This document shows, in pieces, positions 1 to 64,000 of a DNA stretch of 64,000 bases. The position numbers were made by a program, and so were the translations under genes. Numbering within the stretch: the first letter of the stretch is position 1; each line of letters starts with the position of its first letter. The DNA is taken from the NCBI RefSeq assembly GCF_020387415.1, contig NZ_JAGWCB010000007.1:248001-312000 (forward strand). Reading direction: 5' to 3'. The notes under the pieces are model-generated. The model saw only the letters and a list, made by a program, of their open reading frames with translations. It did not search any database and was not told the DNA's origin. This DNA comes from Ideonella benzenivorans (lineage in GTDB: Bacteria > Pseudomonadota > Gammaproteobacteria > Burkholderiales > Burkholderiaceae_C).

Positions 1-1094
1 TAACCAGCCTGGGCCAGCAGGGCCTTGGCGCGGCTGGGGTTGTATTCGTTCTTCAGCGTGTGGTTGTAGCCCGGCACCATCGGCGGGAAGGCGCTGACGG
101 CCTGGGTCGCGTCGCCGCGCGGGAACAGCACCTTGAAGATGGTGTTGCGGTCCACCGCGATGTCCAGCGCCTCGCGCACCAGCCGGTTGTTGGTCGGGGC
201 CTTGCGCAGGTTGAACGACAGGTAGGAGACGTTGAGCGCCTGGGTCTGCAGCAGCCGGATGTCGGGCCGGCGCTGGATGGCGGCGATGTCCACATCGCGG
301 ATCGGCGCAGTGACCTGGCATTCACCGGCCAGCAGCTTCTGCATCCGCACGTTGGGCTCGGTGGTGATGCTGTAGATCAGCGCCGGCGAGGCCTGGCGGC
401 CGCCCCAGTAGCCCGGGTGCGGCAGCATGCGCACCACATCGTCCTTGGCATAGGACTTGAACTGGTAGGGGCCGGTGCCGATGGGCTGGTTGTTGATCTG
501 GTTGGCGCGGCCCTGGCGCAGCAGCTGCGCGCCGTACTCGGCCGAGTGGATGCCCGCGAAGCCCATCGCGAAGTAGTTCTGGAAGCTGACGTTGGGCCGC
601 GTGAGGTGAAAGCGCACCGTCATCGCATCGACCTTCTCGATGCGCTCGATCATCTGCGCCAGGCCCAGGTTCTCCGGGTAGACGAAGGTGGCCGGGAAGG
701 CCTGGTTGAACGGGTGCTGCTTGTCGATCATGCGGCCGAAGGTGAACAGCACATCGTCCGCGTTGAAGTCCCGTGTGGGGGTGAAATAGGGTTCGGTGTG
801 GAAGTGCACGCCCGGCCGCAGCTGGAACTCGATCGTGCGGGCGTCGGGCGAGATCTGCCAGCGCTGGGCCAGCGCCGGCACCAGCCTGGAGCTGCCGCGC
901 TCGAAGGCCAGCAGGCCCTCGAACATCTGGGTGGTGACGTTGTGGGTGCTGGCCGAATCCCACAGTGAGGGGTCGAAGCCCTCGGGGCTGGCGTCGGCAC
1001 AGTAGACCAGCGGCCGGGCGGCCAGGGCCGGCTGCCCAGCCAGCGCGAACAGCAGGCAACCCAGGGTCAGCAGCGGCAGGGTGGGGAACTTCAT
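1..1094 (-). CDS. ABC transporter substrate-binding protein, peptide family 5 (partial, C-terminus off left edge)
   Basis: Periplasmic peptide-binding component of a Dpp/Opp-type importer. About 364 residues are visible of a family that usually runs 500-540, so the C-terminal third lies beyond the left edge. Residues 1-28 form a Sec signal peptide (MKFPTLPLLTLGCLLFALAG, then an Ala-rich end). The mature start LVYCADASPEGFDP and the block NNQPIGTGPYQFKSY are typical of SBP_bac_5 proteins. It is the last gene of a leftward run dadA-serine hydrolase-ldcA-this gene, and the matching permeases and ATPases lie in the divergent operon at 5746-9600. The ligand is inferred to be murein or other D-amino-acid-containing peptides from context only; ordinary di- or oligopeptides are equally possible. 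Confidence 0.9.
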   Translation of the reverse strand, partial: MKFPTLPLLTLGCLLFALAGQPALAARPLVYCADASPEGFDPSLWDSASTHNVTTQMFEGLLAFERGSSRLVPALAQRWQISPDARTIEFQLRPGVHFHTEPYFTPTRDFNADDVLFTFGRMIDKQHPFNQAFPATFVYPENLGLAQMIERIEKVDAMTVRFHLTRPNVSFQNYFAMGFAGIHSAEYGAQLLRQGRANQINNQPIGTGPYQFKSYAKDDVVRMLPHPGYWGGRQASPALIYSITTEPNVRMQKLLAGECQVTAPIRDVDIAAIQRRPDIRLLQTQALNVSYLSFNLRKAPTNNRLVREALDIAVDRNTIFKVLFPRGDATQAVSAFPPMVPGYNHTLKNEYNPSRAKALLAQAG

Positions 1095-1113
1095 CGGCAG
1101 CAGGGGTGGGGCA

Positions 1114-2022
1114 TCAGGGCAGGGGGTCGAGCAGACGCAGGGCGGCCGCCGCCACATCCATCTCGACGGGCACGCCCAGCGGCAGCGCGTGGTTCGGAAC
1201 GGTGTGGCCGGCGGGCCAGCCGGCCAGCACCGGCCGACCCAAGGGGTGCAGGTAGTCGGCCAGCACGGCGTCGGCATTGTCGGCCTCGGTGAAACCACCC
1301 AGCAAGAAACCGGCCACGCCATGCAAGGCGCCGGACAGCCGCAGCTGCGCCAGCAGCCGGTCGATGCGGTAGGGCGGCTCGGCCACGTCTTCCAGGAACA
1401 GGATGGCGCCCTCGGTGCGCGCCGCAAACGGCGTGCCCACCAGCGAGGCCAGCACCGTCAGGTTGCCGCCGATCAGCCGGCCCCGGGCCACGCCCGGCCG
1501 GTTGAGCGGGTGGGGGGCCGTGGGCGGCGCCAGCCGGTCGCCAGCGTGCCAACCCTGGCGCAGGGCCTCGCTCAGCCGGGCCCAGTCGTCCGGGGCCTTC
1601 AGGCCGTCCGAGGCGGGCATCGGCGCATGCAGGCCGGCCAGATCCCAGCGGTCGCGCAGCAGGTGCAGCGCGGTCAGGTCGCTGTAGCCGATCAGCGGCT
1701 TGGGGTGGGCGCGCATCAGCGCCGGGTCGATGCGGTCGAGCAGGCGGTCGCAGCCATAGCCACCGCGCAGGGCCAGCACCGCGTGCACGGCGGGGTCGGC
1801 CCAGGCGGCGTGCAGGTCGGCCAGGCGTTGGTCGTCGTCGGCGGCCAGATGGTCCAGGTGGGCCGGGCCATGGCAGCCGGTGTAGACGCGGACCTGCCAA
1901 CCCCGACCGCGCAGCAGTGCCTGCACCGGGGCCAGCTGCTCGCCGGGTGTCGGGCCGGCCGGGGCGACCAGCCCCAGGCAGGCGCCGGGCGGCAGCGGCG
2001 GGATCCAGGCGTGGCGGCTCAT
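1114..2022 (-). CDS. ldcA: LD-carboxypeptidase (peptidase S66, muramoyltetrapeptide carboxypeptidase)
   Basis: Removes the terminal D-Ala from murein tetrapeptides by cleaving the L-Dap-D-Ala bond, a cytoplasmic step of peptidoglycan recycling. The 302-aa length fits S66. The expected triad is visible: nucleophile Ser114 in IGYSD, Glu211 in LFLED and His273 in AGHTVPNH. The RGGYG block near residue 86 and GGNLTVLASLVGTPF near 185 are also family hallmarks. There is no signal peptide. The ATG at 2022 overlaps the stop of the upstream serine hydrolase (ATGA), which argues for translational coupling. The peptide-binding protein follows 19 bp downstream. Confidence 0.93.
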   Translation of the reverse strand: MSRHAWIPPLPPGACLGLVAPAGPTPGEQLAPVQALLRGRGWQVRVYTGCHGPAHLDHLAADDDQRLADLHAAWADPAVHAVLALRGGYGCDRLLDRIDPALMRAHPKPLIGYSDLTALHLLRDRWDLAGLHAPMPASDGLKAPDDWARLSEALRQGWHAGDRLAPPTAPHPLNRPGVARGRLIGGNLTVLASLVGTPFAARTEGAILFLEDVAEPPYRIDRLLAQLRLSGALHGVAGFLLGGFTEADNADAVLADYLHPLGRPVLAGWPAGHTVPNHALPLGVPVEMDVAAAALRLLDPLP

Positions 2023-3305
2023 GGCGTGCCGGGCTTGCCGCTCGGCTCCAGGTGCGGGGCCAGCCAGGCGTCGAGGGCGGCGCCCAGCGCCGGCAGGCGC
2101 CAGGTGCTGAAGGCCAGCGGGTGCGGAGCGTAGCGGGTGCCCAGGTTGGTCAGCACGGCGACCAGGTAATGGCGCCGGGCCAGGCCGGGGCGGCCGGTCA
2201 CGATGCCGGCGTTGGAGGCGTAGTTCTCGGTGGTGCCGGTCTTGTGGGCAAAGCGCAGCGGGGCCTCGGCCTGGGCGGCGCGCAGGTCGCCGGGGTAGAG
2301 GTCGCCGGCTACCTGGCCGTGGCCCTGGCGGTCGATCCACTGCGCCGGCAGCTGGGCCGGGATGCCGGGCACCCAACCGGGCAGGCCGGCCAGCAGGGCC
2401 GAGGACAGGATGCCGTGCACGCCCTGGGCGGCCAGACAGTCCAGCACCACCTTCAGCTGCGGCGCGCTCAGCAGCGGGCCGTGGTCCTGGCGCGGCCAGG
2501 GGGCGGGCGGGGCCAGCGGGTCCAGCAGCCACAGCAGGCGCACCGTGTCCCAGGCGGTCATCTGCAGGTGGCCGACGCCGGCGCCGGCGCGGTTCTGCCA
2601 GCCGCCGTCGGGCTGGGTGTCGGCCAGGCGCAGGGTGTGCAGGCCGTGGCGGGCCATCCACGCATGCCAGCCGTTGTGCACTTCGTGGCCGCCTGCGCGG
2701 CGGATCAGACCGCAGCGGTGCAGCAGCGCCACCATCGCCGAGGTGGCTTCGTTGCTGCTCTGGGCCATCATGTCCATCGCCCAGGTGCGCACCGGGCGGG
2801 TCATCTCGGCAAAACCGAACGCGTCGTCCCAGCGCACGTCGTCGCGGTCCACACAGTGGGCCACCGCCACCAGCACCATCAGCTTGAGCAGCGAGGCCGG
2901 GTAGGGCTGGACGAAGCGGGGGGCCTGAGGGTCGGTCTGGCGGGCGCCGCTGGGCAGCGGGGTCCAGGCCATCGCGTTCCATTGGGCCTCGGGCTGCCAG
3001 GCCACCGAATTGAACAGCGCGTCGGTCTGGTCGGCCAGGTAGCGCACATTGGCCACCGGGCCGCAGCCGGGCTCCATGCGGGCGACCCAGCCTTGCGGCA
3101 GATCGCGCGAGAACAGCACGTTGGCCGCCACCGGCGCGCCGCCCTCCGGGAAGGCGACCACCGCCAGGTCCAGGCTGGGGAAGTGGCGCACTGGGCCGCC
3201 GCCTTCCAGCGCATCGGGGGTGGCGCCAAAGTCGCGTGCCAGCACGGCCTGGCGCAGGGCCTCGGCCAGCGTCTCGGCGGTCAACGGGGGGACGGGCGCG
3301 CTCAT
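2019..3305 (-). CDS. Serine hydrolase of the beta-lactamase/PBP fold
   Basis: This 428-aa protein carries the three motifs of penicillin-interacting serine enzymes: SxxK at Ser138-Lys141 (ASLLK), SxN at Ser183-Asn185 (QSSNEA) and KTG at Lys355-Gly357 (AHKTGTTENYAS). The arrangement is closest to class-A-like beta-lactamase2 family hydrolases. No signal peptide is evident in the N-terminus (MSAPVPPLTAETLAEAL), which is odd for a beta-lactamase and suggests cytoplasmic action, as for its neighbours. It sits between dadA and ldcA with ATGA overlaps on both sides. A D-Ala-releasing peptidase or amidase role in murein-peptide catabolism is inferred; true beta-lactam hydrolysis cannot be excluded. 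Confidence 0.82.
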   Translation of the reverse strand: MSAPVPPLTAETLAEALRQAVLARDFGATPDALEGGGPVRHFPSLDLAVVAFPEGGAPVAANVLFSRDLPQGWVARMEPGCGPVANVRYLADQTDALFNSVAWQPEAQWNAMAWTPLPSGARQTDPQAPRFVQPYPASLLKLMVLVAVAHCVDRDDVRWDDAFGFAEMTRPVRTWAMDMMAQSSNEATSAMVALLHRCGLIRRAGGHEVHNGWHAWMARHGLHTLRLADTQPDGGWQNRAGAGVGHLQMTAWDTVRLLWLLDPLAPPAPWPRQDHGPLLSAPQLKVVLDCLAAQGVHGILSSALLAGLPGWVPGIPAQLPAQWIDRQGHGQVAGDLYPGDLRAAQAEAPLRFAHKTGTTENYASNAGIVTGRPGLARRHYLVAVLTNLGTRYAPHPLAFSTWRLPALGAALDAWLAPHLEPSGKPGTP

Positions 3306-4555
3306 GCGGCTTGCAGCTGCAGCCCGTCCAGGGGCAGCGGGCTGGGCTGGCCGGCGATCAGCCGGCTCAGGATGCGGGCCGAGCCGAACGAGAAGGTGAA
3401 GCCCAGGGCACCGTGGCCGACGTTGAGCCAGAGGTGTTCAACGGGGCTGGCGCCCAGGATGGGCGCGCCCGCCGGGGTGGCCGGGCGCAGGCCGGACCAG
3501 GGCTCGGCCTGTGCGTAGTCGGCCGCGTCGGGCAGGGTGGCATGCACGGCCCGTTGCAGGGCCGCCAGGCGTTGGGGGTCGATCTCTTCGTGGAGGCCGA
3601 CCAGGTCCACCATGGCGGCGACGCGCAGCTGGTGTCCGATCCGGGTGTACAGCACTTTTTTCTCGAAATCCGTGACGCTCACTTCCGGCGGATGGTGGTG
3701 CGCGCCGATGGGAGCGCTCAGACTGTAGCCCTTGAGCGGGTAGAGCGGCAGGCGGATGCCCACCGTCTCGGCCAAGGCGCGGCTGCCGATGCCGGCCGCC
3801 AGCACGAATTCATCGCCCGCGATGGGCCCCTGGTCGGTCAGCACGGCCCGGGCCTGCCGCTGTTGCAGCTGGAAGCCCGTCACCTCGGCCTGCACGAAGC
3901 CGCCGAAGTTCGGATGCTGGGCCAGGGCCGCGGCCAGCTGCAGGCAGACGGCGTGGCAGTCGGCCACCGCCTCGCCCTCGGTGAAGATGCCGCCGGCCCA
4001 GGCCACCGGGCTGTGAGCGAGGGCCGGCTCCACGCGGCGGCAGTCGTCCGGGCCCAGGGCCTGTTCCGGGCCTTCACCCTGGCGCTCGACGCGGGCGCGG
4101 GCATGGTCGAAGTCCTTGGGATGCCGGTACAGCACCAGCTTGCCGGGGGCGCGCCAATGGGCCTCGGCCAGTGGCAGCCGGGTGCCGAACTCGGCGCAGG
4201 CCGCCTGGCTCAGCGCGCCCAGGGCCAGCAGCCGGCCGGTGGTGCGCTGGTTCACCGGGGCCCGGCAATGGGCCAGGAAAGAGGCCAGCCAGCGCCACTG
4301 GTGGGCATCGGCCTCGGGCCGCCAGTGCAGCGGGCCGTCCCGGTCCAGCAGCCACTTGAGCGCCTTCAGCGGCACGCCCTGGTCGGCCAGGGGCGAAACG
4401 TAGCGGTAGCTCAGCTGCCCGCCGTTGGCGTGGCTGGCGCCGGTTGCAGGGGTCTTGCTGCGTTCGATCACGCGGACGTTGAATCCCGCTTCCACCAGGG
4501 ACCAGGCCGTGGTCAGGCCAATGATTCCCCCTCCGATCACGACGATTGTCTTCAT
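3302..4555 (-). CDS. dadA: D-amino acid dehydrogenase (FAD-dependent, DadA type)
   Basis: Oxidises D-amino acids, classically D-Ala, to the keto acid, passing electrons to the respiratory chain. The N-terminus MKTIVVIGGGIIGLTTAW is the FAD dinucleotide-binding fold (GxGxxG). The C-terminal GLRPATPAGAPILG and NVGHGALGFT blocks are typical of the DadA/glycine oxidase family. From this start the protein has 417 aa, the normal length. The frame stays open to an ATG at 4636, adding 27 residues unlike the family, so 4555 is preferred even though its GGAG lies almost against the ATG. It is the first gene of the leftward operon and makes sense next to enzymes that liberate D-Ala. Confidence 0.9.
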   Translation of the reverse strand: MKTIVVIGGGIIGLTTAWSLVEAGFNVRVIERSKTPATGASHANGGQLSYRYVSPLADQGVPLKALKWLLDRDGPLHWRPEADAHQWRWLASFLAHCRAPVNQRTTGRLLALGALSQAACAEFGTRLPLAEAHWRAPGKLVLYRHPKDFDHARARVERQGEGPEQALGPDDCRRVEPALAHSPVAWAGGIFTEGEAVADCHAVCLQLAAALAQHPNFGGFVQAEVTGFQLQQRQARAVLTDQGPIAGDEFVLAAGIGSRALAETVGIRLPLYPLKGYSLSAPIGAHHHPPEVSVTDFEKKVLYTRIGHQLRVAAMVDLVGLHEEIDPQRLAALQRAVHATLPDAADYAQAEPWSGLRPATPAGAPILGASPVEHLWLNVGHGALGFTFSFGSARILSRLIAGQPSPLPLDGLQLQAA

Positions 4556-4803
4556 CTCCGCAACAAGAATCTGCAACGGAGCCAAGGGTACGGAGCCCGC
4601 CGGGGTCGGGCCAATGAAAGCGCGAGGGGTTCCCATAACCTGAGGGCATGATCATGGCGCCCGGTCCGGGGTGAGAGGCCGGCTGCAAAGGGGGCTCGGC
4701 CTTAACCAGGGGTTATACCCTCGGCGCGGATTGACATTGGCCCCCGGTGGCAGGCTGCTCCTAAGCTGCCATCCACCTTGGGCTCAGACCACAATCACGG
4801 GTG
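4556..4803. promoter_or_regulatory. Divergent promoter region between dadA and the amidase
   Basis: This roughly 250-bp gap separates two divergent operons and should contain both promoters. A perfect inverted repeat TAACC-AGG-GGTTA lies at 4703-4715 and is a candidate operator. A TTGACA hexamer at 4731-4736 could be a -35 for the rightward operon, but no good -10 sits 16-18 bp downstream. On the other strand TATAAC (within 4711-4716) resembles a -10 for dadA. All of this is by eye. Confidence 0.35.
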
Positions 4804-5709
4804 ATGCAAAAACGTAGTGAACGGGCGCGCCGCGCCGCTGCCGTGCTGGGCCTGTCGGCCCTGGCGGTGTTGACCGGTTGCGCCACGCCGGCCCCGGGGC
4901 CGGCGGCCGCCATCCAGGCCCTGCCTTCGGCGCTGAAGATCGACCGCAGCCATGTCTCGCAGAACCAGGACAGCCGGGTGCTGTACCTGATCCTGCATTA
5001 CACCGAGGCCAACTTCGACCATTCGATGGACATCCTGACCGTGGAGCGGCCCAACCGCCCGCCGGTCAGCGCCCATTACCTGGTGCGCGAGACGCCGGTG
5101 GAGGTCTACCAACTGGTCGATGAAAGCCAGCGCGCCTGGCACGCCGGCCCCAGCTACTGGAAGGGCGCTTCGCTGCTGAACTCCAGCAGCATCGGCATCG
5201 AGATCGTCAACAGCGGCCCGCGGCGCGAGCCGGTCGAGCCGGGGGACCAGGATTTCGTGCCCTTCCCGGAAGAACAGATCCAGCAGGTCATCCAGCTGTG
5301 CAAGGAGATCGTCGCGCGCCACCACATCCGGCCCGACCGCATCCTGGGCCACAGCGACATCCAGCCCCAGTCCAAGCAGGATCCGGGGCCTTCGTTTCCC
5401 TGGCACCGGCTGGCCGAGGCCGGCCTGATCCCCTGGCCCGACGCGGCCCAGGTGGCGGCGGCCCAGCCCCGTTTTGCGGCCCAGCTGCCCGACGTGGGCT
5501 GGTTCCAGGACCAGTTGATCGCCTTTGGCTACGGGCTGGAGCGCAGTGGCCAGCTGGACCATGCCACGCGCCGCGTGCTGTCGGCCTTCCAGATGAAGTA
5601 CCGGCCCAGCCGTTACGATGGCCTGCCGGATGCGGAGAGCGCCGCGCTGCTGGCGGTGGCCAACACGCCTGGCGGCATGCGCATGCTGGGTGCGGGCGCC
5701 ACGCCCTGA
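4804..5709 (+). CDS. Lipoprotein N-acetylmuramoyl-L-alanine amidase (AmiD-like, amidase_2 plus PG-binding domain)
   Basis: Zinc amidase predicted to cut the MurNAc-L-Ala bond and free stem peptides in the periplasm. A basic N-terminus and hydrophobic stretch lead to a lipobox ending LTGC at about residue 26, so the protein should be lipid-anchored. The amidase_2 domain follows, with zinc ligands in LILHYTEAN and GHSDIQPQSKQDPG. Residues from about 230 (WFQDQLIAFGYGLERSGQLD) resemble a peptidoglycan-binding_1 repeat. At 301 aa the size and layout match E. coli AmiD. A GTG at 4801 directly before the ATG could also start it. It heads the rightward operon with the peptide importer, giving a periplasmic source of importable murein peptides. 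Confidence 0.9.
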   Translation: MQKRSERARRAAAVLGLSALAVLTGCATPAPGPAAAIQALPSALKIDRSHVSQNQDSRVLYLILHYTEANFDHSMDILTVERPNRPPVSAHYLVRETPVEVYQLVDESQRAWHAGPSYWKGASLLNSSSIGIEIVNSGPRREPVEPGDQDFVPFPEEQIQQVIQLCKEIVARHHIRPDRILGHSDIQPQSKQDPGPSFPWHRLAEAGLIPWPDAAQVAAAQPRFAAQLPDVGWFQDQLIAFGYGLERSGQLDHATRRVLSAFQMKYRPSRYDGLPDAESAALLAVANTPGGMRMLGAGATP

Positions 5710-5745
5710 AGCCCGCCTGACGACCCCCGCGCCCCGGCCGACCCG

Positions 5746-6759
5746 ATGCTGTTCCAATTCCTGCTGCGCAAACTGCTGACCCTGGTGCCCACGGTGCTGG
5801 GTGTGACCCTGGTGGCCTTCGGCCTGATCCGGCTGGTGCCGGGCGACCCGGTCGAGATCATGATGGGCGAGCGCCATCTGGACCCGCAGGCCCATGCGGC
5901 GCTGCTGCACCGCCTGGGGCTGGACCAGCCGCTGTGGCGGCAGTACCTGGACTACCTGCGCCAGCTGGCGCATGGCAACCTGGGCGAATCGCTGGTCAGC
6001 CACCAGCCGGTGGCGCAGGAGTTCGCCACCCTGTTCCCGGCCACGGTGGAGCTGGCGCTGGCGGCCCTGCTGGTGGCGGTGTTGGTGGGCGGGCTGCTGG
6101 GGGTGACCGCCGCGCTGCGCCGAGGCCGCTGGCTGGACCACGGCGTGATGGGCCTGGCCACCGTCGGCTACTCGATGCCGGTGTTCTGGTGGGGGCTGAT
6201 CCTCATCATGTACTTCTCGGTCACGCTGGGCTGGACGCCGGTGACGGGCCGCATCAGCGTCGAGTACGACATTCCGGTGGTGACCGGCTTCATGCTGTGG
6301 GACGCGCTGGCCTCCGGCCAGGCAGGGGCCTTCGGCTCGGCCCTGCTGCACCTGCTGCTGCCGGCCATCGTGCTGGGCACCAGCTCGATGGCGGTGATCG
6401 CGCGCATGAGCCGCTCCAGCATGCTGGAGGTGCTGCGCGAGGACTACATGCGCACCGCGCGGGCCAAGGGCCTGTCGCCCTGGCGGGTGGTGGTGGTGCA
6501 TGGCCTGCGCAATGCGCTGGTGCCGGTGCTGACGGTGATCGGCATGCAGACCGGCAGCCTGCTGGCCGGTGCGGTGCTGACCGAGACCATCTTCTCCTGG
6601 CCTGGCATCGGCAAGTGGCTGATCGAGGCCATCGCCCGGCGCGACTACCCGGTCATCCAGACCGGCATCCTGATGGCCGCCTGCACCTTCATCGCGGTGA
6701 ACCTGGTGGTCGATCTTCTCTACGGCGTGGTCAACCCGCGCATCCGGGGGCAGGCATGA
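5746..6759 (+). CDS. ABC transporter permease, DppB/OppB type
   Basis: Inner-membrane subunit of a peptide importer. The 337-aa protein starts MLFQFLLRKLLTLVPTVLGV and continues with the RLVPGDPVEIMMG block found in nearly all DppB/OppB proteins. It has about six membrane segments. The EAA loop that contacts the ATPase is visible as REDYMRTARAKGLSPW. The C-terminus DLLYGVVNPRIR is also typical. It overlaps the next permease by ATGA and pairs with it to form the channel. The substrate class is peptides; the murein-peptide assignment is contextual. Confidence 0.93.
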   Translation: MLFQFLLRKLLTLVPTVLGVTLVAFGLIRLVPGDPVEIMMGERHLDPQAHAALLHRLGLDQPLWRQYLDYLRQLAHGNLGESLVSHQPVAQEFATLFPATVELALAALLVAVLVGGLLGVTAALRRGRWLDHGVMGLATVGYSMPVFWWGLILIMYFSVTLGWTPVTGRISVEYDIPVVTGFMLWDALASGQAGAFGSALLHLLLPAIVLGTSSMAVIARMSRSSMLEVLREDYMRTARAKGLSPWRVVVVHGLRNALVPVLTVIGMQTGSLLAGAVLTETIFSWPGIGKWLIEAIARRDYPVIQTGILMAACTFIAVNLVVDLLYGVVNPRIRGQA

Positions 6760-7682
6760 GCACGACCGAGGTTTCCGCCGTGCAGGCGCCGGGCGGTTGG
6801 GCCCGCTGGCAGGCCCGTCTGGCGGCCGGGCGCGATGTCGTCCGCGCCTTTGGCGCGCACCATGGCGCTGTGGTGGCGCTGCTGGTGCTGGCGCTCATCG
6901 GCCTGGCCGTGCTGCTGGCCCCCTGGCTGGCGCCACACGACCCGGTGCAGCAGTACCGCGACGCGCTGCTGACGCCGCCGGTCTGGGACGCCGGCGGGCA
7001 GGCCCGTTTCCCGCTGGGCACCGACGAGCTGGGGCGCGACATCCTCTCGCGCCTGCTGTGGGGCGGCCGCATCTCGCTGGGCATCGGTCTGGCCTCGGTG
7101 CTGCTGTCGCTGCTGCCGGGCGTGGTGCTGGGGCTGCTGGCGGCCTTCCATCCGCGCTGGCTGGCCCCGGCGGTGATGCGGGTGATGGACGTGATGCTGG
7201 CGCTGCCCGGCCTGCTGCTGGCCATCTGCGTCATCACGGTGCTGGGGCCGGGGGCGATCAACACCGTGCTGGCGATCGCCATCGGTGCGCTGCCGGGCTA
7301 TGTGCGCCTCACCCGGGCCGCGGCGCTGGGTGAGCTGCCCAAGGACTATGTGACCGCCAGCCGCCTGGCCGGCGCGGGCAACGCGCGGCTGATGTTCAAC
7401 GCGGTGCTGCCCAACTGCATGGCGCCGTTGCTGGTCAACGCGACGCTGAGTTTCTCCTCGTCCATCCTGGAGGTCGCCGGCCTGGGCTTTCTCGGCCTGG
7501 GCGTGCAGGCGCCCACGCCGGAGTGGGGCACCATGCTGTCGGCCGCCCGCGACTACCTGGTGCGCGCACCCTGGGTGGTGATGCTGCCGGGGCTGGTGAT
7601 CCTGGTCACGGTACTGTGCGTGAACCTGCTGGGCGACGGCCTGCGCGACGCGCTGGACCCCAAGCTGCGAAAGGCCCGTTGA
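6756..7682 (+). CDS. ABC transporter permease, DppC/OppC type
   Basis: Second channel subunit (308 aa). The ATG at 6756 overlaps the stop of the preceding permease. After an N-terminal cytoplasmic stretch and the first membrane helix ([20 protein letters not shown]) comes the DppC signature [22 protein letters not shown]. The EAA loop is [15 protein letters not shown], and the C-terminal [15 protein letters not shown] and [14 protein letters not shown] are family blocks. Its stop overlaps the ATPase start by one base (TGATG). It would form a heterodimer with the DppB-like protein. Confidence 0.93.
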
Positions 7683-8635
7683 TGCTGCGTGTGCGAAACC
7701 TGGGCGTGCGCTTTGGCAGCTCGGTGGCCGTCGAAGGCCTGGACCTGGATGTGGCGGCCGGCGAGGTGCTGGGCCTGGTGGGTGAATCGGGCTCGGGCAA
7801 GTCGGTCAGCATGATGGCCTTGATGGGGCTGATCGACCCGCCGGGCCAGGTGCAGGCCGAGTCGGTGGCGTTCATGGGCCGTGACCTGCTGGGCCTGCGC
7901 CCGCGCGAGCGCAGGCAGGTGATCGGCCGCGAGATCGCGATGGTCTTCCAGGACGCGCTGACGGCGCTGAACCCGGCCTACCGCGTGGGCGACCAGATCG
8001 CCGAGGTGCTGCGTGCCCACCTGGGCCTGCGTGGCGCGGCGCTGCGCCAGCGCACGCTGGAACTGCTGGAGCAGGTCGAGATTCCGGATGCGCGCAGCCG
8101 TTTGCGGGCTTATCCGCATGAGCTGTCGGGCGGCATGAACCAGCGGGTGATGATCGCGATGGCGGTGGCCTGCCAGCCGCGGCTGCTGATCGCCGACGAA
8201 CCCACCACCGCGCTGGACGTGACCATCCAGGCCCAGATCCTGGACCTGCTGCGCCGACTGCAGAAGGAGCAGGGCATGGGCCTGATCATGATCACCCACG
8301 ACCTGGGGGTGGTGGCCGAGCTGGCCCAGCGCGTGGCCGTCATGTACGCCGGCCAGATCATCGAGACCGGGCCGGCCGCCACGCTGTTCGACCAGCCGCG
8401 TCACCCCTACACCGCGGCCCTGCTGGCGGCGCTGCCCGAGCGCAGCCGCGGCCAGGCCCGCCTGCCAGCGCTGCCGGGCAGCGTGCCGGCCGGTGCGGAC
8501 CGCCCGGCCGGCTGCCTGTTCGCGCCCCGCTGTGCGGCGGTGCAGGCCGACTGCCGTGCGGCCCGGCCCGCCTGGCAGGGCGCGGTGCGCTGCCTGCATC
8601 CCTTGGCGCCGCAGGGCGAGGAGGCCACGGCATGA
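7682..8635 (+). CDS. ABC transporter ATP-binding protein, DppD/OppD type
   Basis: First of two ATPases of the peptide importer (317 aa). The Walker A motif GESGSGKS is at residues 34-41, the signature is LSGGMNQR, Walker B is [12 protein letters not shown] and the switch His is in MITHDLGVV. The C-terminal oligopeptide-transporter domain has the Cys cluster [14 protein letters not shown] with a further RCLHP, which in several DppD homologues binds an Fe-S cluster. Both ends overlap neighbouring genes, so the operon is tightly coupled. Confidence 0.93.
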
Positions 8636-9600
8636 GCGAGATCCTGCTGGAAGCCCGTGGCCTGGCCCGCCACTACCCGGTGCGCGCGCGCTGGTGGCAG
8701 AAGCCCCGGCTGCTGAAGGCGTTGGACGGTGTGAGCTTTGCGGTGCGGCCCGGCCGCACACTGGCGGTGGTGGGGGAGTCGGGCTGCGGCAAGTCCACGC
8801 TGGCACGCCAGCTGGCCCTGATCGAGCCCCCCTCGGCCGGCGAGCTGTGGCTGGACGGCCAGCCGGTCGGCCAGGCCGACGCCACGGCCCGGGCCACGCT
8901 GCGCCGTCAGGTGCAGATGGTGTTCCAGAACCCGTTTGCGGCCTTGAACCCGCGCAAGAGCATCGCCGCGACGCTGGCCGAGCCGCTGCTGCTGAACACG
9001 CCGCTGGACCGCGCTGCCCGCTGGGAACGCATGGCCCGCATGATCCGCGAGGTGGGCCTGGCCGAGGACCATCTGCTGCGCTATCCGCACATGTTCTCGG
9101 GCGGGCAGCGCCAGCGCATCGCGATCGCCCGCGCCATGATCCTCAACCCGCGCGTGGTGGTGGCCGACGAGCCCACCTCGGCGCTGGATGTCTCGGTGCA
9201 GGCCCAGATCCTCAACCTGTTCAAGGACCTGCAGGCGGCCAATGGCACCGGCTATGTGTTCATCTCGCACAACCTGGGCGTGGTGGAGCACATGGCCGAC
9301 GAGGTGATGGTGATGTACCTGGGCCGGGCGGTGGAGCAGGGCCCGCGCGACGCGGTGCTGCAGGCGCCGCTGCACCCCTACACCCAAGCCCTGCTCAGCG
9401 CGGCGCCCACCTTGGCCCCGGCCCACGCCGCGGCCAAGGTGCACCGCATCCACCTGCAGGGGGAACTGCCCAGCCCGCTGGCGCCGCCCTCGGGCTGCGC
9501 CTTCCACCAGCGCTGCCCCCGGGCCACGGCCGAATGCGCGGCCGAGGTGCCGGTCTGGCGCGAGGTGCAGGGCCGCCACCTGGCCTGTCACCGGGTCTGA
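8632..9600 (+). CDS. ABC transporter ATP-binding protein, DppF/OppF type
   Basis: Second ATPase (322 aa), starting in an ATGA overlap. It contains the Walker A motif GESGCGKS, the Q-loop block [16 protein letters not shown] (hallmark of DppF/OppF), the signature FSGGQRQR, Walker [13 protein letters not shown] and the H-loop FISHNLGVV. The C-terminal Cys-rich oligo_HPY segment ([14 protein letters not shown]) is present. With the DppD-like subunit it should energise the two permeases. The transporter is thus complete in the window apart from the C-terminus of the binding protein. Confidence 0.93.
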
Positions 9601-9643
9601 ACCCCGCGCTCTCATCTTCGGGCGCGCAAGGAGGCGCCCTGCC

Positions 9644-10588
9644 ATGCTGTCCTTCAAGTCGGTTCAATATGTCTCGCCGCGGCCCGGGCCGCGGCTGCTG
9701 GTGCTGGGCACGGTGCACGGCAACGAGGTCTGCGGTGGCATCGCCATCCGGCGCCTCATCGACGCGCTGGACCGCGGCGAGATGGCGCTGGACTGCGGCA
9801 CGCTGACCCTGGTGCCCATCAGCAACCCGCTGGCCTTCCAGAAGGGCGAGCGCAACGGTGACCGCAACCTCAACCGGCGGTTGATGCCCACGGCCACGCC
9901 GCGGGAGTTCGAGGACCACGCGGCCAACTGGCTGTGCCCGCTGCTGGCCGAGCACGAGGTGCTGCTGGACCTGCACTCCTTCCAGGGCGGCGGGCCGGGC
10001 TTCGTGATGGTTGGCCCGCGCGACAACACGGGCGCCATCGAGCCCTTCGTCCATGAGGCCAAGGAACAGGCCTTCGCCCGTGCCCTCGGGGTGGGGCGGG
10101 GCGTGTGGGGCTGGCTGTCCACCTACGCCGCGGGCGTGCAGCGCCGCGCCGCCGCCGGGGTCACTGGCGGCGACCTGTCGGTGGACTATGGCGTGGGCAC
10201 GACCGAGTTCATGCGCCGCCAGGGCGGCTGGGGCGTCACGCTGGAGTGCGGCCAGCACCAGGCGCCCGAGGCGCCCGAGGTGGCCTACCGCGCCATCGTC
10301 AACGCCCTGGCCCACCTGGGCATGCTGCGCGATGCGCTGCCCCCGGTGCCCGCGTCGATGGACGGCCTGCAGATCTTCGAGGTGGTGGACCGTGCCAGCG
10401 AGGGCGATGGGTTCGCCCGGGCCTGGCGCAGCTTCGATGCGGTGCCGGCCGGCGCGCTGATCGGCACCCGGGCCGATGGCCGCGAACTGCGGGCCCCCGA
10501 GGACGTGGTCATGCTGTTCCCCAACGACCGGGCCCCGGCCGGCCAGGAATGGTTTTACCTGGCCCGGCCCTCGGAGCGCTTTCGTTGA
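9644..10588 (+). CDS. M14-type zinc hydrolase, succinylglutamate desuccinylase/aspartoacylase family
   Basis: A 314-aa zinc-dependent hydrolase. The metal-binding HGNE is at about residues 25-28 in LGTVHGNEVCGG, the third ligand is in LLDLHSFQGG, and a candidate catalytic Glu is in VTLECGQH. A strong Shine-Dalgarno AAGGAGG at 9628-9634 sits 9 bases before the ATG, and the gene is 43 bp behind the dppF-like gene. Members deacylate amino acids or cut peptide-like amide bonds. In this context an MpaA-like role (splitting the D-Glu/Dap amide of murein tripeptide) or carboxypeptidase trimming is plausible but unproven. It ends the operon, followed by terminators. Confidence 0.83.
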   Translation: MLSFKSVQYVSPRPGPRLLVLGTVHGNEVCGGIAIRRLIDALDRGEMALDCGTLTLVPISNPLAFQKGERNGDRNLNRRLMPTATPREFEDHAANWLCPLLAEHEVLLDLHSFQGGGPGFVMVGPRDNTGAIEPFVHEAKEQAFARALGVGRGVWGWLSTYAAGVQRRAAAGVTGGDLSVDYGVGTTEFMRRQGGWGVTLECGQHQAPEAPEVAYRAIVNALAHLGMLRDALPPVPASMDGLQIFEVVDRASEGDGFARAWRSFDAVPAGALIGTRADGRELRAPEDVVMLFPNDRAPAGQEWFYLARPSERFR

Positions 10589-10616
10589 ACCGCCCCGGCC
10601 TGCCCAGGCAGCAAGC

Positions 10617-10644
10617 AGCCGACGCGATGGGTCGGCTTTTTTTT
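10617..10644 (+). terminator. Rho-independent terminator after the peptide importer operon
   Basis: A perfect 7-bp stem AGCCGAC/GTCGGCT (10617-10623 and 10631-10637) with a 7-base loop runs into a tract of eight T. It lies 29 bp after the stop of the M14 hydrolase gene and points rightward. Confidence 0.85.
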
Positions 10645-10675
10645 GGCCGTGACGCCACGGCCGACGCATTTTTTT
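10645..10675 (+). terminator. Second, weaker terminator-like hairpin
   Basis: Stem GGCCGT/ACGGCC (10645-10650 and 10657-10662) with loop GACGCC. Six bases later a run of seven T follows. It sits directly behind the first terminator and may act as a back-up. The spacing between stem and T tract makes it imperfect. Confidence 0.4.
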
Positions 10676-11031
10676 CGAGATCGGGGCCGCCGTGCAGACA
10701 CGGGACACGGGCGCTCGGAGATGAACCAGAAACGTGCACCGGCACTTTGTGGCCCGGATTTTGCGAAACATGAACCATGTTTCCAGTCGTTCCGGGCCGC
10801 TCTCCGCGCCGTGTTGGGGCAGCCCGCCGGGAAGCGCCTCACGCCATCGCACCAAAACGGCTTGTGGCGGAACCGGTCTGCCGGGCGGGGGTATGAGTCC
10901 AGGTTATCGCCCCGGCACAAGTCGGCATTGTTGTTCGGGCACGGCCTTCCCTACGCTGAAAGCCAGAACCTGCTGATGACAGGTGAATGAATTGGAAACA
11001 GGGATTTTGTTCATCTGAGAGGAGAGGTACT
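10676..11031. other. Non-coding leader of the TonB-dependent receptor
   Basis: About 355 bp without a convincing gene. A weak promoter-like pair, TTGTTG at 10928-10933 and TACGCT at 10952-10957 with 18-bp spacing, points towards the receptor gene. A purine-rich GGAGAGG at 11021-11027 is its likely ribosome-binding site. An in-frame ATG at 10987 would add 15 unconventional residues before the signal peptide. No known riboswitch was recognised. Confidence 0.4.
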
Positions 11032-13854
11032 TTGTTGTTCAAGCTCAATCGGCTCACGCAGAGCCTGGTCATGGTGGGCCTGGTGCTGCCCGTCATGGCC
11101 CACGCGCAGGATGTGCCGGCCACGCCGAAGAAGGACGAGGCCAAGGCCCAGCGCATCGAGGTCACGGGCTCCAGCATCAAGCGGGTGAGGGATGAAGGGG
11201 CGGTGCCGCTGCAGGTCATCCGGGCCCAGGACCTGGTCAAGCAGGGCATCACCAGCGCCGAGCAGTTCGTGGCGACCTTGTCGTCGAACGGCAATGGCAT
11301 CGACAACATGACCACCAACCAGGGGGGCGACTTCCTCGGCAGCACGGCCGACCGGCCCCACAACAACGGCGCGGCTGCCGCCTCGCTGCGCGGCCTGGGC
11401 GCGCAGTACACGCTGGTGCTGCTCAATGGTCGGCGCCTGTCCACCCACGGCCTGAACGGCACCTCGGTCGACCTGAACTCGATTCCGATGGCGGCGGTGG
11501 ACCGCATCGAAGTGCTCAAGGACGGCGCGTCCGCCATCTACGGCACCGACGCGATCGGCGGGGTGATCAACTTCATCCTCAAGCGCGACTACCAGGGCCT
11601 GGAGATGACGGCCTCGGCCGACAAGACCCAGCATGGCGGCGGTGACATGTACCGCCTGTCGGTGCTGGGCGGCACGGGCGACTACGAGGCCGACGGCTAC
11701 AACGCGCTGTTCAGCCTGACCTACGACACCAACAACCGCTTGCGTGGGTCTCAGCGTTCGTTCCAGAACGGCTACCAGCCCGACCGCGGCCTGGCGCCGG
11801 ACACCACCGGCACCCCGTTCGCCACCATCGGCGCGTCGTCCGGCACGGCGCTGTCGGGCTACTACACGCTGCCCGGGGACACCCAGTCCTACAACAAGGC
11901 CAACCTGCTGGCGCTGGAGGGCAATTGTTCGGCGGGCACCGACATGGTGGCCTACCGCGGCGACATCACCGGCTTCAACAACAACAACAAGGCCTGCGCC
12001 TACGACTACGGCAAGCAGTGGAGCCTGATGCAGCCGGTGGACCGCTACAACCTGGTGTCCAAGGTCAACTTCAAGCTCTCGCCCGATCACATGCTGACGG
12101 CGGAAGTGGTGGCCTCGCACACCGAATCGGCGGTCGAGTACACCCCGATCCAGATCACCACCAAGTCGGCCGGCGCGCTGTACCCGGCGTACATCAAGGA
12201 CAGCAGCGGCAACCTGGTGCGTTCGCCCTATTACCAGGACCTGACTGGCCTGGTGCCCGGCTTTGACAACACCAAGGACGAGCTGATCCGCTGGCGCTGC
12301 CTGGAATGCGGCCCGCGTCAGCAAAACACCAAGACCGACGCCTACCGCGTCCTGCTGGGCCTGGAAGGCGTGCTGGGGGGCGACTGGGACTACAAGACCG
12401 GTCTGTCCTATGCGCAGAGCAAGGCCGACACCACCCTGGGCGACGGCTACCTGTACCAGGACCAGCTGACCGCCGCGATGGCCACCGGCCTGATCAACCC
12501 CTTCCTGCGGGCTGGCGAAACCCAGACGGCCGAGGCGATGGCGCTGCTGAATGCGGCCAAGGCCAAGGGGGCCAAGCTCTACGGCGGGCAGGCCAGCGTG
12601 GCCGAGTTCGACGCCACCGTCTCGCGCGAGATCTACCGCCTGCCGGCCGGTCCGGTGGCGATGGCGCTGGGCCTGGATGTCCGCAACGAGAAGTACAAGT
12701 TCAACGAGTCGGCAACCAGCTATCCCGCGATCAACGGCGTGAGCGCACCGGCGTCGCTGGACGAGGCCAGCCGCGACATCAGCGCCGTGTTCGGTGAGCT
12801 GGACGTGCCGTTGATGAAGAACCTGGACCTGCAGGCCGCGCTGCGCTACGACCACTACAACGACTTCGGCGCCACCACCAACCCGAAGGTGGCGCTGCGC
12901 TGGCAGCCGCTGCCGGAGCTGGCCTTCCGGTCCTCCTACAGCGAGGGCTTCCACGCCCCGGGCTTCGAGCAGCTCTATGGCGGCGCCAGCACCGGTCAGT
13001 TCAACAGCGACATCAACGACCCGGTGCTGTGCCCCAACGGCGGCACCGACGCGAACGCCTGCGGCATCCGCCCGGAGATCGTCACCACCAGCAACCCGAA
13101 CCTGAAGCCGGAGACCTCCAAGCAATGGTCGATCGGCTTCGTGGCTTCGCCGCTGCCGTGGCTGACCTCGAGCGTGGACTTCTGGAACATCGAGATCGAC
13201 AACAAGATCGCCGCGCTGTCGGGTCGGGCGCTGATGGCCCACTACGACCAGTATGCGCAGTACGTGGTGCGCGATGCCGATGGCTACATCTCCCAGGTGA
13301 ACGCGCCGTTCATGAACCAGGCCGGCGCCAAGACGCGCGGCGTGGACCTGAACCTGACGGCCAACATCAAGGACGGGGCCAACAGCTGGGTGGCGAACTT
13401 CGACGGCACCTACACCAGCAGCTACAAGTCGCGCTTCAGCGCCAGCGACCCGTGGACCGAGCTGGTGGGCACCTTCGGCGACGCGATCTATGGCTATGAC
13501 CTGCATGTGCGCTGGAAGCACCAGGCCTCGCTGACCTGGTCGCGCGGCGATTGGAGCGTGACCGGCGTACAGGCCTTCACCGGCCACTACCGCGACGAGG
13601 TGGACGGCTTCGGTTCGGGCGTGACCTCGTCCAATGCGCCGACCTGGGTGAAGAGCTACACGCTCTACCACCTGTCGGCCACCTACACCGGCTTCAAGGA
13701 CACCAGCGTGACCTTTGGCGTGAAGAACCTGTTCGACACCAAGCCCTCCTACAGCGCCCACAATGTGGACAACGTGGCGGGCGCCGGCTGGGATGCCCGG
13801 GTGGGCGACCCCCGGATGCGTTCCTTCACCCTGCGCGTGAACCACAAGTTCTGA
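11032..13854 (+). CDS. TonB-dependent outer-membrane receptor
   Basis: A 940-aa outer-membrane beta-barrel for energy-coupled uptake. The chosen TTG start lies 7 bases after GGAG and yields a clean signal peptide (LFKLNRLTQSLVMVGLVLPVMAHAQ). A TonB-box-like segment IEVTGSSIKR follows, then the plug (SLRGLGAQYTLVLLNGRR; VDRIEVLKDGASAIYGTDAIGGVINF). The barrel ends in aromatic TLRVNHKF, the usual C-terminal signal for outer-membrane insertion. It resembles the large receptors for peptides, glycans or complex nutrients rather than classical siderophore receptors. Its place between a peptide importer and a PBP4 gene makes murein fragments or peptides a reasonable guess. The ATG at 10987 is the alternative start. 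Confidence 0.92.
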   Translation: MLFKLNRLTQSLVMVGLVLPVMAHAQDVPATPKKDEAKAQRIEVTGSSIKRVRDEGAVPLQVIRAQDLVKQGITSAEQFVATLSSNGNGIDNMTTNQGGDFLGSTADRPHNNGAAAASLRGLGAQYTLVLLNGRRLSTHGLNGTSVDLNSIPMAAVDRIEVLKDGASAIYGTDAIGGVINFILKRDYQGLEMTASADKTQHGGGDMYRLSVLGGTGDYEADGYNALFSLTYDTNNRLRGSQRSFQNGYQPDRGLAPDTTGTPFATIGASSGTALSGYYTLPGDTQSYNKANLLALEGNCSAGTDMVAYRGDITGFNNNNKACAYDYGKQWSLMQPVDRYNLVSKVNFKLSPDHMLTAEVVASHTESAVEYTPIQITTKSAGALYPAYIKDSSGNLVRSPYYQDLTGLVPGFDNTKDELIRWRCLECGPRQQNTKTDAYRVLLGLEGVLGGDWDYKTGLSYAQSKADTTLGDGYLYQDQLTAAMATGLINPFLRAGETQTAEAMALLNAAKAKGAKLYGGQASVAEFDATVSREIYRLPAGPVAMALGLDVRNEKYKFNESATSYPAINGVSAPASLDEASRDISAVFGELDVPLMKNLDLQAALRYDHYNDFGATTNPKVALRWQPLPELAFRSSYSEGFHAPGFEQLYGGASTGQFNSDINDPVLCPNGGTDANACGIRPEIVTTSNPNLKPETSKQWSIGFVASPLPWLTSSVDFWNIEIDNKIAALSGRALMAHYDQYAQYVVRDADGYISQVNAPFMNQAGAKTRGVDLNLTANIKDGANSWVANFDGTYTSSYKSRFSASDPWTELVGTFGDAIYGYDLHVRWKHQASLTWSRGDWSVTGVQAFTGHYRDEVDGFGSGVTSSNAPTWVKSYTLYHLSATYTGFKDTSVTFGVKNLFDTKPSYSAHNVDNVAGAGWDARVGDPRMRSFTLRVNHKF

Positions 13855-13891
13855 GCGCCGCACCGGCCCACCCGGCCGGTGCCTGGATCCC

Positions 13892-13936
13892 ACCCCCACC
13901 CCCACCCCCACCCCCACCCCCACCCCCACCCCCACC
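13892..13936. repeat. (ACCCCC)7 hexanucleotide tandem repeat, G-quadruplex prone on the minus strand
   Basis: Seven perfect copies of ACCCCC (A at every sixth base from 13892 to 13934) end in a partial copy. The other strand reads (GGGGGT)n, with more than enough G runs for an intramolecular quadruplex. The tract lies between convergent genes, 38 bp after the receptor stop and 37 bp before the PBP4 stop. CGGGGG followed by TTTT at about 13950-13958 could pair with the C-tract, so it may also act in termination. Confidence 0.9.
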
Positions 13937-13972
13937 TCCGGCCTCGGACGCGGGGGTTTTCCGTTGGGGGGC

Positions 13973-15460
13973 TCAGCGCTGTTCGGCGACCCAGTTCACC
14001 AGCCGATCCACCACCTGGGCGCCATGGCGGGTGGCCTCGGGCTGGTTGACGATGGCCACCACCACCCAGTCGCGCTCGCGGCGGTCGCGCACATAGCCAG
14101 CCACCGCCACCACGTTGTTGAGCGTGCCGGACTTGAGCCGGGCCCGGCCTTGGGCGGGTTGGTCGTGGAAGCGCCGGCGCATCGTGCCGTCGACACCGGC
14201 CAGTGGCAGGCCGCTGCGCAGTTCGGGGGCGTAGGGCGATTGGTCGGCGGCGGCCAGCAGGGCCGCCATCGTGGCCGGTGCGATGCGCTCGCTGCGCGAC
14301 AGGCCGGAACCGTTCTCCAGCACCAGGCCATCGGCCGGCACGTCATGTGCCTGCAGCCAGGCGCGCACGGCCCGGCCGGCCGCCTCCCGCGTGTCCAGGG
14401 ACGGCGCCACCGGGGCCGGGCCGCGCATCCGCTCCAGCTCGATCTGCTGCCGACCCAGCCGCAGGAACACCAGCCGCGCCAGGATGTTGTCGGAGCGCTT
14501 GAGCGTGTTGCGCAGCACATCGGCCAGCGGCGCATCCCGGTGCTGCGCGACCAGCTGGGTGCCCTCGGGGGTGTGGCCTTCGCGCACCGTGGCTTGGGGG
14601 CCCCAGCGGCCGCCCAGTTCCTGCCAGAGCAGGCGGACGGCCTGGCTCACCAGCCACTGGCTGTCGACCAGGTTCAGGGGTTCGCGCTGCGTGCACTGGC
14701 GCGGGAACCGGCCTTGCAGCGCGATCGTCACCGTGCCCTGCGCATCGGTGCGCACCTCAGGGGTTTTCCACTGGGCGTCCCAGTCGTCACACGGGGCGTC
14801 GATCAGCGTGATGGCGCGGGTGTCGAAGCGCACCCCGGGCAGCGCGGGCCAGAAGCGGGCCTGCAGGGTCTGGGCGTCGCTGCGCAACTCGGTTTGCAGC
14901 AGGTGCTGGTTGAAGTCCAGCGCATCGGGGATCACGTTGTAGTCGAACTCGGGGGCCTCGTCGAAGGGCGGTACGCCGAGCTCCATGCGGGCCGGCTGGA
15001 ACAGCGTGCGGTCCACCACCACGCCATCGGCCAGCGTGGTGACACCGCTGTCGCGCAGCTGGCTCAGCAGCGTCCACAGCGCGCCCCAGTCCAGCGCGGT
15101 GTCCGCGCCGCCGCGCAGGTACAGCGGCCCGGTCAGCACGCCATCCTGCGGGGCCTGGGCGATGCGCAGTTCCGTGCCGCCCTGGCTGGCCGGCCCCAGC
15201 CGGTCCAGCGCGACGGTGGCCGTGACCACCTTCATCGTCGAGGCGGGTTGCACGGGCACCTCACTGCGCCAGTACAGCCCCTCTTCGGGGTGGCCGAGCG
15301 GGTAGGCCGCCACGGCCAGCGCCTGGTCGCTCCAGCCGCTGTCGGCCAGGGCCTGTGCGACCGGGGTGGGCGGCACAGGCGGGCGGGGGGAATGGGCGCA
15401 GCCCGCCAGGCTCAAGGCGCAGGCGGTGATCCACAGGGCACGGGAAAAAACGAAAGGCAT
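13973..15460 (-). CDS. dacB: D-alanyl-D-alanine carboxypeptidase/endopeptidase (PBP4, peptidase S13)
   Basis: Periplasmic DD-carboxypeptidase and endopeptidase acting on peptidoglycan cross-links. In the 495-aa product the active-site motifs are SxxK at Ser74-Lys77 (PASTMK), SxN at Ser323-Asn325 (KRSDNIL) and KSG at Lys443-Gly445 (RLKSGTLNN). The roughly 250-residue gap between the first two motifs holds the extra domains typical of PBP4. The N-terminus MPFVFSRALWITACALSLAGC ends in a lipobox, so it may be a lipoprotein, which is unusual for this family. A further in-frame ATG at 15505 could lengthen the leader. It converges on the receptor gene. Confidence 0.93.
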   Translation of the reverse strand: MPFVFSRALWITACALSLAGCAHSPRPPVPPTPVAQALADSGWSDQALAVAAYPLGHPEEGLYWRSEVPVQPASTMKVVTATVALDRLGPASQGGTELRIAQAPQDGVLTGPLYLRGGADTALDWGALWTLLSQLRDSGVTTLADGVVVDRTLFQPARMELGVPPFDEAPEFDYNVIPDALDFNQHLLQTELRSDAQTLQARFWPALPGVRFDTRAITLIDAPCDDWDAQWKTPEVRTDAQGTVTIALQGRFPRQCTQREPLNLVDSQWLVSQAVRLLWQELGGRWGPQATVREGHTPEGTQLVAQHRDAPLADVLRNTLKRSDNILARLVFLRLGRQQIELERMRGPAPVAPSLDTREAAGRAVRAWLQAHDVPADGLVLENGSGLSRSERIAPATMAALLAAADQSPYAPELRSGLPLAGVDGTMRRRFHDQPAQGRARLKSGTLNNVVAVAGYVRDRRERDWVVVAIVNQPEATRHGAQVVDRLVNWVAEQR

Positions 15461-15531
15461 GCGGAACAGAGCAAGGAAAGAGTGCAGGGTCGCCCAGGCA
15501 TGCATCAAGCATGCCGGGGGAGGGCGCGGGT

Positions 15532-16731
15532 TCAGCGGGGTGACGACAAGGCCGGCGCGGCCTGAGGCGGGCCGAGTTCGGCGTGGTTCACGATGGTGTT
15601 GCGGCCACGCCGCTTGGCTTCGTACATCGCGGCATCGGCCTGGTCCACCAGGGCGGCGCCGGTGCCGTCGCCGGCCCAGACCGCATAACCCAGGCTCACG
15701 CTGAGCGGAGGGCAGCCCGGGGGCACGGGGATCCGCGCTTGGGCGATCTCCCGCATGAGCCGCCGCATCAGGGCCGGCGCCTGGGGGGCCGACATGCCGG
15801 GCAGCAGCAGCACGAATTCCTCGCCGCCCCAGCGGCCGCACCGGTCGCTGCCCCGCAGGCAGCGACGCAGCAGCTGCCCCAGGGCCTGCAGCACCCGGTC
15901 GCCTGCCGCGTGCCCGCCCTCGTCGTTGATGCGCTTGAAGTGGTCCACGTCCAGGAAGGCCAGGGTCACCGGCAGCTGGAGGCGGCGGGCCAGCGTCAGC
16001 GCGGCGTCCAGTTCGGCCTCGAAGGGGCCGCGCCGCAGCACGCCCGTCAGGTTGTCCACCCGCGCCAGGCGGTTGGCCCGCACCACCTGCCGGCCCAGCA
16101 TCATGCCCAGCCAGCTGATGTGGAACAGCCCGGAGGTGATGGCGAACGGAATCAGCGAGGACGCGCCATGGTCGTTGCGGGCCGCATAGCTGTGGGCCGC
16201 CGCGGCCGGGTTCAGCAGCAGGTGGACGAGAAAGGCCAGCACCGCCAGGCCCATCAGCCCGAAGGGCAGCAGGGGCAGCCAGCCATAGCGGCCGAACTCT
16301 TGGTGGATGGGCTGGCGCAACCAGACGATGGGCATGCCCAGCAGCAGCAGGAAGGCCGTCTGGTACACCGCGAGGGACGTGAGGTCGGCCACCGCCGCGG
16401 GCAAGGGCAGCCAGGTGGCTGCCACACCGAGCCCCAGGGTCAGGGCCCAGAACCCGCGGTGGCGCACATGGCCGTGGACGAAGGCATCGGCGCCCGCGCT
16501 GACCAGCGTCGCACTGCCCAGGCCCAGCGTCATCAAGCCCTGCGCCACCGGACGCAGGCTGCCATCCTGCATGATCTGCAGCCAGGCGGTGGCGGCGTCA
16601 CAGGCACAGGTGGCCAGGAACAGCAGGGCCGAGCGTCGTTCGCGCGGCATCAGGGCCGCGATCAGCCCCCAGCACAGGCCGAACAAACCCAATTGAACCA
16701 GGGCGAGGGTGAGCGCGAGGCGGGACTCCAT
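15532..16731 (-). CDS. Membrane-anchored diguanylate cyclase (GGDEF)
   Basis: Makes cyclic di-GMP from two GTP. Residues 1-215 form a hydrophobic sensor region with about six or seven membrane helices. The catalytic domain starts near LARVDNLTGVLRR, with the active-site loop GGEEF at 302-306 and the C-terminal MYEAKRRGRN. The allosteric inhibition site RxxD (Arg293-Asp296) sits exactly five residues before the loop, so feedback inhibition by c-di-GMP is expected. There is no EAL domain. The gene lies behind dacB on the same strand but with a gap, so co-transcription is uncertain. Confidence 0.92.
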   Translation of the reverse strand: MESRLALTLALVQLGLFGLCWGLIAALMPRERRSALLFLATCACDAATAWLQIMQDGSLRPVAQGLMTLGLGSATLVSAGADAFVHGHVRHRGFWALTLGLGVAATWLPLPAAVADLTSLAVYQTAFLLLLGMPIVWLRQPIHQEFGRYGWLPLLPFGLMGLAVLAFLVHLLLNPAAAAHSYAARNDHGASSLIPFAITSGLFHISWLGMMLGRQVVRANRLARVDNLTGVLRRGPFEAELDAALTLARRLQLPVTLAFLDVDHFKRINDEGGHAAGDRVLQALGQLLRRCLRGSDRCGRWGGEEFVLLLPGMSAPQAPALMRRLMREIAQARIPVPPGCPPLSVSLGYAVWAGDGTGAALVDQADAAMYEAKRRGRNTIVNHAELGPPQAAPALSSPR

Positions 16732-16862
16732 GCCAGGCGGCGGACTTTCTGTGGGAGGAGAGAGGGGGGAGCGGTGCGCGCGGGGTCAGCAAGGACTTGA
16801 GGGGCCTGTTAGGCTGCCGTCCCAACGCGGCAGTGATTGTTGCCCATCTCGCCCCAGGATCC

Positions 16863-18122
16863 ATGTCCTCCTCTCCCGAACTCGCCCCGCCCAGCCCCGA
16901 AACACGCCGGCCCGACCATCTGGCCCATCGCCCCGAACAGGACCGGCTGCTGTTGCGCACCGTGTTCGCGCTGGGCACCGGCGGCTTCGCCATCGGCACC
17001 GGCGAGTTCGTCATCATGGGCCTGCTGCCCGAGGTGGCGCGCGATCTGGCCATCAGCATCCCGCAGGCCGGCCATGTCATCAGTGCCTATGCCCTGGGCG
17101 TGGTGGTGGGCGCGCCGCTGCTGGCGGTGTTGACCGCCAGCTGGCACCGCCGCAGCCTGCTGATGGCGTTGATGCTGTTGTTCGGCCTGGGCAACCTGGC
17201 CAGCGCGCTGGCACCGGACTACCTGTCGCTCAACTTGCTGCGCCTGTGCGCGGGCCTGCCGCATGGCAGCTACTTCGGCATGGCCGCGTTGGTGGCCGCG
17301 GCCTTGAGCGAGCCCCACCAGCGGGCCCGGGCGGTGGGGCTGGTGATGCTGGGGTTGACCGGCGGCACCTTGCTGGGCGTGCCGGTGGCTTCTGCCCTGG
17401 GGCAGTGGCTGGGTTGGCGCGCCGCTTTCGTCTTCGTCGGCGTGGCGGCCCTGTTGTCGGTGGGCATGATCCGCGCCTGGGTGCCCAACCTGGCGCCGCC
17501 GCCCGGGGCCAGCCCGCTGCGCGAGCTGGGCGCGCTCCAGCGCAAGCAGGTCTGGCTGACGCTGGGCATCGCGGCCATCGGTTTTGGCGGCATGTTCTCG
17601 GTGTTCAGCTACGTCAAGCCCACGCTGCTGCAGGTGGCGGGCATGCCGCTGGCCTGGATGCCGCTGGTGCTCTCGCTGTTCGGCGTGGGCATGGTGGGCG
17701 GCAACCTGATCGGTTCGCGCCTGGCCGACAAGGCGTTGATGCCCACGGTGGGCGGGCTGCTGCTCTGGTCGGCCGCCGTCCAATTGCTCTACGTGCTGAC
17801 CTGCCACCACCCGCTGACGGCGGCCTTGACCGTGGTGCTGGTGGGCACGGCGGTGGCCATCGGCCCGGCGCTGCAGATCCGGCTGATGGACGTGGCCGGC
17901 GATGCCCAGGCCCTGGCCGCTGCGCTCAACCACTCGGCCTTCAACCTGGCCAATGCGCTGGGCGCCTGGCTGGGCGGCCTGGCCATCGACGCCGGCCTGG
18001 GCTACCCGTCCACCGGCTGGGTGGGCACGCTGCTGTCGCTGGGCGGCTTCGGCATGTTCTGGTGGGCCCGGCAGGACGCGCGCCGCGCGGCGCAGGCGCC
18101 CGCCACCGCGTTGACGGGCTGA
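16863..18122 (+). CDS. MFS transporter, DHA1 (AraJ/YdhP-like) family
   Basis: A 419-aa, twelve-helix major facilitator protein, likely a proton-driven efflux pump for sugars or drugs. After a hydrophilic N-terminus of about 35 residues comes TGGFAIGTGEFVIMGLLPEVA, the signature of the AraJ/YdhP group. The motif-A-like ADKALMPTVGG lies after the central loop. A longer in-frame start at 16797 is possible, but ATG 16863 removes residues unlike the family. The gene diverges from the cyclase gene, and its end lies about 40 bp before the B12 riboswitch. Confidence 0.88.
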   Translation: MSSSPELAPPSPETRRPDHLAHRPEQDRLLLRTVFALGTGGFAIGTGEFVIMGLLPEVARDLAISIPQAGHVISAYALGVVVGAPLLAVLTASWHRRSLLMALMLLFGLGNLASALAPDYLSLNLLRLCAGLPHGSYFGMAALVAAALSEPHQRARAVGLVMLGLTGGTLLGVPVASALGQWLGWRAAFVFVGVAALLSVGMIRAWVPNLAPPPGASPLRELGALQRKQVWLTLGIAAIGFGGMFSVFSYVKPTLLQVAGMPLAWMPLVLSLFGVGMVGGNLIGSRLADKALMPTVGGLLLWSAAVQLLYVLTCHHPLTAALTVVLVGTAVAIGPALQIRLMDVAGDAQALAAALNHSAFNLANALGAWLGGLAIDAGLGYPSTGWVGTLLSLGGFGMFWWARQDARRAAQAPATALTG

Positions 18123-18162
18123 GGGGCTGAAGGCCCCGACCGCGCTGCTACACTGCCTCCCG

Positions 18163-18403
18163 CTTCAGGTGCTTCTGCCGGCTGTTCATGCGGCAGGAGT
18201 GAAACGGGAAGCCGGTGCGTGGCTCGCTTTGGCGAGTTGCAATGCCGGCGCTGCCCCCGCAACGGTAAGCGAGTCCGTGGCCCGATCGGCCGGCATGACC
18301 CATGCCGGTCTCGCCACTGTGTCCTGCGGGACATGGGAAGGTGATCGGGTCCGGATCGGGTGTTTCGCACCCGGTCCCTCGTGAGCCCGGAGACCGGCCT
18401 GTC
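18163..18403 (+). promoter_or_regulatory. Cobalamin (B12) riboswitch
   Basis: Adenosylcobalamin-sensing RNA leader. Conserved core elements occur in the expected order: GGAAGCCGGTG at about 18208, the block GCTGCCCCCGCAACGGTAAG at about 18250-18270, the B12-box region TCGCCACTGT near 18312 and the closing GTGAGCCCGGAGACCGGCCTG ending at about 18401. It precedes the cbiM-like gene and the whole cobalamin operon, so high B12 should repress the set. About 190 nt separate the aptamer from the first start codon and must contain the expression platform. Confidence 0.93.
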
Positions 18404-18530
18404 GCACAGGAACAGTCCGTCACGGTGGGTGGTGGGGTGTGCGTGCCGCCGGTCGGGCCCTGTCGGGTCACATCCCCTCTCACCTGGCCGGGTGTCGCCC
18501 TCGTGCCGGCCGTCCATCCCTCTTTCCGCC

Positions 18531-18554
18531 TTGACGGGCTGATGTCGCCGTCAA
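18531..18554 (+). promoter_or_regulatory. Hairpin in the riboswitch leader, candidate expression platform
   Basis: Perfect 7-bp inverted repeat TTGACGG/CCGTCAA with a 10-base loop, between the aptamer and the ribosome-binding purines (AGGAAAGAGAG) of the cbiM-like gene. No T tract follows, so translational control or rho access is more likely than intrinsic termination. The 12-mer TTGACGGGCTGA at its start also occurs at the end of the MFS gene near 18112. Confidence 0.4.
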
Positions 18555-18590
18555 TGTCGCGCCCGGTGGGGGCGCAGGAAAGAGAGACCC

Positions 18591-19223
18591 ATGCACATCG
18601 AACCCGGCCTGCTGGCCCAGACCCAAATCCTGGCCGCCAACGGCGTGGCCGCCGCCGTGCTGGCCAGCCACGCGCCCGCGCTGTTGCGCCGCCCGGTGCT
18701 GTGGCTGCGCACGCTGCTGGCCACCGTGTTCTTCACGCTGTTCATGCAGATGTTCCACCTGCAGGTGGGGCCGTCGGAGCTGCATTTCGTGGGCGCCATG
18801 CCCATCTACCTGACCCTGGGCTACCTGCCCACGCTGTTCGGCTTTGCCGCCGGCCTGCTGCTGCAGGGCCTGGTGTTCGAACCGCAGGACCTGCTGCACC
18901 TGGGCGTGAATTCCCTCTCGCTGATGGTGCCGCTGATGGTGCTGCACGCCACGCTGGGCCGCCGCCCGCAGGCGCTCACCGTGGCCCGCGTGCTGCGGCT
19001 GGACGCGGTCTACTACGCCGGCGTCACGCTGATGGTGGGCTTCTGGCTGTCGATGGCCCAGGTCGCCACGCCGTTCTCTGACTGGCTGTGGTTTGCCAGC
19101 AGCTACCTGAGCCTGGTGGTGCTGGAGCCCATGTTCACGCTGACCGTGCTGACCGGCCTGCAGCGCCTGAACCCGCCGGCCTGGCTGCGCCTGTGCTTTG
19201 ACGAACGCCTGAGCCGCGCCTGA
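18591..19223 (+). CDS. CbiM-like energy-coupling factor transporter permease (cobalt)
   Basis: A 210-aa membrane protein with six or so hydrophobic segments. The N-terminus MHIEPG matches the CbiM/NikM pattern, where Met1 and His2 at the processed N-terminus help bind Co or Ni. Its place right after the B12 riboswitch and before the corrin genes supports cobalt uptake. No cbiN, cbiQ or cbiO follows, so it either works alone, borrows an ECF module from elsewhere, or is a diverged solitary type. The next gene starts 2 bp after its stop. Confidence 0.78.
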   Translation: MHIEPGLLAQTQILAANGVAAAVLASHAPALLRRPVLWLRTLLATVFFTLFMQMFHLQVGPSELHFVGAMPIYLTLGYLPTLFGFAAGLLLQGLVFEPQDLLHLGVNSLSLMVPLMVLHATLGRRPQALTVARVLRLDAVYYAGVTLMVGFWLSMAQVATPFSDWLWFASSYLSLVVLEPMFTLTVLTGLQRLNPPAWLRLCFDERLSRA

Positions 19224-19225
19224 GC

Positions 19226-20035
19226 ATGGCCGCCCACGACAGCGCCGCGCCGCCAGGCCGCGGCACGGTCTGGTTCGTCGGTGCCGGCCCGGGGGACCCG
19301 GACCTGCTCACCGTCAAGGGCCGGGACCTGATCGCCCGCGCGGGCGCCATCCTGTTCGCCGGCTCGCTGGTGAACGTGGCGGCCACCCGCTGGGCGCCGC
19401 CGGGCTGCGTCATCGCCGACAGCAAGGACATGACGCTGGAACAGATGGCCGCCTGGCTGATCGACCAGGCCGGGCGCTGCGAGACCGTGGTGCGCCTGCA
19501 GACCGGCGACCCGGCGCTCTATGGCGCGCTGATCGAGCTGGTGCAGCCGCTGGACGCCGCGGGCGTGCCGCTGCGGGTGGTGCCGGGCGTGTCCTCGGCC
19601 ATGGCCTCGGCCGCTGCGGCGGTGGAAAGCTTCACCCTGCCCGAGGTGACGCAGACCACCATCTTCACCCGCGTGGAAGGGCGCACGCCCATGCCCGCGG
19701 GTGAGGACCTGGCGGCCCTGGCCGCGCACCGCAGCACGCTGTGCATCTTCCTGTCCATCACCCTGCTGCACAAGGTCGAGGCCGGCCTGCGCGCGGCCGG
19801 CTGGCCGGAAGACGCGCCCATGCTCGTCGTTCACAAGGCCAGTTGGCCCGGCGAGGAGCAAATCGTGCGCGGCACTCTGGCCACCATCAAGCAGCAGTGC
19901 CGCGACGCCGGCATCGTCAGCCAGGCCATGGTCATCGCCAGCCCCACGCTGGGCGCGCGCCACTGGCCCGCGCTGACCCGCTCCAAGCTCTACGACCCCA
20001 GCTTCACCCACCGCTTTCGAAAGGCCAGCGCATGA
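19226..20035 (+). CDS. cobM: Precorrin-4 C11-methyltransferase (CobM/CbiF)
   Basis: SAM-dependent methylation at C11 of the corrin precursor. The 269-aa protein begins its fold with VWFVGAGPGDPDLLTVKG and has LFAGSLVN and VVPGVSSAMASAAA, all standard for CobM/CbiF. Given the company of CbiD, CbiG and CbiX, the substrate is probably cobalt-precorrin-4. It overlaps the next gene by ATGA. Confidence 0.93.
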   Translation: MAAHDSAAPPGRGTVWFVGAGPGDPDLLTVKGRDLIARAGAILFAGSLVNVAATRWAPPGCVIADSKDMTLEQMAAWLIDQAGRCETVVRLQTGDPALYGALIELVQPLDAAGVPLRVVPGVSSAMASAAAAVESFTLPEVTQTTIFTRVEGRTPMPAGEDLAALAAHRSTLCIFLSITLLHKVEAGLRAAGWPEDAPMLVVHKASWPGEEQIVRGTLATIKQQCRDAGIVSQAMVIASPTLGARHWPALTRSKLYDPSFTHRFRKASA

Positions 20036-20943
20036 ACACCGACCTGAACACGGCCCTGCGCGACACCACCCTCTTCATCGTGGGCCACGGCTCGCGCGAA
20101 GAGAGTGGCAACCAGGAGATCCGCGACTTCGTGGCCCAGTGGCGGGCCCGCCAGCCCGGCTGGCGCATCGAAGTGGGCTTCATCGAGTTCGCGTCCCCGT
20201 CGCTGCACGACGGCCTGCGAGCCGCCGCCCAGGGCGCGCGCCGCGTGCTGGTGCTGCCGCTCATTCTGAACGCGGCCGGCCACGTGAAGATGGAGATCCC
20301 CGAGGCCATTGAGCATGCCCGGGCCGACTGCCCGCAGGTCGAATTCCTCTACGGCCCGCACCTGACGGCCTGCGATCCCATCCTCGACATCCTGAAGCGC
20401 CAGCTGCGCCATGCCATGGCCGCGCTGGACATGCCCGACCCGACCACCACCGGCGTGGTGCTGCTGGGTCGGGGCTCCTCGGACCGCGGCGCCAACGGCG
20501 ACATGGCCAAGATGGCCCGCTGGCTGCAGGAGGCCGGCGACCACGAGCTGGTCGACCTGGCCTTCACCGGCATCACCTTTCCGCGTCTGGAGCGGGTGGT
20601 GCAGCGCCAGGCCCGCATCGGCATGACGCAGCTCGTGGTGCTGCCGTACTACCTCTACACCGGCACGCTGATGCAGCGCATCGGCCGCCAGGTCGAGCAC
20701 CTGCGCGCGCAGTACCCGCAGATCCGCTTCGCCCTGGGCACGCACTTCGGCTTCGAGCCCGAGATCTTCGCCCTGCTGGAACAGCGCGTGACCGACCTGG
20801 TGGCCGGCCGCCAGGACAGCGCGCTGAGCTGCGACGGCTGCCGCTTCCGCGAGATCGCCCACGACCTGGGGCATGGGCACAGCCACGAGCACACGCACGG
20901 CCCTGCCCATGACCATGACCATGCGCCGGTGGTGATGGCATGA
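20032..20943 (+). CDS. cbiX: Sirohydrochlorin cobaltochelatase CbiX (long, two-domain form with His-rich tail)
   Basis: Inserts cobalt into sirohydrochlorin at the start of the oxygen-independent pathway. The 303-aa length indicates the long form made of two chelatase repeats. Metal-binding His19 (FIVGHGSRE) and His84 (NAAGHVKME) are in the first repeat. The C-terminus has a CxxC (Cys267, Cys270 in SCDGCRF) followed by a His-rich tail at about 277-297 with nine His, resembling the His-rich and Fe-S regions described for long CbiX proteins. The tail may store or deliver cobalt. Overlapped starts at both ends show operon membership. Confidence 0.92.
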   Translation: MNTDLNTALRDTTLFIVGHGSREESGNQEIRDFVAQWRARQPGWRIEVGFIEFASPSLHDGLRAAAQGARRVLVLPLILNAAGHVKMEIPEAIEHARADCPQVEFLYGPHLTACDPILDILKRQLRHAMAALDMPDPTTTGVVLLGRGSSDRGANGDMAKMARWLQEAGDHELVDLAFTGITFPRLERVVQRQARIGMTQLVVLPYYLYTGTLMQRIGRQVEHLRAQYPQIRFALGTHFGFEPEIFALLEQRVTDLVAGRQDSALSCDGCRFREIAHDLGHGHSHEHTHGPAHDHDHAPVVMA

Positions 20944-21623
20944 GCGTCCCCCAGGCCAACACCGTCACCGAGCAACTGACCCGCGCTGGCCAGGCCATCG
21001 AGCACGACAGCTTCGCCATCATCGACGCCGAGGCCGGCCCGCACCGCTACCGCGCCGAGCAGTGGCCCATCGTGCGGCGCATGATCCACGCCAACGCCGA
21101 TTTCGAGTTCAACGGCCTGACCGACTTCCACCCCGACGCGGTGGCCGCCGGCATCGCGGCCATCCGCCACGGCGGCACGCCGGTGGTGGCCGATGTGGAG
21201 ATGATCTGCTCGGGCCTGTCGGCGCCGCGCCTGGCGCACTTCGGCATGGTCCCCCACCAGTTCATCAGCGACGCCGATGTGATCGCCGCGGCCCAGGCCG
21301 AGGACAGCACCCGCGCCGTGCAGGCCATGCGCAAGGCCCATCGCCTGGGCCTGCTGCAGGGCGCCATCGTCGGCATCGGCAATGCGCCCACCGCACTGAT
21401 CGAGCTGGTGCGCCTGATCCGCGAGGAAGGCCTGCGCCCGGCTCTGGTCATCGGCATGCCGGTGGGCTTCGTCTCGGCGGCCGAGTCCAAGGCGCTGATG
21501 GCCGAGGTGGGCGAGGTGCCCTGGATCGTCATCCGTGGTCGCAAGGGTGGCTCCACCCTGGTGGTGGCGGCCCTGCATGCGCTGCTGGCCCTGGCCGAAG
21601 CCGCGGAGCGCGCCCCGGCATGA
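20940..21623 (+). CDS. cobH: Precorrin-8X methylmutase (CobH/CbiC)
   Basis: Moves the methyl group from C11 to C12 to give hydrogenobyrinic or cobyrinic acid. The 227-aa size is normal. The catalytic His is His50 in RRMIHANADFEF. VGIGNAPTAL, IGMPVGFVSAAESK and the WIVIRGRKGGS block are diagnostic. In this anaerobic-type cluster the product should be cobyrinic acid (CbiC reaction). Confidence 0.94.
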   Translation: MSVPQANTVTEQLTRAGQAIEHDSFAIIDAEAGPHRYRAEQWPIVRRMIHANADFEFNGLTDFHPDAVAAGIAAIRHGGTPVVADVEMICSGLSAPRLAHFGMVPHQFISDADVIAAAQAEDSTRAVQAMRKAHRLGLLQGAIVGIGNAPTALIELVRLIREEGLRPALVIGMPVGFVSAAESKALMAEVGEVPWIVIRGRKGGSTLVVAALHALLALAEAAERAPA

Positions 21624-22738
21624 TGGAGAAGACCGTCCGGCGCGGAGAGCGCACCGGCTTCACCACCGGCGCCTGCGCGGCCGCGGCCGCGCGGGCGGCG
21701 GCGCTGGGCCTGGTGACGGGCGCGGTGCCGGCCACGGTGGAGAGCCTGCTGCCCAACGGCCAGCGGGTGGTCTTCGCCGTGCAGGACGGACGTGCGGATG
21801 GACAAAGTGCCCACGCCATGGTGGTCAAGTTCGCGGGCGACGACCCTGACTGCACCGACGGCGCCCACCTCACCGTGGACCTGCGCCGCCTGCCGGGCCA
21901 GGCCGGTGTGCTGCGGCTGCGCGGCGGCGTGGGCGTGGGCACGGTGACCATGGCGGGCCTGGGCCTCGAGGTGGGCGGCCCCGCCATCAACCCGGTGCCT
22001 CGCCGCAACATCGAGGACAACCTGCGCGAGGTCGCGGCCGAGCTGCTGACGCAGGACGGGCTGGACGTGACCGTCTCCGTGCCGCAGGGCGAGGAGATGG
22101 CGAAGAAGACCCACAACGCCCGGCTGGGCATCCTGGGGGGCATCTCCATCCTGGGCACCACCGGCATCGTCAAGCCCTACAGCACCTCGGCCTGGCGGGC
22201 CAGCGTGGTGCAGGGCGTGCAGCTGGCGGCCACGCTGTCGCACGGCGTGGTGGTGCTCACCACCGGCGGGCGCACCGAGAAGTTCGCCATGGCCGAGCGG
22301 CCGCAGCTGCCCGCCACCTGCTTTGTGCAGATGGGCGACTTTCTGCGTTACGCGCTGGACGAGGCGGTGGCCCGCGGCCTGCGCGAGGTGGTCATCGCCG
22401 GCATGGTGGGCAAGCTCACCAAGATCGCCCAGGGCGAGACCATCACCCACGCCAACCGGGCCGAGGTGGACACCGCCTTGCTGGCCCGGCTGGCGGCCGA
22501 GGTGGGCGCGCCGCCCGACGAATGCGCGGCCATCGCCGCCGCCGAGACCGCCCGCTTTGCCGCCGAGCGCATGGCGGCCCTGGGTCGGATCGACGCCTTC
22601 CACACCCGCCTGGCCCAGGCCGTGGTGGCCACCCTGAGCGACCCGGCCCGCTACGGCGGGCGCCTTCGCCTGCAGGTGCTGGTCTGTGATTTCGAGGGCC
22701 AGAAGCTGGCCGAAGCTACTTCTGAGTCCTGTTCTTGA
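21620..22738 (+). CDS. cbiD: Cobalt-precorrin-5B C1-methyltransferase (CbiD)
   Basis: Methylates C1 and is a marker of the oxygen-independent B12 route. The 372-aa protein opens with RTGFTTGACAAAAARAA and contains VGTVTMAGLGLEVGGPAINP, ISILGTTGIVKPYS and IAGMVGKLTKIAQGE, all CbiD hallmarks. The start has two adjacent ATG codons, the first overlapping the cobH stop. Its presence with cbiG argues that the ring is built through cobalt-containing intermediates. Confidence 0.95.
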   Translation: MMEKTVRRGERTGFTTGACAAAAARAAALGLVTGAVPATVESLLPNGQRVVFAVQDGRADGQSAHAMVVKFAGDDPDCTDGAHLTVDLRRLPGQAGVLRLRGGVGVGTVTMAGLGLEVGGPAINPVPRRNIEDNLREVAAELLTQDGLDVTVSVPQGEEMAKKTHNARLGILGGISILGTTGIVKPYSTSAWRASVVQGVQLAATLSHGVVVLTTGGRTEKFAMAERPQLPATCFVQMGDFLRYALDEAVARGLREVVIAGMVGKLTKIAQGETITHANRAEVDTALLARLAAEVGAPPDECAAIAAAETARFAAERMAALGRIDAFHTRLAQAVVATLSDPARYGGRLRLQVLVCDFEGQKLAEATSESCS

Positions 22739-22739
22739 G

Positions 22740-24089
22740 ATGCCCATGAAAGACTCCCTGGAACCGGGGTTCCGCGACCCCAACCCCTGCCGCGTGATCG
22801 GCGTGCTGGACGACGGTGCCGCCAGCCTGGACGCCACGGCCCTGGCCCATCTGCGCACGGCCGATGTGGTGATCGGCGCCAGCCGGCAGCTGCAGACCCT
22901 GGCCGGGGAGATCCGCCCCCAGGCGCGCCGGCTCGACCTGGGCGGCGAGCTGGCCCGGGTGCCCGGCTGGGTGCGCGCGGCCCGGGCCGATGGGCTGCGG
23001 GTGGTGGTGCTGGCCAGTGGCGACCCGCTGTGCCACGGCATTGCCGCCTACCTGGGCGCGCGCCTGTGCCTGGATGCGCTGGAGGTGCTGCCCAACCGCT
23101 CCACGCTGCAGCTGGCCTGCGCCCGCATCGGCCTGGCCTGGCAGGACGCCGTCATCGTCTCCATCCACACCCGCGATGCCGGCGAATGGTCGGTCGGCGC
23201 CGAGCCCGGCCATGGCCTCTACCCGCTGGCCCAGGCCCTGCGCCAGCACGACCGCCTGCTGGTGCTCACCAGCCCTGACAACAGCCCCGACCGGGTGGCC
23301 CGCCTGCTGATGGCCGAAGGCCTGGGCGAGGACTTCCAGCTGGCGGTGGCCGAGTGCCTGCTGCAGCCGGGCGAGCGGGTGCGCAGCGGCCTGAGCGCGG
23401 CCGAGACCGCCACGCTGCGCTTTGCCGACCCCAATGTGCTGCTGCTGTGGCGGGTGCAGCCGCGCCAGCCCACCGTGCGCTTTGGCCTGGCCGATGCGGC
23501 CTATGCCCAGCGCCAGCCCCGAGGCAACCAGGAAGGGGGCCTGATCACCAAGCAGGAGGTGCGCGCCGTCAGCCTGGCGCGGCTGCAGCTGCGGGCGGAC
23601 AGCCGCGTCTGGGACATCGGCGCGGGCAGCGGCTCGGTGGGCCTGGAGGCCGCGCGCCTGTGCCCGCAGGGCCATGTCTGGGCCATCGAGAAGAACGCCG
23701 AGGACGTGGCCATCGCCGCGCGCAACCGTGCTGCCATGGGCCTGAGCAACCACACCCTGGTGCACGGCAAGGCGCCCGAGCACCTGGACCGCTGGCCCGA
23801 CCCGGACGCCGTCTTCATCGGCGGCTCCGGCGGCGAACTGGCCGGGTTGATCACGCTGTGCCTGTCACGCCTGCGCCCGGGCGGCTGGCTGGTGATGAAC
23901 TTCGTGACCTTGGAGAGCCTGGCCACGGCCACCCAGGCCCTGACCGTCGCTGGGGCGGCCTGGGATGTGTTGCAGTTGCAGGCAGCCCGCAGCAAGCCGA
24001 TTCTGCAGATGCACCGCATGGCGGCCGAGAACCCGGTGTGGATCGTCTGCGCCCAGCGCGGCACCGCGCCTGAGGAGGCGAGCGCATGA
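22740..24089 (+). CDS. cobL: Bifunctional precorrin-6Y/7 C5,C15-methyltransferase, decarboxylating (CbiET/CobL)
   Basis: Fusion of CbiE and CbiT (449 aa). The N-terminal tetrapyrrole methylase half carries VLASGDPLCHG (92-100) and IVSIHTRD. The C-terminal CbiT half begins near GLITKQEVRAVSL and has the SAM-binding VWDIGAGSGSVG (about 290-300) and FIGGSGGELAG. Together they methylate C5 and C15 and decarboxylate the C12 acetate. The start ATG at 22740 is one base past the cbiD stop; 22746 is also possible. The end overlaps cobI. Confidence 0.93.
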   Translation: MPMKDSLEPGFRDPNPCRVIGVLDDGAASLDATALAHLRTADVVIGASRQLQTLAGEIRPQARRLDLGGELARVPGWVRAARADGLRVVVLASGDPLCHGIAAYLGARLCLDALEVLPNRSTLQLACARIGLAWQDAVIVSIHTRDAGEWSVGAEPGHGLYPLAQALRQHDRLLVLTSPDNSPDRVARLLMAEGLGEDFQLAVAECLLQPGERVRSGLSAAETATLRFADPNVLLLWRVQPRQPTVRFGLADAAYAQRQPRGNQEGGLITKQEVRAVSLARLQLRADSRVWDIGAGSGSVGLEAARLCPQGHVWAIEKNAEDVAIAARNRAAMGLSNHTLVHGKAPEHLDRWPDPDAVFIGGSGGELAGLITLCLSRLRPGGWLVMNFVTLESLATATQALTVAGAAWDVLQLQAARSKPILQMHRMAAENPVWIVCAQRGTAPEEASA

Positions 24090-24892
24090 CGGTCCCCGTG
24101 ACCCCCGGCACCCTGATCGGTGTCAGCCTGGGCCCGGGCGATCCGGAGCTGATCACCCGCGCGGCCTGGGCCCAGCTGCAGCGCCAAGAGGCGGTGTGGG
24201 TCTACCCGGCCCGCAGCACCAAGACGCCCAGCTACGCCTTCGACATCGCCCAGCGTGCGGGCCTGACGCCGCCGGCCGAGCACCAGGCCCTGCTGTTCCC
24301 GATGACGCACGACGCCGAGAAGCTGCTGCGCCACTGGCAGCGTGCGGCCGAGACGGTGCTGACCTGGCTGCAGGCCGGGCGCGACGTGCTCTTTCTGGTG
24401 GAGGGCGACGCCAGCACCTACGCCACCTTCGGCCACCTGGCCCGCACGCTGCAAGCCCAGGTGCCGGGCCTGCCGGTGCGAACCCTGGCTGGCGTCAACG
24501 CCTTCACGGCGGCCTGTGCGCGTCTGGGCCGGCCGCTGGCCGAGCAGGACGACACGGTGGCCATCGTGCCGGCGGCCTATGGTGTGGCCGCGCTGGACCG
24601 GCTGCTGCCCGAGTTCGACACCCTGGTGCTGCTGAAGGTCAAGCCGCTGATCGAGCCGATCTTCGACTGGCTGATCGCGCGCGGCCTGCTGGAGGGTGCC
24701 GACTTCATCGAGCGCTGCGGCGCCCCCGACGAGCGGGTGTACCGCGGCGCCGAGATGCTGGCCCTGCGCGGTCAGCCGGTCAGCTACCTGTCGCTGCTGC
24801 TGGTGCGCCATGGGCAACGCCTGCGCGGCGAGCGCATCCGCGGCTGCCTGAAGAAGACGCCGCCCATCCCGAACGCCCTCATCACCCCATGA
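24086..24892 (+). CDS. cobI: Precorrin-2 C20-methyltransferase (CobI/CbiL)
   Basis: Second methylation of the ring at C20. The 268-aa tetrapyrrole methylase begins GTLIGVSLGPGDPELIT, continues with VWVYPARSTKTPSYAFDIA and VLFLVEGDASTYATFGHL, and has PVRTLAGVNAFTAACA, a pattern specific to CobI/CbiL. In this pathway the substrate is expected to be cobalt-precorrin-2 made by CbiX. Both ends overlap neighbours. Confidence 0.94.
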   Translation: MTVPVTPGTLIGVSLGPGDPELITRAAWAQLQRQEAVWVYPARSTKTPSYAFDIAQRAGLTPPAEHQALLFPMTHDAEKLLRHWQRAAETVLTWLQAGRDVLFLVEGDASTYATFGHLARTLQAQVPGLPVRTLAGVNAFTAACARLGRPLAEQDDTVAIVPAAYGVAALDRLLPEFDTLVLLKVKPLIEPIFDWLIARGLLEGADFIERCGAPDERVYRGAEMLALRGQPVSYLSLLLVRHGQRLRGERIRGCLKKTPPIPNALITP

Positions 24893-25650
24893 ACGAACTG
24901 TCGCCTTCATCTTCGCTGCCCCGCGTGGTCCTGGTGGCTCTGACCAAGCACGGCGCCGCCCAGGCCGCCGCCCTGGCGCGGCAACTGCCCGCGGCCGAGG
25001 TGTGTGTGGCGGCCAAGTTCGCCGCCGCCTTCGCCGGCCCGCTCAACCCGGTGCGCGCCTACGAGGGTGCCTTCAAGGACGAGGTGCCCGGCCTGTTCGC
25101 GCACTACGACCAGATCGTCTTCTTCGTCTCGCTGGGCGCGGTGGTGCGGCTGATCGCCCCGCACCTCAAGAGCAAGGACGAGGACCCCGGCGTGCTGGTG
25201 GTGGACGACGCCGCGCAGTTCGTCATCCCGGTGCTCTCGGGCCATGTGGGCGGCGCCAACGCCATGGCCGAGACGGTGGCCGCGCTGCTGGGCGCCACGC
25301 CGGTGCTGACCACCGCCTCCGACGTGGGCAAGACGATTCCGGTGGACATCCTGGGCCGCGAACTGGGCTGGACCGTGGAGGCCCCCAAGCTCAACATCAC
25401 CCGCGTTTCGGCGGCCGTGGTCAACGAGGAGCCGGTGGCCTTTGTGCAGGAGGCCGGCAGCCCGCACTGGTGGACCCGGCCCACGCCGCTGCCGGCCCAC
25501 ATCCACCGCTTCGACCGCTTCGAGGCGGTGGACCTGGACCGCTATGCCGCCGTGCTGTGGGTCACCCACGCGCCGGTGCCGCCCGCGCTGTGGCAGTGGC
25601 TGGACCAGCGCCTGGTGGTCTACCGGCCGCCGCTGGAGGGGCAATCGTGA
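24889..25650 (+). CDS. cbiG: Cobalt-precorrin-5A hydrolase CbiG, N-terminal and central part only
   Basis: Opens the delta-lactone of cobalt-precorrin-5A with loss of acetaldehyde. At 253 aa it is shorter than full CbiG (about 330-350). It has the N-terminal and central blocks (FFVSLGAVVRLIAPHLKSKD; VVDDAAQFVIPVLSGHVGG; TTASDVGKTIPVDILGRELG), but the C-terminal CobE-like domain is missing from this chain. That domain is encoded at the start of the next gene, which overlaps by GTGA. The activity is therefore probably provided by two polypeptides, as in organisms with a free-standing C-terminal domain. Confidence 0.92.
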   Translation: MNELSPSSSLPRVVLVALTKHGAAQAAALARQLPAAEVCVAAKFAAAFAGPLNPVRAYEGAFKDEVPGLFAHYDQIVFFVSLGAVVRLIAPHLKSKDEDPGVLVVDDAAQFVIPVLSGHVGGANAMAETVAALLGATPVLTTASDVGKTIPVDILGRELGWTVEAPKLNITRVSAAVVNEEPVAFVQEAGSPHWWTRPTPLPAHIHRFDRFEAVDLDRYAAVLWVTHAPVPPALWQWLDQRLVVYRPPLEGQS

Positions 25651-26744
25651 AGGTCGCGCTGGGGCTGGGGTGCGACCGCGGCACCCCCGAGGCCACGCTG
25701 GCCGAGGCCGTGGACCGGGCTCTGGCCGAACTTGCCACGCCCCCGCGTGAACCGGTGCGGGTGGTGGGCGCCGGCAGCATCACCCTCAAGGCCGACGAGC
25801 CGGGGTTGCTGGCGCTGGCCCGTGCGCGCGGCTGGTCGCTGCGCTTCTACCCGCCCGAGGTGTTGGCCCAGGTGAGCGTGCCCAATCCGTCCGAGATCGT
25901 GCGTCGGCACACCGGAACGCCCTCGGTCAGCGAGGCGGCGGCCCTGCTTACGGCCCTGGCCCGCGGCCCGGAGGCCCTGCGGGTCGAGAAGCTGCGCTGG
26001 CGCGGCGCCGATGGGCGCAGCGCCACCGTCTCGGTGGCCGTGGTGGACGACGCGCAGCAGCCCTGCTTCGACACCGCCCAGCGCGACGACGCCCAGGCCC
26101 TGCTGGCGGCGCGGCGCGACATGCGCCACTTCCTGCCGGGTTGCCGGGTGGACGAGAGCGTCATCGCGCGCCTGCTGGTGGCCGTGCAGGCCGCGCCCTC
26201 GGTTGGCCTGATGCAACCCTGGCGCCTGCTGCGCATCACCGACGGCGCGCTGCGCGAGGAACTGGCCCGCGAGGTGGATGCCGAGCGCCTGCGCACGGCG
26301 GCCCAGATGGGCCCGCGCGAAGCCGAATTTCTGGCGCTGAAGGTGGCCGGTGTGCGCGAGAGCGCCGAGCTGTGGGCCCTGGTGCTGGCCCCTGACGACG
26401 GCACGCTGTTCGGCCGCCGTACCCTGCCGCGCGACATGGCGGTGTGCTCGGCCGGCGCGGCGGTGCAGAACCTCTGGCTGGCCGCCCGGGCCGAGAACCT
26501 CGGCCTGGGTTGGGTGTCCCTGTTCGAGCCGGCGGTGCTGGCCCAGGCACTGCAGCTGCCGGCCGGTGCACAGGCCCTGGGCCTGCTGTGCCTGGGCCCG
26601 GTGGCCGCGTTCTATCCCCGGCCGATGCTCAGCCAGACCGGCTGGCGCCAGCCCCGCCCGCCCACCGCCTGGTGGGGCGAAAACCGCTGGGCCTTCGAGG
26701 CCGATCCCCCTCCCGTTTCCGCAGACCCTGGAGCCCCCGCATGA
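25647..26744 (+). CDS. bluB: CobE/CbiG C-terminal domain fused to BluB (5,6-dimethylbenzimidazole synthase)
   Basis: A 365-aa fusion starting at GTG within the cbiG stop. Residues 1 to about 135 are a CobE/CbiG-C domain (GLGCDRGTP; KADEPGLLALA; PNPSEIVRRHTGTPSVSEAAAL). Residues from about 140 are a nitroreductase-fold BluB: RRDMRHFLPG (156-165), the diagnostic APSVGLMQPW (183-192) and, near the end, WAARAENLGLGWVS. BluB fragments reduced FMN with O2 to make the lower ligand DMB. Joining a corrin-ring domain to a lower-ligand enzyme is unusual, and DMB synthesis needs oxygen while CbiD and CbiG belong to the oxygen-independent route. The fusion is read directly from one open frame without an internal stop. 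Confidence 0.9.
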   Translation: MKVALGLGCDRGTPEATLAEAVDRALAELATPPREPVRVVGAGSITLKADEPGLLALARARGWSLRFYPPEVLAQVSVPNPSEIVRRHTGTPSVSEAAALLTALARGPEALRVEKLRWRGADGRSATVSVAVVDDAQQPCFDTAQRDDAQALLAARRDMRHFLPGCRVDESVIARLLVAVQAAPSVGLMQPWRLLRITDGALREELAREVDAERLRTAAQMGPREAEFLALKVAGVRESAELWALVLAPDDGTLFGRRTLPRDMAVCSAGAAVQNLWLAARAENLGLGWVSLFEPAVLAQALQLPAGAQALGLLCLGPVAAFYPRPMLSQTGWRQPRPPTAWWGENRWAFEADPPPVSADPGAPA

Positions 26745-27748
26745 GCGCGCCCCTTTCCCCCTCCGACACCGCCGCCACCGCCGGCAAGATCATGCTGGTG
26801 GGCATCGGCCCCGGCAGCGTGGAGCACATGACCGGCCGCGCCCGCGCGGCCATCGCCGAGGCCGACACCATCATCGGCTACGTCACCTACATCAAGCTGG
26901 TGGCCGATCTGATCGAGGGCAAGGAGGTCATCCGCAAGAGCATGACCGAGGAGCTGGACCGTGCCATCGAGGCCCTGGACCGCGCCCGCGCCGGCAAGAA
27001 GGTGGCCCTGGTGTCCTCGGGCGATGCCGGCGTCTACGGCATGGCCGGCCCCACCTACGAGGTGCTGTTCGAGGCCGGCTGGACGCCCGACTCGGGCATC
27101 GCCGTCGAGATCGTGCCCGGCGCCTCGGCGCTCAACAGCTGCGCTGCGCTCGTCGGCGCGCCGCTGACGCACGACTTCTGCGCCATCTCGCTGTCGGACC
27201 TGCTGACCCCCTGGCCGGTCATCGCCCGCCGGCTGGACGCGGTGGCCCAGGCCGACTTCGTCGTCGCGCTCTACAACCCCAAGAGCGGGCGGCGCACCCA
27301 GCAGATCGTGCAAGCCCAGCAGCTCATGCTGCGCCACCGCCGGCCGGACACGCCGGTGGCCATCGTCAAGAGCGCCTACCGCCGCCGCGAGCAGATCACC
27401 TTCACCACGCTGGACCAGATGGCCGAGGCCGACATCGGCATGCTCAGCACCGTGCTGATCGGCAACAGCCAGACCTTTGTGCGCGCGGGCCGCATGGTGA
27501 CGCCGCGCGGCTACGCCAACAAGTACGCGCTGGAAGAGGGCGGGGCCACCCGCGCCGGCGAGCAGGCTGGCCGCTCGCTCTCCACCGGCCTGCTGGGCTG
27601 GCTGCAGACCCTGCAGGCCGAGCACCAGGCTGGCGCCACGCCCGATGAGCTGGCCCGGCGCCACCGCCTGCCGGCCGACTACATCGTGCAGGCCCTGCTG
27701 GCGCCGGTCGAGGCCCCCGCGGCCGTTGCCGAGGAGGGCGAAGCATGA
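26741..27748 (+). CDS. cobJ: Precorrin-3B C17-methyltransferase (CobJ/CbiH) with C-terminal extension
   Basis: Ring-contracting methyltransferase acting at C17. The 335-aa protein contains LVGIGPGSVEHMTGRA, IIGYVTYIKLV, LVSSGDAGVYGMAG and VVALYNPKSGRR. After YANKYA (about residue 263) an extra tail of about 70 residues follows that simple CobJ/CbiH proteins (about 245-260 aa) lack. The tail is not Cys-rich, unlike the Fe-S extension of some CbiH60 proteins. The next gene, a small 2Fe-2S ferredoxin, overlaps by ATGA and may supply electrons or a cluster. Confidence 0.92.
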   Translation: MSAPLSPSDTAATAGKIMLVGIGPGSVEHMTGRARAAIAEADTIIGYVTYIKLVADLIEGKEVIRKSMTEELDRAIEALDRARAGKKVALVSSGDAGVYGMAGPTYEVLFEAGWTPDSGIAVEIVPGASALNSCAALVGAPLTHDFCAISLSDLLTPWPVIARRLDAVAQADFVVALYNPKSGRRTQQIVQAQQLMLRHRRPDTPVAIVKSAYRRREQITFTTLDQMAEADIGMLSTVLIGNSQTFVRAGRMVTPRGYANKYALEEGGATRAGEQAGRSLSTGLLGWLQTLQAEHQAGATPDELARRHRLPADYIVQALLAPVEAPAAVAEEGEA

Positions 27749-28170
27749 GTGAAGCGACGAACCCTGTGCCCATCGTTCCGCTTGACGACGTGCCCCGGCC
27801 GCGCATCGGTGCGTATGCGCGACACCTGCTGGTCTGCACCGGCCCGCGTTGCGCGCAGGAGGGACAATCGCAGGCTTTGTTCGACAGCCTGGGCGACAAG
27901 CTCAAGGCGGCCGGGCTGAACGAGGGGAGCCTGCGCGTGAAGCGCAGCCGGGTGAGCTGCTTTGCCGCGTGCAAGGGCGGCCCCATCCTCTGCGTGCAGC
28001 CCGACGGCACCTGGTACTACAACGTGACCCCCGAGACCCTGGATCGCATCATCGACGAGCACCTGCGCCACGGCCAGCCAGTGGCCGAGTGGGTGTTCCA
28101 CCAAGGCCCCGGCTGCGTCGGCGCGGCCGATGACGAGACCCTGGGTCTGGAAGGCGATCGCGCGGCGTGA
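27745..28170 (+). CDS. Thioredoxin-like (2Fe-2S) ferredoxin in the cobalamin operon
   Basis: A 141-aa protein of the COG3411-type 2Fe-2S ferredoxin family. The four Cys ligands are in LVCTGPRCAQEG and VSCFAACKGGPILCV. It is embedded between cobJ and cobD with overlaps on both sides, so it very likely serves the pathway. Candidate partners are the ring-contraction step or a reduction step, because no dedicated precorrin-6A reductase is present here. The exact role is unknown. Confidence 0.85.
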   Translation: MSEATNPVPIVPLDDVPRPRIGAYARHLLVCTGPRCAQEGQSQALFDSLGDKLKAAGLNEGSLRVKRSRVSCFAACKGGPILCVQPDGTWYYNVTPETLDRIIDEHLRHGQPVAEWVFHQGPGCVGAADDETLGLEGDRAA

Positions 28171-29135
28171 TGTCGTTGGCTTTGTCTGCTCCCGTGACAG
28201 GCTGGGCCGTGGCGACGGCCCTGGCCTGGGACCGCCTGCTGGGCGAGCCGCCGGCGCGCTGGCATCCGGTGGTGGGCATGGGGCGGCTGCTGGGTGCGGT
28301 GGGCCCGCGTCTGTGGCCCTTGCCGCCCGCGCGTGCCCGCGGGGCCGGGGCTGCGGCCTGGTGCGCGATGGCGCTGGGGGTGGCGGCGGTGGCGGCCGGG
28401 TTGCAGGCGGGGCTGTCGCACGCCGTGGCGGCAGGGCTGCCAGCGGCCTGGCGGGACCTGACCACCGGCGTGTTGCTGGGCGTGTTGCTCAAGCCGCTGC
28501 TGGCCTGGCGCATGCTGCGCGGCGAGGTTCGGCAGGTGGAGGCCGCGCTGGGCCAGTCGCTGGACGAGGGTCGGCGCCGCCTGGCCTGGTTGGTCAGCCG
28601 GCCGGTGGACCGGCTCAGCGCCACCGAAGTGCGGGAAAGCGCGCTGGAGACCCTGGCCGAGAACCTCAGCGATTCGGTGGTGGCGCCGCTGTTCTGGTTT
28701 GCCATCGCCGGTCTGCCGGGCGCGGCGCTCTACCGCTTTGCCAACACGGCCGATGCGATGTGGGGCTACCGCGACCACCGCCGCTGGGGCGGCCAATGGG
28801 CGGCCCGCGCCGACGACGTGCTCAACTGGCTGCCGGCCCGGCTGACCGCGCTGGCGCTGTGCGGCGTGGCGGTGCGCTGGCCCGGCTGGCAGCGCCTGCG
28901 GGCGGAGGCCGCGCGGCCTGCCTCGCCCAATGGCGGCTGGCCGATGGGTGCACTGGCCCTGCTGCTGGGGCGGCGCCTGGGCAAGCCGGGCGTCTATGTG
29001 CTGAACCCGGAGGGGCGAATGGCCGAGCCGCACGATGTGACGCGGGCGTTGACCTGGTCAGGCCGGGTCGTGGGCTGGCTGGGCGTGGCTGGCCTGGCGG
29101 TGGCGGCCTCGGCCGCCTGGAGCTCGCTGTGGTGA
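28170..29135 (+). CDS. cobD: Adenosylcobinamide-phosphate synthase (CobD/CbiB)
   Basis: Inner-membrane enzyme that attaches aminopropanol (or its phosphate) to adenosylcobyric acid. The 321-aa protein has several hydrophobic segments and family blocks: AWDRLLGEPPARWHPVVGMGR, LVSRPVDRLSATEVRESALE, ENLSDSVVAPLFW and FANTADAMWGYR. A GTG at 28167 directly before the ATG could also be used. The stop overlaps the GTG of the next gene. Confidence 0.93.
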   Translation: MSLALSAPVTGWAVATALAWDRLLGEPPARWHPVVGMGRLLGAVGPRLWPLPPARARGAGAAAWCAMALGVAAVAAGLQAGLSHAVAAGLPAAWRDLTTGVLLGVLLKPLLAWRMLRGEVRQVEAALGQSLDEGRRRLAWLVSRPVDRLSATEVRESALETLAENLSDSVVAPLFWFAIAGLPGAALYRFANTADAMWGYRDHRRWGGQWAARADDVLNWLPARLTALALCGVAVRWPGWQRLRAEAARPASPNGGWPMGALALLLGRRLGKPGVYVLNPEGRMAEPHDVTRALTWSGRVVGWLGVAGLAVAASAAWSSLW

Positions 29136-30226
29136 GCCACGAGGCCATGGGCGCCCCTGCGGCCGGGCCTGAGCACGGTGGCCCCGATGGCGGGGCGGAC
29201 ATCCTGTACGACTTCTCGACCAATGCGAACCCGCTGCCCCTGCCGCCGGGCCTGCAGCGGGCGCTGGCCGAGGCCGACCGGCGCCATTACCCCGACCCCC
29301 ATTACCAGGCCCTGTGCGCCCGGCTGGCCGAGCACCACGCCGTGGCACCGGCCCGGGTGCTGCCAACCGCGGGCAGCAGCGAAGCCATCCGCCGCCTGAC
29401 CCTGCTGGCCCATCTGCAGGGCCTGGGCACGGCCTGGGTGCCGTCGCCGGGTTATGGCGACTATGCCGCCGCCGCCGAGGCCCTGGGGCTGCGGGTGCAG
29501 GGCTGGCCGGCCCCGGCCACGCTGCTGGATGGCCTGGACCGCGCCGCGTCGCCGGCCCTGGTCTGGCTCAACGAGCCCTGCAACCCCACCGGCGTCAGCC
29601 TGCCCACCCATTTCTGGCAGACCCTGGCCGAGATCGCCTGGCAGCGCGGCCACTGGCTGGTGCTGGACCGCGCCTACGAACCGCTGCGGCTGGAAGGCAG
29701 CGACCCCATCACCGGCAGCGTGGCGGCGCGCTGCTGGCAGCTGTGGTCGCCCAACAAGGCGCTGGGGCTGACCGGCATCCGCGCCGGCTATGTGCTGGCA
29801 CCGGTGGAGGCCGCCGACGACCTGGGCCCGCGCCTGCGCGCGCTGGCGCCCAGCTGGGTGCTGTCGGCCGAAGGGGTGCAGATGCTGCTGGCCTGGTGGG
29901 GCGAGGAGGTGCAGGGCTGGCTGCAGGAGAGCCGCCGCACCCTGGAACAATGGCGCACCATGCAACGCAATCTTTTGGCGGACCTGGGCTGGGCGCAACG
30001 CGCCACCGTCACGCCGTTCTGGCTGGCCCGGCCGCCGCTGCCCGCGCGGCTGCTGGGCCTGCGGCTGCAACAGCTGCGTGCGGCCGGCATCAAGCTGCGT
30101 GACGCCACCTCCTTCGGCCTGCCCGGCTGGGTGCGGGTGGCCACGCGCCCCCCGGAAGCCCAGCGGGCCCTGGCGCTGGTCTGGCACGCCAGCCGCTGGA
30201 AGGGCGAAGAAGGAGACACCCCATGA
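29132..30226 (+). CDS. cobC: Threonine-phosphate decarboxylase (PLP-dependent, CobC/CobD type)
   Basis: Makes (R)-1-aminopropan-2-yl phosphate for the nucleotide-loop linker. The 364-aa fold-type I aminotransferase starts its core with LYDFSTNANPLPLPPGL. NEPCNPTG is at about 147-154, and the PLP lysine is Lys209 in WSPNKALGLTGIRAGY. The GTG start at 29132 overlaps the cobD stop; an ATG at 29147 is the alternative. Position between cobD and cobS fits the role. This symbol follows Pseudomonas naming; the phosphatase at 31047 is CobC in Salmonella naming. Confidence 0.9.
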   Translation: MSHEAMGAPAAGPEHGGPDGGADILYDFSTNANPLPLPPGLQRALAEADRRHYPDPHYQALCARLAEHHAVAPARVLPTAGSSEAIRRLTLLAHLQGLGTAWVPSPGYGDYAAAAEALGLRVQGWPAPATLLDGLDRAASPALVWLNEPCNPTGVSLPTHFWQTLAEIAWQRGHWLVLDRAYEPLRLEGSDPITGSVAARCWQLWSPNKALGLTGIRAGYVLAPVEAADDLGPRLRALAPSWVLSAEGVQMLLAWWGEEVQGWLQESRRTLEQWRTMQRNLLADLGWAQRATVTPFWLARPPLPARLLGLRLQQLRAAGIKLRDATSFGLPGWVRVATRPPEAQRALALVWHASRWKGEEGDTP

Positions 30227-31056
30227 CCGGCCCCGAGGTCGTACCGCCCAAAGAGAGCGCCTGGCGTGGCGAGCTGCGCCTCTTCCTGACGGCGCTGCAG
30301 TTTTTCACCCGCCTGCCGGTGCCGGCCTGGGTGGGCTGGTCGGCCGCTCAGCTCAATGCCTCGGCCCGCCATTTCCCCAGCGTGGGCTGGCTGGTGGGCG
30401 CGGTGGTGGGCACCGTGCTGTGGGGCGGGGCGCAGCTGTGGTCGCCCGGGGTTGGGGCCTGGCTGGCGATCGCCGCTGGCGTGCTGCTGACCGGGGCCTT
30501 CCACGAAGACGGGCTGGCCGACAGCTGCGACGGCTTCGGGGGCGCCTGGCAGCGCGAGCAGGTGCTGGCCATCATGAAGGATTCGCGCGTGGGCAGTTAC
30601 GCCACGCTGGGCGTGGTTATCACGTTGGGGCTGAAGGCGCAGCTGCTGATGCTGCTGGCCGAGCGCGCCCTGGGCTGGTGGGCCATCGTCGGCGTGACGG
30701 TGAGCGCCCATGCGCTCAGCCGCTGGGCCGCGCTGTGGGTGATGGCCCGGCTGAGCTATGTGCGCGAGGACGCGCTGTCCAAATCCAAGCCCATCGCCCA
30801 GGGCGTGGCCCGTGGGCCGCTGCTGTTCGCCACGCTGGTGGCCGCGCTGCCGCTGTTCACCCAGGGGCTGGCGGGGGTCTCAGCCGCGGTGTCGGCCCTG
30901 CTGATGGCCGGGCTGGCGGTGCGCTACCTGCGTCGCCGCCTGGGGGGCTATGTGGGCGATGCGCTGGGTGCCACCCAGCAGCTGACCGAGCTGGTGCTGC
31001 TGCTGTCGCTGCTGTCCCTGCCGCCGGCGGTGGAGAGTTTGAGCCGATGGCACTGA
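30223..31056 (+). CDS. cobS: Adenosylcobinamide-GDP ribazoletransferase (CobS/CobV)
   Basis: Membrane-bound cobalamin synthase that joins adenosylcobinamide-GDP and alpha-ribazole. The 277-aa protein has about six helices. It carries LTALQFFTRLPVP at the N-terminus and the metal-binding FHEDGLADSCDGFGGAW, followed by MKDSRVGSYATLGVV, all diagnostic. The ATG overlaps the cobC stop, and its own end overlaps the next gene by 10 bp. Confidence 0.94.
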   Translation: MTGPEVVPPKESAWRGELRLFLTALQFFTRLPVPAWVGWSAAQLNASARHFPSVGWLVGAVVGTVLWGGAQLWSPGVGAWLAIAAGVLLTGAFHEDGLADSCDGFGGAWQREQVLAIMKDSRVGSYATLGVVITLGLKAQLLMLLAERALGWWAIVGVTVSAHALSRWAALWVMARLSYVREDALSKSKPIAQGVARGPLLFATLVAALPLFTQGLAGVSAAVSALLMAGLAVRYLRRRLGGYVGDALGATQQLTELVLLLSLLSLPPAVESLSRWH

Positions 31057-31664
31057 TCCTGGCACGCCACACCCGGGTGGACCTGCCGGCCGGCACCTGC
31101 TACGGCCAGGCCGATGTGCCGCTGCTGCAGCCGCACGACCCGCCGTTCGACGGCGTGGGGCAGCGGCTGGGCGCGCTGCTGGCCCGCATCGGCGACGGCA
31201 CCCGGGTGGCCCAGGTGGTCAGCAGCCCGCTGCGCCGCGCCCGCCTGCTGGCCGAGCATCTGTCCCGGGGGCTGGGCCAGCCGACCGCGACCGACCCGCG
31301 CTGGATGGAGCTGGATTTCGGTGCCTGGGAGGGCCGGCGCTGGGACGACATTCCCCGCGCCGAGAGCGACCCCTGGGCCGAGGACACCCTGCACCGCGCC
31401 CCGCCCGGCGGCGAAACGCAGAACGCGCTGATCGCCCGCGTGCAGGCGGCGCTGGCCGCGCTGCACGCCCCCGCCAGCCGGCCGGGCGAGGCGGTGCTGG
31501 TGGTGGCCCATGCCGGCCCGCTGCGGGTGGCGCTGGCCGCGGCCCAGGGCTGGGTGCCCTCGGCCGACCCGCAGCAGGCCCCGGTGTCGCTGGACTTTGG
31601 TGGCCTGACCTGGCTGGACCCGCTGCCCGCTGGCGGCTGGGTCCTGCGCGCCCTCAACGCTTGA
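31047..31664 (+). CDS. Histidine phosphatase, alpha-ribazole-5'-phosphate phosphatase type
   Basis: A 205-aa phosphoglycerate-mutase-like phosphatase. The catalytic RH pair is Arg7-His8 in ILARHTRVD, with CYGQADVPL, SSPLRRARLLAEHL and the second His in VVAHAGPLR. The RHTxVD and CYGxxDVPL variants are characteristic of CobC (Salmonella naming), which dephosphorylates alpha-ribazole phosphate or adenosylcobalamin phosphate. It begins inside the last codons of cobS. Confidence 0.88.
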   Translation: MALILARHTRVDLPAGTCYGQADVPLLQPHDPPFDGVGQRLGALLARIGDGTRVAQVVSSPLRRARLLAEHLSRGLGQPTATDPRWMELDFGAWEGRRWDDIPRAESDPWAEDTLHRAPPGGETQNALIARVQAALAALHAPASRPGEAVLVVAHAGPLRVALAAAQGWVPSADPQQAPVSLDFGGLTWLDPLPAGGWVLRALNA

Positions 31665-31677
31665 ATGTCTTCTTGCC

Positions 31678-32247
31678 ATGGCTGAACACACCCTGATCCT
31701 GGGCGGCGCCCGTTCCGGCAAGAGCGCCTGGGCCGAACGTCAGGCCGCCGAATGGGCCGCAGCCGACGCCGGCCGCGCGGTGGTGGTCATCGCCACGGGC
31801 GAGGCCCGTGACGAGGAAATGGCCGCCCGCATTGCGCAGCACCGGGCCCAGCGCCCGGCCGGCTGGCAGACGGTAGAAGCCCCGCTGGCGCTGGCCGAAG
31901 CCCTGGCCGCGGCGGACGGCCCGCAGCGCCTGCTGCTGGTGGACTGCCTGACGCTGTGGCTCACCAACCTGCTGCTGGCCGATCTGCCGGCCGACCTGGA
32001 CAGCGTGCGCGCGCTGCAACCCGGCCCGCGCTGGCAGGCCGGCCGGGCCGCCTTGCTGGCCACGCTGCCCCAGCTGCAGGCTCGGGTGCTGATGATCGGC
32101 AACGAGGTGGGCCACGGCATCGTGCCGCTGGGGGCGGTCAACCGCCTGTTCGTCGATGAAAGCGGCCGCCTGCACCAGGCCCTGGCCGTGCAGTGCGCGC
32201 AGGTGCGTTTCGTGATGGCGGGCTGTGTGCTGCCGCTCAAGGGTTGA
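31678..32247 (+). CDS. cobU: Bifunctional adenosylcobinamide kinase/adenosylcobinamide-phosphate guanylyltransferase (CobU/CobP)
   Basis: Phosphorylates and then guanylylates adenosylcobinamide to give the GDP-activated form used by CobS. The 189-aa length is typical. The P-loop GGARSGKS is at residues 9-16, followed by VVVIATGEARDEEM, LLLVDCLTLWLTNLL and IGNEVGHGIVPLGAVNRLF. It starts 13 bp after the phosphatase gene. Confidence 0.94.
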   Translation: MAEHTLILGGARSGKSAWAERQAAEWAAADAGRAVVVIATGEARDEEMAARIAQHRAQRPAGWQTVEAPLALAEALAAADGPQRLLLVDCLTLWLTNLLLADLPADLDSVRALQPGPRWQAGRAALLATLPQLQARVLMIGNEVGHGIVPLGAVNRLFVDESGRLHQALAVQCAQVRFVMAGCVLPLKG

Positions 32248-32251
32248 GACG

Positions 32252-33142
32252 ATGAAGAAGCTGAGTTTGCTGATGGCGGGTCTGTTGGTGTTGGCCGGCG
32301 CGGCCCAGGCCAGCGTCAGCGCCCGCGACGACGACGGCCGCACCGTGACGCTGCCGGCCCCGGCGCGCCGCATCATCAGCCTGGCGCCGCACACCACCGA
32401 GCTGCTCTACGCCGCCGGGGCCGGCCGTCAGCTCATCGCCACCGTGCGCTATGCCGACTACCCGCCCGAGGCCAAGGCCCTGCCGCAGGTGGGCGATGCC
32501 CATGCGCTGGACCTGGAGCGCATCGTCGCCCTGAAGCCTGACCTGATCGTGGTGTGGGTGCATGGCAGCTCGGCCCGGCAGATCGAGCGCCTGCGGGCGC
32601 TGAAGATCCCCGTCTTCCACAGCGAATCGCACACGCTCGAACAGGTGGGTGACGGCATCCGCCGCCTGGGCGTGCTGGCCGGCACCGCGGACGCGGCCAA
32701 TGCGGCGGCCAACACCTACGCCCAGCGGCTCGCCACGCTGCGCGCCCGTTACAGCCAGCGCACCCCGCTGCGGGTGTTCTACCAAGTCTGGCAGCAGCCA
32801 TTGCTGACCCTCAACCGGCAGCATCTGATCAGCGACGCCATCCGCCTGTGCGGCGGCGTCAACGTGTTTGCCCAGCAGACCGCGCTGGTGCCCACCGTCA
32901 GCCCCGAGGCGGTGCTGGCTGCCCGGCCGCAGGTGCTGGTGGCTGCCAGCGTGGGCGGCCAGCCCGACGACAGCCTGGCCCCGTGGGCGCCGTTCAGGCA
33001 GTTCGAGCCCATCGCCCGCCACCACGTGGTGTGGCTCAACACCGACCTGATCAGCCGCCAGGGCCCGCGCATCGTCGACGGCGCGCAGCAGCTCTGCGAG
33101 GGGCTGGACAAGGTGCGCGCCGACCTGGCCGCCAAGCCATGA
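32252..33142 (+). CDS. btuF: Cobalamin-binding periplasmic protein (BtuF-like)
   Basis: Binds corrinoids in the periplasm for an ABC importer. The 296-aa product has a Sec signal peptide ([20 protein letters not shown]). The binding fold follows with [43 protein letters not shown] split over two motifs, and LCGGVNVF. Siderophore-binding proteins share the fold, but the context selects cobalamin. No btuC, btuD or btuB is in the window, so its membrane partners must be elsewhere. The stop overlaps the cobQ ATG. Confidence 0.88.
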
Positions 33143-34677
33143 CGGCCCGGCCCTGGCTCGGCATCCCCAGCCGGGCGCTGATGGTGCAGGGCACCACCTC
33201 GGACGCCGGCAAGAGCACCCTGGTGGCCGGCCTGGCCCGCTGGCTGGTGCGCCAGGGCGCCAAGGTGGCACCCTTCAAACCGCAGAACATGGCCCTGAAC
33301 AGCGCGGTGACGGCGGACGGCGGCGAGATCGGCCGCGCCCAGGCCCTGCAGGCCCTGGCCGCCCGCGTGCCGGCCACCACCGACATGAACCCGGTGCTGC
33401 TCAAGCCCAGCAGCGACACCGGCGCGCAGATCATCATCCACGGCTGGGTGCGCAGCGACATGGACGCCCGCGCTTACCACCAGTACAAGCCCATCGCCTT
33501 TGAGGCGGTGCGCGAGAGCTTCGAGCGCCTGCGCGCCGCGTACGACCTGGTGCTGGTGGAGGGCGCCGGCAGCCCGGCCGAGGTGAACCTGCGCGACCGC
33601 GACATCGCCAACATGGGCTTTGCGCTGCCTTACCGTGTGCCGGTGCTGCTGGTGGCCGACATCGACCGCGGCGGCGTCTTCGCCCACCTGACCGGCACGC
33701 TGGCCTGCCTGTCGCCCGAGGAACAGGCCCTGGTGCGGGGCTTCGTCATCAACCGCTTCCGGGGCGATGTGAGCCTGCTCACGCCCGGGCTGGACTGGCT
33801 GCAGCAGCGCACGGCCAAGCCCACGCTGGCGGTGCTGCCCTATCTGCACGGCCTGCACCTGGACGCCGAGGACGCGGTGGATGCCCAGCAGGCCGCGGCT
33901 GCCCACGGCCCGCGCCTGGTGGTGGCGGTGCCGGTGTTCCCGCGCATCAGCAACCACACCGACTTCGACGCGCTGCGCGCCCACCCGCAGGTGGACCTGC
34001 GCTTCGTCGGCCCCGGCCAGCCGCTGCCGGCCTGCGACCTGATCGTGCTGCCCGGCAGCAAGAACACCCTGGCCGACCTGCGCTGGCTGCGCGAACAGGG
34101 GCACGAGGCGGCCATCGCCCGCCACCTGCGCTATGGCGGCAAGCTCATCGGCATCTGCGGCGGCTTCCAGATGCTGGGCCGTGCGCTGCACGACCCGCTG
34201 GGCCTGGAAGGCCCCGCCGGCAGCCAGGCGGACGGCCTGGGCCTGCTGGACATGACGACCACGCTGGCCACTGACAAGCAGCTGCGCCGGGTTCAGGGGC
34301 GGCTGGCATCCTTGCCTGGCGCAGACGAGGCTTCCGCCGCCGTGCAGGGCTACGAGATCCACCTGGGCATCAGCCAGGGCCCGGCGCTGCAGCAGCCCGC
34401 GGCCTGGCTGCAGCCGGTGGGGGAAGAGGGCGTCGCCCCGCGCCCCGATGGCGCGCTGAGCCCCGACGGCCAGGTGTTGGGCAGCTATGTGCACGGCCTG
34501 TTCGACGACCCGCAGGCCCAGGCCGCCCTGCTGCGCTGGGCCGGCCTGCGCGACGCCGCCGCGGTGGACCTGGCCGCGCTGCGCGAAGCCAGCCTGGACC
34601 GCCTGGCCGATGTGCTGGAGGAGCACCTGGACGCCGATGCCCTGTGGCGGGTGGTGACGCGTCTGAGCCCGGGCTGA
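33139..34677 (+). CDS. cobQ: Cobyric acid synthase (CobQ/CbiP)
   Basis: Glutamine-dependent amidation of side chains b, d, e and g of adenosylcobyrinic acid a,c-diamide. The 512-aa protein begins its ATP-binding domain with [14 protein letters not shown] (15-28), then [10 protein letters not shown] and [12 protein letters not shown]. The C-terminal glutamine amidotransferase carries nucleophile Cys340 in [11 protein letters not shown] and the His in SYVHGLFD. It is the last gene of the cobalamin operon. The preceding enzyme CobB/CbiA is not in the window. Confidence 0.95.
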
Positions 34678-34749
34678 GATCGAGGGGATGGCTGGAGGCC
34701 GCCAGGTCGTCACAATCGGTCCGTTGCCACCGTCTTGTGCTGCAGATCT

Positions 34750-35823
34750 ATGCACCCCTACCAGTCCCTGGACGACAAGAGCTTCTGGGCCACCGCTGTT
34801 GCCAAGCGGAACATGTTCGACATTTCGGATCTGTGGACGCCCAAATTCGACATTCGGCCTGACATGAAGGTCTCGACCTTTGGGTCGTGCTTTGCCCAGC
34901 ACATTGGCCGGGCGCTGGCCGCCCGTGGCTTCAACTGGTTCATGCCAGAGGCCGCACCCACGGGGCTCAGCCCAGAAAACGCCCAGCGCTTCAACTACGG
35001 CGTGTTTTCGGCACGCACCGGCAATATCTACACCGTGTCGCTGTTGCGGCAGTGGGTGGAATGGGCCCTGGGAGAGGCGGTTGCGCCGGAGGAAGCGTGG
35101 TCCCAGGACGGGCGGTTCTACGATCCGTTTCGCCCCAACATCGAGCCGCAGGGATTCGAATCACCGCAAGAGATGCTGCGTTCCCGTGGGGCGGCGGTGG
35201 CAGCGTTCAGACGTTGCCTGAAGGAATCTGATCTGTTTGTCTTCACGCTTGGGTTGACCGAGAGTTGGTTCCACAGACAGTTCGGGTATGAATACCCCAT
35301 GTGCCCCGGAACGGTGGCGGGCGAATTCCATGAGGACCAGCACAAATTCGTGAATCAGCTGTTTCCGTTCATCCGGAAGACGCTGGCGCAGACGCTGGAG
35401 AAGATCCAGGCCATCAACCCCACGATCAAGTTTCTGTTGACGGTGTCGCCGGTGCCGCTGACGGCGACCATGTCCGGTGGGCATGTGCTGGTGGCCACCA
35501 TGGAGTCGAAATCCATCCTCCGTTCTGTGGCTGGCCAGTTGAGCCGGAACGTCGAGTCCGTGGACTACTTTCCGTCCTACGAGATCATCAGCGCCACGCC
35601 CTACCGTGGGACGTTCTTCGAGGCCAACCAGCGTCAGGTGAACCCGGTGGGTGTCAACCATGTGATGGACATGTTCTTCGAAGGCCTGGCCAAACGGGGC
35701 GGCTCGGCGAACGGCGCACTGGAGGGGCGTGATGCCCCCGGGGGGGCTCAGACCCGGGATGTTGTGTGCGAGGAAGAACTTCTGGGAGCATTCGCGCCAT
35801 CTCGCCAGGTGAGCGCCCCATGA
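34750..35823 (+). CDS. GSCFA domain protein
   Basis: A 357-aa protein of the GSCFA family. The eponymous motif STFGSCFAQHIG is at residues 42-53, with FTLGLTESWF and FLLTVSPVPL further on. The family is thought to have an SGNH/GDSL hydrolase-like fold, and members often sit in polysaccharide or glycan modification loci; the substrate is unknown. The gene overlaps an SGNH-like gene by ATGA. Base composition drops sharply here (one line at 35221 has 29 G+C in 60), unlike the flanking 70% genes, which suggests transfer. A start at 34735 is possible. Confidence 0.82.
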   Translation: MHPYQSLDDKSFWATAVAKRNMFDISDLWTPKFDIRPDMKVSTFGSCFAQHIGRALAARGFNWFMPEAAPTGLSPENAQRFNYGVFSARTGNIYTVSLLRQWVEWALGEAVAPEEAWSQDGRFYDPFRPNIEPQGFESPQEMLRSRGAAVAAFRRCLKESDLFVFTLGLTESWFHRQFGYEYPMCPGTVAGEFHEDQHKFVNQLFPFIRKTLAQTLEKIQAINPTIKFLLTVSPVPLTATMSGGHVLVATMESKSILRSVAGQLSRNVESVDYFPSYEIISATPYRGTFFEANQRQVNPVGVNHVMDMFFEGLAKRGGSANGALEGRDAPGGAQTRDVVCEEELLGAFAPSRQVSAP

Positions 35824-36518
35824 AGGTGGGGGTCATCGGGAACAGCCATCTGGCGAGTCTCAAGAAGGGCTGGGAGGCTTTGGCCGTTGCCAATCCGTCC
35901 GTGGCTTTGACCTTTTGGGGGGCGCCGGGGAACGACCTGGGCACGTTGGCCCGATCCGGAACCGCGTTGGTGTCACCGAGCGAGCAGGTCCGGCGGATGC
36001 TGGCCTTCACCAGTGGCGTGGGCGAAGAGATCCAAGTCCCCGATCACGATGTTGTGCTGCTGTATGGCCTGGATCTGCGGATCCCTTTCCTGCCCCTTGA
36101 TTTGTCAGAGCAGGTTCGGCAGCAGACCTGCGTGGACTGCCTGGACGCCTCGCTCAATCTGCGGCTCGCACGTGAGATTCAAGGCATTTCCGGTCGGATC
36201 CCGATTTACATCGCCCCGCGCCCCATGGGCGCGTTTGTGGCCAAGCACAAGCTGAGCACGCCGCATGAGTCCTATGCCGAGGTGGTCCGGCGGTTTCAAA
36301 GGATCGCGGCCCAGGTTGCCTTGAAGTTTCAAGCACAGCCGCAGGAGACCTTGACCTACGACTGGTTCACCCAAGAACACTTTGCCCGCAACAGCGTCGA
36401 TCTGGCCGGGCCCGATGGCGCAGACCTGGCCAAGGTGCGCCACCGGGTGGACCATCACCACATGAATGGTGACTACGGACGATTGTGGCTAGAGGGTTTC
36501 CTGCCGCAGTTGAGGTGA
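35820..36518 (+). CDS. SGNH-like hydrolase, partner of the GSCFA protein
   Basis: A 232-aa protein beginning MKVGVIGNSHLASLKKGW. The GNSH block (7-10) resembles the nucleophile region of SGNH hydrolases, and a DHHHMNGDYGRLW segment near the C-terminus resembles block V (DxxH). No signal peptide is seen. It is translationally coupled to the GSCFA gene and shares its lower GC. The pair may form a two-component acyl- or glycan-modifying enzyme, but no substrate can be named. Its 3' end overlaps the convergent AraC gene by 30 bp. Confidence 0.68.
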   Translation: MKVGVIGNSHLASLKKGWEALAVANPSVALTFWGAPGNDLGTLARSGTALVSPSEQVRRMLAFTSGVGEEIQVPDHDVVLLYGLDLRIPFLPLDLSEQVRQQTCVDCLDASLNLRLAREIQGISGRIPIYIAPRPMGAFVAKHKLSTPHESYAEVVRRFQRIAAQVALKFQAQPQETLTYDWFTQEHFARNSVDLAGPDGADLAKVRHRVDHHHMNGDYGRLWLEGFLPQLR

Positions 36519-37421
36519 CTGCCAGCTGGCGCGGGCGTAACGCCCGGGTGCTTGCCCCACCTGCCGGTGGAAGGCCAGGCTGAAGGCGCTGGCGGAGCCG
36601 TAGCCGACCCGCTCGGCCACTTCGGCGACGGGGCGCTGTTCATTGCGCAGCAAGGTCTTGGCGATCTCCATGCGCCAGGCCAGCAGGTACGCCATCGGCC
36701 CCAGGCCCATCACGCGCCGAAAGCGTTCGAAGAAGGCGGAACGGGACAGGGCGGCCAGCTTCGCCAGCTGTTCACTCGTCCAGGGCCGATCGACCTGGGC
36801 GTGCAGCTGGCTGAGCACACGCGCCAGACGGGCGTCGGCCAGGCCACGCAACAGCCCGGGGGGCGCGGTGTCGCTGGCCGCCATGCGCATCGATTCGATG
36901 AGCAGCAGGTCCACCAGGCGGGTGAGCGCGAAGTCCGCGCCGGGTTGGGCGTCGGCCGCTTCCTCGCCCACCATGCGCACCAACTGGGCCAGGCGGGCCG
37001 AGCCCCGCACATGGACCACGCCGGGCAGCATGGCGGCCAGCAGCGCGGCGTCGCCACCGTCAAAGGCGAAGGCACCGCCCAGCGAGCGCAGGTCCGGGCG
37101 TCCGCGGCGCTCGCCGTAGCGCAGCCCGCCCCGGGTGTTGGCGGCGGCCAGCGGGTCCAGCGGGATGGGCGGCGGGGCCTCGCCCGGGCTGGACAGCGTG
37201 AAGCTCGGCGTGCGAGGCAGCAACACGAAGTCGCCCGCCTGCAGGACGAGGGGGGCATGGCCATCGACGCTGAGCCGGCAACTGCCCGCCAGCAGGATGC
37301 AGAAGCTGGGCAGGCCGTACTCGGCATAGCGCACGGCCCAGGCGCCCTTGGCCGTGATGGGGTTGGCCATCACCGCACGAGGGCGCAGCAGGCGGACGAC
37401 GTCGGACAGGGGATCGTGCAT
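36489..37421 (-). CDS. AraC family transcriptional regulator with cupin domain
   Basis: A 310-aa regulator. The N-terminal cupin_6-type sensor (FCILLAGSCRLSVDGH; LQAGDFVLLPRTP) is followed by a C-terminal pair of helix-turn-helix units (WTSEQLAKLAALSRSAFFERF; PVAEVAERVGYGSASAFSLAFHRQVG). It diverges from the SDR gene at 37522 with a 100-bp gap, so that oxidoreductase is the likely target. GACGAT occurs twice in the gap, at about 37430 and 37456, and could be part of binding sites. Confidence 0.92.
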   Translation of the reverse strand: MHDPLSDVVRLLRPRAVMANPITAKGAWAVRYAEYGLPSFCILLAGSCRLSVDGHAPLVLQAGDFVLLPRTPSFTLSSPGEAPPPIPLDPLAAANTRGGLRYGERRGRPDLRSLGGAFAFDGGDAALLAAMLPGVVHVRGSARLAQLVRMVGEEAADAQPGADFALTRLVDLLLIESMRMAASDTAPPGLLRGLADARLARVLSQLHAQVDRPWTSEQLAKLAALSRSAFFERFRRVMGLGPMAYLLAWRMEIAKTLLRNEQRPVAEVAERVGYGSASAFSLAFHRQVGQAPGRYARASWQSPQLRQETL

Positions 37422-37521
37422 GTCTGGACGATCAATGAAGTTTGACGGACTGTAGACGATTGGAAGTCCGGTCCGTGGTCCCTATCGTTCATCCCATGTT
37501 CCACACCTCAGGAGATGAACC

Positions 37522-38289
37522 ATGAAGACTGTGCTGATCACCGGCTGCTCGTCCGGCTATGGGCTGGAAACCGCTCGCCACTTTCACGCCCTGGGCTGGT
37601 CGGTCATCGCGACGATGCGCCAGCCCCGTGACGACAGCTTTCTTCCCGTGTCGGATCGGCTGCGCGTGCTGCCGCTGGACGTGACCCGCCCGGAGAGCAT
37701 TGCCCAGGTGCTGGAGGCCGCCGGCCCCATCGACGTGCTGGTGAACAACGCCGGCATCGGCCTGTTCGGCGCCTTCGAGGCCACGCCCATGGCCACCGTG
37801 CACGAGCTCTTCGAGACCAACACCTTCGGCACCATGGCGATGTGCCAGGCGGTCATTCCGCAGTTCCGGGTCCGCGGGGCCGGCACGCTCATCAACGTCA
37901 CCTCCAGCGCCGTGCTGGCGCCCATGCCTCTGGTGGCGGCCTACACCGCCAGCAAGATGGCCGTCGAGGGATTCAGCGCCTCCTTGGCGCTGGAGCTGGC
38001 ACCGTTGGGCGTGCGGGTGAAGCTGGTCCAGCCCGGCTACGGCCCCACGACCCGGTTCGCGGCCAATGGCCAGGGGCGCATGCAGGGGCTCATCACCGAG
38101 CCCTATGCCGCCTACGCGCACAGCGTCTTCGCCCAGTTCCAGGGCGCTGCACGCACGACCCAGCCGGCCGATGTGGCCGAGGCGGTCTGGCAGGCGGCGC
38201 AGGAGGGGGCAGATCGGCTGCGCTATCCGGCGGGCCCGGACGCGGTGGCGCTGGCGGCTACCCCGGCTGGTCAGGGGAGCAGGGCCTGA
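37522..38289 (+). CDS. SDR family NAD(P)-dependent oxidoreductase
   Basis: A 255-aa short-chain dehydrogenase. The cofactor motif TGCSSGYG is at residues 7-14, VNNAG marks strand 4, the catalytic Ser is in VTSSAV and the catalytic YxxxK is YTASK. A good ribosome-binding site (AGGAG) precedes the ATG. The substrate is unknown. It diverges from the AraC regulator and converges, with a 32-bp overlap, on the DUF2779 gene. Confidence 0.92.
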   Translation: MKTVLITGCSSGYGLETARHFHALGWSVIATMRQPRDDSFLPVSDRLRVLPLDVTRPESIAQVLEAAGPIDVLVNNAGIGLFGAFEATPMATVHELFETNTFGTMAMCQAVIPQFRVRGAGTLINVTSSAVLAPMPLVAAYTASKMAVEGFSASLALELAPLGVRVKLVQPGYGPTTRFAANGQGRMQGLITEPYAAYAHSVFAQFQGAARTTQPADVAEAVWQAAQEGADRLRYPAGPDAVALAATPAGQGSRA

Positions 38290-39841
38290 ACGCGGGGCCG
38301 GACGGGCACGTCGAGGCCTCTTCTTCACCGCGCTGTTCGAACAGCGCCACCATGTGGCGCAGCGCGGCGGTCTGCCGCTGGCCGTGGGCCAGCAGGGCGG
38401 CACGCAGCTGCTGCAGTTTGTCCGCCTGCAGACCGGGCTGCAGGGCGCGGGCAAAGGCCTCCAGCGGTGTATGCAGCCCTTCGCATTCGAAGTGCTCGGC
38501 CCCCAGATCGGGGGCGATGGCAGCGAACACCGACTTGGCCGACCAGGAGCCCGCCATGGCCGGGTGGTAGTAGTGGGCGCGGGCGATCTGGAACAGGTCG
38601 ACGATGCGCTCGGCCAGCGCCAGCAGGGCCGGGCCCAGGTCCTCGAACTGGGCGGCCAGCTCGCGCAGGCGGTTGCGTTCGAAGCCGGCGTTGTAGGCCT
38701 GCACCGGACCGTTGTCGTTCCCCAGGGCCAGCAGCAGGCTTTGGGCAAAGGCGCGGCGCGGGTCGCCCGTGGCGTCGGCCAGAAAACCGTGGTGCTCAGG
38801 TGGCTGCCCCGGCGCGGCCACGGTGTCGCAGCTCCATTGGAACGGCAGCACCTGGTAGGGCCGCGTACCGGCCCACACCGGCACCGCAAAGCCGATGGTC
38901 TCAAAGCGCAGGAAACGCCGGGGATAGGGCAGGGCACGCAGCAGCGGGGCGGCGGCCGGTTCCAACACCGGCGCGTTCTGCTGTACCGCGCGCGTGGCAC
39001 GGCGCAGACGGGCATCGGGCAAGGCGTCCAGCGGCACGCTGTGCAGGTCCACGTGGCCGGCGGCACGCAGTTGGGCGGCCAGTTCCCGGCCCACGATCTC
39101 CAGGCGTGCGCGCGCATCGCCGGGACGGGCGGGGGCCTCCGGCAGGGCGCAGTGCGCCAGCTGCTCGCAGGGGCCGGGCTGGGTGCAGGGGGCGCCCAGG
39201 GGCACGGCGGGTTCGGGCGCGCGGGCGCAGGCCTGCATGGCGGTCAGCCAGTGGCCCACCGGCCGCGATCCCAGCGTGGGGCCCAGGTCCACCTCGCGCA
39301 GCAGGCCGGCATAGCAGCCGTGGCCGGGGTAGATGAAGCCGGTGTCCACCAGCAGCAGGCCCACGCTCTGCACCCGCAGCCCGCTGCGGGCCGCCACATG
39401 GGCCCACAGCGCCACCGCGTCCACATCGGCCTCGGTGCCCACGGTGGCGTAGCGCAGCTTGAACAGGCGCCAGCCGTGCGAGCCGCGGGTGACCAGGTCG
39501 ACGCGGGCGCACGCGCCGTCGTTACTGGCCAGGCAGGCGCCCAGCAGGGCCCAGCCTTCGGTCTGGGGCGTGGCCTCGGCCAGGGCGGCGTGGGTGCGCG
39601 CGATGGCCAGGTTCCAATCGGCCTCGGTGCGCGGGGCGGGCACCGCCACCCCGGCCGGAAAGGAGGCGCGCAGCGCCGCATCCAGCGCCGGCCCGTGGAC
39701 CACGTCGGCATCCGTGGGGTCGGCCGGGGCCGGTGCAGCCTCTTCAGCAGCGGCCTGCCGGTGCAGCCAGAAGCGGCGCGCACAGGCCCGCCAGCGGCGC
39801 AGGTCCGCGTCGTCCAAGAGGGCAAGGGTGTCGGCCATCAT
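38258..39841 (-). CDS. DUF2779 domain protein
   Basis: A 527-aa protein from the ATG at 39841 (two adjacent ATGs). It contains the DUF2779 block RFLRFETIGFAVPVWAGTRPYQVLPFQWS split in two motifs, LALGNDNGPVQAYNAGFERNRL and IVDLFQIARAHYYHPAMAGSWS. The pattern recalls exonuclease-like (DnaQ) folds with an N-terminal CxxC-bearing nuclease-like part (CTQPGPCEQLAHC). Function is uncharacterised; a nuclease role is inference. A longer start at 39919 exists. It could belong to the accessory gene group to its right. Confidence 0.8.
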   Translation of the reverse strand: MMADTLALLDDADLRRWRACARRFWLHRQAAAEEAAPAPADPTDADVVHGPALDAALRASFPAGVAVPAPRTEADWNLAIARTHAALAEATPQTEGWALLGACLASNDGACARVDLVTRGSHGWRLFKLRYATVGTEADVDAVALWAHVAARSGLRVQSVGLLLVDTGFIYPGHGCYAGLLREVDLGPTLGSRPVGHWLTAMQACARAPEPAVPLGAPCTQPGPCEQLAHCALPEAPARPGDARARLEIVGRELAAQLRAAGHVDLHSVPLDALPDARLRRATRAVQQNAPVLEPAAAPLLRALPYPRRFLRFETIGFAVPVWAGTRPYQVLPFQWSCDTVAAPGQPPEHHGFLADATGDPRRAFAQSLLLALGNDNGPVQAYNAGFERNRLRELAAQFEDLGPALLALAERIVDLFQIARAHYYHPAMAGSWSAKSVFAAIAPDLGAEHFECEGLHTPLEAFARALQPGLQADKLQQLRAALLAHGQRQTAALRHMVALFEQRGEEEASTCPSGPAFRPCSPDQPG

Positions 39842-39922
39842 GGGCAAAGGCTGGACAGAATCGGACAAACACGACAGATCGGGCCAGGGCGCGCCAGCGT
39901 CGACGGACGCCGACACCAAGGC

Positions 39923-40264
39923 TCAGTGGGCCCGTGCCGCCAAGGGCTTCACCGGGCCCACATCCACCAGAATGTCTTCCCCCTCCACCTGCAGTGGGTA
40001 GGGATGCAGCGCGCTGGGGTGGGCGTGCGACACGCACTTGCCGCTGCCCGCGTCATAGCCCCACTGGTGGATGGCGCAGACCACCCGCTGGCCGTCGAAG
40101 CAACCCTCGGCCAGCGGCACGTCGGCGTGCGGGCAACGGCCCCGGTAGGCCTTCAACTGCCCGCCCTGCGGCCAGACGAGCAGCACGCTCTTCTTGCCCA
40201 CCTGAAACAAACCCATGCCGCCTTCGGCGACGGCGTCCTTGCGACAAACGGGGGTGAAGGCCAT
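39923..40264 (-). CDS. Small Rieske (2Fe-2S) protein
   Basis: A 113-aa soluble Rieske ferredoxin-like protein. Cluster ligands are in RCPHADVPL (Cys-x-His) and CAIHQWGYD (Cys-x-x-His). The start MAFTPVCRKD at 40264 mirrors that of the second Rieske protein (MAFQTLCKQ) at 48976; an in-frame ATG at 40318 would add 18 residues. The electron partner is unknown. It lies 128 bp downstream of the helicase gene on the same strand. Confidence 0.88.
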   Translation of the reverse strand: MAFTPVCRKDAVAEGGMGLFQVGKKSVLLVWPQGGQLKAYRGRCPHADVPLAEGCFDGQRVVCAIHQWGYDAGSGKCVSHAHPSALHPYPLQVEGEDILVDVGPVKPLAARAH

Positions 40265-40392
40265 GGTGCGGGCTTCCGGGCAGTGATTTGGGCCTGATAA
40301 AGGCAAATTGCGGGCCATGGGGAACTGGCCTAGGGGGCGGGAGGAAGTTGTGACTGTCTTCGGCCAACCTCAGTCGTTCGCGAGATTCAGCC

Positions 40393-43053
40393 CTAAGGGG
40401 GGCTGGCCGCATTGCGCCAGGGTGCTGTAGGAGAGAAGCTGGGCGCCGCCTGCTTCAGCTGATCAAGCAAGCTGTTTTCTCTCTCTGTGATCTGCCCGCC
40501 AACCAAGCGCGGCGGGATTACCTCGCCGTGAAGCTGCGCGCGAAGGTCGTCCCATCGCTCGCGCAGCACGCGCCAGTGGTGTTCGTCGTAAGTGCCGCGG
40601 AAGATCACCGGCAGCACCTCGATGCGAGGTAGGTCTTCGCCACAGCGCCTTTCGCGCAACGCCCCATGCAGTTCCTTCGCCCAGCGGCTACCCACGCGAT
40701 CGACGCGACCAATTTGTTGTTCTACCACGCCGGGATTCCACTCGGGGTGCAGCAACACCACCACGCGGCAGGCCTCGTGTAGGTTCAGGCCCTCGCGGCC
40801 GACCAGTGATTGCGCGATCAGCACCATTGGCGCGGCCTCGGACCGGTTGAATGCTTGTTGAAGCATGCGACGCGACTCGGTCTTGGTGCCGCCATGCATG
40901 AAGCGGGCGAACTCCCCCGTGCGCGTGCCAAATTCGTCTTCCAGTCGGCGCTGGAACTCGGCCCAGCTCTCGGCAGGGTCGTCTTGTGCGTCGGCGTCGG
41001 CTTCTGCTGCATCGTTGTCCATCACTGCGTCGACCAACGCCGCGAATTCCTGTCCCAGCTCCCGTGTCTCCATATCGGCAGCTGCATTGGCCGTCAGCTC
41101 CAGCAACGCGCGGGCAACTACCGCGACCGGATGGCCGTCTTCGTCGCCAGATGGCGCGTCGGCGGCGGCTGCCTGCAAGCCGGCGCACAGCGTGCGATAG
41201 ATAGAAGGTGCGGTGAAGGCATCGCCCAAGCGCTGCACCAGAGCTTGGCGGAAGCGCTTACGCAGATTGCGTTCCCGGCGGTAGCCGGCGGCCAACGCAT
41301 CGTCAATATCTTGCAGCGCGATCGGGTGTTGCGCACCGTGCTCCTCGGTCCATTGCCTGTGCGCGGCACGGATTGCGGGCCATTGGTCCAGACCGTCGGC
41401 ACTGGCGCGCACGCTGCGTTGCGGCCAGTAACGATCTTCCGCCAGGCGGCGCAACAGCTCGCGTGCGTTAAGCAACAGCTCCAGCGCACGCATCTGGCGC
41501 GTGAAGCGGCCAAACACCAAGACCTTCTCGCGTTCGCCGGGCGGCGCAACCACCGCGCGCTTCTCGATGGCGCGCACAGCCTCGCGCAGCACGGGATGCT
41601 CGTAGGTGGTGTCGCCCACAGCGTGTAGGCTTTCGCGTAGCGACGCGCGCCAGAACGCTGCTCGCTGCCGAGCATGTGCGTCCAGCGCGGGTTCGGGCGC
41701 TTCCGCCTGTCCGTTGCTGCGGGCACGTTCGGCGTTTAGGGCAGCTTCGATACGCTCCTCTTCCTGCACGTCCTCGTCCAAGAACTTGCTGGTGCCGTGG
41801 CCGCTGGCGAAGGTGGTGCGCAGGTACTTTTCGTTGCGGCTACCACCGCCTCGGATCAGCGACAGCGCCTCGGCAGCGCATACCGCCTGTCTCCACGGCA
41901 GCGACAACTTCTCGGGGTCAACCAACACTTGACCCTCGGTGGCGCGGTAGCTGCCGCCCGCGTGCTCTTCGTAGAGGAGGACATCCGCGTCCTCGCGCTT
42001 GTCCCTCCGCACCACGAAGTCGCCCAGCTGGCGCTGGAAGTCGGCGGCCGCCGCGGTGTATGCATCGCGCGCCTGTCCGCTGGTGCGCCAAGCGAGGCGC
42101 ACGCGCTGCAAAGCCTCTGCATATCGGTCGATAGCGTCCCGCGCCGCCTGCAACCGTTTGGCGGGGATGCGAATGCGCTCCAGCGTCTGCACCCATTGCC
42201 CAGCATCCAACTCCACCGGCGTCGCGCTCATGGCCAGATAGCGCGTGTTGTCGTCCACGTGCAGTATTTCGTCCAGCAGGCGGGACAGCCGGCTGTCCTC
42301 ACCGCGGCTCTTGTGCGCTTCGTCCACCACCACCAGGTCGAAGAGACCAAAGCCAAGGCCGACGGCCTTCATCAGCATGCTGCGGTGTTCCGTGCCCATG
42401 GCATAGGTTGCAGGTCGCAACAGTGGCTCCCATTGCGTCTGTTGGGCGAACTGTCGCAGCGCGTCCCCGGCAGGAGACGCATCGTCCTGCATCATCCTTG
42501 TGATAGCCTTTGCTGCTAGCCAGGCCTCTTCGCCATAATGCTGTTTGCGTACCTTTCTAATGTGGTCGGGGCGGTCGCACAGCACTGCTACCAGCGCGGG
42601 CAGCAGTATCCAGCGGCATGAATGCGCGTTCTCCTGGATCTTCCAGTTGCTGAACGCGTGCGACAGCACCACCACTTTACGCTGGTTCCACGGTATGGGG
42701 CCGCCCTCGGCCCAGCCGTCCATGTAGCTGACGATGCCGCGTAACACGTACTCGGTTTCCAGCCCACCGCCACGCAGTTCGCGCTGCCACTGGTAGCCCA
42801 GGCCGCTGGGGATCAGCACCGCCACGCGGCCGCCGCTTCGAACCACTGAGTCGATCAGCTGCACGGCGATGCGCGTCTTACCCATGCCGACTTCGTCGGC
42901 CAGCACCATGCCATTGCGCGGCAGCTGGGTACCGAAAACCCGCAAAGTGGCACGCTGCCCCTTGTTGAGCCGCACCGCGGCGCCGGTGGCCTCCTGAGCT
43001 TCGATCTGCGCCACCTGGCCTGCCAAGTGTGCAGACACTTCAAGCCACCTCAT
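40393..43053 (-). CDS. SNF2/RapA-like DEAH helicase of the three-gene candidate defence operon
   Basis: An 886-aa superfamily 2 ATPase. Walker A is ADEVGMGKT (52-60), the DEAH box is at 244-247 (VVDEAHKS), motif III is SATP at 276-279, and motifs V-VI are SLVGREGLNLHEA and QQIGRVDRVGS (779-789). The order and wording match SNF2/RapA translocases. About 400 residues of charged insert separate the two lobes. The ATG overlaps the stop of the Tdp1-like gene, so the helicase is coupled to it. GC content is visibly lower than in the flanks. DNA translocation feeding a nuclease is the inferred role. Confidence 0.9.
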   Translation of the reverse strand: MRWLEVSAHLAGQVAQIEAQEATGAAVRLNKGQRATLRVFGTQLPRNGMVLADEVGMGKTRIAVQLIDSVVRSGGRVAVLIPSGLGYQWQRELRGGGLETEYVLRGIVSYMDGWAEGGPIPWNQRKVVVLSHAFSNWKIQENAHSCRWILLPALVAVLCDRPDHIRKVRKQHYGEEAWLAAKAITRMMQDDASPAGDALRQFAQQTQWEPLLRPATYAMGTEHRSMLMKAVGLGFGLFDLVVVDEAHKSRGEDSRLSRLLDEILHVDDNTRYLAMSATPVELDAGQWVQTLERIRIPAKRLQAARDAIDRYAEALQRVRLAWRTSGQARDAYTAAAADFQRQLGDFVVRRDKREDADVLLYEEHAGGSYRATEGQVLVDPEKLSLPWRQAVCAAEALSLIRGGGSRNEKYLRTTFASGHGTSKFLDEDVQEEERIEAALNAERARSNGQAEAPEPALDAHARQRAAFWRASLRESLHAVGDTTYEHPVLREAVRAIEKRAVVAPPGEREKVLVFGRFTRQMRALELLLNARELLRRLAEDRYWPQRSVRASADGLDQWPAIRAAHRQWTEEHGAQHPIALQDIDDALAAGYRRERNLRKRFRQALVQRLGDAFTAPSIYRTLCAGLQAAAADAPSGDEDGHPVAVVARALLELTANAAADMETRELGQEFAALVDAVMDNDAAEADADAQDDPAESWAEFQRRLEDEFGTRTGEFARFMHGGTKTESRRMLQQAFNRSEAAPMVLIAQSLVGREGLNLHEACRVVVLLHPEWNPGVVEQQIGRVDRVGSRWAKELHGALRERRCGEDLPRIEVLPVIFRGTYDEHHWRVLRERWDDLRAQLHGEVIPPRLVGGQITERENSLLDQLKQAAPSFSPTAPWRNAASPP

Positions 43054-45014
43054 AACTCATTCTCCCCGGAGCGCGCCACGGACTCCAGCCCGCAGACCTC
43101 CCAGCACTTCTCCACTGCGTCCAGCACCGGAAGGTAGCGCGCGAGCGCCGCCGATAAAGGATCTCGGGCAAACACCGGCAGACTGCACTCGGCGCGTAGC
43201 ACCGCCAGCGGATTCAACGCAAGCTGGCGCTTGAAGGCGTCAACCACTGGGCAATCAGCTGCTTGGCGTAGCGCCTGTTCTAGGCTGATGCACCACGCGT
43301 CCCAGTCCGCTTCGGACAAGCCGGCCTGCTTGTCGGCGACGTTCTCCATCAGACGCATCATGGTCCGGATGGCACTGTCGACGGGATCAGGCGCCGCTGC
43401 CCTGGCCAGTACTGTTCCTGTCTCGAAATCCCGCGTGTCGGTGTCACAGTCCTCTTCGGCCGGCGACTGCGGGAATTGCGCCAGCTGCCACCACGCCGAC
43501 TCCAGATCCAGCTTGGGTAGCTCCACCGCGGCCACGCGACCCGCGCTATCGATGACAGGAATGCTGCAACGCAGCTGTTCACCGGTAACGCTCCATTGCA
43601 CCACTACCGAAGGCTGCTGCGCGCCGCGCCAGACCACCTCCTGTGGCCCCAGGTAGGCGCAGACGTTGCCCGCCGTGTCCAGCACTTCGACCGGCACGGT
43701 GTAGGCTGGAAGCACCAGCCGAGCCGGCTGGCCAGCTGGCAACGGCACGTAGCGGCACCAGGAAACGGGCGGAGCCACAAACGCTGGTGGGCGCTCGGGC
43801 ATCTCGGAACCAGCCTGCAATTGGGCCACATCCTTCACTTCGTGCTTCCATTGCATTGGTAGGCGGCTGCTAGCGCATGACTCCTGCCCAGGTTTGGACC
43901 AAGTCAGCGCGTCGTCGCCAAACACCACACCGGCCTCCAGGTTGCCCTGCGGACAGTTCTGCAGGATACCGGGCCTTGTCAGGTTCCCGGAGCCCAAGTA
44001 GATCCAACCGTTGAGGCACTTGTCAGAATCTTTGCGATAGCCGCAACCGAAGATGAATTTTGCGTGCAACGTGCGTGCGGGGCGCTGGTCCAGGAAGGGC
44101 GGCGGCTCGGCAGCCCACACGCGCCAGCCCAGGGCCCAGATGGCAGTCAATCCGCTAGCCACAGCCTGGCAAGCGGTGGGTTCGACGAACAGGTGCACTT
44201 CGCAACTGCGGGTTGCCAAGCCGGCATCCCTCAGCGCGTCGACGATTTGCACTAGCGCCACCGGTGGCTCCTTGCTGGTCCCGCCTTCGTAGAAGCCAGA
44301 GCCGAGCATCAGCGTGTTGCGGTCCATCTCTCCGGCGTGGTGCCGCACGAATTCCGGCAGTTGGCGCAGCAGCGACTTCTTACGCGAGTCGAAGAAGCGC
44401 GCCTTCCGGCGAGGACGGTCCACGGCCCGTACCCAGGCGTCGAACTTGCCGCGGGCCAGCGCAGTGAGGCTTCGCGGCTCCGCTTCCAACGCGCCCAGGT
44501 CGAACTTGGGTTGCAGCCAGTGAAATAAGTCCCAGGCCGCCGCCACATCGGCGCGCGCCTGCAATGGGCCCAGGTCGCGCAAGGCGAGGTCCTCAGAGCG
44601 GACCTCTACCAACCACATCGCATCCAGACTGCGCTCCAGCGTTTCACGCGTCCAGTTGCCAGTGCTTACCACCAGCCGCAGGCACCAGCGTTCCGGCTCC
44701 TGTTCGTGGCGGTAGCCGAGCAGCGCCAACTTGGCATGTAACAGCGCGAAGTGCGATGCGTCGCGCATAGGCGCGTGCAGCACGCCAGGCGCATCGTGTG
44801 GCAGCACCTGCGACTGGCCACTATCAAGCAGCACGATCAGAGCCAGCTTGCCAGCATAGGCGCGCTGCGCCGTGGTTTGGCGCGTGAAGCGCTCCGCCGC
44901 GGCGTCCAGGAAAGCTGCATCGGCCGAATAGCCGCATAGCCACCCAAAAGTGCCGACATAACTCTCGGGCGGCGCGAAACATTGCAGCAGGGAAGGGGGC
45001 AGGTAGCGACTCAT
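43050..45014 (-). CDS. Phospholipase D/Tdp1-like HKN protein of the candidate defence operon
   Basis: A 654-aa protein with two phospholipase-D-type active-site halves. The first has His93, Lys95 and Asn120 (LLHAKLALLG, VVSTGNWT); the second has His317, Lys319 and Asn344 (LHAKFIFG, LGSGNLTRPG), each with the same 27-residue H-to-N spacing. The Asp of the usual HxKxxxxD motif is absent from both, as in tyrosyl-DNA phosphodiesterase (Tdp1). A C-terminal region of about 300 residues (VSWCRYVPLPAGQPARLVLP onward) is unrecognised. It overlaps the genes on both sides by ATGA. A DNA-end-processing or nuclease role is inferred. An upstream ATG at 45041 is less likely. Confidence 0.82.
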   Translation of the reverse strand: MSRYLPPSLLQCFAPPESYVGTFGWLCGYSADAAFLDAAAERFTRQTTAQRAYAGKLALIVLLDSGQSQVLPHDAPGVLHAPMRDASHFALLHAKLALLGYRHEQEPERWCLRLVVSTGNWTRETLERSLDAMWLVEVRSEDLALRDLGPLQARADVAAAWDLFHWLQPKFDLGALEAEPRSLTALARGKFDAWVRAVDRPRRKARFFDSRKKSLLRQLPEFVRHHAGEMDRNTLMLGSGFYEGGTSKEPPVALVQIVDALRDAGLATRSCEVHLFVEPTACQAVASGLTAIWALGWRVWAAEPPPFLDQRPARTLHAKFIFGCGYRKDSDKCLNGWIYLGSGNLTRPGILQNCPQGNLEAGVVFGDDALTWSKPGQESCASSRLPMQWKHEVKDVAQLQAGSEMPERPPAFVAPPVSWCRYVPLPAGQPARLVLPAYTVPVEVLDTAGNVCAYLGPQEVVWRGAQQPSVVVQWSVTGEQLRCSIPVIDSAGRVAAVELPKLDLESAWWQLAQFPQSPAEEDCDTDTRDFETGTVLARAAAPDPVDSAIRTMMRLMENVADKQAGLSEADWDAWCISLEQALRQAADCPVVDAFKRQLALNPLAVLRAECSLPVFARDPLSAALARYLPVLDAVEKCWEVCGLESVARSGENEL

Positions 45015-46336
45015 GCGGCTGTCTCCGCCTCGCCCAGCCACTGGTCCAGTCGTGCTTCCAGGTCCAATTCCATGAGGAAGAGATTGCGCATACGGAAGGA
45101 CATGCCGGCCGGTAACAGAATGCGGTCGGACAAGACGGCTGTCGCTTCATCGCCGTCCTGTTCTTCGCTCTCTTCCCCTGCTGCGCCGTCGAAGGCCATA
45201 CCAGGCACGATCTCCGCGTCGCTCAGCCGCAGCACACGACCGTCTCGGGCTACGAGCTGGGCCAGCACCTGCTGATGTTCCCCCCGAGCTATTTCGCGAC
45301 AGAACTGCAAGCCGGCCGGGTGGTAGTTGCCGTGCTCGGCTCCGGTGAGGAATTGCTCGGCAGCCGCCTGTGCGGCCGCTAGGGCTCTACCCACCGTGGT
45401 GGGCGGCGGCGCAGTCAGTCGAAGCGCGTGGCCCGCCGGCCCCATTACACGTTCACATGCATCAAGCACGGCTAGGGCAGCGTCGCGTGCGCGGAAAAAA
45501 CTCGCGCCAGCGTGAAGATCAGCCCAATGCTCAGGTGAAAACTCCTCCGGAGCGTGCACGTCCCAGCCTGACGTCGGCTCGTCCTGCAGCCGGCGCACCC
45601 AGGCTAGCGCCGCGCGGCGGCGAATGGAATTCGCGTCGCTGCGAGCCGACAGGCGTTCCCTCAGGACCTCGGAGGCACGCGGTGGCAGTGGCGCCAGCGG
45701 CGTGATTGCTCTCTCGATGGTCGCAATGTGGGCTACCCGCACGGGACTGCCCACCATCCACTTCGCCAACGTGTCTATTAGGCCGCTACCGTGCCAGCAC
45801 GCGGGATATGGGGCGCAAGCCGCTTCGAGAAGCGCCTCGCCCGCCTCGGACACGCAGTAGGCATTGAAGCGCTCACTGTTGGAGTCGACCAGGCCGAGAG
45901 CCAGCAGTGGCTGCACCGCCGACATACGCATCGGTTGGGTGACGTAGAACCCGGGGCGGCGCATCACTTGAAACGTGAGATTGTTGGCGTCTTGCAGCTT
46001 CTGCGCGCCGCGTATTCGCGCATCGCGGCGCTGAGCACCGCTCGACCGCGCCTTGCGCTGCCGCTCCAGCGTTGCCAATGCCATGCGGCAGGCGAGCGCT
46101 TCCACGGCATTCGCCGCCTCAATGTTGGAAACCTGTATGCTTTCACGGGCTTTGGCAGCCGCCGCGATGCCCAGCAACGGCCAAAGCAACTGCCTGCCGG
46201 TCCAGATACTGCCCATGCCCGGCACCGCCAGTTCGTTGAACTGCCGCACCGCAGCGCCGACATCCAGTGTGCGGACTCGCCGGGCCGCGACCAAGCCATC
46301 CGGCCCCATGAGGCCCCATGGAGTGGATGGATTCAT
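45011..46336 (-). CDS. Unknown 441-aa protein, first gene of the candidate defence operon
   Basis: No family was recognised. The sequence is mostly alpha-helical in appearance and has no signal peptide or membrane segment. Residues of about 119-172 (FQVMRRPGFYVTQPMRMSAV, then ALGLVDSNSERFNAYCVSEAG) look like a winged-helix fold. A short acidic stretch (AAGEESEEQDGDEA) lies near the C-terminus. It is translated first, with its stop overlapping the Tdp1-like ATG. A DNA-binding or specificity subunit is a guess from context. Confidence 0.75.
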   Translation of the reverse strand: MNPSTPWGLMGPDGLVAARRVRTLDVGAAVRQFNELAVPGMGSIWTGRQLLWPLLGIAAAAKARESIQVSNIEAANAVEALACRMALATLERQRKARSSGAQRRDARIRGAQKLQDANNLTFQVMRRPGFYVTQPMRMSAVQPLLALGLVDSNSERFNAYCVSEAGEALLEAACAPYPACWHGSGLIDTLAKWMVGSPVRVAHIATIERAITPLAPLPPRASEVLRERLSARSDANSIRRRAALAWVRRLQDEPTSGWDVHAPEEFSPEHWADLHAGASFFRARDAALAVLDACERVMGPAGHALRLTAPPPTTVGRALAAAQAAAEQFLTGAEHGNYHPAGLQFCREIARGEHQQVLAQLVARDGRVLRLSDAEIVPGMAFDGAAGEESEEQDGDEATAVLSDRILLPAGMSFRMRNLFLMELDLEARLDQWLGEAETAA

Positions 46337-46613
46337 CGCGTGGCGGCTCTCAACATTGGCTGTAGCACAAAGAGACGTTGCTGCGTGCTTGCAAAAAAGG
46401 GAGCAGGAAGCGAATCGCTGTCGCGCCTCCTCGCACGAAGGCGCGGTGTTGAGAAGGCGACCTCCCGGTTCGCTATTACGTTTTGTAGCACGGTGCCCTG
46501 GCAGGCCGCTTCATGCTCGTCATCTCAAATGTTGACTGTCTACTTTCCAGCCATCTATTGACGCTTCCCGAAGGACTGCTCCCGGTCGAAAGCCGTCTCC
46601 ACCAAGCACGATC

Positions 46614-47618
46614 TCACATCCGCACCACCACCTTGCCGAAGGCCCCCCGGGCCAGGTGCGCAAACGCTGCCGGCACCTCCTCGAAGCCATACTCGGCGGC
46701 AATCACCGGTTGCAGCCGATTGAGGTCCACCGCGCGGACCAGGTCTTCCAGCGCGCGGCGGTGGCCCACGCTGATGCCCTGCACCACGGCGCGCTGCAGC
46801 AGGGCGTCGTAGGTGGAGGCGGTGAACTCGCCGCCGTCCAGCACGCCGATCATGGACAGACGGCCGCCCTGGGCCAGCACGGCCATGGAGCGCGCGACGT
46901 TGGCGCCGCCCACGGTTTCCAGCACCTGATCCACGCCGTGCCCGCCGGTGAGGCGGCGGATCTCTGCCGGCCAGTCGCTGTCGCGCGCCAGGGCGTGGTG
47001 GGCGCCCAGCGCCTGCGCGCGCTCGCGCTTGTCCGCGCTGCCGGAGACCACGATGGCCTGCGCCCCGTGCAAGCGGGCCAACTGCACGCCGAACAACGCG
47101 ACCCCGCCGGTGCCGTGGACGAGCACAGTCTGGCCGGCGCGCAGTCCGCCCTGTTCCACCAAGGCGAACCAGGCGGTCAGCCCGGCGCAGGGCAGGGTGC
47201 TGGCTTGCACGGCGGACGCGCTGGCCGGCGCGGCCACCAGCCATTGCGCATCCAGCAGCACATGCGAGGCCAGGCCGCCCGGCCCCGGCGCCCCGAGGAT
47301 GGTCACGTCGGCAGGCGCCTGCCCGTCGATCCACCCGCCGACAAAGGTGCTGATGACCCGCTCGCCACCTTGCCAGCGGTGCACCCCGGCCCCCACGGCC
47401 GCGACCGTGCCCGCAAAGTCCGACGCCGGCACCAGCGGATGTGGCATGCCGCGGCCGTAGCTGCCGGTGGTGACCATCAGGTCGCGGTAGTTCAGGGCCG
47501 CGGCCTCCACCCGCACCAGCACCTGGCCGGGGCCGGGCAGGGGCAGAGGGGATTCGATGCAGCTCAGATGCTCCAGGCCCGGGGCCGTGAGTTGCCATTG
47601 GCGCAGCAGTTCGCTCAT
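46614..47618 (-). CDS. NAD(P)-dependent alcohol dehydrogenase/quinone oxidoreductase (MDR family)
   Basis: A 334-aa medium-chain dehydrogenase. The N-terminal GroES-like part has VEAAALNYRDLMVTTGSYG and PLVPASDFAGTVAAVG. The cofactor fold shows LVHGTGGVALFGVQLA. The structural-zinc Cys cluster is absent, as in zinc-independent members. AAGGAA lies upstream of the ATG. It diverges from a LysR gene, its probable regulator. The substrate is unknown. Confidence 0.9.
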   Translation of the reverse strand: MSELLRQWQLTAPGLEHLSCIESPLPLPGPGQVLVRVEAAALNYRDLMVTTGSYGRGMPHPLVPASDFAGTVAAVGAGVHRWQGGERVISTFVGGWIDGQAPADVTILGAPGPGGLASHVLLDAQWLVAAPASASAVQASTLPCAGLTAWFALVEQGGLRAGQTVLVHGTGGVALFGVQLARLHGAQAIVVSGSADKRERAQALGAHHALARDSDWPAEIRRLTGGHGVDQVLETVGGANVARSMAVLAQGGRLSMIGVLDGGEFTASTYDALLQRAVVQGISVGHRRALEDLVRAVDLNRLQPVIAAEYGFEEVPAAFAHLARGAFGKVVVRM

Positions 47619-47687
47619 GGGATGTTCCTTGGAAAGACAACGGAGCGAGATGCTATTGATTCCACCGGCGGCGCAGTGAAGCCATTT

Positions 47688-47699
47688 ATTCCGTGGAAT
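47688..47699. promoter_or_regulatory. Inverted repeat between the dehydrogenase and LysR genes
   Basis: ATTCC-GT-GGAAT is a perfect 5-bp inverted repeat in the 99-bp divergent gap, and a further ATTCCAC lies at 47660. Sites of this kind suit a LysR regulator. Immediately downstream the 10-mer AATGGCGCCA is repeated with one base between, creating two possible start codons for the LysR gene. Confidence 0.35.
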
Positions 47700-47717
47700 G
47701 GCGCCACAATGGCGCCA

Positions 47718-48644
47718 ATGAGCGAACGTCTGAACGGCATTGAAGCCTTCGCCGCCGCGGTAGAAACCGGCAACTTCGCCCTGGCGGCGCAGCGGCTGGG
47801 GCTGACGCGTTCGGCCGTGGGCAAGAGCGTGGCGCGGCTGGAGGCACGGCTGGGCACGCGCCTGTTCCACCGCACCACCCGCAGCCAGAGCCTGACCGAG
47901 GACGGGCTGGCCTATTACGAGCGTTGCCGCCGGGCGCTGGCCGAATTGGAGGCGGCCGATGCCGCCCTGGAGGCCGGCCGGCTCACACCCTCCGGGCGGC
48001 TGCGCATCACCATGCCCGAGCTGCTGGGCCGGGTGCTGGTGGCGCCCCTGCTGTTGGAGCTGGGGGCGCAGTACCCGGCGCTGTCCTTCGACGCTTCTTT
48101 CAACGATCGGCGGGTGGACCTGGTGGAAGAGGGCGTGGACCTGGCCGTCCGCAGCGGCCCGCTGGACGACAGCACGGCCCTGGCGGCCCGAGCGCTGGGA
48201 CATCAGTGGATGGGCATGTTTGCCGCACCGGCGTACCTGGCCGCGCACGGCCGGCCCGCCAGCCTGGAGGCCCTGCTCGCCCAGGCGTCCGCGCACCGCT
48301 TCGTCGGCTATGTGCGCGACAGCGGCCGGCATCCCTGGCAGTTCCGGGATGCCAAGGGCCAGGCGGTGGCGTTCACCCCGCCCAGCCAGTTCGACTTCGG
48401 CTGCAACAGCCTGGAGATTGCGGCCCTGGCGGCCGCCCAGGGGGCCGGCATTGCGCGGCTGCCGGTCTGGCTGGTGCGGGAGGCGCTGGACCAGGGCCGC
48501 CTGGTGCGGGTGTTCAACGAGCCGCAGGCCTTCGGCTACGCCGTCCATGCCGTGTGGCCGCACGCCCGCGCCATGCCGCTGAAGACGCGGGTGCTGATCG
48601 ACCTGCTGGTCGAGCGCCTGGTGCCGGCGCTGGCTGTGCGTTGA
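47718..48644 (+). CDS. LysR family transcriptional regulator
   Basis: A 308-aa LysR protein. The N-terminal winged helix reads RLNGIEAFAAAVETGNFALAAQ with RSAVGKSVARLEARLG and LFHRTTRS. The effector domain starts near LRITMPELLGRVLVAPLL. An ATG at 47709 would add three residues; the duplicated 10-bp repeat makes the choice uncertain. It diverges from the alcohol dehydrogenase and probably controls it. Confidence 0.93.
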   Translation: MSERLNGIEAFAAAVETGNFALAAQRLGLTRSAVGKSVARLEARLGTRLFHRTTRSQSLTEDGLAYYERCRRALAELEAADAALEAGRLTPSGRLRITMPELLGRVLVAPLLLELGAQYPALSFDASFNDRRVDLVEEGVDLAVRSGPLDDSTALAARALGHQWMGMFAAPAYLAAHGRPASLEALLAQASAHRFVGYVRDSGRHPWQFRDAKGQAVAFTPPSQFDFGCNSLEIAALAAAQGAGIARLPVWLVREALDQGRLVRVFNEPQAFGYAVHAVWPHARAMPLKTRVLIDLLVERLVPALAVR

Positions 48645-48652
48645 GGGGCGGG

Positions 48653-48976
48653 TCAGCGCTGAGCTTGCAGGTCAATTTCCACCTGGCCGTCGTCGGTCAG
48701 GCGCAGCGGGTATTCGTCCAGCGCGCAGCCTTCGGGCCGCAGGCCTTCACCGTTGCGTCCGTCGAACACCCAGCCATGCACGGTGCAGGTCAGGGTGCGA
48801 CCGTTGAACTGCGAGTTGTTGACCAGCGACTGCTGCTCATGCGGGCACAGGCCGGTGAAGGCGCGGGGCTGGCCGCCGTCAGGCCAGATGACCAGCACCT
48901 CGTGGCCGTCGAGCAGGAAAGGCACGGCCTCACCTTCGCCCAGGTAGCGCTGCTTGCACAGGGTTTGAAAGGCCAT
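48653..48976 (-). CDS. Small Rieske (2Fe-2S) protein, second copy
   Basis: A 107-aa Rieske ferredoxin-like protein with ligands in LCPHEQQSL (Cys-x-His) and CTVHGWVFD (Cys-x-x-His). It shares layout and start (MAFQTLCKQ) with the protein at 39923 but has diverged strongly. It is convergent with the LysR gene, ending 8 bp from its stop. The electron partner is unknown. Confidence 0.9.
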   Translation of the reverse strand: MAFQTLCKQRYLGEGEAVPFLLDGHEVLVIWPDGGQPRAFTGLCPHEQQSLVNNSQFNGRTLTCTVHGWVFDGRNGEGLRPEGCALDEYPLRLTDDGQVEIDLQAQR

Positions 48977-49107
48977 GGTGTCGCTGCTCCTCGCCTTGCC
49001 TGGGGGCTGGGCCGTCAGCGCGGTCGCGCTGTCGGCAAGCCGACAAACCCAGGGTGTGAAGCGAGCGCAGCAAAAGCCGCGCCAGCTGCTGTGGCGATCC
49101 GCGCGGG

Positions 49108-50334
49108 CTAAGGCCTGGGGGGGGCCGCGTCGGCCTCCGCCTCCGGCCAGAGGGCGGGAAAGAGAAAACGCAGGGCATCCAGGGGGATGCCGAAGCGCAC
49201 CGGCCCGCGGGGCGAATCAGAGCGCAACAGGCCCGCGTCCAGCAGCTTGCCGATCAGGGTGGTGGCGGTGCGTTCGCCCAGACCGCTCATGCTGGCAAAG
49301 TCCCCGCGGGAGACCTCCCCTTGCGTGGCAAAGAGATAGTGCAGCGGCCGCAGGGCCTCCCTGCGCAGCCCGCGTTTGACGACATGCTCTTCGTGGGCCA
49401 GCAGCGCACCCAGGCGGTCCTGCATGTCACGCAGGTTCAGCATGCGGGACATGAAGCGCACCTGGTCCAGGCAGATGCCGATGAAGAACGCGATCCAGGC
49501 CAGCAGCATGCGCTCGCTGAGATGCCCTCGGCCATCCAGGTCCCCCATGCGTGGCATGTCGGCATTGCCCAGGGCTTCGCTGTAGTGCTCGGCCTGGCGG
49601 GCCAGGCCCCGCAAGGGTGACCAGAGACCGCCGGTCAGTTCCAGGGCGCCCAGCACGGCCAAACTGTGCAAGCGGGCGGTACGGCCATTGCCGTCGGCAA
49701 AGGGATGGATCCAGACCAGGCGGTGATGCGCCGCGGCGGCGGCGACGATCTGCAATTCGCCACGCCGGGCTTGCCCATACACGGTGGACCAGCGCGCCAG
49801 CAGATCGGGCAGTGCCGCGGCAGCCGGGGCGACATGGTTCTTGATGCGGACCTCTCGCGTGCGGATTTCGCCCGGCGTCACCACCAGGGCCTCACTGACC
49901 GCACCCTGCGGGTCGTGCAGCCGGACGATCCTGTCGGCGTCGCTGAGCTGTCCAAACAGGTGGTGGTGGATGCGGCAGAGGAAATCCGGCGCGTAGGCTT
50001 GGGCCACGCTGACCGGCTCCGCGTGGATCCATTGCTCGGTGGCGATGTGGGCCAGCGCCAGACGCTGGAGGCGGGCTTTTTCAGCGTTGGTGGAGAAGTC
50101 CTGGGACAGGGCTTGTTGGATCTCCAGCGGTCGGGTGTGCTCGCCCTCGATCTTGTTGGAGTAGTACGAGTTCATCGACCGCAGCAGCCGGGCCAACTCC
50201 TGGCTGACGCCGTTCTGGCAGGCACCGGTCAGGCGAGCGGCTTCGGTGCGAAGGTCGTGCGCCAAGCCCAGCACCTCGTCCGCCTGCCCGTCCCGCGGCA
50301 GCAGCGGCTCCATTTGCGAGGGGTGGTCGTACAT
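49108..50334 (-). CDS. Fic family protein (class II, N-terminal inhibitory helix) with winged-helix C-terminus
   Basis: Predicted AMP- or nucleotide-transferase. From MYDHPSQ the protein has 408 aa. The Fic motif is HPFADGNGRTAR at 210-221 with catalytic His210. The inhibitory (S/T)xxxE(G/N) motif is Ser59-Gly64 (SNKIEG), placing it in the auto-inhibited class II group. A C-terminal winged helix (ATQGEVSRGDFASMSGLGERTATTL, in two halves) suggests DNA binding. A first in-frame start at 50358 falls inside a palindrome, so 50334 is preferred. Confidence 0.88.
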   Translation of the reverse strand: MYDHPSQMEPLLPRDGQADEVLGLAHDLRTEAARLTGACQNGVSQELARLLRSMNSYYSNKIEGEHTRPLEIQQALSQDFSTNAEKARLQRLALAHIATEQWIHAEPVSVAQAYAPDFLCRIHHHLFGQLSDADRIVRLHDPQGAVSEALVVTPGEIRTREVRIKNHVAPAAAALPDLLARWSTVYGQARRGELQIVAAAAAHHRLVWIHPFADGNGRTARLHSLAVLGALELTGGLWSPLRGLARQAEHYSEALGNADMPRMGDLDGRGHLSERMLLAWIAFFIGICLDQVRFMSRMLNLRDMQDRLGALLAHEEHVVKRGLRREALRPLHYLFATQGEVSRGDFASMSGLGERTATTLIGKLLDAGLLRSDSPRGPVRFGIPLDALRFLFPALWPEAEADAAPPRP

Positions 50335-50346
50335 GCGCCATATTTT

Positions 50347-50367
50347 GCGTATTACCAATGAATACGC
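50347..50367. promoter_or_regulatory. Palindromic operator at the Fic gene
   Basis: Perfect inverted repeat GCGTATT-N7-AATACGC, just upstream of the chosen Fic start and covering the alternative one. The flanking DNA to 50400 is strikingly AT-rich for this genome, fitting a promoter. Self-repression through the Fic winged helix is a reasonable guess. Confidence 0.6.
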
Positions 50368-50448
50368 AAGTGGTTGATTTTTTTTATTTTATTGAATCAA
50401 TTGCGGAAAGAATTGCGGATCCATCTTCGCGCACGGGACGCCGGTCAA

Positions 50449-51783
50449 TCAGTCGCCCGAACCAGCCGCCGCCGCTCGCAGCTTGTCCTTCTTGCTCGGC
50501 CGCTTGCCCTTGATGCCGCCGCTGGCGGCGCCGGCCGGGGCGGTCTCGGTCACGCCGAAGCCGGCGATGCGCTCGCGCGGCACGCGGTGGCCTTGGCGCT
50601 TTTCGATCAGGCGGAAATGCGCCTCGGTGGCGGGGCTGATGAAGCTGATGGCCAGGCCGCTGGCGCCGGCGCGGGCGGTGCGGCCGATGCGGTGCACATA
50701 GTCCACCGCAGCGCGGGGCAGGTCGTAGTTGACCACCACCGGCAGCTGGGCGATGTCGATGCCGCGCCCGGCCAGGTCGGTGGCCACCAGCACCTGCAGC
50801 TCGCCGGCCTTGAAGGCGGCCAGCAGGCGCGTGCGGGCGCCCTGGCTGGCGTCGCCGTGGAAGGCCTCGGCCGTCAGGCCGGCGCGGCGCAGCTTGTCGG
50901 CCACATGGTCGCAGGCGTAGCGCGTGGCCACGAAGACCATCACCCGGGGCCAGCCCTCCTGGGCGATCAGCTGGCGCAGCAGCGGGGTGCGGCGGGTGCT
51001 GTCCACCTCGATGGCGCGTTCGGTCAGCAAGGGCGCGGCGGCTTCTGCGCCCTGAGGGCCTTCGGTGTCGGCGCTGGCGCCGGGCGCGGGGGCCACGTCC
51101 ACCCGCAGCGGGTCCCGCAGCAGTTGGTGGGCCAGGGCATCCACCTCCGCCGGGAAGGTGGCCGAGAACAGCAGGTTCTGGCGCCGCGCCGGCAGCGCGC
51201 GCAGCACACCGGCCAGTTCGTCGGCAAAGCCGCTGTCCAGCAGGCGATCGGCCTCGTCCAGCACCAGGGTGTGGACGTCGTCCAGGCGCAGGCCGTTGTG
51301 CTCCAGCACGTCCAGCAGCCGCCCCGGGGTGGCCACCACCACGTCGGCACCAGCGCGCAGGGCCATCAGCTGCGGGTTGATGGACACGCCGCCGTACAGC
51401 ACGCTGAGCTTGACCGGTGTGGGCAGGCCCTGGGTGATCTGCTGCAGCGTCTCGCCCACCTGGGCGGCCAGTTCGCGGGTGGGCACCAGCACCAGGGCCT
51501 GGGGCCGGCGCTTGCCGATGGGGGCATGGGCGGCCAGGCGCTGCAGCAGGGGCAGGGCATACGCCAGGGTCTTGCCCGAGCCGGTGGGCGCGCAGGCCAG
51601 CACGTCCTGCCCGGCCAGCGCGGCCGGGATGGCGGCGGTCTGCACCGGGGAGGGGGTGTCCAGACCCAGGGCCTGGACGGCACGCAGCAGACGGGGCGAG
51701 AGCCCGAGGTCGTCCCAGCGGGCCGCGTCCGCGCTTTCAGAGGCTTCGGTCACGGCAGGCGTGTTCTCCGGCGATTCGCTCAC
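50449..51783 (-). CDS. DEAD-box RNA helicase, RhlE-like
   Basis: A 444-aa ATP-dependent RNA helicase. The Q motif region is WDDLGLSPRLLRAVQALGLDTPSPVQ (in two parts), Walker A is APTGSGKT, followed by VPTRELAAQ, VLDEADRLLD, SATF and HRIGRTAR. The short basic C-tail (KGKRPSKKDKLR) resembles RhlE-type proteins. It is coupled by ATGA to the dbpA gene upstream. The role is probably ribosome assembly or RNA remodelling. Confidence 0.92.
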   Translation of the reverse strand: MSESPENTPAVTEASESADAARWDDLGLSPRLLRAVQALGLDTPSPVQTAAIPAALAGQDVLACAPTGSGKTLAYALPLLQRLAAHAPIGKRRPQALVLVPTRELAAQVGETLQQITQGLPTPVKLSVLYGGVSINPQLMALRAGADVVVATPGRLLDVLEHNGLRLDDVHTLVLDEADRLLDSGFADELAGVLRALPARRQNLLFSATFPAEVDALAHQLLRDPLRVDVAPAPGASADTEGPQGAEAAAPLLTERAIEVDSTRRTPLLRQLIAQEGWPRVMVFVATRYACDHVADKLRRAGLTAEAFHGDASQGARTRLLAAFKAGELQVLVATDLAGRGIDIAQLPVVVNYDLPRAAVDYVHRIGRTARAGASGLAISFISPATEAHFRLIEKRQGHRVPRERIAGFGVTETAPAGAASGGIKGKRPSKKDKLRAAAAGSGD

Positions 51784-53195
51784 AGCAGCCTCACCTTCAC
51801 CGCACGGCCCTTGACCTTGCCGGCCGACAGGCCGCGCAGCGCGGCGTCGGCGATGCTGCGCTCCACCGCCACATAGGTGGAGAAGTCGTTGACGTTGATC
51901 TTGCCGATCTTGCTGCCGTCAAAGCCCAGGTCCTTGGTCAGCGCGCCCAGCACGTCGCCGGGGCGGATCTTCTCCTTGCGCCCGCCCAGGATCTGCAGCG
52001 TCACCATCGGAGGCAGCAGGGGCGGGGCGTCGGTGGCGTCGGCCAGCTCGCTCAGCGGGTGCCACTCGCTGGGGCGGCCCTGCATCTCGTCGATGCGGCC
52101 CACGCTGCCCATCTCGTCCAGGCTGGCCAGGCTGAAGGCCCAGCCCTCGGCCTCGGCCCGGCCAGTGCGGCCCACGCGGTGCACATGCACCTCGGGGTCG
52201 GGGGTGATGTCCACGTTGATGACGGCTTCGAGCTGGGCGATGTCCAGGCCGCGGGCGGCCACGTCGGTGGCCACCAGCACGCTGCAGCTGCGGTTGGCAA
52301 AGCGCACCAGCACCTGGTCGCGCTCGCGCTGGTCCAGGTCGCCGTGCAGCTCCAGCGCGGTGAAGCCCTGGGCCTGCAGCACGGCCACCAGGTCGCGGCA
52401 CTGCTGCTTGGTGTTGCAGAAGGCCAGGGTGCTGACCGGGCGGAAGTGCTTGAGCAGCAGGCTCACCGCGTGCAGGCGCTCGCTGTCCTTCACCTCATAG
52501 AACTGCTGGCGGATCTTGGTCTCGGCGTGGCGCTCGGTGAGCTTCACCTCCTTGGGGTCGCGCATGAAGCGCCCGGCCAGCTTGGCCACGCCATCGGGGT
52601 AGGTGGCCGAGAACAGCAGGGTCTGGCGCGCCTTGGGGCAGCGTTCCACCACCTGGGCGATGTCGTCGGCGAAGCCCATGTCCAGCATGCGGTCGGCCTC
52701 GTCCAGCACCAGGGTGTTCAGCGCGTCCAGCGCCAGCGTGTCGCGCGCGAGGTGGTCCAGGATGCGGCCGGGCGTGCCCACCACGATGTGGGCGCCGTGC
52801 GCCAGGCTGGCCAGCTGGTTGCGGATGGGCGCGCCCCCGCACAGGGTCAGGGTCTTGATGTTGTCCTCGGCCCGGGCCAGGCGACGGATCTCCTGCGTCA
52901 CCTGTTCGGCCAGCTCGCGGGTGGGGCACAGCACCAGGGCCTGCACGGCAAAGCGGCGCGGGTTCAGGTTGGCCAGCAGGGGCAGGGTGAAGGCGGCGGT
53001 CTTGCCGCTGCCGGTCTTGGCCTGGGCGATCAGGTCAGCCCCGGCCAGGGCCAGCGGCAGGCTGGCGGCCTGGATGGGCGTCATCGCCAGGTAGCCCAGT
53101 TGGTGCAGATTGGCCTGCATGGCCGGGGGCAGGGGCAGGCTGGCGAAGGAGGCGGCGGCGGGCGCGGGAGCGCCGGTCGTGTCGGTGCGGGTCAT
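51780..53195 (-). CDS. dbpA: ATP-dependent RNA helicase DbpA
   Basis: A 471-aa DEAD-box helicase with the DbpA C-terminal RNA-binding domain that recognises 23S rRNA hairpin 92. Motifs: AKTGSGKT, CPTRELAEQ, VLDEADRMLD, SATYPDG, VHRVGRTGR. The C-terminal domain shows IRPGDVLGALTKDLGF, IGKINVNDFSTYVAVER and KGRAVKVRLL. The ATG at 53195 fits the family length. It acts in large-subunit maturation. Confidence 0.94.
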   Translation of the reverse strand: MTRTDTTGAPAPAAASFASLPLPPAMQANLHQLGYLAMTPIQAASLPLALAGADLIAQAKTGSGKTAAFTLPLLANLNPRRFAVQALVLCPTRELAEQVTQEIRRLARAEDNIKTLTLCGGAPIRNQLASLAHGAHIVVGTPGRILDHLARDTLALDALNTLVLDEADRMLDMGFADDIAQVVERCPKARQTLLFSATYPDGVAKLAGRFMRDPKEVKLTERHAETKIRQQFYEVKDSERLHAVSLLLKHFRPVSTLAFCNTKQQCRDLVAVLQAQGFTALELHGDLDQRERDQVLVRFANRSCSVLVATDVAARGLDIAQLEAVINVDITPDPEVHVHRVGRTGRAEAEGWAFSLASLDEMGSVGRIDEMQGRPSEWHPLSELADATDAPPLLPPMVTLQILGGRKEKIRPGDVLGALTKDLGFDGSKIGKINVNDFSTYVAVERSIADAALRGLSAGKVKGRAVKVRLL

Positions 53196-53224
53196 GCACG
53201 ATTGTCCGCTGTGTCGACCCATCC

Positions 53225-54199
53225 CTACAAACGGCGACGCCCTGTGGCGCCCGTGGGGCGGTTCACCAGGCCGATGCCGGCCAGCACCAGCACGCTGCCG
53301 ACGAGGAAGGGAGCTTCCAGCGGCTCGTCCAGCAGCCAGACGCTCAACAGCACCCCGAGTACCGGGGTCAGGAAAGAGAATACCCCCAGGCGCGAGGCGA
53401 GGTAGTGCCGCAGTAGCCAGAACCAGGCGAGAAAGCTGGCGAAGGAGACGACCAGACTCTGGAAGCCGAGGTGCCACCACAGCGTGGGGGAGGGCTGCCA
53501 GTGCCACTGCCCGCTGAGCCCGGCGATGGGCAGCAGCAGCACGAAGGCGCCGAGCAACTGGTACATCAGCGTCTCGGTGGCGGGTGCGCTGGCCAGCGAC
53601 GAGCAGCGCAGCGCCAGGGTGGTGGCCCCCCAGGCGGCCCCGGCCATCAGGGCCAGCGCATCGCCCAGCAGCACCCGGGCGATGGCGCTGTCGCCCGGCC
53701 CGGCATGGCCCCCCAGAAAGGCCAGGGCAATGCCCCCGAAGGCCAGTGCAATGCCCACCCATTGGAGGCGCCCGAGCCGCTCGGCCGGCAACCGGGCGTG
53801 CAGCCCCAGGGCCGCGAAGAGCGGGGCGGTGTACTGAAAGACCACCACATGCGAGGCCTGCGTGAACCGAAGGGCTTCGGCCACCAGCAGGAACTCCAGT
53901 GCGAAGAGGCTGCCCACCAGGGCCCCGGCTCGCCGATGGCGAGGGTCCGGGCGGTCCCCGCGCTGCCACATCAGCGTCGACAGCAGGAGTAGCGCCACCA
54001 ATGAGCGCACTGCCACCATCAGCATGGGGCTGGCCACGGGGGCGGCGGCTTTCAGCGAGATTTGCTGCAGGCCCCACAGAACGCAGAGGATGCTCATCGC
54101 GCCGATGGCACGGGCGTCCAAGGGGCCAGGGACTGGCGTTGGGGCGGGGCGGGTACCGGCGGTGAGGGGCGGGGTGTTCGGCGTGGGCAGGGCGGTCAT
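53225..54199 (-). CDS. EamA/DMT family transporter
   Basis: A 324-aa membrane protein with ten predicted helices in two EamA repeats (SILCVLWGLQQISLKAAAPV; LLGDALALMAGAAWGATTLA). Members export amino acids and other metabolites. A longer in-frame start at 54352 would run through the divergent LysR promoter, so ATG 54199 is preferred. The substrate is unknown. It diverges from the LysR gene. Confidence 0.88.
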   Translation of the reverse strand: MTALPTPNTPPLTAGTRPAPTPVPGPLDARAIGAMSILCVLWGLQQISLKAAAPVASPMLMVAVRSLVALLLLSTLMWQRGDRPDPRHRRAGALVGSLFALEFLLVAEALRFTQASHVVVFQYTAPLFAALGLHARLPAERLGRLQWVGIALAFGGIALAFLGGHAGPGDSAIARVLLGDALALMAGAAWGATTLALRCSSLASAPATETLMYQLLGAFVLLLPIAGLSGQWHWQPSPTLWWHLGFQSLVVSFASFLAWFWLLRHYLASRLGVFSFLTPVLGVLLSVWLLDEPLEAPFLVGSVLVLAGIGLVNRPTGATGRRRL

Positions 54200-54259
54200 G
54201 GTGGTGTCAATGTGCACTCGGGGAAGCATCCTGAAAAGCAGATAATTTGCGTGACTTTC

Positions 54260-54274
54260 ATTCGAAAATCGAAT
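54260..54274. promoter_or_regulatory. LysR-type operator between the EamA and LysR genes
   Basis: Perfect inverted repeat ATTCGA-AAA-TCGAAT in an 80-bp divergent gap. Its T-N11-A core fits the LysR box, so the neighbouring LysR protein is the likely ligand. It lies 5 bp before the LysR ATG, suggesting autorepression. Confidence 0.55.
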
Positions 54275-54279
54275 CCAAG

Positions 54280-55137
54280 ATGGAGCTGCAGACCGACTGG
54301 CTGAAGGCCTTCGTGGCCACGGTGGATGCCGGCTCGCTGTCGAGCGCTGCACAGGAGGTGCACCGCTCGCAGTCGGCCGTCAGCATGCAGATCAAGAAGC
54401 TGGAGGCCGCGGCCGGCTGCGCGCTGCTGGTGCGGGGGCCGCGTCAATTGCGCCTCACCCCCGAAGGGCAGGTATTGCTGGGCTATGCCCGGCGCATGCT
54501 GGACCTGCAGGCCGAGGCGCGGGTGGCCTTGCATGGCGAGACCGTCACCGGCCTGGTGCGGCTCGGGGTGCCCGACGACTATGCGGCCAAGTACCTGACG
54601 CCGGTGTTGCGGCGCTTCGCCCAGAGTCATGGCGGGGTCGAGATCCACCTGAACTGCGAGCAGTCCACTGCCTTGATTCCGCGCGTGGCGGCGGGCGAGC
54701 TGGACCTGGCCCTGGTCTCGCGCGACCATGCCCGCCGCGGCACGCTGCTCTTCCATGAGCCGATGGTCTGGGTGGGCTCGCCGCAGTTCGACGTCTGGAA
54801 CCGGCAGCCCCTGCCGATTGCGGTGTACGAGGAGGCCAGCCTGGCCTGGCGCGGCGCCATCCAGTCGCTGGCCCTGCGGGGGCGGCCTTACAAGGTGGTC
54901 TACCACAGCGCCAGTCTGGCGGGCCAGCTGGCCGCGGTGGAAAGCGGCCTGGCCGTGGCCGCCCTGACGCAGTGCAGTGCGCCTGCACACCTGCAGATTC
55001 TGGGGCCTGAACAGGGCCTGGGGCCGCTGGAGCCGATGCAGGTGGCCGTTTACCGCAGCCGGGCCTCGCAGGGCTCCAAGGCGGTGGACCGTCTGCACCG
55101 CATGCTGGTGCAGACGCTGCGCTACGCGGTGCGCTGA
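54280..55137 (+). CDS. LysR family transcriptional regulator
   Basis: A 285-aa LysR protein. The DNA-binding domain is WLKAFVATVDAGSLSSAAQE with SQSAVSMQIKKLEAAAG. The effector domain begins at TGLVRLGVPDDYAAKYLTPV. A TTG at 54247 would extend the frame, but it lies across the palindrome, and ATG 54280 matches family starts. The likely target is the divergent EamA exporter. Confidence 0.92.
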   Translation: MELQTDWLKAFVATVDAGSLSSAAQEVHRSQSAVSMQIKKLEAAAGCALLVRGPRQLRLTPEGQVLLGYARRMLDLQAEARVALHGETVTGLVRLGVPDDYAAKYLTPVLRRFAQSHGGVEIHLNCEQSTALIPRVAAGELDLALVSRDHARRGTLLFHEPMVWVGSPQFDVWNRQPLPIAVYEEASLAWRGAIQSLALRGRPYKVVYHSASLAGQLAAVESGLAVAALTQCSAPAHLQILGPEQGLGPLEPMQVAVYRSRASQGSKAVDRLHRMLVQTLRYAVR

Positions 55138-55158
55138 GGGGCGGCGTGCCCAGGGTTT

Positions 55159-55785
55159 TCAGGGCAGGGTGCTCTTCATGGTTTGGGCCAGGGCCTGCTG
55201 ACCATGGGCCTCCAGCGCCTGGATGGCGCCCTCGCGGTCGCGCCGCTCGTGGTTCTGGTTCAGCTTGCGCTTGCCCACCAGACGGGTGATGCGCACCTCG
55301 ATGCCGACGATGCGCTGCAGCTGTTCGTGGAGGTAGTCGGCCGGGGCATCGCCCATCTTCCAGGGCTCGGGCTGGGTGGCTTCGTGGGTGCGGGTCAGCC
55401 GGGCCAGCACGCCGCGCAGGAACTTCTCATCGTTGTGTACCTGCAGGGTGCCGTGCGCATGCACGACCTCGTAGGCCCAGGTGGGCACGCGGCGGTGGCT
55501 GTCCTGCTTGCCGGGGTACCAGCTGGGCGAGATGTAGCCCTGCGGCCCCTGGAAGATGACCAGCACCGGGGTGCCGTTGGCCAGGTTCTGCCACAGCGGG
55601 TTGGCCCGGGCCACATGGGCCAGCAGCACGCCGGCCGCGCCCTGTTCGGCGTCGAGCAGAAAGGGCAGGTGGTTGGCATCCAGCCCGGTGTCACCGTGGG
55701 TGACCAGGGTGCCCAGCGGATGGGCCTGGATCAGACGGTGCAGGACGGCCGGGGACGGTTCAGCGAAATGGTCAGGCAGGTACAT
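55159..55785 (-). CDS. FMN-binding negative transcriptional regulator, PaiB-like
   Basis: A 208-aa protein of the PaiB family (flavin-reductase-like split barrel). Family blocks visible are MYLPDHFAEP at the N-terminus, GTLVTHGDTGLDANHLPFLL, LVIFQGPQGYISPSWYPGK and VPTWAYEVVHAHG. In Bacillus PaiB affects protease and sporulation genes; in proteobacteria the role is unclear. The ORF stays open upstream to 55914, but the conserved start is at 55785. Confidence 0.92.
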   Translation of the reverse strand: MYLPDHFAEPSPAVLHRLIQAHPLGTLVTHGDTGLDANHLPFLLDAEQGAAGVLLAHVARANPLWQNLANGTPVLVIFQGPQGYISPSWYPGKQDSHRRVPTWAYEVVHAHGTLQVHNDEKFLRGVLARLTRTHEATQPEPWKMGDAPADYLHEQLQRIVGIEVRITRLVGKRKLNQNHERRDREGAIQALEAHGQQALAQTMKSTLP

Positions 55786-55939
55786 GGTGCAAAGGGTTGA
55801 AAGCCTGGTGCCACTGTGCCGCGGATCGGGTTGGCGGGAAACAGCCAGTGCATGTTGATTGGGCCGGTACAGATCGGGTGCGCACGGGGACTGACGGCTG
55901 GGCGCACGCTTCACGGCCTATGCTCGGGGCTGCTTACGC

Positions 55940-56370
55940 ATGGCCAGCATTCCCATGACTTCCCGACTCCGCGCTTTGCGCATCCTGCGCATCCTGCGCA
56001 TTCTGCGCGGCCCCCCCCGCCGGATTGGCTCCCTGCTGTTCGGGCTTGTCGCGGCCTGGGGCCTGCCCCACGCCCAGGTCGGCCGCGGGGTCACCCGTCT
56101 CATCGTCGGCTGGAATGCCTTTGTCTGGCGGTGCAGACCATCGTCGCCTCCTGGCTGTTCACCCAGGTGATGTTTGCCTTGCACTATGCGCACGACTTCC
56201 ATGCGGCCTTGGTGCGGGGCCAGCCCGGTGGCCTGCAGTTTCCAGACACCCCCTCGCCCGACTACCTGGACTTCTTCTACTTCTCCGCGGTGATCGGCAC
56301 CTCGGGGCAGACCGCTGACGTGTGCTTTGCCAGCGGTCTGATGATCAATGGGGCGTCCAGCCTGCGGTGA
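55940..56370 (+). pseudogene. Decayed DUF1345 membrane protein gene
   Basis: Two frames carry parts of one DUF1345 protein (normally about 215-230 aa). Frame one (55940 to about 56127) gives the N-terminus up to [12 protein letters not shown]. The other frame resumes at about 56131 with [23 protein letters not shown] and [21 protein letters not shown], then stops at 56370. The middle helices expected between these blocks (roughly 60 residues) are missing, so a deletion with frameshift is likely. The final helix after TADV is also lost. No intact product is predicted. Confidence 0.8.
55977..56003 (+). repeat. 9-bp tandem repeat in the DUF1345 pseudogene
   Basis: Three copies of TGCGCATCC (the third with TTC for TCC) encode Leu-Arg-Ile repeats in the N-terminus of the broken gene. 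This is consistent with slippage in a gene no longer under selection. Confidence 0.8.
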
Positions 56371-56390
56371 GATGGGGCCCGCCCGCCGCC

Positions 56391-58220
56391 TCACGGGGCA
56401 GCGGCCGCCTGCAGCAGGCGCCAATAGGCCCCCCGGCGCTCCACCAGGGCCTCGTGCGTGCCCTGCTCGCGCACCCGGCCGCCGTCCAGGTAGACGATGC
56501 AGTCCGCATGGCGGATGGTGGACAGCCGGTGGGCGATGACGAAGCTGGTTCGGCCGGCACGCAGCCGGGCCATGGCCTGCTGGACCAGCACCTCGGTGCG
56601 GGTGTCCACCGAGCTGGTGGCCTCGTCGAGGATCAGCACGGTGGGCCGGGCGACAAAAGCTCGGGCGATGGTCAGCAGCTGGCGCTGGCCGGCACTCAGG
56701 CCGCTGCCGTTTTCGTCGAGCAGGGTGTCATAGCCCCGCGGCAAGGTGCGCACGAAGTCGTCCACATGGCAGGCGCGGGCCGCTTCGCGCACCTCGTCTT
56801 CGGTGGCCCCCTCCCGGCCATAGGCCAGGTTCTCGCGGATCGTGCCCTCGAACAGCCACGTGTCCTGCAACACCATGCCCAGGTGGCGGCGCAGGTCCTC
56901 GCGGGCCAGTTGTCGGATGTCCACCCCGTCCAGGGTGATGCGGCCGCCGTCTACCTCGTAAAAGCGCATCAGCAGGTTGACCAGCGTGGTCTTGCCCGCG
57001 CCGGTGGGGCCGACGATGGCGATGGTCTGCCCCGGGCGGGCTTCAAGGTCGATGCCTTCGATCAGCGGCTGCTGAGGCTGGTAGCGGAAGTGCACCTGCT
57101 CGAACACCACATGACCGCGCGCTGGCTGGGGCAGCCTGGCGGCCGGCGATGGGTCCGGGCTCATCTCTGGGGCGTCCAGCAGCTCGAACACCCGTTCGGC
57201 CGAGGCCGCGGCCGATTGCAGCACGGCCGCCATCCCCGAGATCTGGTTGAGCGGTTGGGTGAGCTGGCGCACGTACTGGATGAAGGACTGCAGCTGCCCC
57301 ACGCTGAGGACCCCGGCCATCACCCGCAGGGCGCCCACCCCCACCACGCCGATGAAGCCCAGGTTGCCGACGAACAGGATGGCCGGCTGGATGGCACCGG
57401 AGATGAACTGAGCCTTCAGCGCGCTCTGGCGCAGGGCGTTGTTGGCCTGCTCGAAGCTGGCGCTGGCCACCGCCTGGTGGCCGTAGACCTTGACCAGCGT
57501 CTGGCCGGTGAACTGCTCCTCGATCTGGCCATTGAGCTGACCCGTCCAGCGCCATTGGTCGGCATAGTGCGGCTGAGCCTGCCCGCCCAGGCGCCGGGCC
57601 AGTGCCAGGGAGGCGCCCAGGCTCAGCAGGGCCGCCAGGGTCAGCAGCGGTGAGAGGATGCACATCATCGTCACCACCCCCAGCACCTGCAGCAGGGCCA
57701 TCGTCAAGGGCCCCAGCATCTGCATCAGGCTCTGGCTGACGTTGTCGATGTCGTTGGTGACGCGGCTGAGCACCTCGCCGCGGGCGCGGGTGTCGAACCA
57801 GCCCAGCGGCAGCCGGGCCAGCTTGGCCTGGGCGTCCCGGCGCAGGTCCTGGGTCAAGGTCTGGACCAGCCGGTTGCTCATCCAGCCTTGCTGGGCGGCC
57901 AGCAGGGCGCCGCCGCCGTAGAGCCCGGCCACGCCCAGCAGGTGCAAGCCCAGGCGCTGGAGATCCAGGGCCTGGTGGGCCTGCAGGGCCGTGACGACCA
58001 GGTCGGTGGCGCGCCCGAGCTGCCAGGGCCCCAGCACGTTGAGCAGTACGCTCAGGGCACTGCCCAGCAGCACCAGCGCGGTGCCCAGACGCTGTCCCGC
58101 CAGACGGTGGCTCAGGCGGGCGATGGCCTGCCGGGCGTTGCGGGCATGTTGGACGGGGTGGCCGCTCCCCATGCCGGGCGGACCCAGGCGACCGCCGGGC
58201 AAGGGTCCGGGCGGGCTCAT
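56391..58220 (-). CDS. ABC exporter half-transporter, catalytically canonical subunit (MdlB-like)
   Basis: A 609-aa fused membrane and ATPase protein. The six-helix type IV exporter domain covers about 40-330. Walker A is GPTGAGKTT, the signature is LSAGQRQ, Walker B is LILDEATSSVD with the catalytic Glu, and the H-loop is VIAHRLST. The signature departs from LSGGQ. The next gene upstream encodes a partner with complementary changes, so the two form a heterodimer. The cargo (drug, lipid or peptide) is unknown. The start overlaps the partner's stop by ATGA. Confidence 0.92.
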   Translation of the reverse strand: MSPPGPLPGGRLGPPGMGSGHPVQHARNARQAIARLSHRLAGQRLGTALVLLGSALSVLLNVLGPWQLGRATDLVVTALQAHQALDLQRLGLHLLGVAGLYGGGALLAAQQGWMSNRLVQTLTQDLRRDAQAKLARLPLGWFDTRARGEVLSRVTNDIDNVSQSLMQMLGPLTMALLQVLGVVTMMCILSPLLTLAALLSLGASLALARRLGGQAQPHYADQWRWTGQLNGQIEEQFTGQTLVKVYGHQAVASASFEQANNALRQSALKAQFISGAIQPAILFVGNLGFIGVVGVGALRVMAGVLSVGQLQSFIQYVRQLTQPLNQISGMAAVLQSAAASAERVFELLDAPEMSPDPSPAARLPQPARGHVVFEQVHFRYQPQQPLIEGIDLEARPGQTIAIVGPTGAGKTTLVNLLMRFYEVDGGRITLDGVDIRQLAREDLRRHLGMVLQDTWLFEGTIRENLAYGREGATEDEVREAARACHVDDFVRTLPRGYDTLLDENGSGLSAGQRQLLTIARAFVARPTVLILDEATSSVDTRTEVLVQQAMARLRAGRTSFVIAHRLSTIRHADCIVYLDGGRVREQGTHEALVERRGAYWRLLQAAAAP

Positions 58221-60007
58221 GCGAGGCTCTCCTGGGTTTGCTGCGAGGCGACGATTTCACGGTAGGCCGGGCAGTCCGCCAGCAACTGTGCGTGGCGGCC
58301 CTGGCCCACGATGCGCCCTTGCTCCAGCACCACGATGCGGTCCGCATGGCGCAGCGAGCTGACCCGCTGCCCCACCAGCACCACCGCCGCCTGCCGGCCC
58401 ACGGGGCTGGCCGCCAGGGCCTGGCGCAGCCGTGCCTCGGTGGCGTAATCCAGGGCCGAGAGGCTGTCGTCGAGCAGCAGCAGGCGGGGCTGGCGCACCA
58501 GCGCCCGGGCGATGGTCAGGCGCTGGCGCTGGCCGCCGGAGAAGTTGGTGCCGCCCTGGGTCACCGGCGCGGCCAGCCCCTGCGGCAGCGCTGCGATGAA
58601 GTCCTGGGCCTGGGCGATGCGCAGGGCCTCCCACAGTTCCGCCTCGCTGGCCTCGGCGCGGCCATAGCGCAGGTTGTCGGCGACGGTGCCGGAGAACAGG
58701 TAGCTCTGCTGGGGCACCAGGCCGATCAGGCCCCACAGCGTGGCCAGCGGCAGCCTGCGCACATCGCAGCCGTCCAGGCTCAGCTGGCCGGTGCTCACAT
58801 CGAACAGGCGGGGGAACAGGTTGAGCAGTGTGGTCTTGCCCGCGCCGGTGGCCCCGATCACCGCCAGGGTTTCGCCGGGGTGGATGTCCAGCGTGAGGTC
58901 CTGCAGCACCGGATGTGCCGCGCCGGGGTAGGTGTAGCCCACGCCGTCGAGCCGCCAGTGGCCCGCCCAGCCCCCAGCGGGGGCGGCCACGGGCTGGGCG
59001 GGGTCCTGCACGCTGGGTGGGGTGTCCAGCACCTCGCGGATGCGGCCGGCGCTGACCAGGGCCCGCGGCGCCATCGTGAACAGCATCGAGGCGACCATCA
59101 CCGAGATCATGATCTGCACGATGTAGGCCTGGAAGGCCACCAGCGCGCCGACCGGCATCTGGCCCGAGGCGATGCGGTGGGCACCGAACCAGACCAGGGC
59201 CACGCTGGAGCCGTGCATCACCGCCATCACCGCGGGCATGTGCAGCGCCATCAAACGGCCCACCCGCAACGAGGTGTCGGTCAGCGCGGCGTTGGCCTGC
59301 TCGAAGCGGGCGCTCTCGTGGCGGTCGCGGACAAAGGCGCGGATCACCCGCAGGCCGCCAATCTGTTCGCGCAGCAGGCGGTTGACCTGGTCGATCTGCC
59401 CCTGCAGCCGGGCGAACAGCGGCAGGCTCCGGCCCATCAGCCAGCCCACGATGCCGGCCAGCAGCGGCACGCTGACCAGCAGCAGCGAGGACAGCGGCGG
59501 GTCCTGCCGGATGGACATGACCACGCTGCCCAGGCCCATGAACGGCGCGATGATGACCATGCTCAAGGTCATCAGCAGCAGGGTCTGGATCTGCAGCACG
59601 TCATTGGTGCTGCGGGTGATCAGCGATGGCGTGCCGAACTGCTGCAGTTCGCGCAGCGAGAAGCGTTGCACCTGGTTGAACACGGCCGAGCGCAGGTCGC
59701 GCCCCACGCCCAGGGCGATCCGGGCGCTCAGCCAGGTGCACGCCAATGCCAGCAGCACCTGCAGCACTGCCGCAGCGCCCATGCCCAGCGCCACCAGTCC
59801 AACCTGCCGGGCGTCGCCCTGCAGCACGCCCTGGTCGATGATCTCCGCGCTCAGGCTGGGCAGGCTCAGTGAAGCCAGGGCCTGCGCGGCCTGGCCTGCC
59901 AGCAGCAGCACAAGGGCCCGCCGGTAGGGTTGCAGGGCCTGGCGCAGCAGATGCAGTTCGGGGGAGTGCACAGCGCCACATGCTACCTGGGTCCGGGCGG
60001 ACCCCAT
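58217..60007 (-). CDS. ABC exporter half-transporter, degenerate-site subunit (MdlA-like)
   Basis: A 596-aa fused membrane and ATPase protein. Walker A is GATGAGKTT and the signature is a good FSGGQRQ. Walker B, however, is LLLLDDSLSALD, with Asp in place of the catalytic Glu, and the switch His is replaced by Gln in VLVGQRVSS. These changes mark the degenerate site of heterodimeric exporters such as TM287/288. The start is uncertain: ATG 60007 is used here, GTG 59971 is an alternative, and the frame is open to 60199. Confidence 0.9.
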   Translation of the reverse strand: MGSARTQVACGAVHSPELHLLRQALQPYRRALVLLLAGQAAQALASLSLPSLSAEIIDQGVLQGDARQVGLVALGMGAAAVLQVLLALACTWLSARIALGVGRDLRSAVFNQVQRFSLRELQQFGTPSLITRSTNDVLQIQTLLLMTLSMVIIAPFMGLGSVVMSIRQDPPLSSLLLVSVPLLAGIVGWLMGRSLPLFARLQGQIDQVNRLLREQIGGLRVIRAFVRDRHESARFEQANAALTDTSLRVGRLMALHMPAVMAVMHGSSVALVWFGAHRIASGQMPVGALVAFQAYIVQIMISVMVASMLFTMAPRALVSAGRIREVLDTPPSVQDPAQPVAAPAGGWAGHWRLDGVGYTYPGAAHPVLQDLTLDIHPGETLAVIGATGAGKTTLLNLFPRLFDVSTGQLSLDGCDVRRLPLATLWGLIGLVPQQSYLFSGTVADNLRYGRAEASEAELWEALRIAQAQDFIAALPQGLAAPVTQGGTNFSGGQRQRLTIARALVRQPRLLLLDDSLSALDYATEARLRQALAASPVGRQAAVVLVGQRVSSLRHADRIVVLEQGRIVGQGRHAQLLADCPAYREIVASQQTQESLA

Positions 60008-60068
60008 GACCACGGGGCCCTTGTGCGTCAGCCCTGAAACCTGGCCGGCAAGCTGAGACACTGGGAGG

Positions 60069-61517
60069 ATGCCTCTTGTGTCTTCCCGCACCCAGCGTGT
60101 CCTGCCCTGGATCGTGGCCTCCAGCCTGTTCATGGAACAACTGGACGCCACCATCGTCAACACCGGCATTCCGGCCATGGCCGCCGACCTGGGCACCACG
60201 CCCTTGGCGCTGAAGTCGGTCTCCTCCAGCTACGTGCTGGCGCTGGCCATGAGCATCCCGGCCAGCGGCTGGCTGGCCAACCGCTTTGGCACCCGGCGGG
60301 TGTTCCTGTGGGCCATCGTGGTGTTCACGCTGGCCTCGCTGGCCTGCGGGCTGGCACCCAGCGTGCCGCTGCTGGTGGCCTGCCGGGTGCTGCAGGGCAT
60401 GTCGGCGGCGATGATGATGCCGGTGGGCCGCATGACGCTGGTGCGCAGCTTTCCCAAGAGCGAGCTGCTGGCGGCGATGAATTTCATGGTCATCCCGGCT
60501 CTGATGGGGCCGCTGCTGGGGCCGACGGTGGGCGGCTTGATCGTCCACTGGGGCTCCTGGCGCGAGATGTTCTTCGTCAACGTGCCGGTGGGGCTGGTGG
60601 CGCTGTATTTCGGCCTTCGCCACATGCCGGATTTCCGGGCCTCGGTGGAGCGGCCCTTCGACCTGCGCGGCATGTTGCTGTTCGGCGGTGGCACCGCCTT
60701 GCTGTCCTGGCTGCTGGAGGTGTTCGGCGCGCACGGCCTGAGCAACCAGGCGGCACTGGGGTGGCTGTTGGTGTCGCTGGCGCTGATGGCGGGCTATGCG
60801 TGGCACAGCCAGCGCCACCCCGCACCCTTGTTGAACCTGGCCCTGCTGCGGGTGCGCACCTTCCGTGTCTCGGTGGTGGGGGGCACCTTCACCCGGCTGG
60901 GCATCGGCGGGACACCGCTGCTGCTGCCGCTGCTCTACCAGGTCGGGCTGGGCATGCCGGCCTGGCAATCGGGCCTGCTGATGATGCCGGCCGCGGCGGC
61001 GGCCATGGTGATGAAGGCGCTGGCCCAGCGGGTGCTGGCCCGCCTGGGCTACCGGCGGGTGCTGATGGTCAACACCTGGATCGTCGCGGCCTGCATCGCG
61101 GCGTTCTCGCTGGTGGGGCTGAACACGCCGATCCCGGTCATCGTCGGCCTGGGGCTGGTGATGGGGCTGGCCAACTCGCTGCAGTTCACCAGCTTGAACA
61201 CCATGGCCTTTGCGGACCTGGGGGAACGGGACACGGCCGACGGCAGCACCATTGCCAGCACCTTCCAGCAGCTCTCGCTGAGCTTCGGCCTGGCCAGCGG
61301 CACCCTGGCGGCGGGCTACTTCCTGGCCCAGGCCCCCAGTGGGGCGGAAGGCGGCGCGCTGCCGGCCCTGCACAAGGCCTTCCTGTTGCTGGCGGTCTTC
61401 ACGCTGGCCGCCTCATCGCTGTTCCGGACCCTGCGCGAACACGATGGTGACAACGTCAGCCGGCCCGACCGGACGGACGCGGAAGAGGCCTCGGCCAGCT
61501 TCCGCTCTCACACCTGA
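60069..61517 (+). CDS. MFS efflux transporter, DHA2 (EmrB/QacA) family
   Basis: A 482-aa, fourteen-helix drug:proton antiporter. The N-terminus SSLFMEQLDATIVNTGIPAM is the DHA2 signature, followed by LANRFGTRRVFLWAIVVFT (motif A) and VACRVLQGMSAAMMMPVGR. It diverges from the ABC exporter and converges on the outer-membrane efflux gene with a 13-bp gap. The substrate is unknown. Confidence 0.92.
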   Translation: MPLVSSRTQRVLPWIVASSLFMEQLDATIVNTGIPAMAADLGTTPLALKSVSSSYVLALAMSIPASGWLANRFGTRRVFLWAIVVFTLASLACGLAPSVPLLVACRVLQGMSAAMMMPVGRMTLVRSFPKSELLAAMNFMVIPALMGPLLGPTVGGLIVHWGSWREMFFVNVPVGLVALYFGLRHMPDFRASVERPFDLRGMLLFGGGTALLSWLLEVFGAHGLSNQAALGWLLVSLALMAGYAWHSQRHPAPLLNLALLRVRTFRVSVVGGTFTRLGIGGTPLLLPLLYQVGLGMPAWQSGLLMMPAAAAAMVMKALAQRVLARLGYRRVLMVNTWIVAACIAAFSLVGLNTPIPVIVGLGLVMGLANSLQFTSLNTMAFADLGERDTADGSTIASTFQQLSLSFGLASGTLAAGYFLAQAPSGAEGGALPALHKAFLLLAVFTLAASSLFRTLREHDGDNVSRPDRTDAEEASASFRSHT

Positions 61518-61530
61518 GGGGCCGCCGGCC

Positions 61531-62976
61531 TCAGCTGCCGCCCAGGGCCTTGAACAGGGTCAGGCGGTTGGTCTGCTCGGCCAGCTTCAGGCTGATCAGG
61601 CTTTGCTGCGCGCTCCAGTAGCTGCGCTGCGCCTCCAGCACCGTGAGGGCGCTCTCGGCGCCCAGCTTCTGGCGGGTCTCGGTCAGCGCCAGGGCCTGGG
61701 CATAGGCCTGCACCTGCTGGCTTTGGGCGTCCAGCCGTTCGTCGAGCTGGGCGCGCACGGCCAGTGCGTCCGCCACCTCCTGGAAGGCCGTCTGCACCGT
61801 CTTTTCATAGGTGGCCAGCTGGGCCTGCTGGTTGGCCCGTGCCGAATCGACGGCCGCCTGCTTGCCGCCCCAGTCAAGGACGGGCAGGCTCAGCCCCGGG
61901 GCAACGCTCCAGGTGCTGTTGCCACTGGCGAACAGACCGCTGAGCGCCGTGCTGGCGGTGCCGGCGGCCGCGGTCAGCGACAGGGTCGGGAACAGCGCGG
62001 CCCGCGCGGCGGCCACGTTGGCATCGTTGGCCTGCAGCGTGAATTCGGCCGCCATCACATCCGGGCGCCGCAGCAGCACACTGGACGGCAGGTCGGCCGG
62101 CACGTTCACCAGGGCGGTGGCCTCGGCGCTCTGGTCCAGGGCGCTGCGACCGCCAGCGGGCAACCATTCCGCGGGCGGCTCGGTGCCCAGCAGCAGGCGC
62201 AGCGCGTTCAGGTCCTGCGCCACCTGGGTGCGGGCGGTGGCGGTGCTCAGCCGCGCCGTCTGCGTGGCCGCCTGGACGGCGGCCAGATCGAGCGCCGAGA
62301 TGGCTCCGAGGTCCTTCTGCTGCAGGCTCAGCTTCAGGGTGCGCTGCTGGCTGGCCAGGGTCTCTTCGTAGAAGGCCAGCGATTGCTGGTCGGCCGCCAG
62401 GGTCAGCCAGGTGCCGGCCACCTCGGCCACCAGGGTGGCGCGCACGCTGCGGGCGGTGGCCTCGCTGGCCAGCAGCTTGGCCTGGGCGGCCTCGTCCAAC
62501 CGGGCCAGCCTGCCCCACAGGTCGATCTCCCAGGCGGAGATGCCCAGGCTGGCGCTGTGCTGGCGGCTCACGCCGCCGTGGCCGTTGCTGCTGAGGTCAT
62601 TGGCGCTCTTGCTGGTGGTGGTGCCGGCCGAGGCGTTCAGCGTGGGCAGGCGATCCGCGGTGGCGCTGGTGACGGCGGCGCGGGCGGCGTCGATGTTACG
62701 CAGCGCCACCCGCAGGTCGCGGTTCTGATCCAGCGCCAGGCCGATCATCTGGCGCAGGTGCGGGTCGAGGATCACCGTTTGCCAGTCCGGCATGGGCTCG
62801 GCGGCCGTTGGCTGGGGACGGTCGCCCGTCACGGCGCTGGCACCCAGCGTGGCGGGCACCGGGGCCTGCCATTGCGGGGCACCGGGGCCGCTGGGCTGGG
62901 TGCTGACACAGCCGGTCAGCCCGGCCAGGCTCACCGCCAGCCCGAGGGTCGAGAGATTGAGGATGGCGCGTGTCAT
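61531..62976 (-). CDS. Efflux outer-membrane lipoprotein, NodT/OprM family
   Basis: A 481-aa TolC-like channel. The signal ends in lipobox LAGLTGC at about residue 22, so it is a lipoprotein. Coiled-coil rich repeats follow, with family blocks [29 protein letters not shown] and [21 protein letters not shown] in the middle. It overlaps the RND pump gene by ATGA and forms the outer-membrane part of the same tripartite system. Confidence 0.93.
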
Positions 62977-64000
62977 GCCGCCTTCTCCTGCGAGGAAGTG
63001 GAGGGAGGGGTGGCGCGGGGGCGGTTCTTGAAGAAGCCGCGCACCACCATGTAGAAGACCGGGATGAAGATCAGCCCCAGCACCGTGGCGGTGACCATGC
63101 CCCCCAGCACGCCGGTGCCGATGGCCCGCCGGCTGCCGGAGGCCGCGCCGGTGGCGATGGCCAGCGGCAGCACGCCCAAGCCGAAGGCCAGCGAGGTCAT
63201 CACGATCGGGCGCAGCCGCAGCTTGATCGCCTGCAGGGTCGCTTCCAGCAGGTCCATGCCCTCGTCGTGCAGCTTCTGGGCGAACTCCACGATCAGGATG
63301 GCGTTCTTGGCCGACAGACCGACGGTGGTGAGCAGGCCGATCTGGAAGTAGACGTCGTTGTGCAGCCCCGCCAGCCAGGTGGCCAGCACCGCACCGATGA
63401 CCCCCAGTGGCACCACCAGCATCACCGAGAACGGCACCGACCAGCTTTCATACAGCGCGGCCAGGCACAGGAACACGAACAGGATGGACAGGGCATACAG
63501 CGCCGGCGCCTGCGAGCCCGACAGGCGCTCCTGGTAACTCTGGCCCGCCCATTCGTAGGTGATGCCTTTGGGCAGGGTGGCGGCGATGCGCTCGATCTCG
63601 GCCATGGCGGTGCCGGTGCTGACGCCGGCGGCGGGCGAGCCAACGATCTCGAACGAGGACATGCCGCTGTAGCGCTCGAGTTTGGCCGGGCCGCTGCTCC
63701 AGGCGGCGGTGGCAAAGGCGCTGAACGGCACCATGCCGCCGCTGCTGTTGCGCACGTACCAGTGGTTCAGGTCCTGCGGCTGCATGCGGTAGGGCGCATC
63801 CCCCTGCATGTAGACCTTCTTGACCCGCGACTTGTTGATGAAGTCGTTGACGTAGGCGCCCCCCAGTGCAATCGACAGCGTGTTGTTCACGTCATCGGTG
63901 GAGAGGCCCAGGGCCGCGGTCTTGCTGTCGTCGACGGTGATCTGCAGCTGCGCGGCATCGTCCAGGCCGCTGGGGCGCACCTGGGTCAGCAGGGGGCTTT
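62973..64000 (-). CDS. RND efflux pump inner-membrane subunit, AcrB/HAE-1 type (partial, N-terminus off right edge)
   Basis: The visible 341 residues are the C-terminal third of a roughly 1,040-aa pump. The frame is open to the right edge, where it reads [18 protein letters not shown], matching AcrB. Further blocks are [55 protein letters not shown] and [14 protein letters not shown]. The periplasmic adaptor gene is not visible and is probably beyond the edge. Confidence 0.95.

Follow-up and report, generated by a model that had tools for sequence, protein, structure and literature searches.

Three leftward genes of Ideonella benzenivorans probably constitute a horizontally moving anti-DNA defence operon, a candidate that we place as an unnamed branch of the class formed by Azaca and PDC-M27. 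The genes, referred to here in operon order as g1, g2 and g3, lie in a stretch of 64,000 nucleotides that was analysed as a whole (the window; Table 1). A preliminary description of this DNA had given their coordinates and the ATGA overlap at both junctions exactly, and the arrangement of the three genes as one operon is supported. The mechanically called reading frame of g2 begins at a GTG at 45041, and its length of 654 residues is counted from the overlapping ATG. The further proposal of a new kind of defence system is not supported: it had been weighed against DISARM alone, and PADLOC-DB 2.0.0 already holds two systems with the same three-part plan and gene order, Azaca (ZacABC) and the candidate PDC-M27. 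The trio, which has no name in that database, looks like a cousin of Azaca rather than a wholly new system.

Table 1. Features of the three-gene operon and its site (positions in the window, forward-strand numbering).
Feature	Position	Strand	Description or basis
g1	45011..46336	-	441 aa, family without a name, predicted mostly helical; from the ORF list
g2	43050..45014	-	654 aa, PLD superfamily, two HKN half-sites; putative nuclease/phosphodiesterase
g3	40393..43053	-	886 aa, SNF2/RapA-type SF2 helicase; putative DNA translocase
g2 half-site 1, H93-x-K95 to N120	44655..44738	-	computed from the ATG at 45014
g2 half-site 2, H317-x-K319 to N344	43983..44066	-	14-sequence alignment
g3 Walker A, residues 52-60 (ADEVGMGKT)	42874..42900	-	alignment
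g3 DEAH box, residues 244-247	42313..42324	-	alignment
g3 motif VI, residues 779-789 (QQIGRVDRVGS)	40687..40719	-	alignment
g1/g2 ATGA overlap	45011..45014	-	sequence GCATGAGTCG at the junction
g2/g3 ATGA overlap	43050..43053	-	gene coordinates
Variable segment with the trio	40323..46613	.	comparison with congeneric genome G006

The variable segment holds the trio genes only. Among the congeneric genomes the site was compared in two of five having a DUF2779 homologue: one (G006) carries 1.84 kb of other sequence in place of the segment, and in the other (G001) the segment is missing at the corresponding site. Most of the eight proteins annotated in the flanks have metabolic or regulatory roles (zinc dehydrogenase, Rieske, SDR, LysR, AraC, DEAD helicase), with DUF2779 and Fic also among the neighbours. 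The surroundings had been called accessory, which is only partly right: the flanks do not form an obvious defence island, a point against the defence reading, yet the site is variable. The G+C content across the trio (64.6-65.8% in 2-kb bins from 40001 to 47000) is indeed below that on the left (73.6% at 38001-40000) and immediately on the right (69.0-71.1%), but the dip is not specific to the trio, as further low bins occur in the window (64.1% at 35001-37000 and 66.5% at 11001-13000).

The trio was found in 20 loci, and the order g1-g2-g3 is kept in all 19 in which g1 is visible, the remaining locus (L050) starting inside g2. Its recurrence in 19 further loci makes the association of the three genes more than chance. 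A divergent g1 probe and a divergent g2 probe match the same seven plasmid records, in which g3 also matches over about residues 30-875; the other g3 matches among 48 plasmid records are partial (five, H14-H18) or cover only residues 805-875 (36). The trio is rare and patchy across genomes, with occurrences in 4/60, 3/399, 3/369 and 2/398 genomes, the genome of origin being included each time. For the third of these sets, only long matches are counted out of seven genomes matched, G576, G475, G783 and G615 being left out because their matches span some 40 residues at the PLD motif; for the last, an 85-residue match in G1123 was left out of three. No match to g1 or g2 was obtained in the phage collection, which likewise counts against a defence role. 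An apparent natural fusion of g1 and g2 in Paracoccus versutus (L009) was kept out of the evidence as a probable frameshift in the record, because the similarity to g1 stops near residue 298 although the reading frame stays open into g2.

In relatives, the trio often adjoins BREX, type I methylase (HsdM), WYL/AAA or PD-(D/E)XK + UvrD genes, and it is often located on plasmids and near conjugation genes. Carriers of the trio include Variovorax sp. Root411 and Janthinobacterium sp. FW305-129. In one relative it lies directly behind BREX genes and a PD-(D/E)XK + UvrD pair. The co-occurrence and the proximity to defence and mobility genes are thus borne out, as raw occurrence without a background rate in a chosen part of 128 flanking ORFs at 15 loci.

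The catalytic motifs assigned to the helicase in the preliminary description are present at the residues given and are conserved. In 14 aligned sequences, that of the window included, A52-G56 and G58-T60 of the Walker A motif, D244-H247 of the DEAH box, and Q779-R786 and S789 of motif VI are invariant, and M57 is nearly so. The best match of g3 in the PDB is RapA (3.6e-9), and from its sequence we propose that g3 is a DNA translocase. In PADLOC, the best matches of the g3 proteins are DrmD or PDC-M27C, not ZacC. The PDC-M27C model matches g3 at 2.6e-17 and its homologue in L010 at 1.5e-20, whereas a true PDC-M27C scores more than 1,000 bits over its full length on its own model. Profile comparison of g3 with ZacC gave an E-value of 3e-13. 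In two helicase trees a branch separates the trio, ZacC and PDC-M27C from the other sampled SNF2 proteins (SH-aLRT 100 and 97), with DrmD and RapA on the far side of this branch; in both, the trio helicases are a separate clade of their own. The placement of PDC-M27C differs, with the trio in one tree (87) and nearer other SNF2 proteins in the second (84). These trees are short quick searches without bootstrap, with outgroups drawn mostly, and thus with bias, from DrmD and PDC-M27C profile matches; in the second, the aberrant row X_L030 (branch 9.86) splits the group of other proteins.

The two half-sites of g2 had likewise been described correctly: H93-x-K95...N120 and H317-x-K319...N344 are invariant in 14/14 aligned sequences (window included), with 27 residues from H to N in both. 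These are the two HxK...N half-sites of HKN phosphodiesterases, and g2 is accordingly proposed, by its motifs, to be a nuclease or phosphodiesterase. The label Tdp1-like is apt for the HKN motif only, and the nearest named relative in PADLOC is ZacB. It is the sole PADLOC match in 7/7 g2 proteins, a weak one of 22-33 bits (1.5e-5 for g2 of the window), true ZacB proteins scoring 555 and 391 bits on the same model; none of the seven matches the M27B model. Profile comparison of g2 with ZacB gave an E-value of 6e-8 and a score of 72.6, whereas the best of 100 shuffles scored 27.9. The structure model of g2 is too poor for a fold comparison (pLDDT 49). Both g2 and g3 are distantly related to the Azaca class.

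The first gene had not been recognised from its sequence, and it has no family match in Pfam, NCBIfam or PADLOC. It is conserved in a 15-row alignment. An AlphaFold2 model built from a 4-row alignment has a pLDDT of 71.6; compared with PDB folds, its best E-value is 0.31, and 0/271 matches reach E<=0.001. We propose a sensor or adaptor role for g1.

The trio could be a very divergent Azaca, a subtype with the same mechanism in which g1 is a diverged DUF6361 protein (ZacA); we hold this to be possible but doubtful. It is favoured by the shared gene order, by ZacB as the only PADLOC match of g2 and by the PD-(D/E)XK + UvrD pair, which directly precedes some trio operons and also Azaca (2/11 Azaca plasmid loci). 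With deeper alignments, moreover, the g1-ZacA profile score of 24.35, co-linear over 255 columns, lies above every one of 60 shuffles, the best of which reached 20.45, and above the 20.75 of the reversed control. Against it, the same pair is not significant by hhalign (probability 1.4%, E 0.038), and with the first alignments the score of 21.4 was close to the shuffle maximum (21.1), no better than the reversed control (21.46) and below that of g1 with the unrelated ZacC (25.1). Neither Pfam (PF19888) nor PADLOC returned a ZacA match for g1 of the window, none of six g1 proteins scanned in PADLOC matches ZacA or M27A, and reciprocal HMM searches between g1 and ZacA gave no match at a meaningful E-value. 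Profile comparisons of g1 with PDC-M27A, and of M27A with ZacA, do not exceed their controls. We therefore regard the g1-ZacA comparison as borderline and do not accept homology; the trio helicase, too, is on its own branch.

Two other explanations dispense with an independent defence system. A DNA-repair or plasmid-maintenance operon, in which a Tdp1-like enzyme and a remodelling helicase clear DNA-protein adducts of the host or of the element, would suit the HKN motifs, the SNF2/RapA-type helicase and the frequent location on plasmids beside transfer genes. The rare and patchy occurrence, the defence genes among the neighbours and a defence protein as the nearest named PLD relative make it unlikely. 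An origin of the trio as a leftover of DISARM or BREX, or a role as an accessory to either, is very improbable, and we reject it on the PADLOC, Pfam and NCBIfam scans, the content of the segment and the helicase trees. DISARM shares with the trio an SNF2-like helicase (DrmD) and a PLD protein (DrmC), g3 has its top match to DrmD in both PADLOC and NCBIfam, and one relative lies behind BREX genes as noted above; however, the NCBIfam score of 73 bits is far short of the cut-off (610), and DrmD and RapA fall across the supported branch. In the ORF list, the variable segment contains no methyltransferase, DrmA or DrmB (DUF1998), so the trio is not DISARM, as the preliminary description had also concluded, and it recurs without these genes elsewhere.

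For the trio as a branch of the Azaca/PDC-M27 class, a mechanism can be suggested. The g1 protein may recognise some feature of foreign DNA as it enters or replicates, or dock the complex; g3 would track along the foreign DNA using ATP, and the paired HKN half-sites of g2 would cut it via a phospho-histidine intermediate like that of other members of the PLD superfamily. As the segment holds no methylase, self DNA is probably spared through recognition of the structure or state of the DNA, such as ends, damage or a replication intermediate, and not of a modification. In alphaproteobacterial versions, processing of the ends left by cutting may fall to the PD-(D/E)XK + UvrD pair. A more specific reading, to which we give little credence, is that g2 is no ordinary nuclease but a Tdp1-like enzyme attacking the DNA-protein joint wherever the SNF2 motor runs into a protein bound to foreign DNA, with g1 as adduct sensor. 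The bound protein could be a phage terminal protein, a relaxase or an injected internal protein, held covalently or tightly. If so, the defence would read DNA-protein adducts, not sequence or modification, and the HKN chemistry that g2 has in common with ZacB and PDC-M27B would be the hallmark of an entire adduct-targeting class.

Several known proteins and systems can be set beside the trio. Tyrosyl-DNA phosphodiesterase (Tdp1) has two HxK...N half-sites, the HKN motifs, and g2 shares them, but the g2 sequence has no match among PDB chains at E<=1. Hachiman (HamAB) resembles the trio by analogy only, as a helicase and nuclease without a methylase and as a possible precedent for DNA-state sensing; it has two genes, another nuclease and another helicase. 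In excerpts of publications on related systems (PMC12839542, PMC12458937, PMC10952713, PMC12278908, PMC12629846) we found no description of the trio.

PDC-M27 resembles the trio in gene order, in gene sizes (474, 666 and 887 aa in L163), in the HKN-type PLD enzyme and in a related helicase (M27C), but g1 and g2 have no PADLOC match to M27A and M27B. In PADLOC, Azaca comprises ZacA (DUF6361), ZacB (PLD) and ZacC (SNF2 helicase) under PDLC03828-03830, and we take this Zac to be the Azaca of Millman et al. (2022). Excerpts of published accounts name ZacC as the helicase of Azaca (PMC12278908) and a PLD-like domain within the system (PMC10952713). Its A-B-C order of an uncharacterised protein, an HKN PLD enzyme and an SNF2 helicase is that of the trio; the first two genes are of similar size, genes overlap, and some operons of each follow the PD-(D/E)XK + UvrD pair. 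In contrast to ZacA, g1 is not DUF6361 at a significant level in any test, g2 falls far below true ZacB proteins on the ZacB model, and the trio helicase is shorter (886 versus about 1,040-1,070 aa). Azaca, PDC-M27 and the mobile trio are thereby joined in one architectural class, which suggests that the two enzymes are its constant parts and gene 1 possibly the part that is swapped; the role of g1 and ZacA is testable by exchange between the branches.

The preliminary description had placed three leftward genes with ATGA overlaps here, two of them bearing catalytic motifs. The gene coordinates and both junctions (g1/g2 and g2/g3) confirm this arrangement, and the catalytic residues of g2, an HKN PLD protein, and of g3, the helicase, are invariant in alignments of 14 sequences each, the window counted. 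The lower G+C content reported for the trio also stands (64.6-65.8% against 69-74% beside it, in 2-kb bins), but it is not peculiar to these genes, as further low-G+C bins occur elsewhere in the window.

Genes and catalytic motifs of the trio (motif positions are residue numbers)
Feature	Position	Strand	Length
g1	within 46336-40393, first gene	-	441 aa
g2	from ATG at 45014, overlapping g1	-	654 aa
g3	last gene of 46336-40393	-	886 aa
g2 half-sites	H93-x-K95...N120; H317-x-K319...N344		
g3 helicase motifs	Walker A 52-60; DEAH 244-247; motif VI 779-789		

Two genomes of the same genus show how the site varies. In G006, the window's right flank is matched (92%) as far as 46614 and its left flank (85%, over 111 bp) from 40322; between them, 1.84 kb of other sequence (L111:8170-10009) replaces the trio, with no frame above 222 aa among the frames listed. 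In G001, which has no trio, the left flank runs on to 40327 and the dehydrogenase gene is also missing. These breakpoints thus define a variable segment, 40323-46613, that contains the three genes alone. It adjoins a gene for a DUF2779 protein (38258-39919; 5e-38), present in 6 of the genus's 16 genomes, its own counted.

The co-occurrence survey proposed in the preliminary description found the trio in 20 loci, the window counted, with the order g1-g2-g3 kept in all 19 where g1 is visible (L050 begins within g2; L052 stops within g3). Plasmid loci come from Pantoea, Paracoccus versutus, Haematobacter, Leisingera, Novosphingobium, Fuscovulum and Desulfosarcina, and further loci from Variovorax (g2 66% identical to that of the window) and Janthinobacterium. 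The window's genus holds four loci in three genomes; two more lie in its order, three in additional genomes and one on an IMG/VR contig. Divergent g1 and g2 probes retrieved the same 7 of 72,556 plasmid records, and g3 matches over about residues 30-875 are present in those same 7. Among the 16 genomes of the genus, full-length g3 is confined to the four with g1. In content and order, the trio is a unit. It is rare, occurring in 4/60 relatives and 3/399 genomes of the order; the class gave 3 long matches (7 in all) in 369 genomes and the phylum 2 (3 in all) in 398, the own genome being counted each time.

Two copies look damaged. On a Novosphingobium plasmid (L012, 9095-13404) g2 is interrupted by an insertion of ~2.3 kb, and g1 of the P. 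versutus plasmid locus L009 has an apparent frameshift. The trio occurs twice in genome G013, of the window's genus (L014 and L017), once beside TraI_2/TraD-like genes, and in genome G011 g3 is closely followed downstream by another, partial g3-like frame (L015:353-1354). Of a g3 relative, Paracoccus aminophilus pAMI8 keeps the C-terminal part alone, next to an IS5-like transposase (L034:8873-10621), an apparent remnant after insertion; its Fic and ScpB neighbours recur in the Fuscovulum locus L013. A 71-residue piece matching the g3 C-terminus (46% identical) occurs in 36 plasmid records from Klebsiella, Raoultella and Citrobacter. In one of these (L035:8001-8207) it is flanked by a gene for a TrlF-like ATPase on one side and by GTPase/dynamin-family genes on the other, and resembles a remnant of a decayed relative.

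The surroundings had been called accessory. The site itself is variable, and in relatives genes for defence or transfer frequently lie beside the trio (raw counts); the window's own flanks carry mostly metabolic or regulatory genes. In Haematobacter, BREX pglX-pglZ-brxL precede the trio, which is followed by genes for a reverse transcriptase, an ATP-dependent endonuclease, UvrD and ArdA. Type I methylase genes lie beside it in L006 and L022, a relaxase gene in L015 and TraI_2/TraD-like genes in L017. ORF clustering placed a PD-(D/E)XK protein family in 5 of 16 trio loci and one AAA ATPase family in 7 (L007, L008, L009, L011, L013, L022, L033), IetA-like in both loci scanned against PADLOC (L033 and L022). 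WYL proteins are found near the trio in four loci. The ATPases lie before or alongside the trio, some of them paired with a WYL protein, and in Leisingera and Fuscovulum an ADP-ribosylglycohydrolase gene joins them; this is perhaps a regulatory layer.

The PADLOC search proposed earlier was run beside Pfam and NCBIfam. For g1, none of the three gave a match at E<=1; its predicted model (4-row alignment) is mostly helical (pLDDT 71.6), with no PDB match at E<=0.001. ZacB is the single PADLOC match of g2 (1.5e-5), besides PLDc_2 under Pfam's own cut-off, and the g2 model is poor (pLDDT 49). Over all proteins scanned, ZacB is the sole PADLOC match of 7/7 g2 proteins (22-33 bits), and 6/6 g1 proteins have none. 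The g3 protein is an SNF2/RapA-type helicase whose top PDB match is RapA; in PADLOC it matches DrmD (3e-18), PDC-M27C (2.6e-17), ZacC (8.1e-12), BrxHI/II, HmaA and others.

Three named systems were weighed. DISARM is rejected: g3 scores 73 bits against NCBIfam DrmD, whose cut-off is 610, and a tree of 44 helicases sets DrmD and 15 DrmD-profile matches opposite a side shared by the trio, ZacC and PDC-M27C (SH-aLRT 100), where trio and ZacC sequences make up one group apiece. A 65-row tree that takes in RapA and further SNF2 proteins has 36 others on one side (97), one aberrant row excepted, and PDC-M27C changes position; rooting and sampling limit what placement means in both trees. PADLOC's ZacA-ZacB-ZacC, which we take to be Azaca, has the plan of the trio in the same order (DUF6361, PLD, SNF2 helicase), and ZacB shares the HKN half-sites of g2, but g1 is not recognized as ZacA, and by that criterion the trio is not Azaca. 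PDC-M27, a PADLOC phage-defence candidate, also repeats the plan (474-666-887 aa in L163), with HKN residues common to its B protein and g2; PDC-M27A and PDC-M27B are not recognized in the trio, which by these two proteins is not PDC-M27.

Profile-profile comparison connects g2 with ZacB (E 6.3e-8, first half; score 72.6 against a maximum of 27.9 in 100 column shuffles) and g3 with ZacC (E 3.4e-13). For g1 and ZacA (E 0.096), the score of 21.4 barely exceeds the shuffle maximum of 21.1; the reversed control gave 21.46 and g1 against ZacC 25.1. Deeper alignments gave 24.35 over 255 co-linear columns, where 60 shuffles reached 20.45 at most and the reversed control 20.75, yet with E 0.038 and a probability of 1.4%; a relationship is suggested but not significant. 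Reciprocal HMM searches were clear for g3 (best 1.3e-12 and 5.5e-11), weak for g2 (best 7e-5 one way, 1.7 the other) and without meaningful match for g1.

Two Azaca loci, L073/L074, reach 428/299 (ZacA), 555/391 (ZacB) and 1107/885 (ZacC) bits, and eleven plasmid loci found with ZacA have the same A-B-C order, although the L077 helicase is absent from an incomplete gene table and one gene is called hypothetical in L080 and L082. A PD-(D/E)XK + UvrD pair directly precedes the Azaca operon in 2/11 loci (L075, L077), lies on the opposite strand in L082, and precedes the trio in L010, L011, L012 and L013. Between the two settings, UvrD identity is 28-34% in aligned pieces of 115-557 columns, and the nuclease profiles match with E 7.9e-5 (probability 61%). 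The pair may serve this class as an add-on module that can be exchanged. Such an AddAB-like pair also accompanies the trio in L038.

SNF2 proteins use ATP to move on DNA, and two PLD half-sites make one phosphodiesterase site acting via phospho-histidine. The likeliest mode for the trio would be a surveillance complex, in which g1 would sense or dock, g3 would travel along or remodel foreign DNA, and g2 would cut it. By analogy, Hachiman would offer a worked-out precedent for target choice without a methylase: it is described as a nuclease-helicase complex whose helicase restrains the nuclease on intact DNA and frees it on damaged DNA.

Of the "candidate new defence system" first proposed, the defence-like character is retained; a new kind of system it is not, since Azaca and PDC-M27 share its plan and order. 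The trio adds a new branch, so far without a name, to an architectural class already known, and it probably works like Azaca and PDC-M27.
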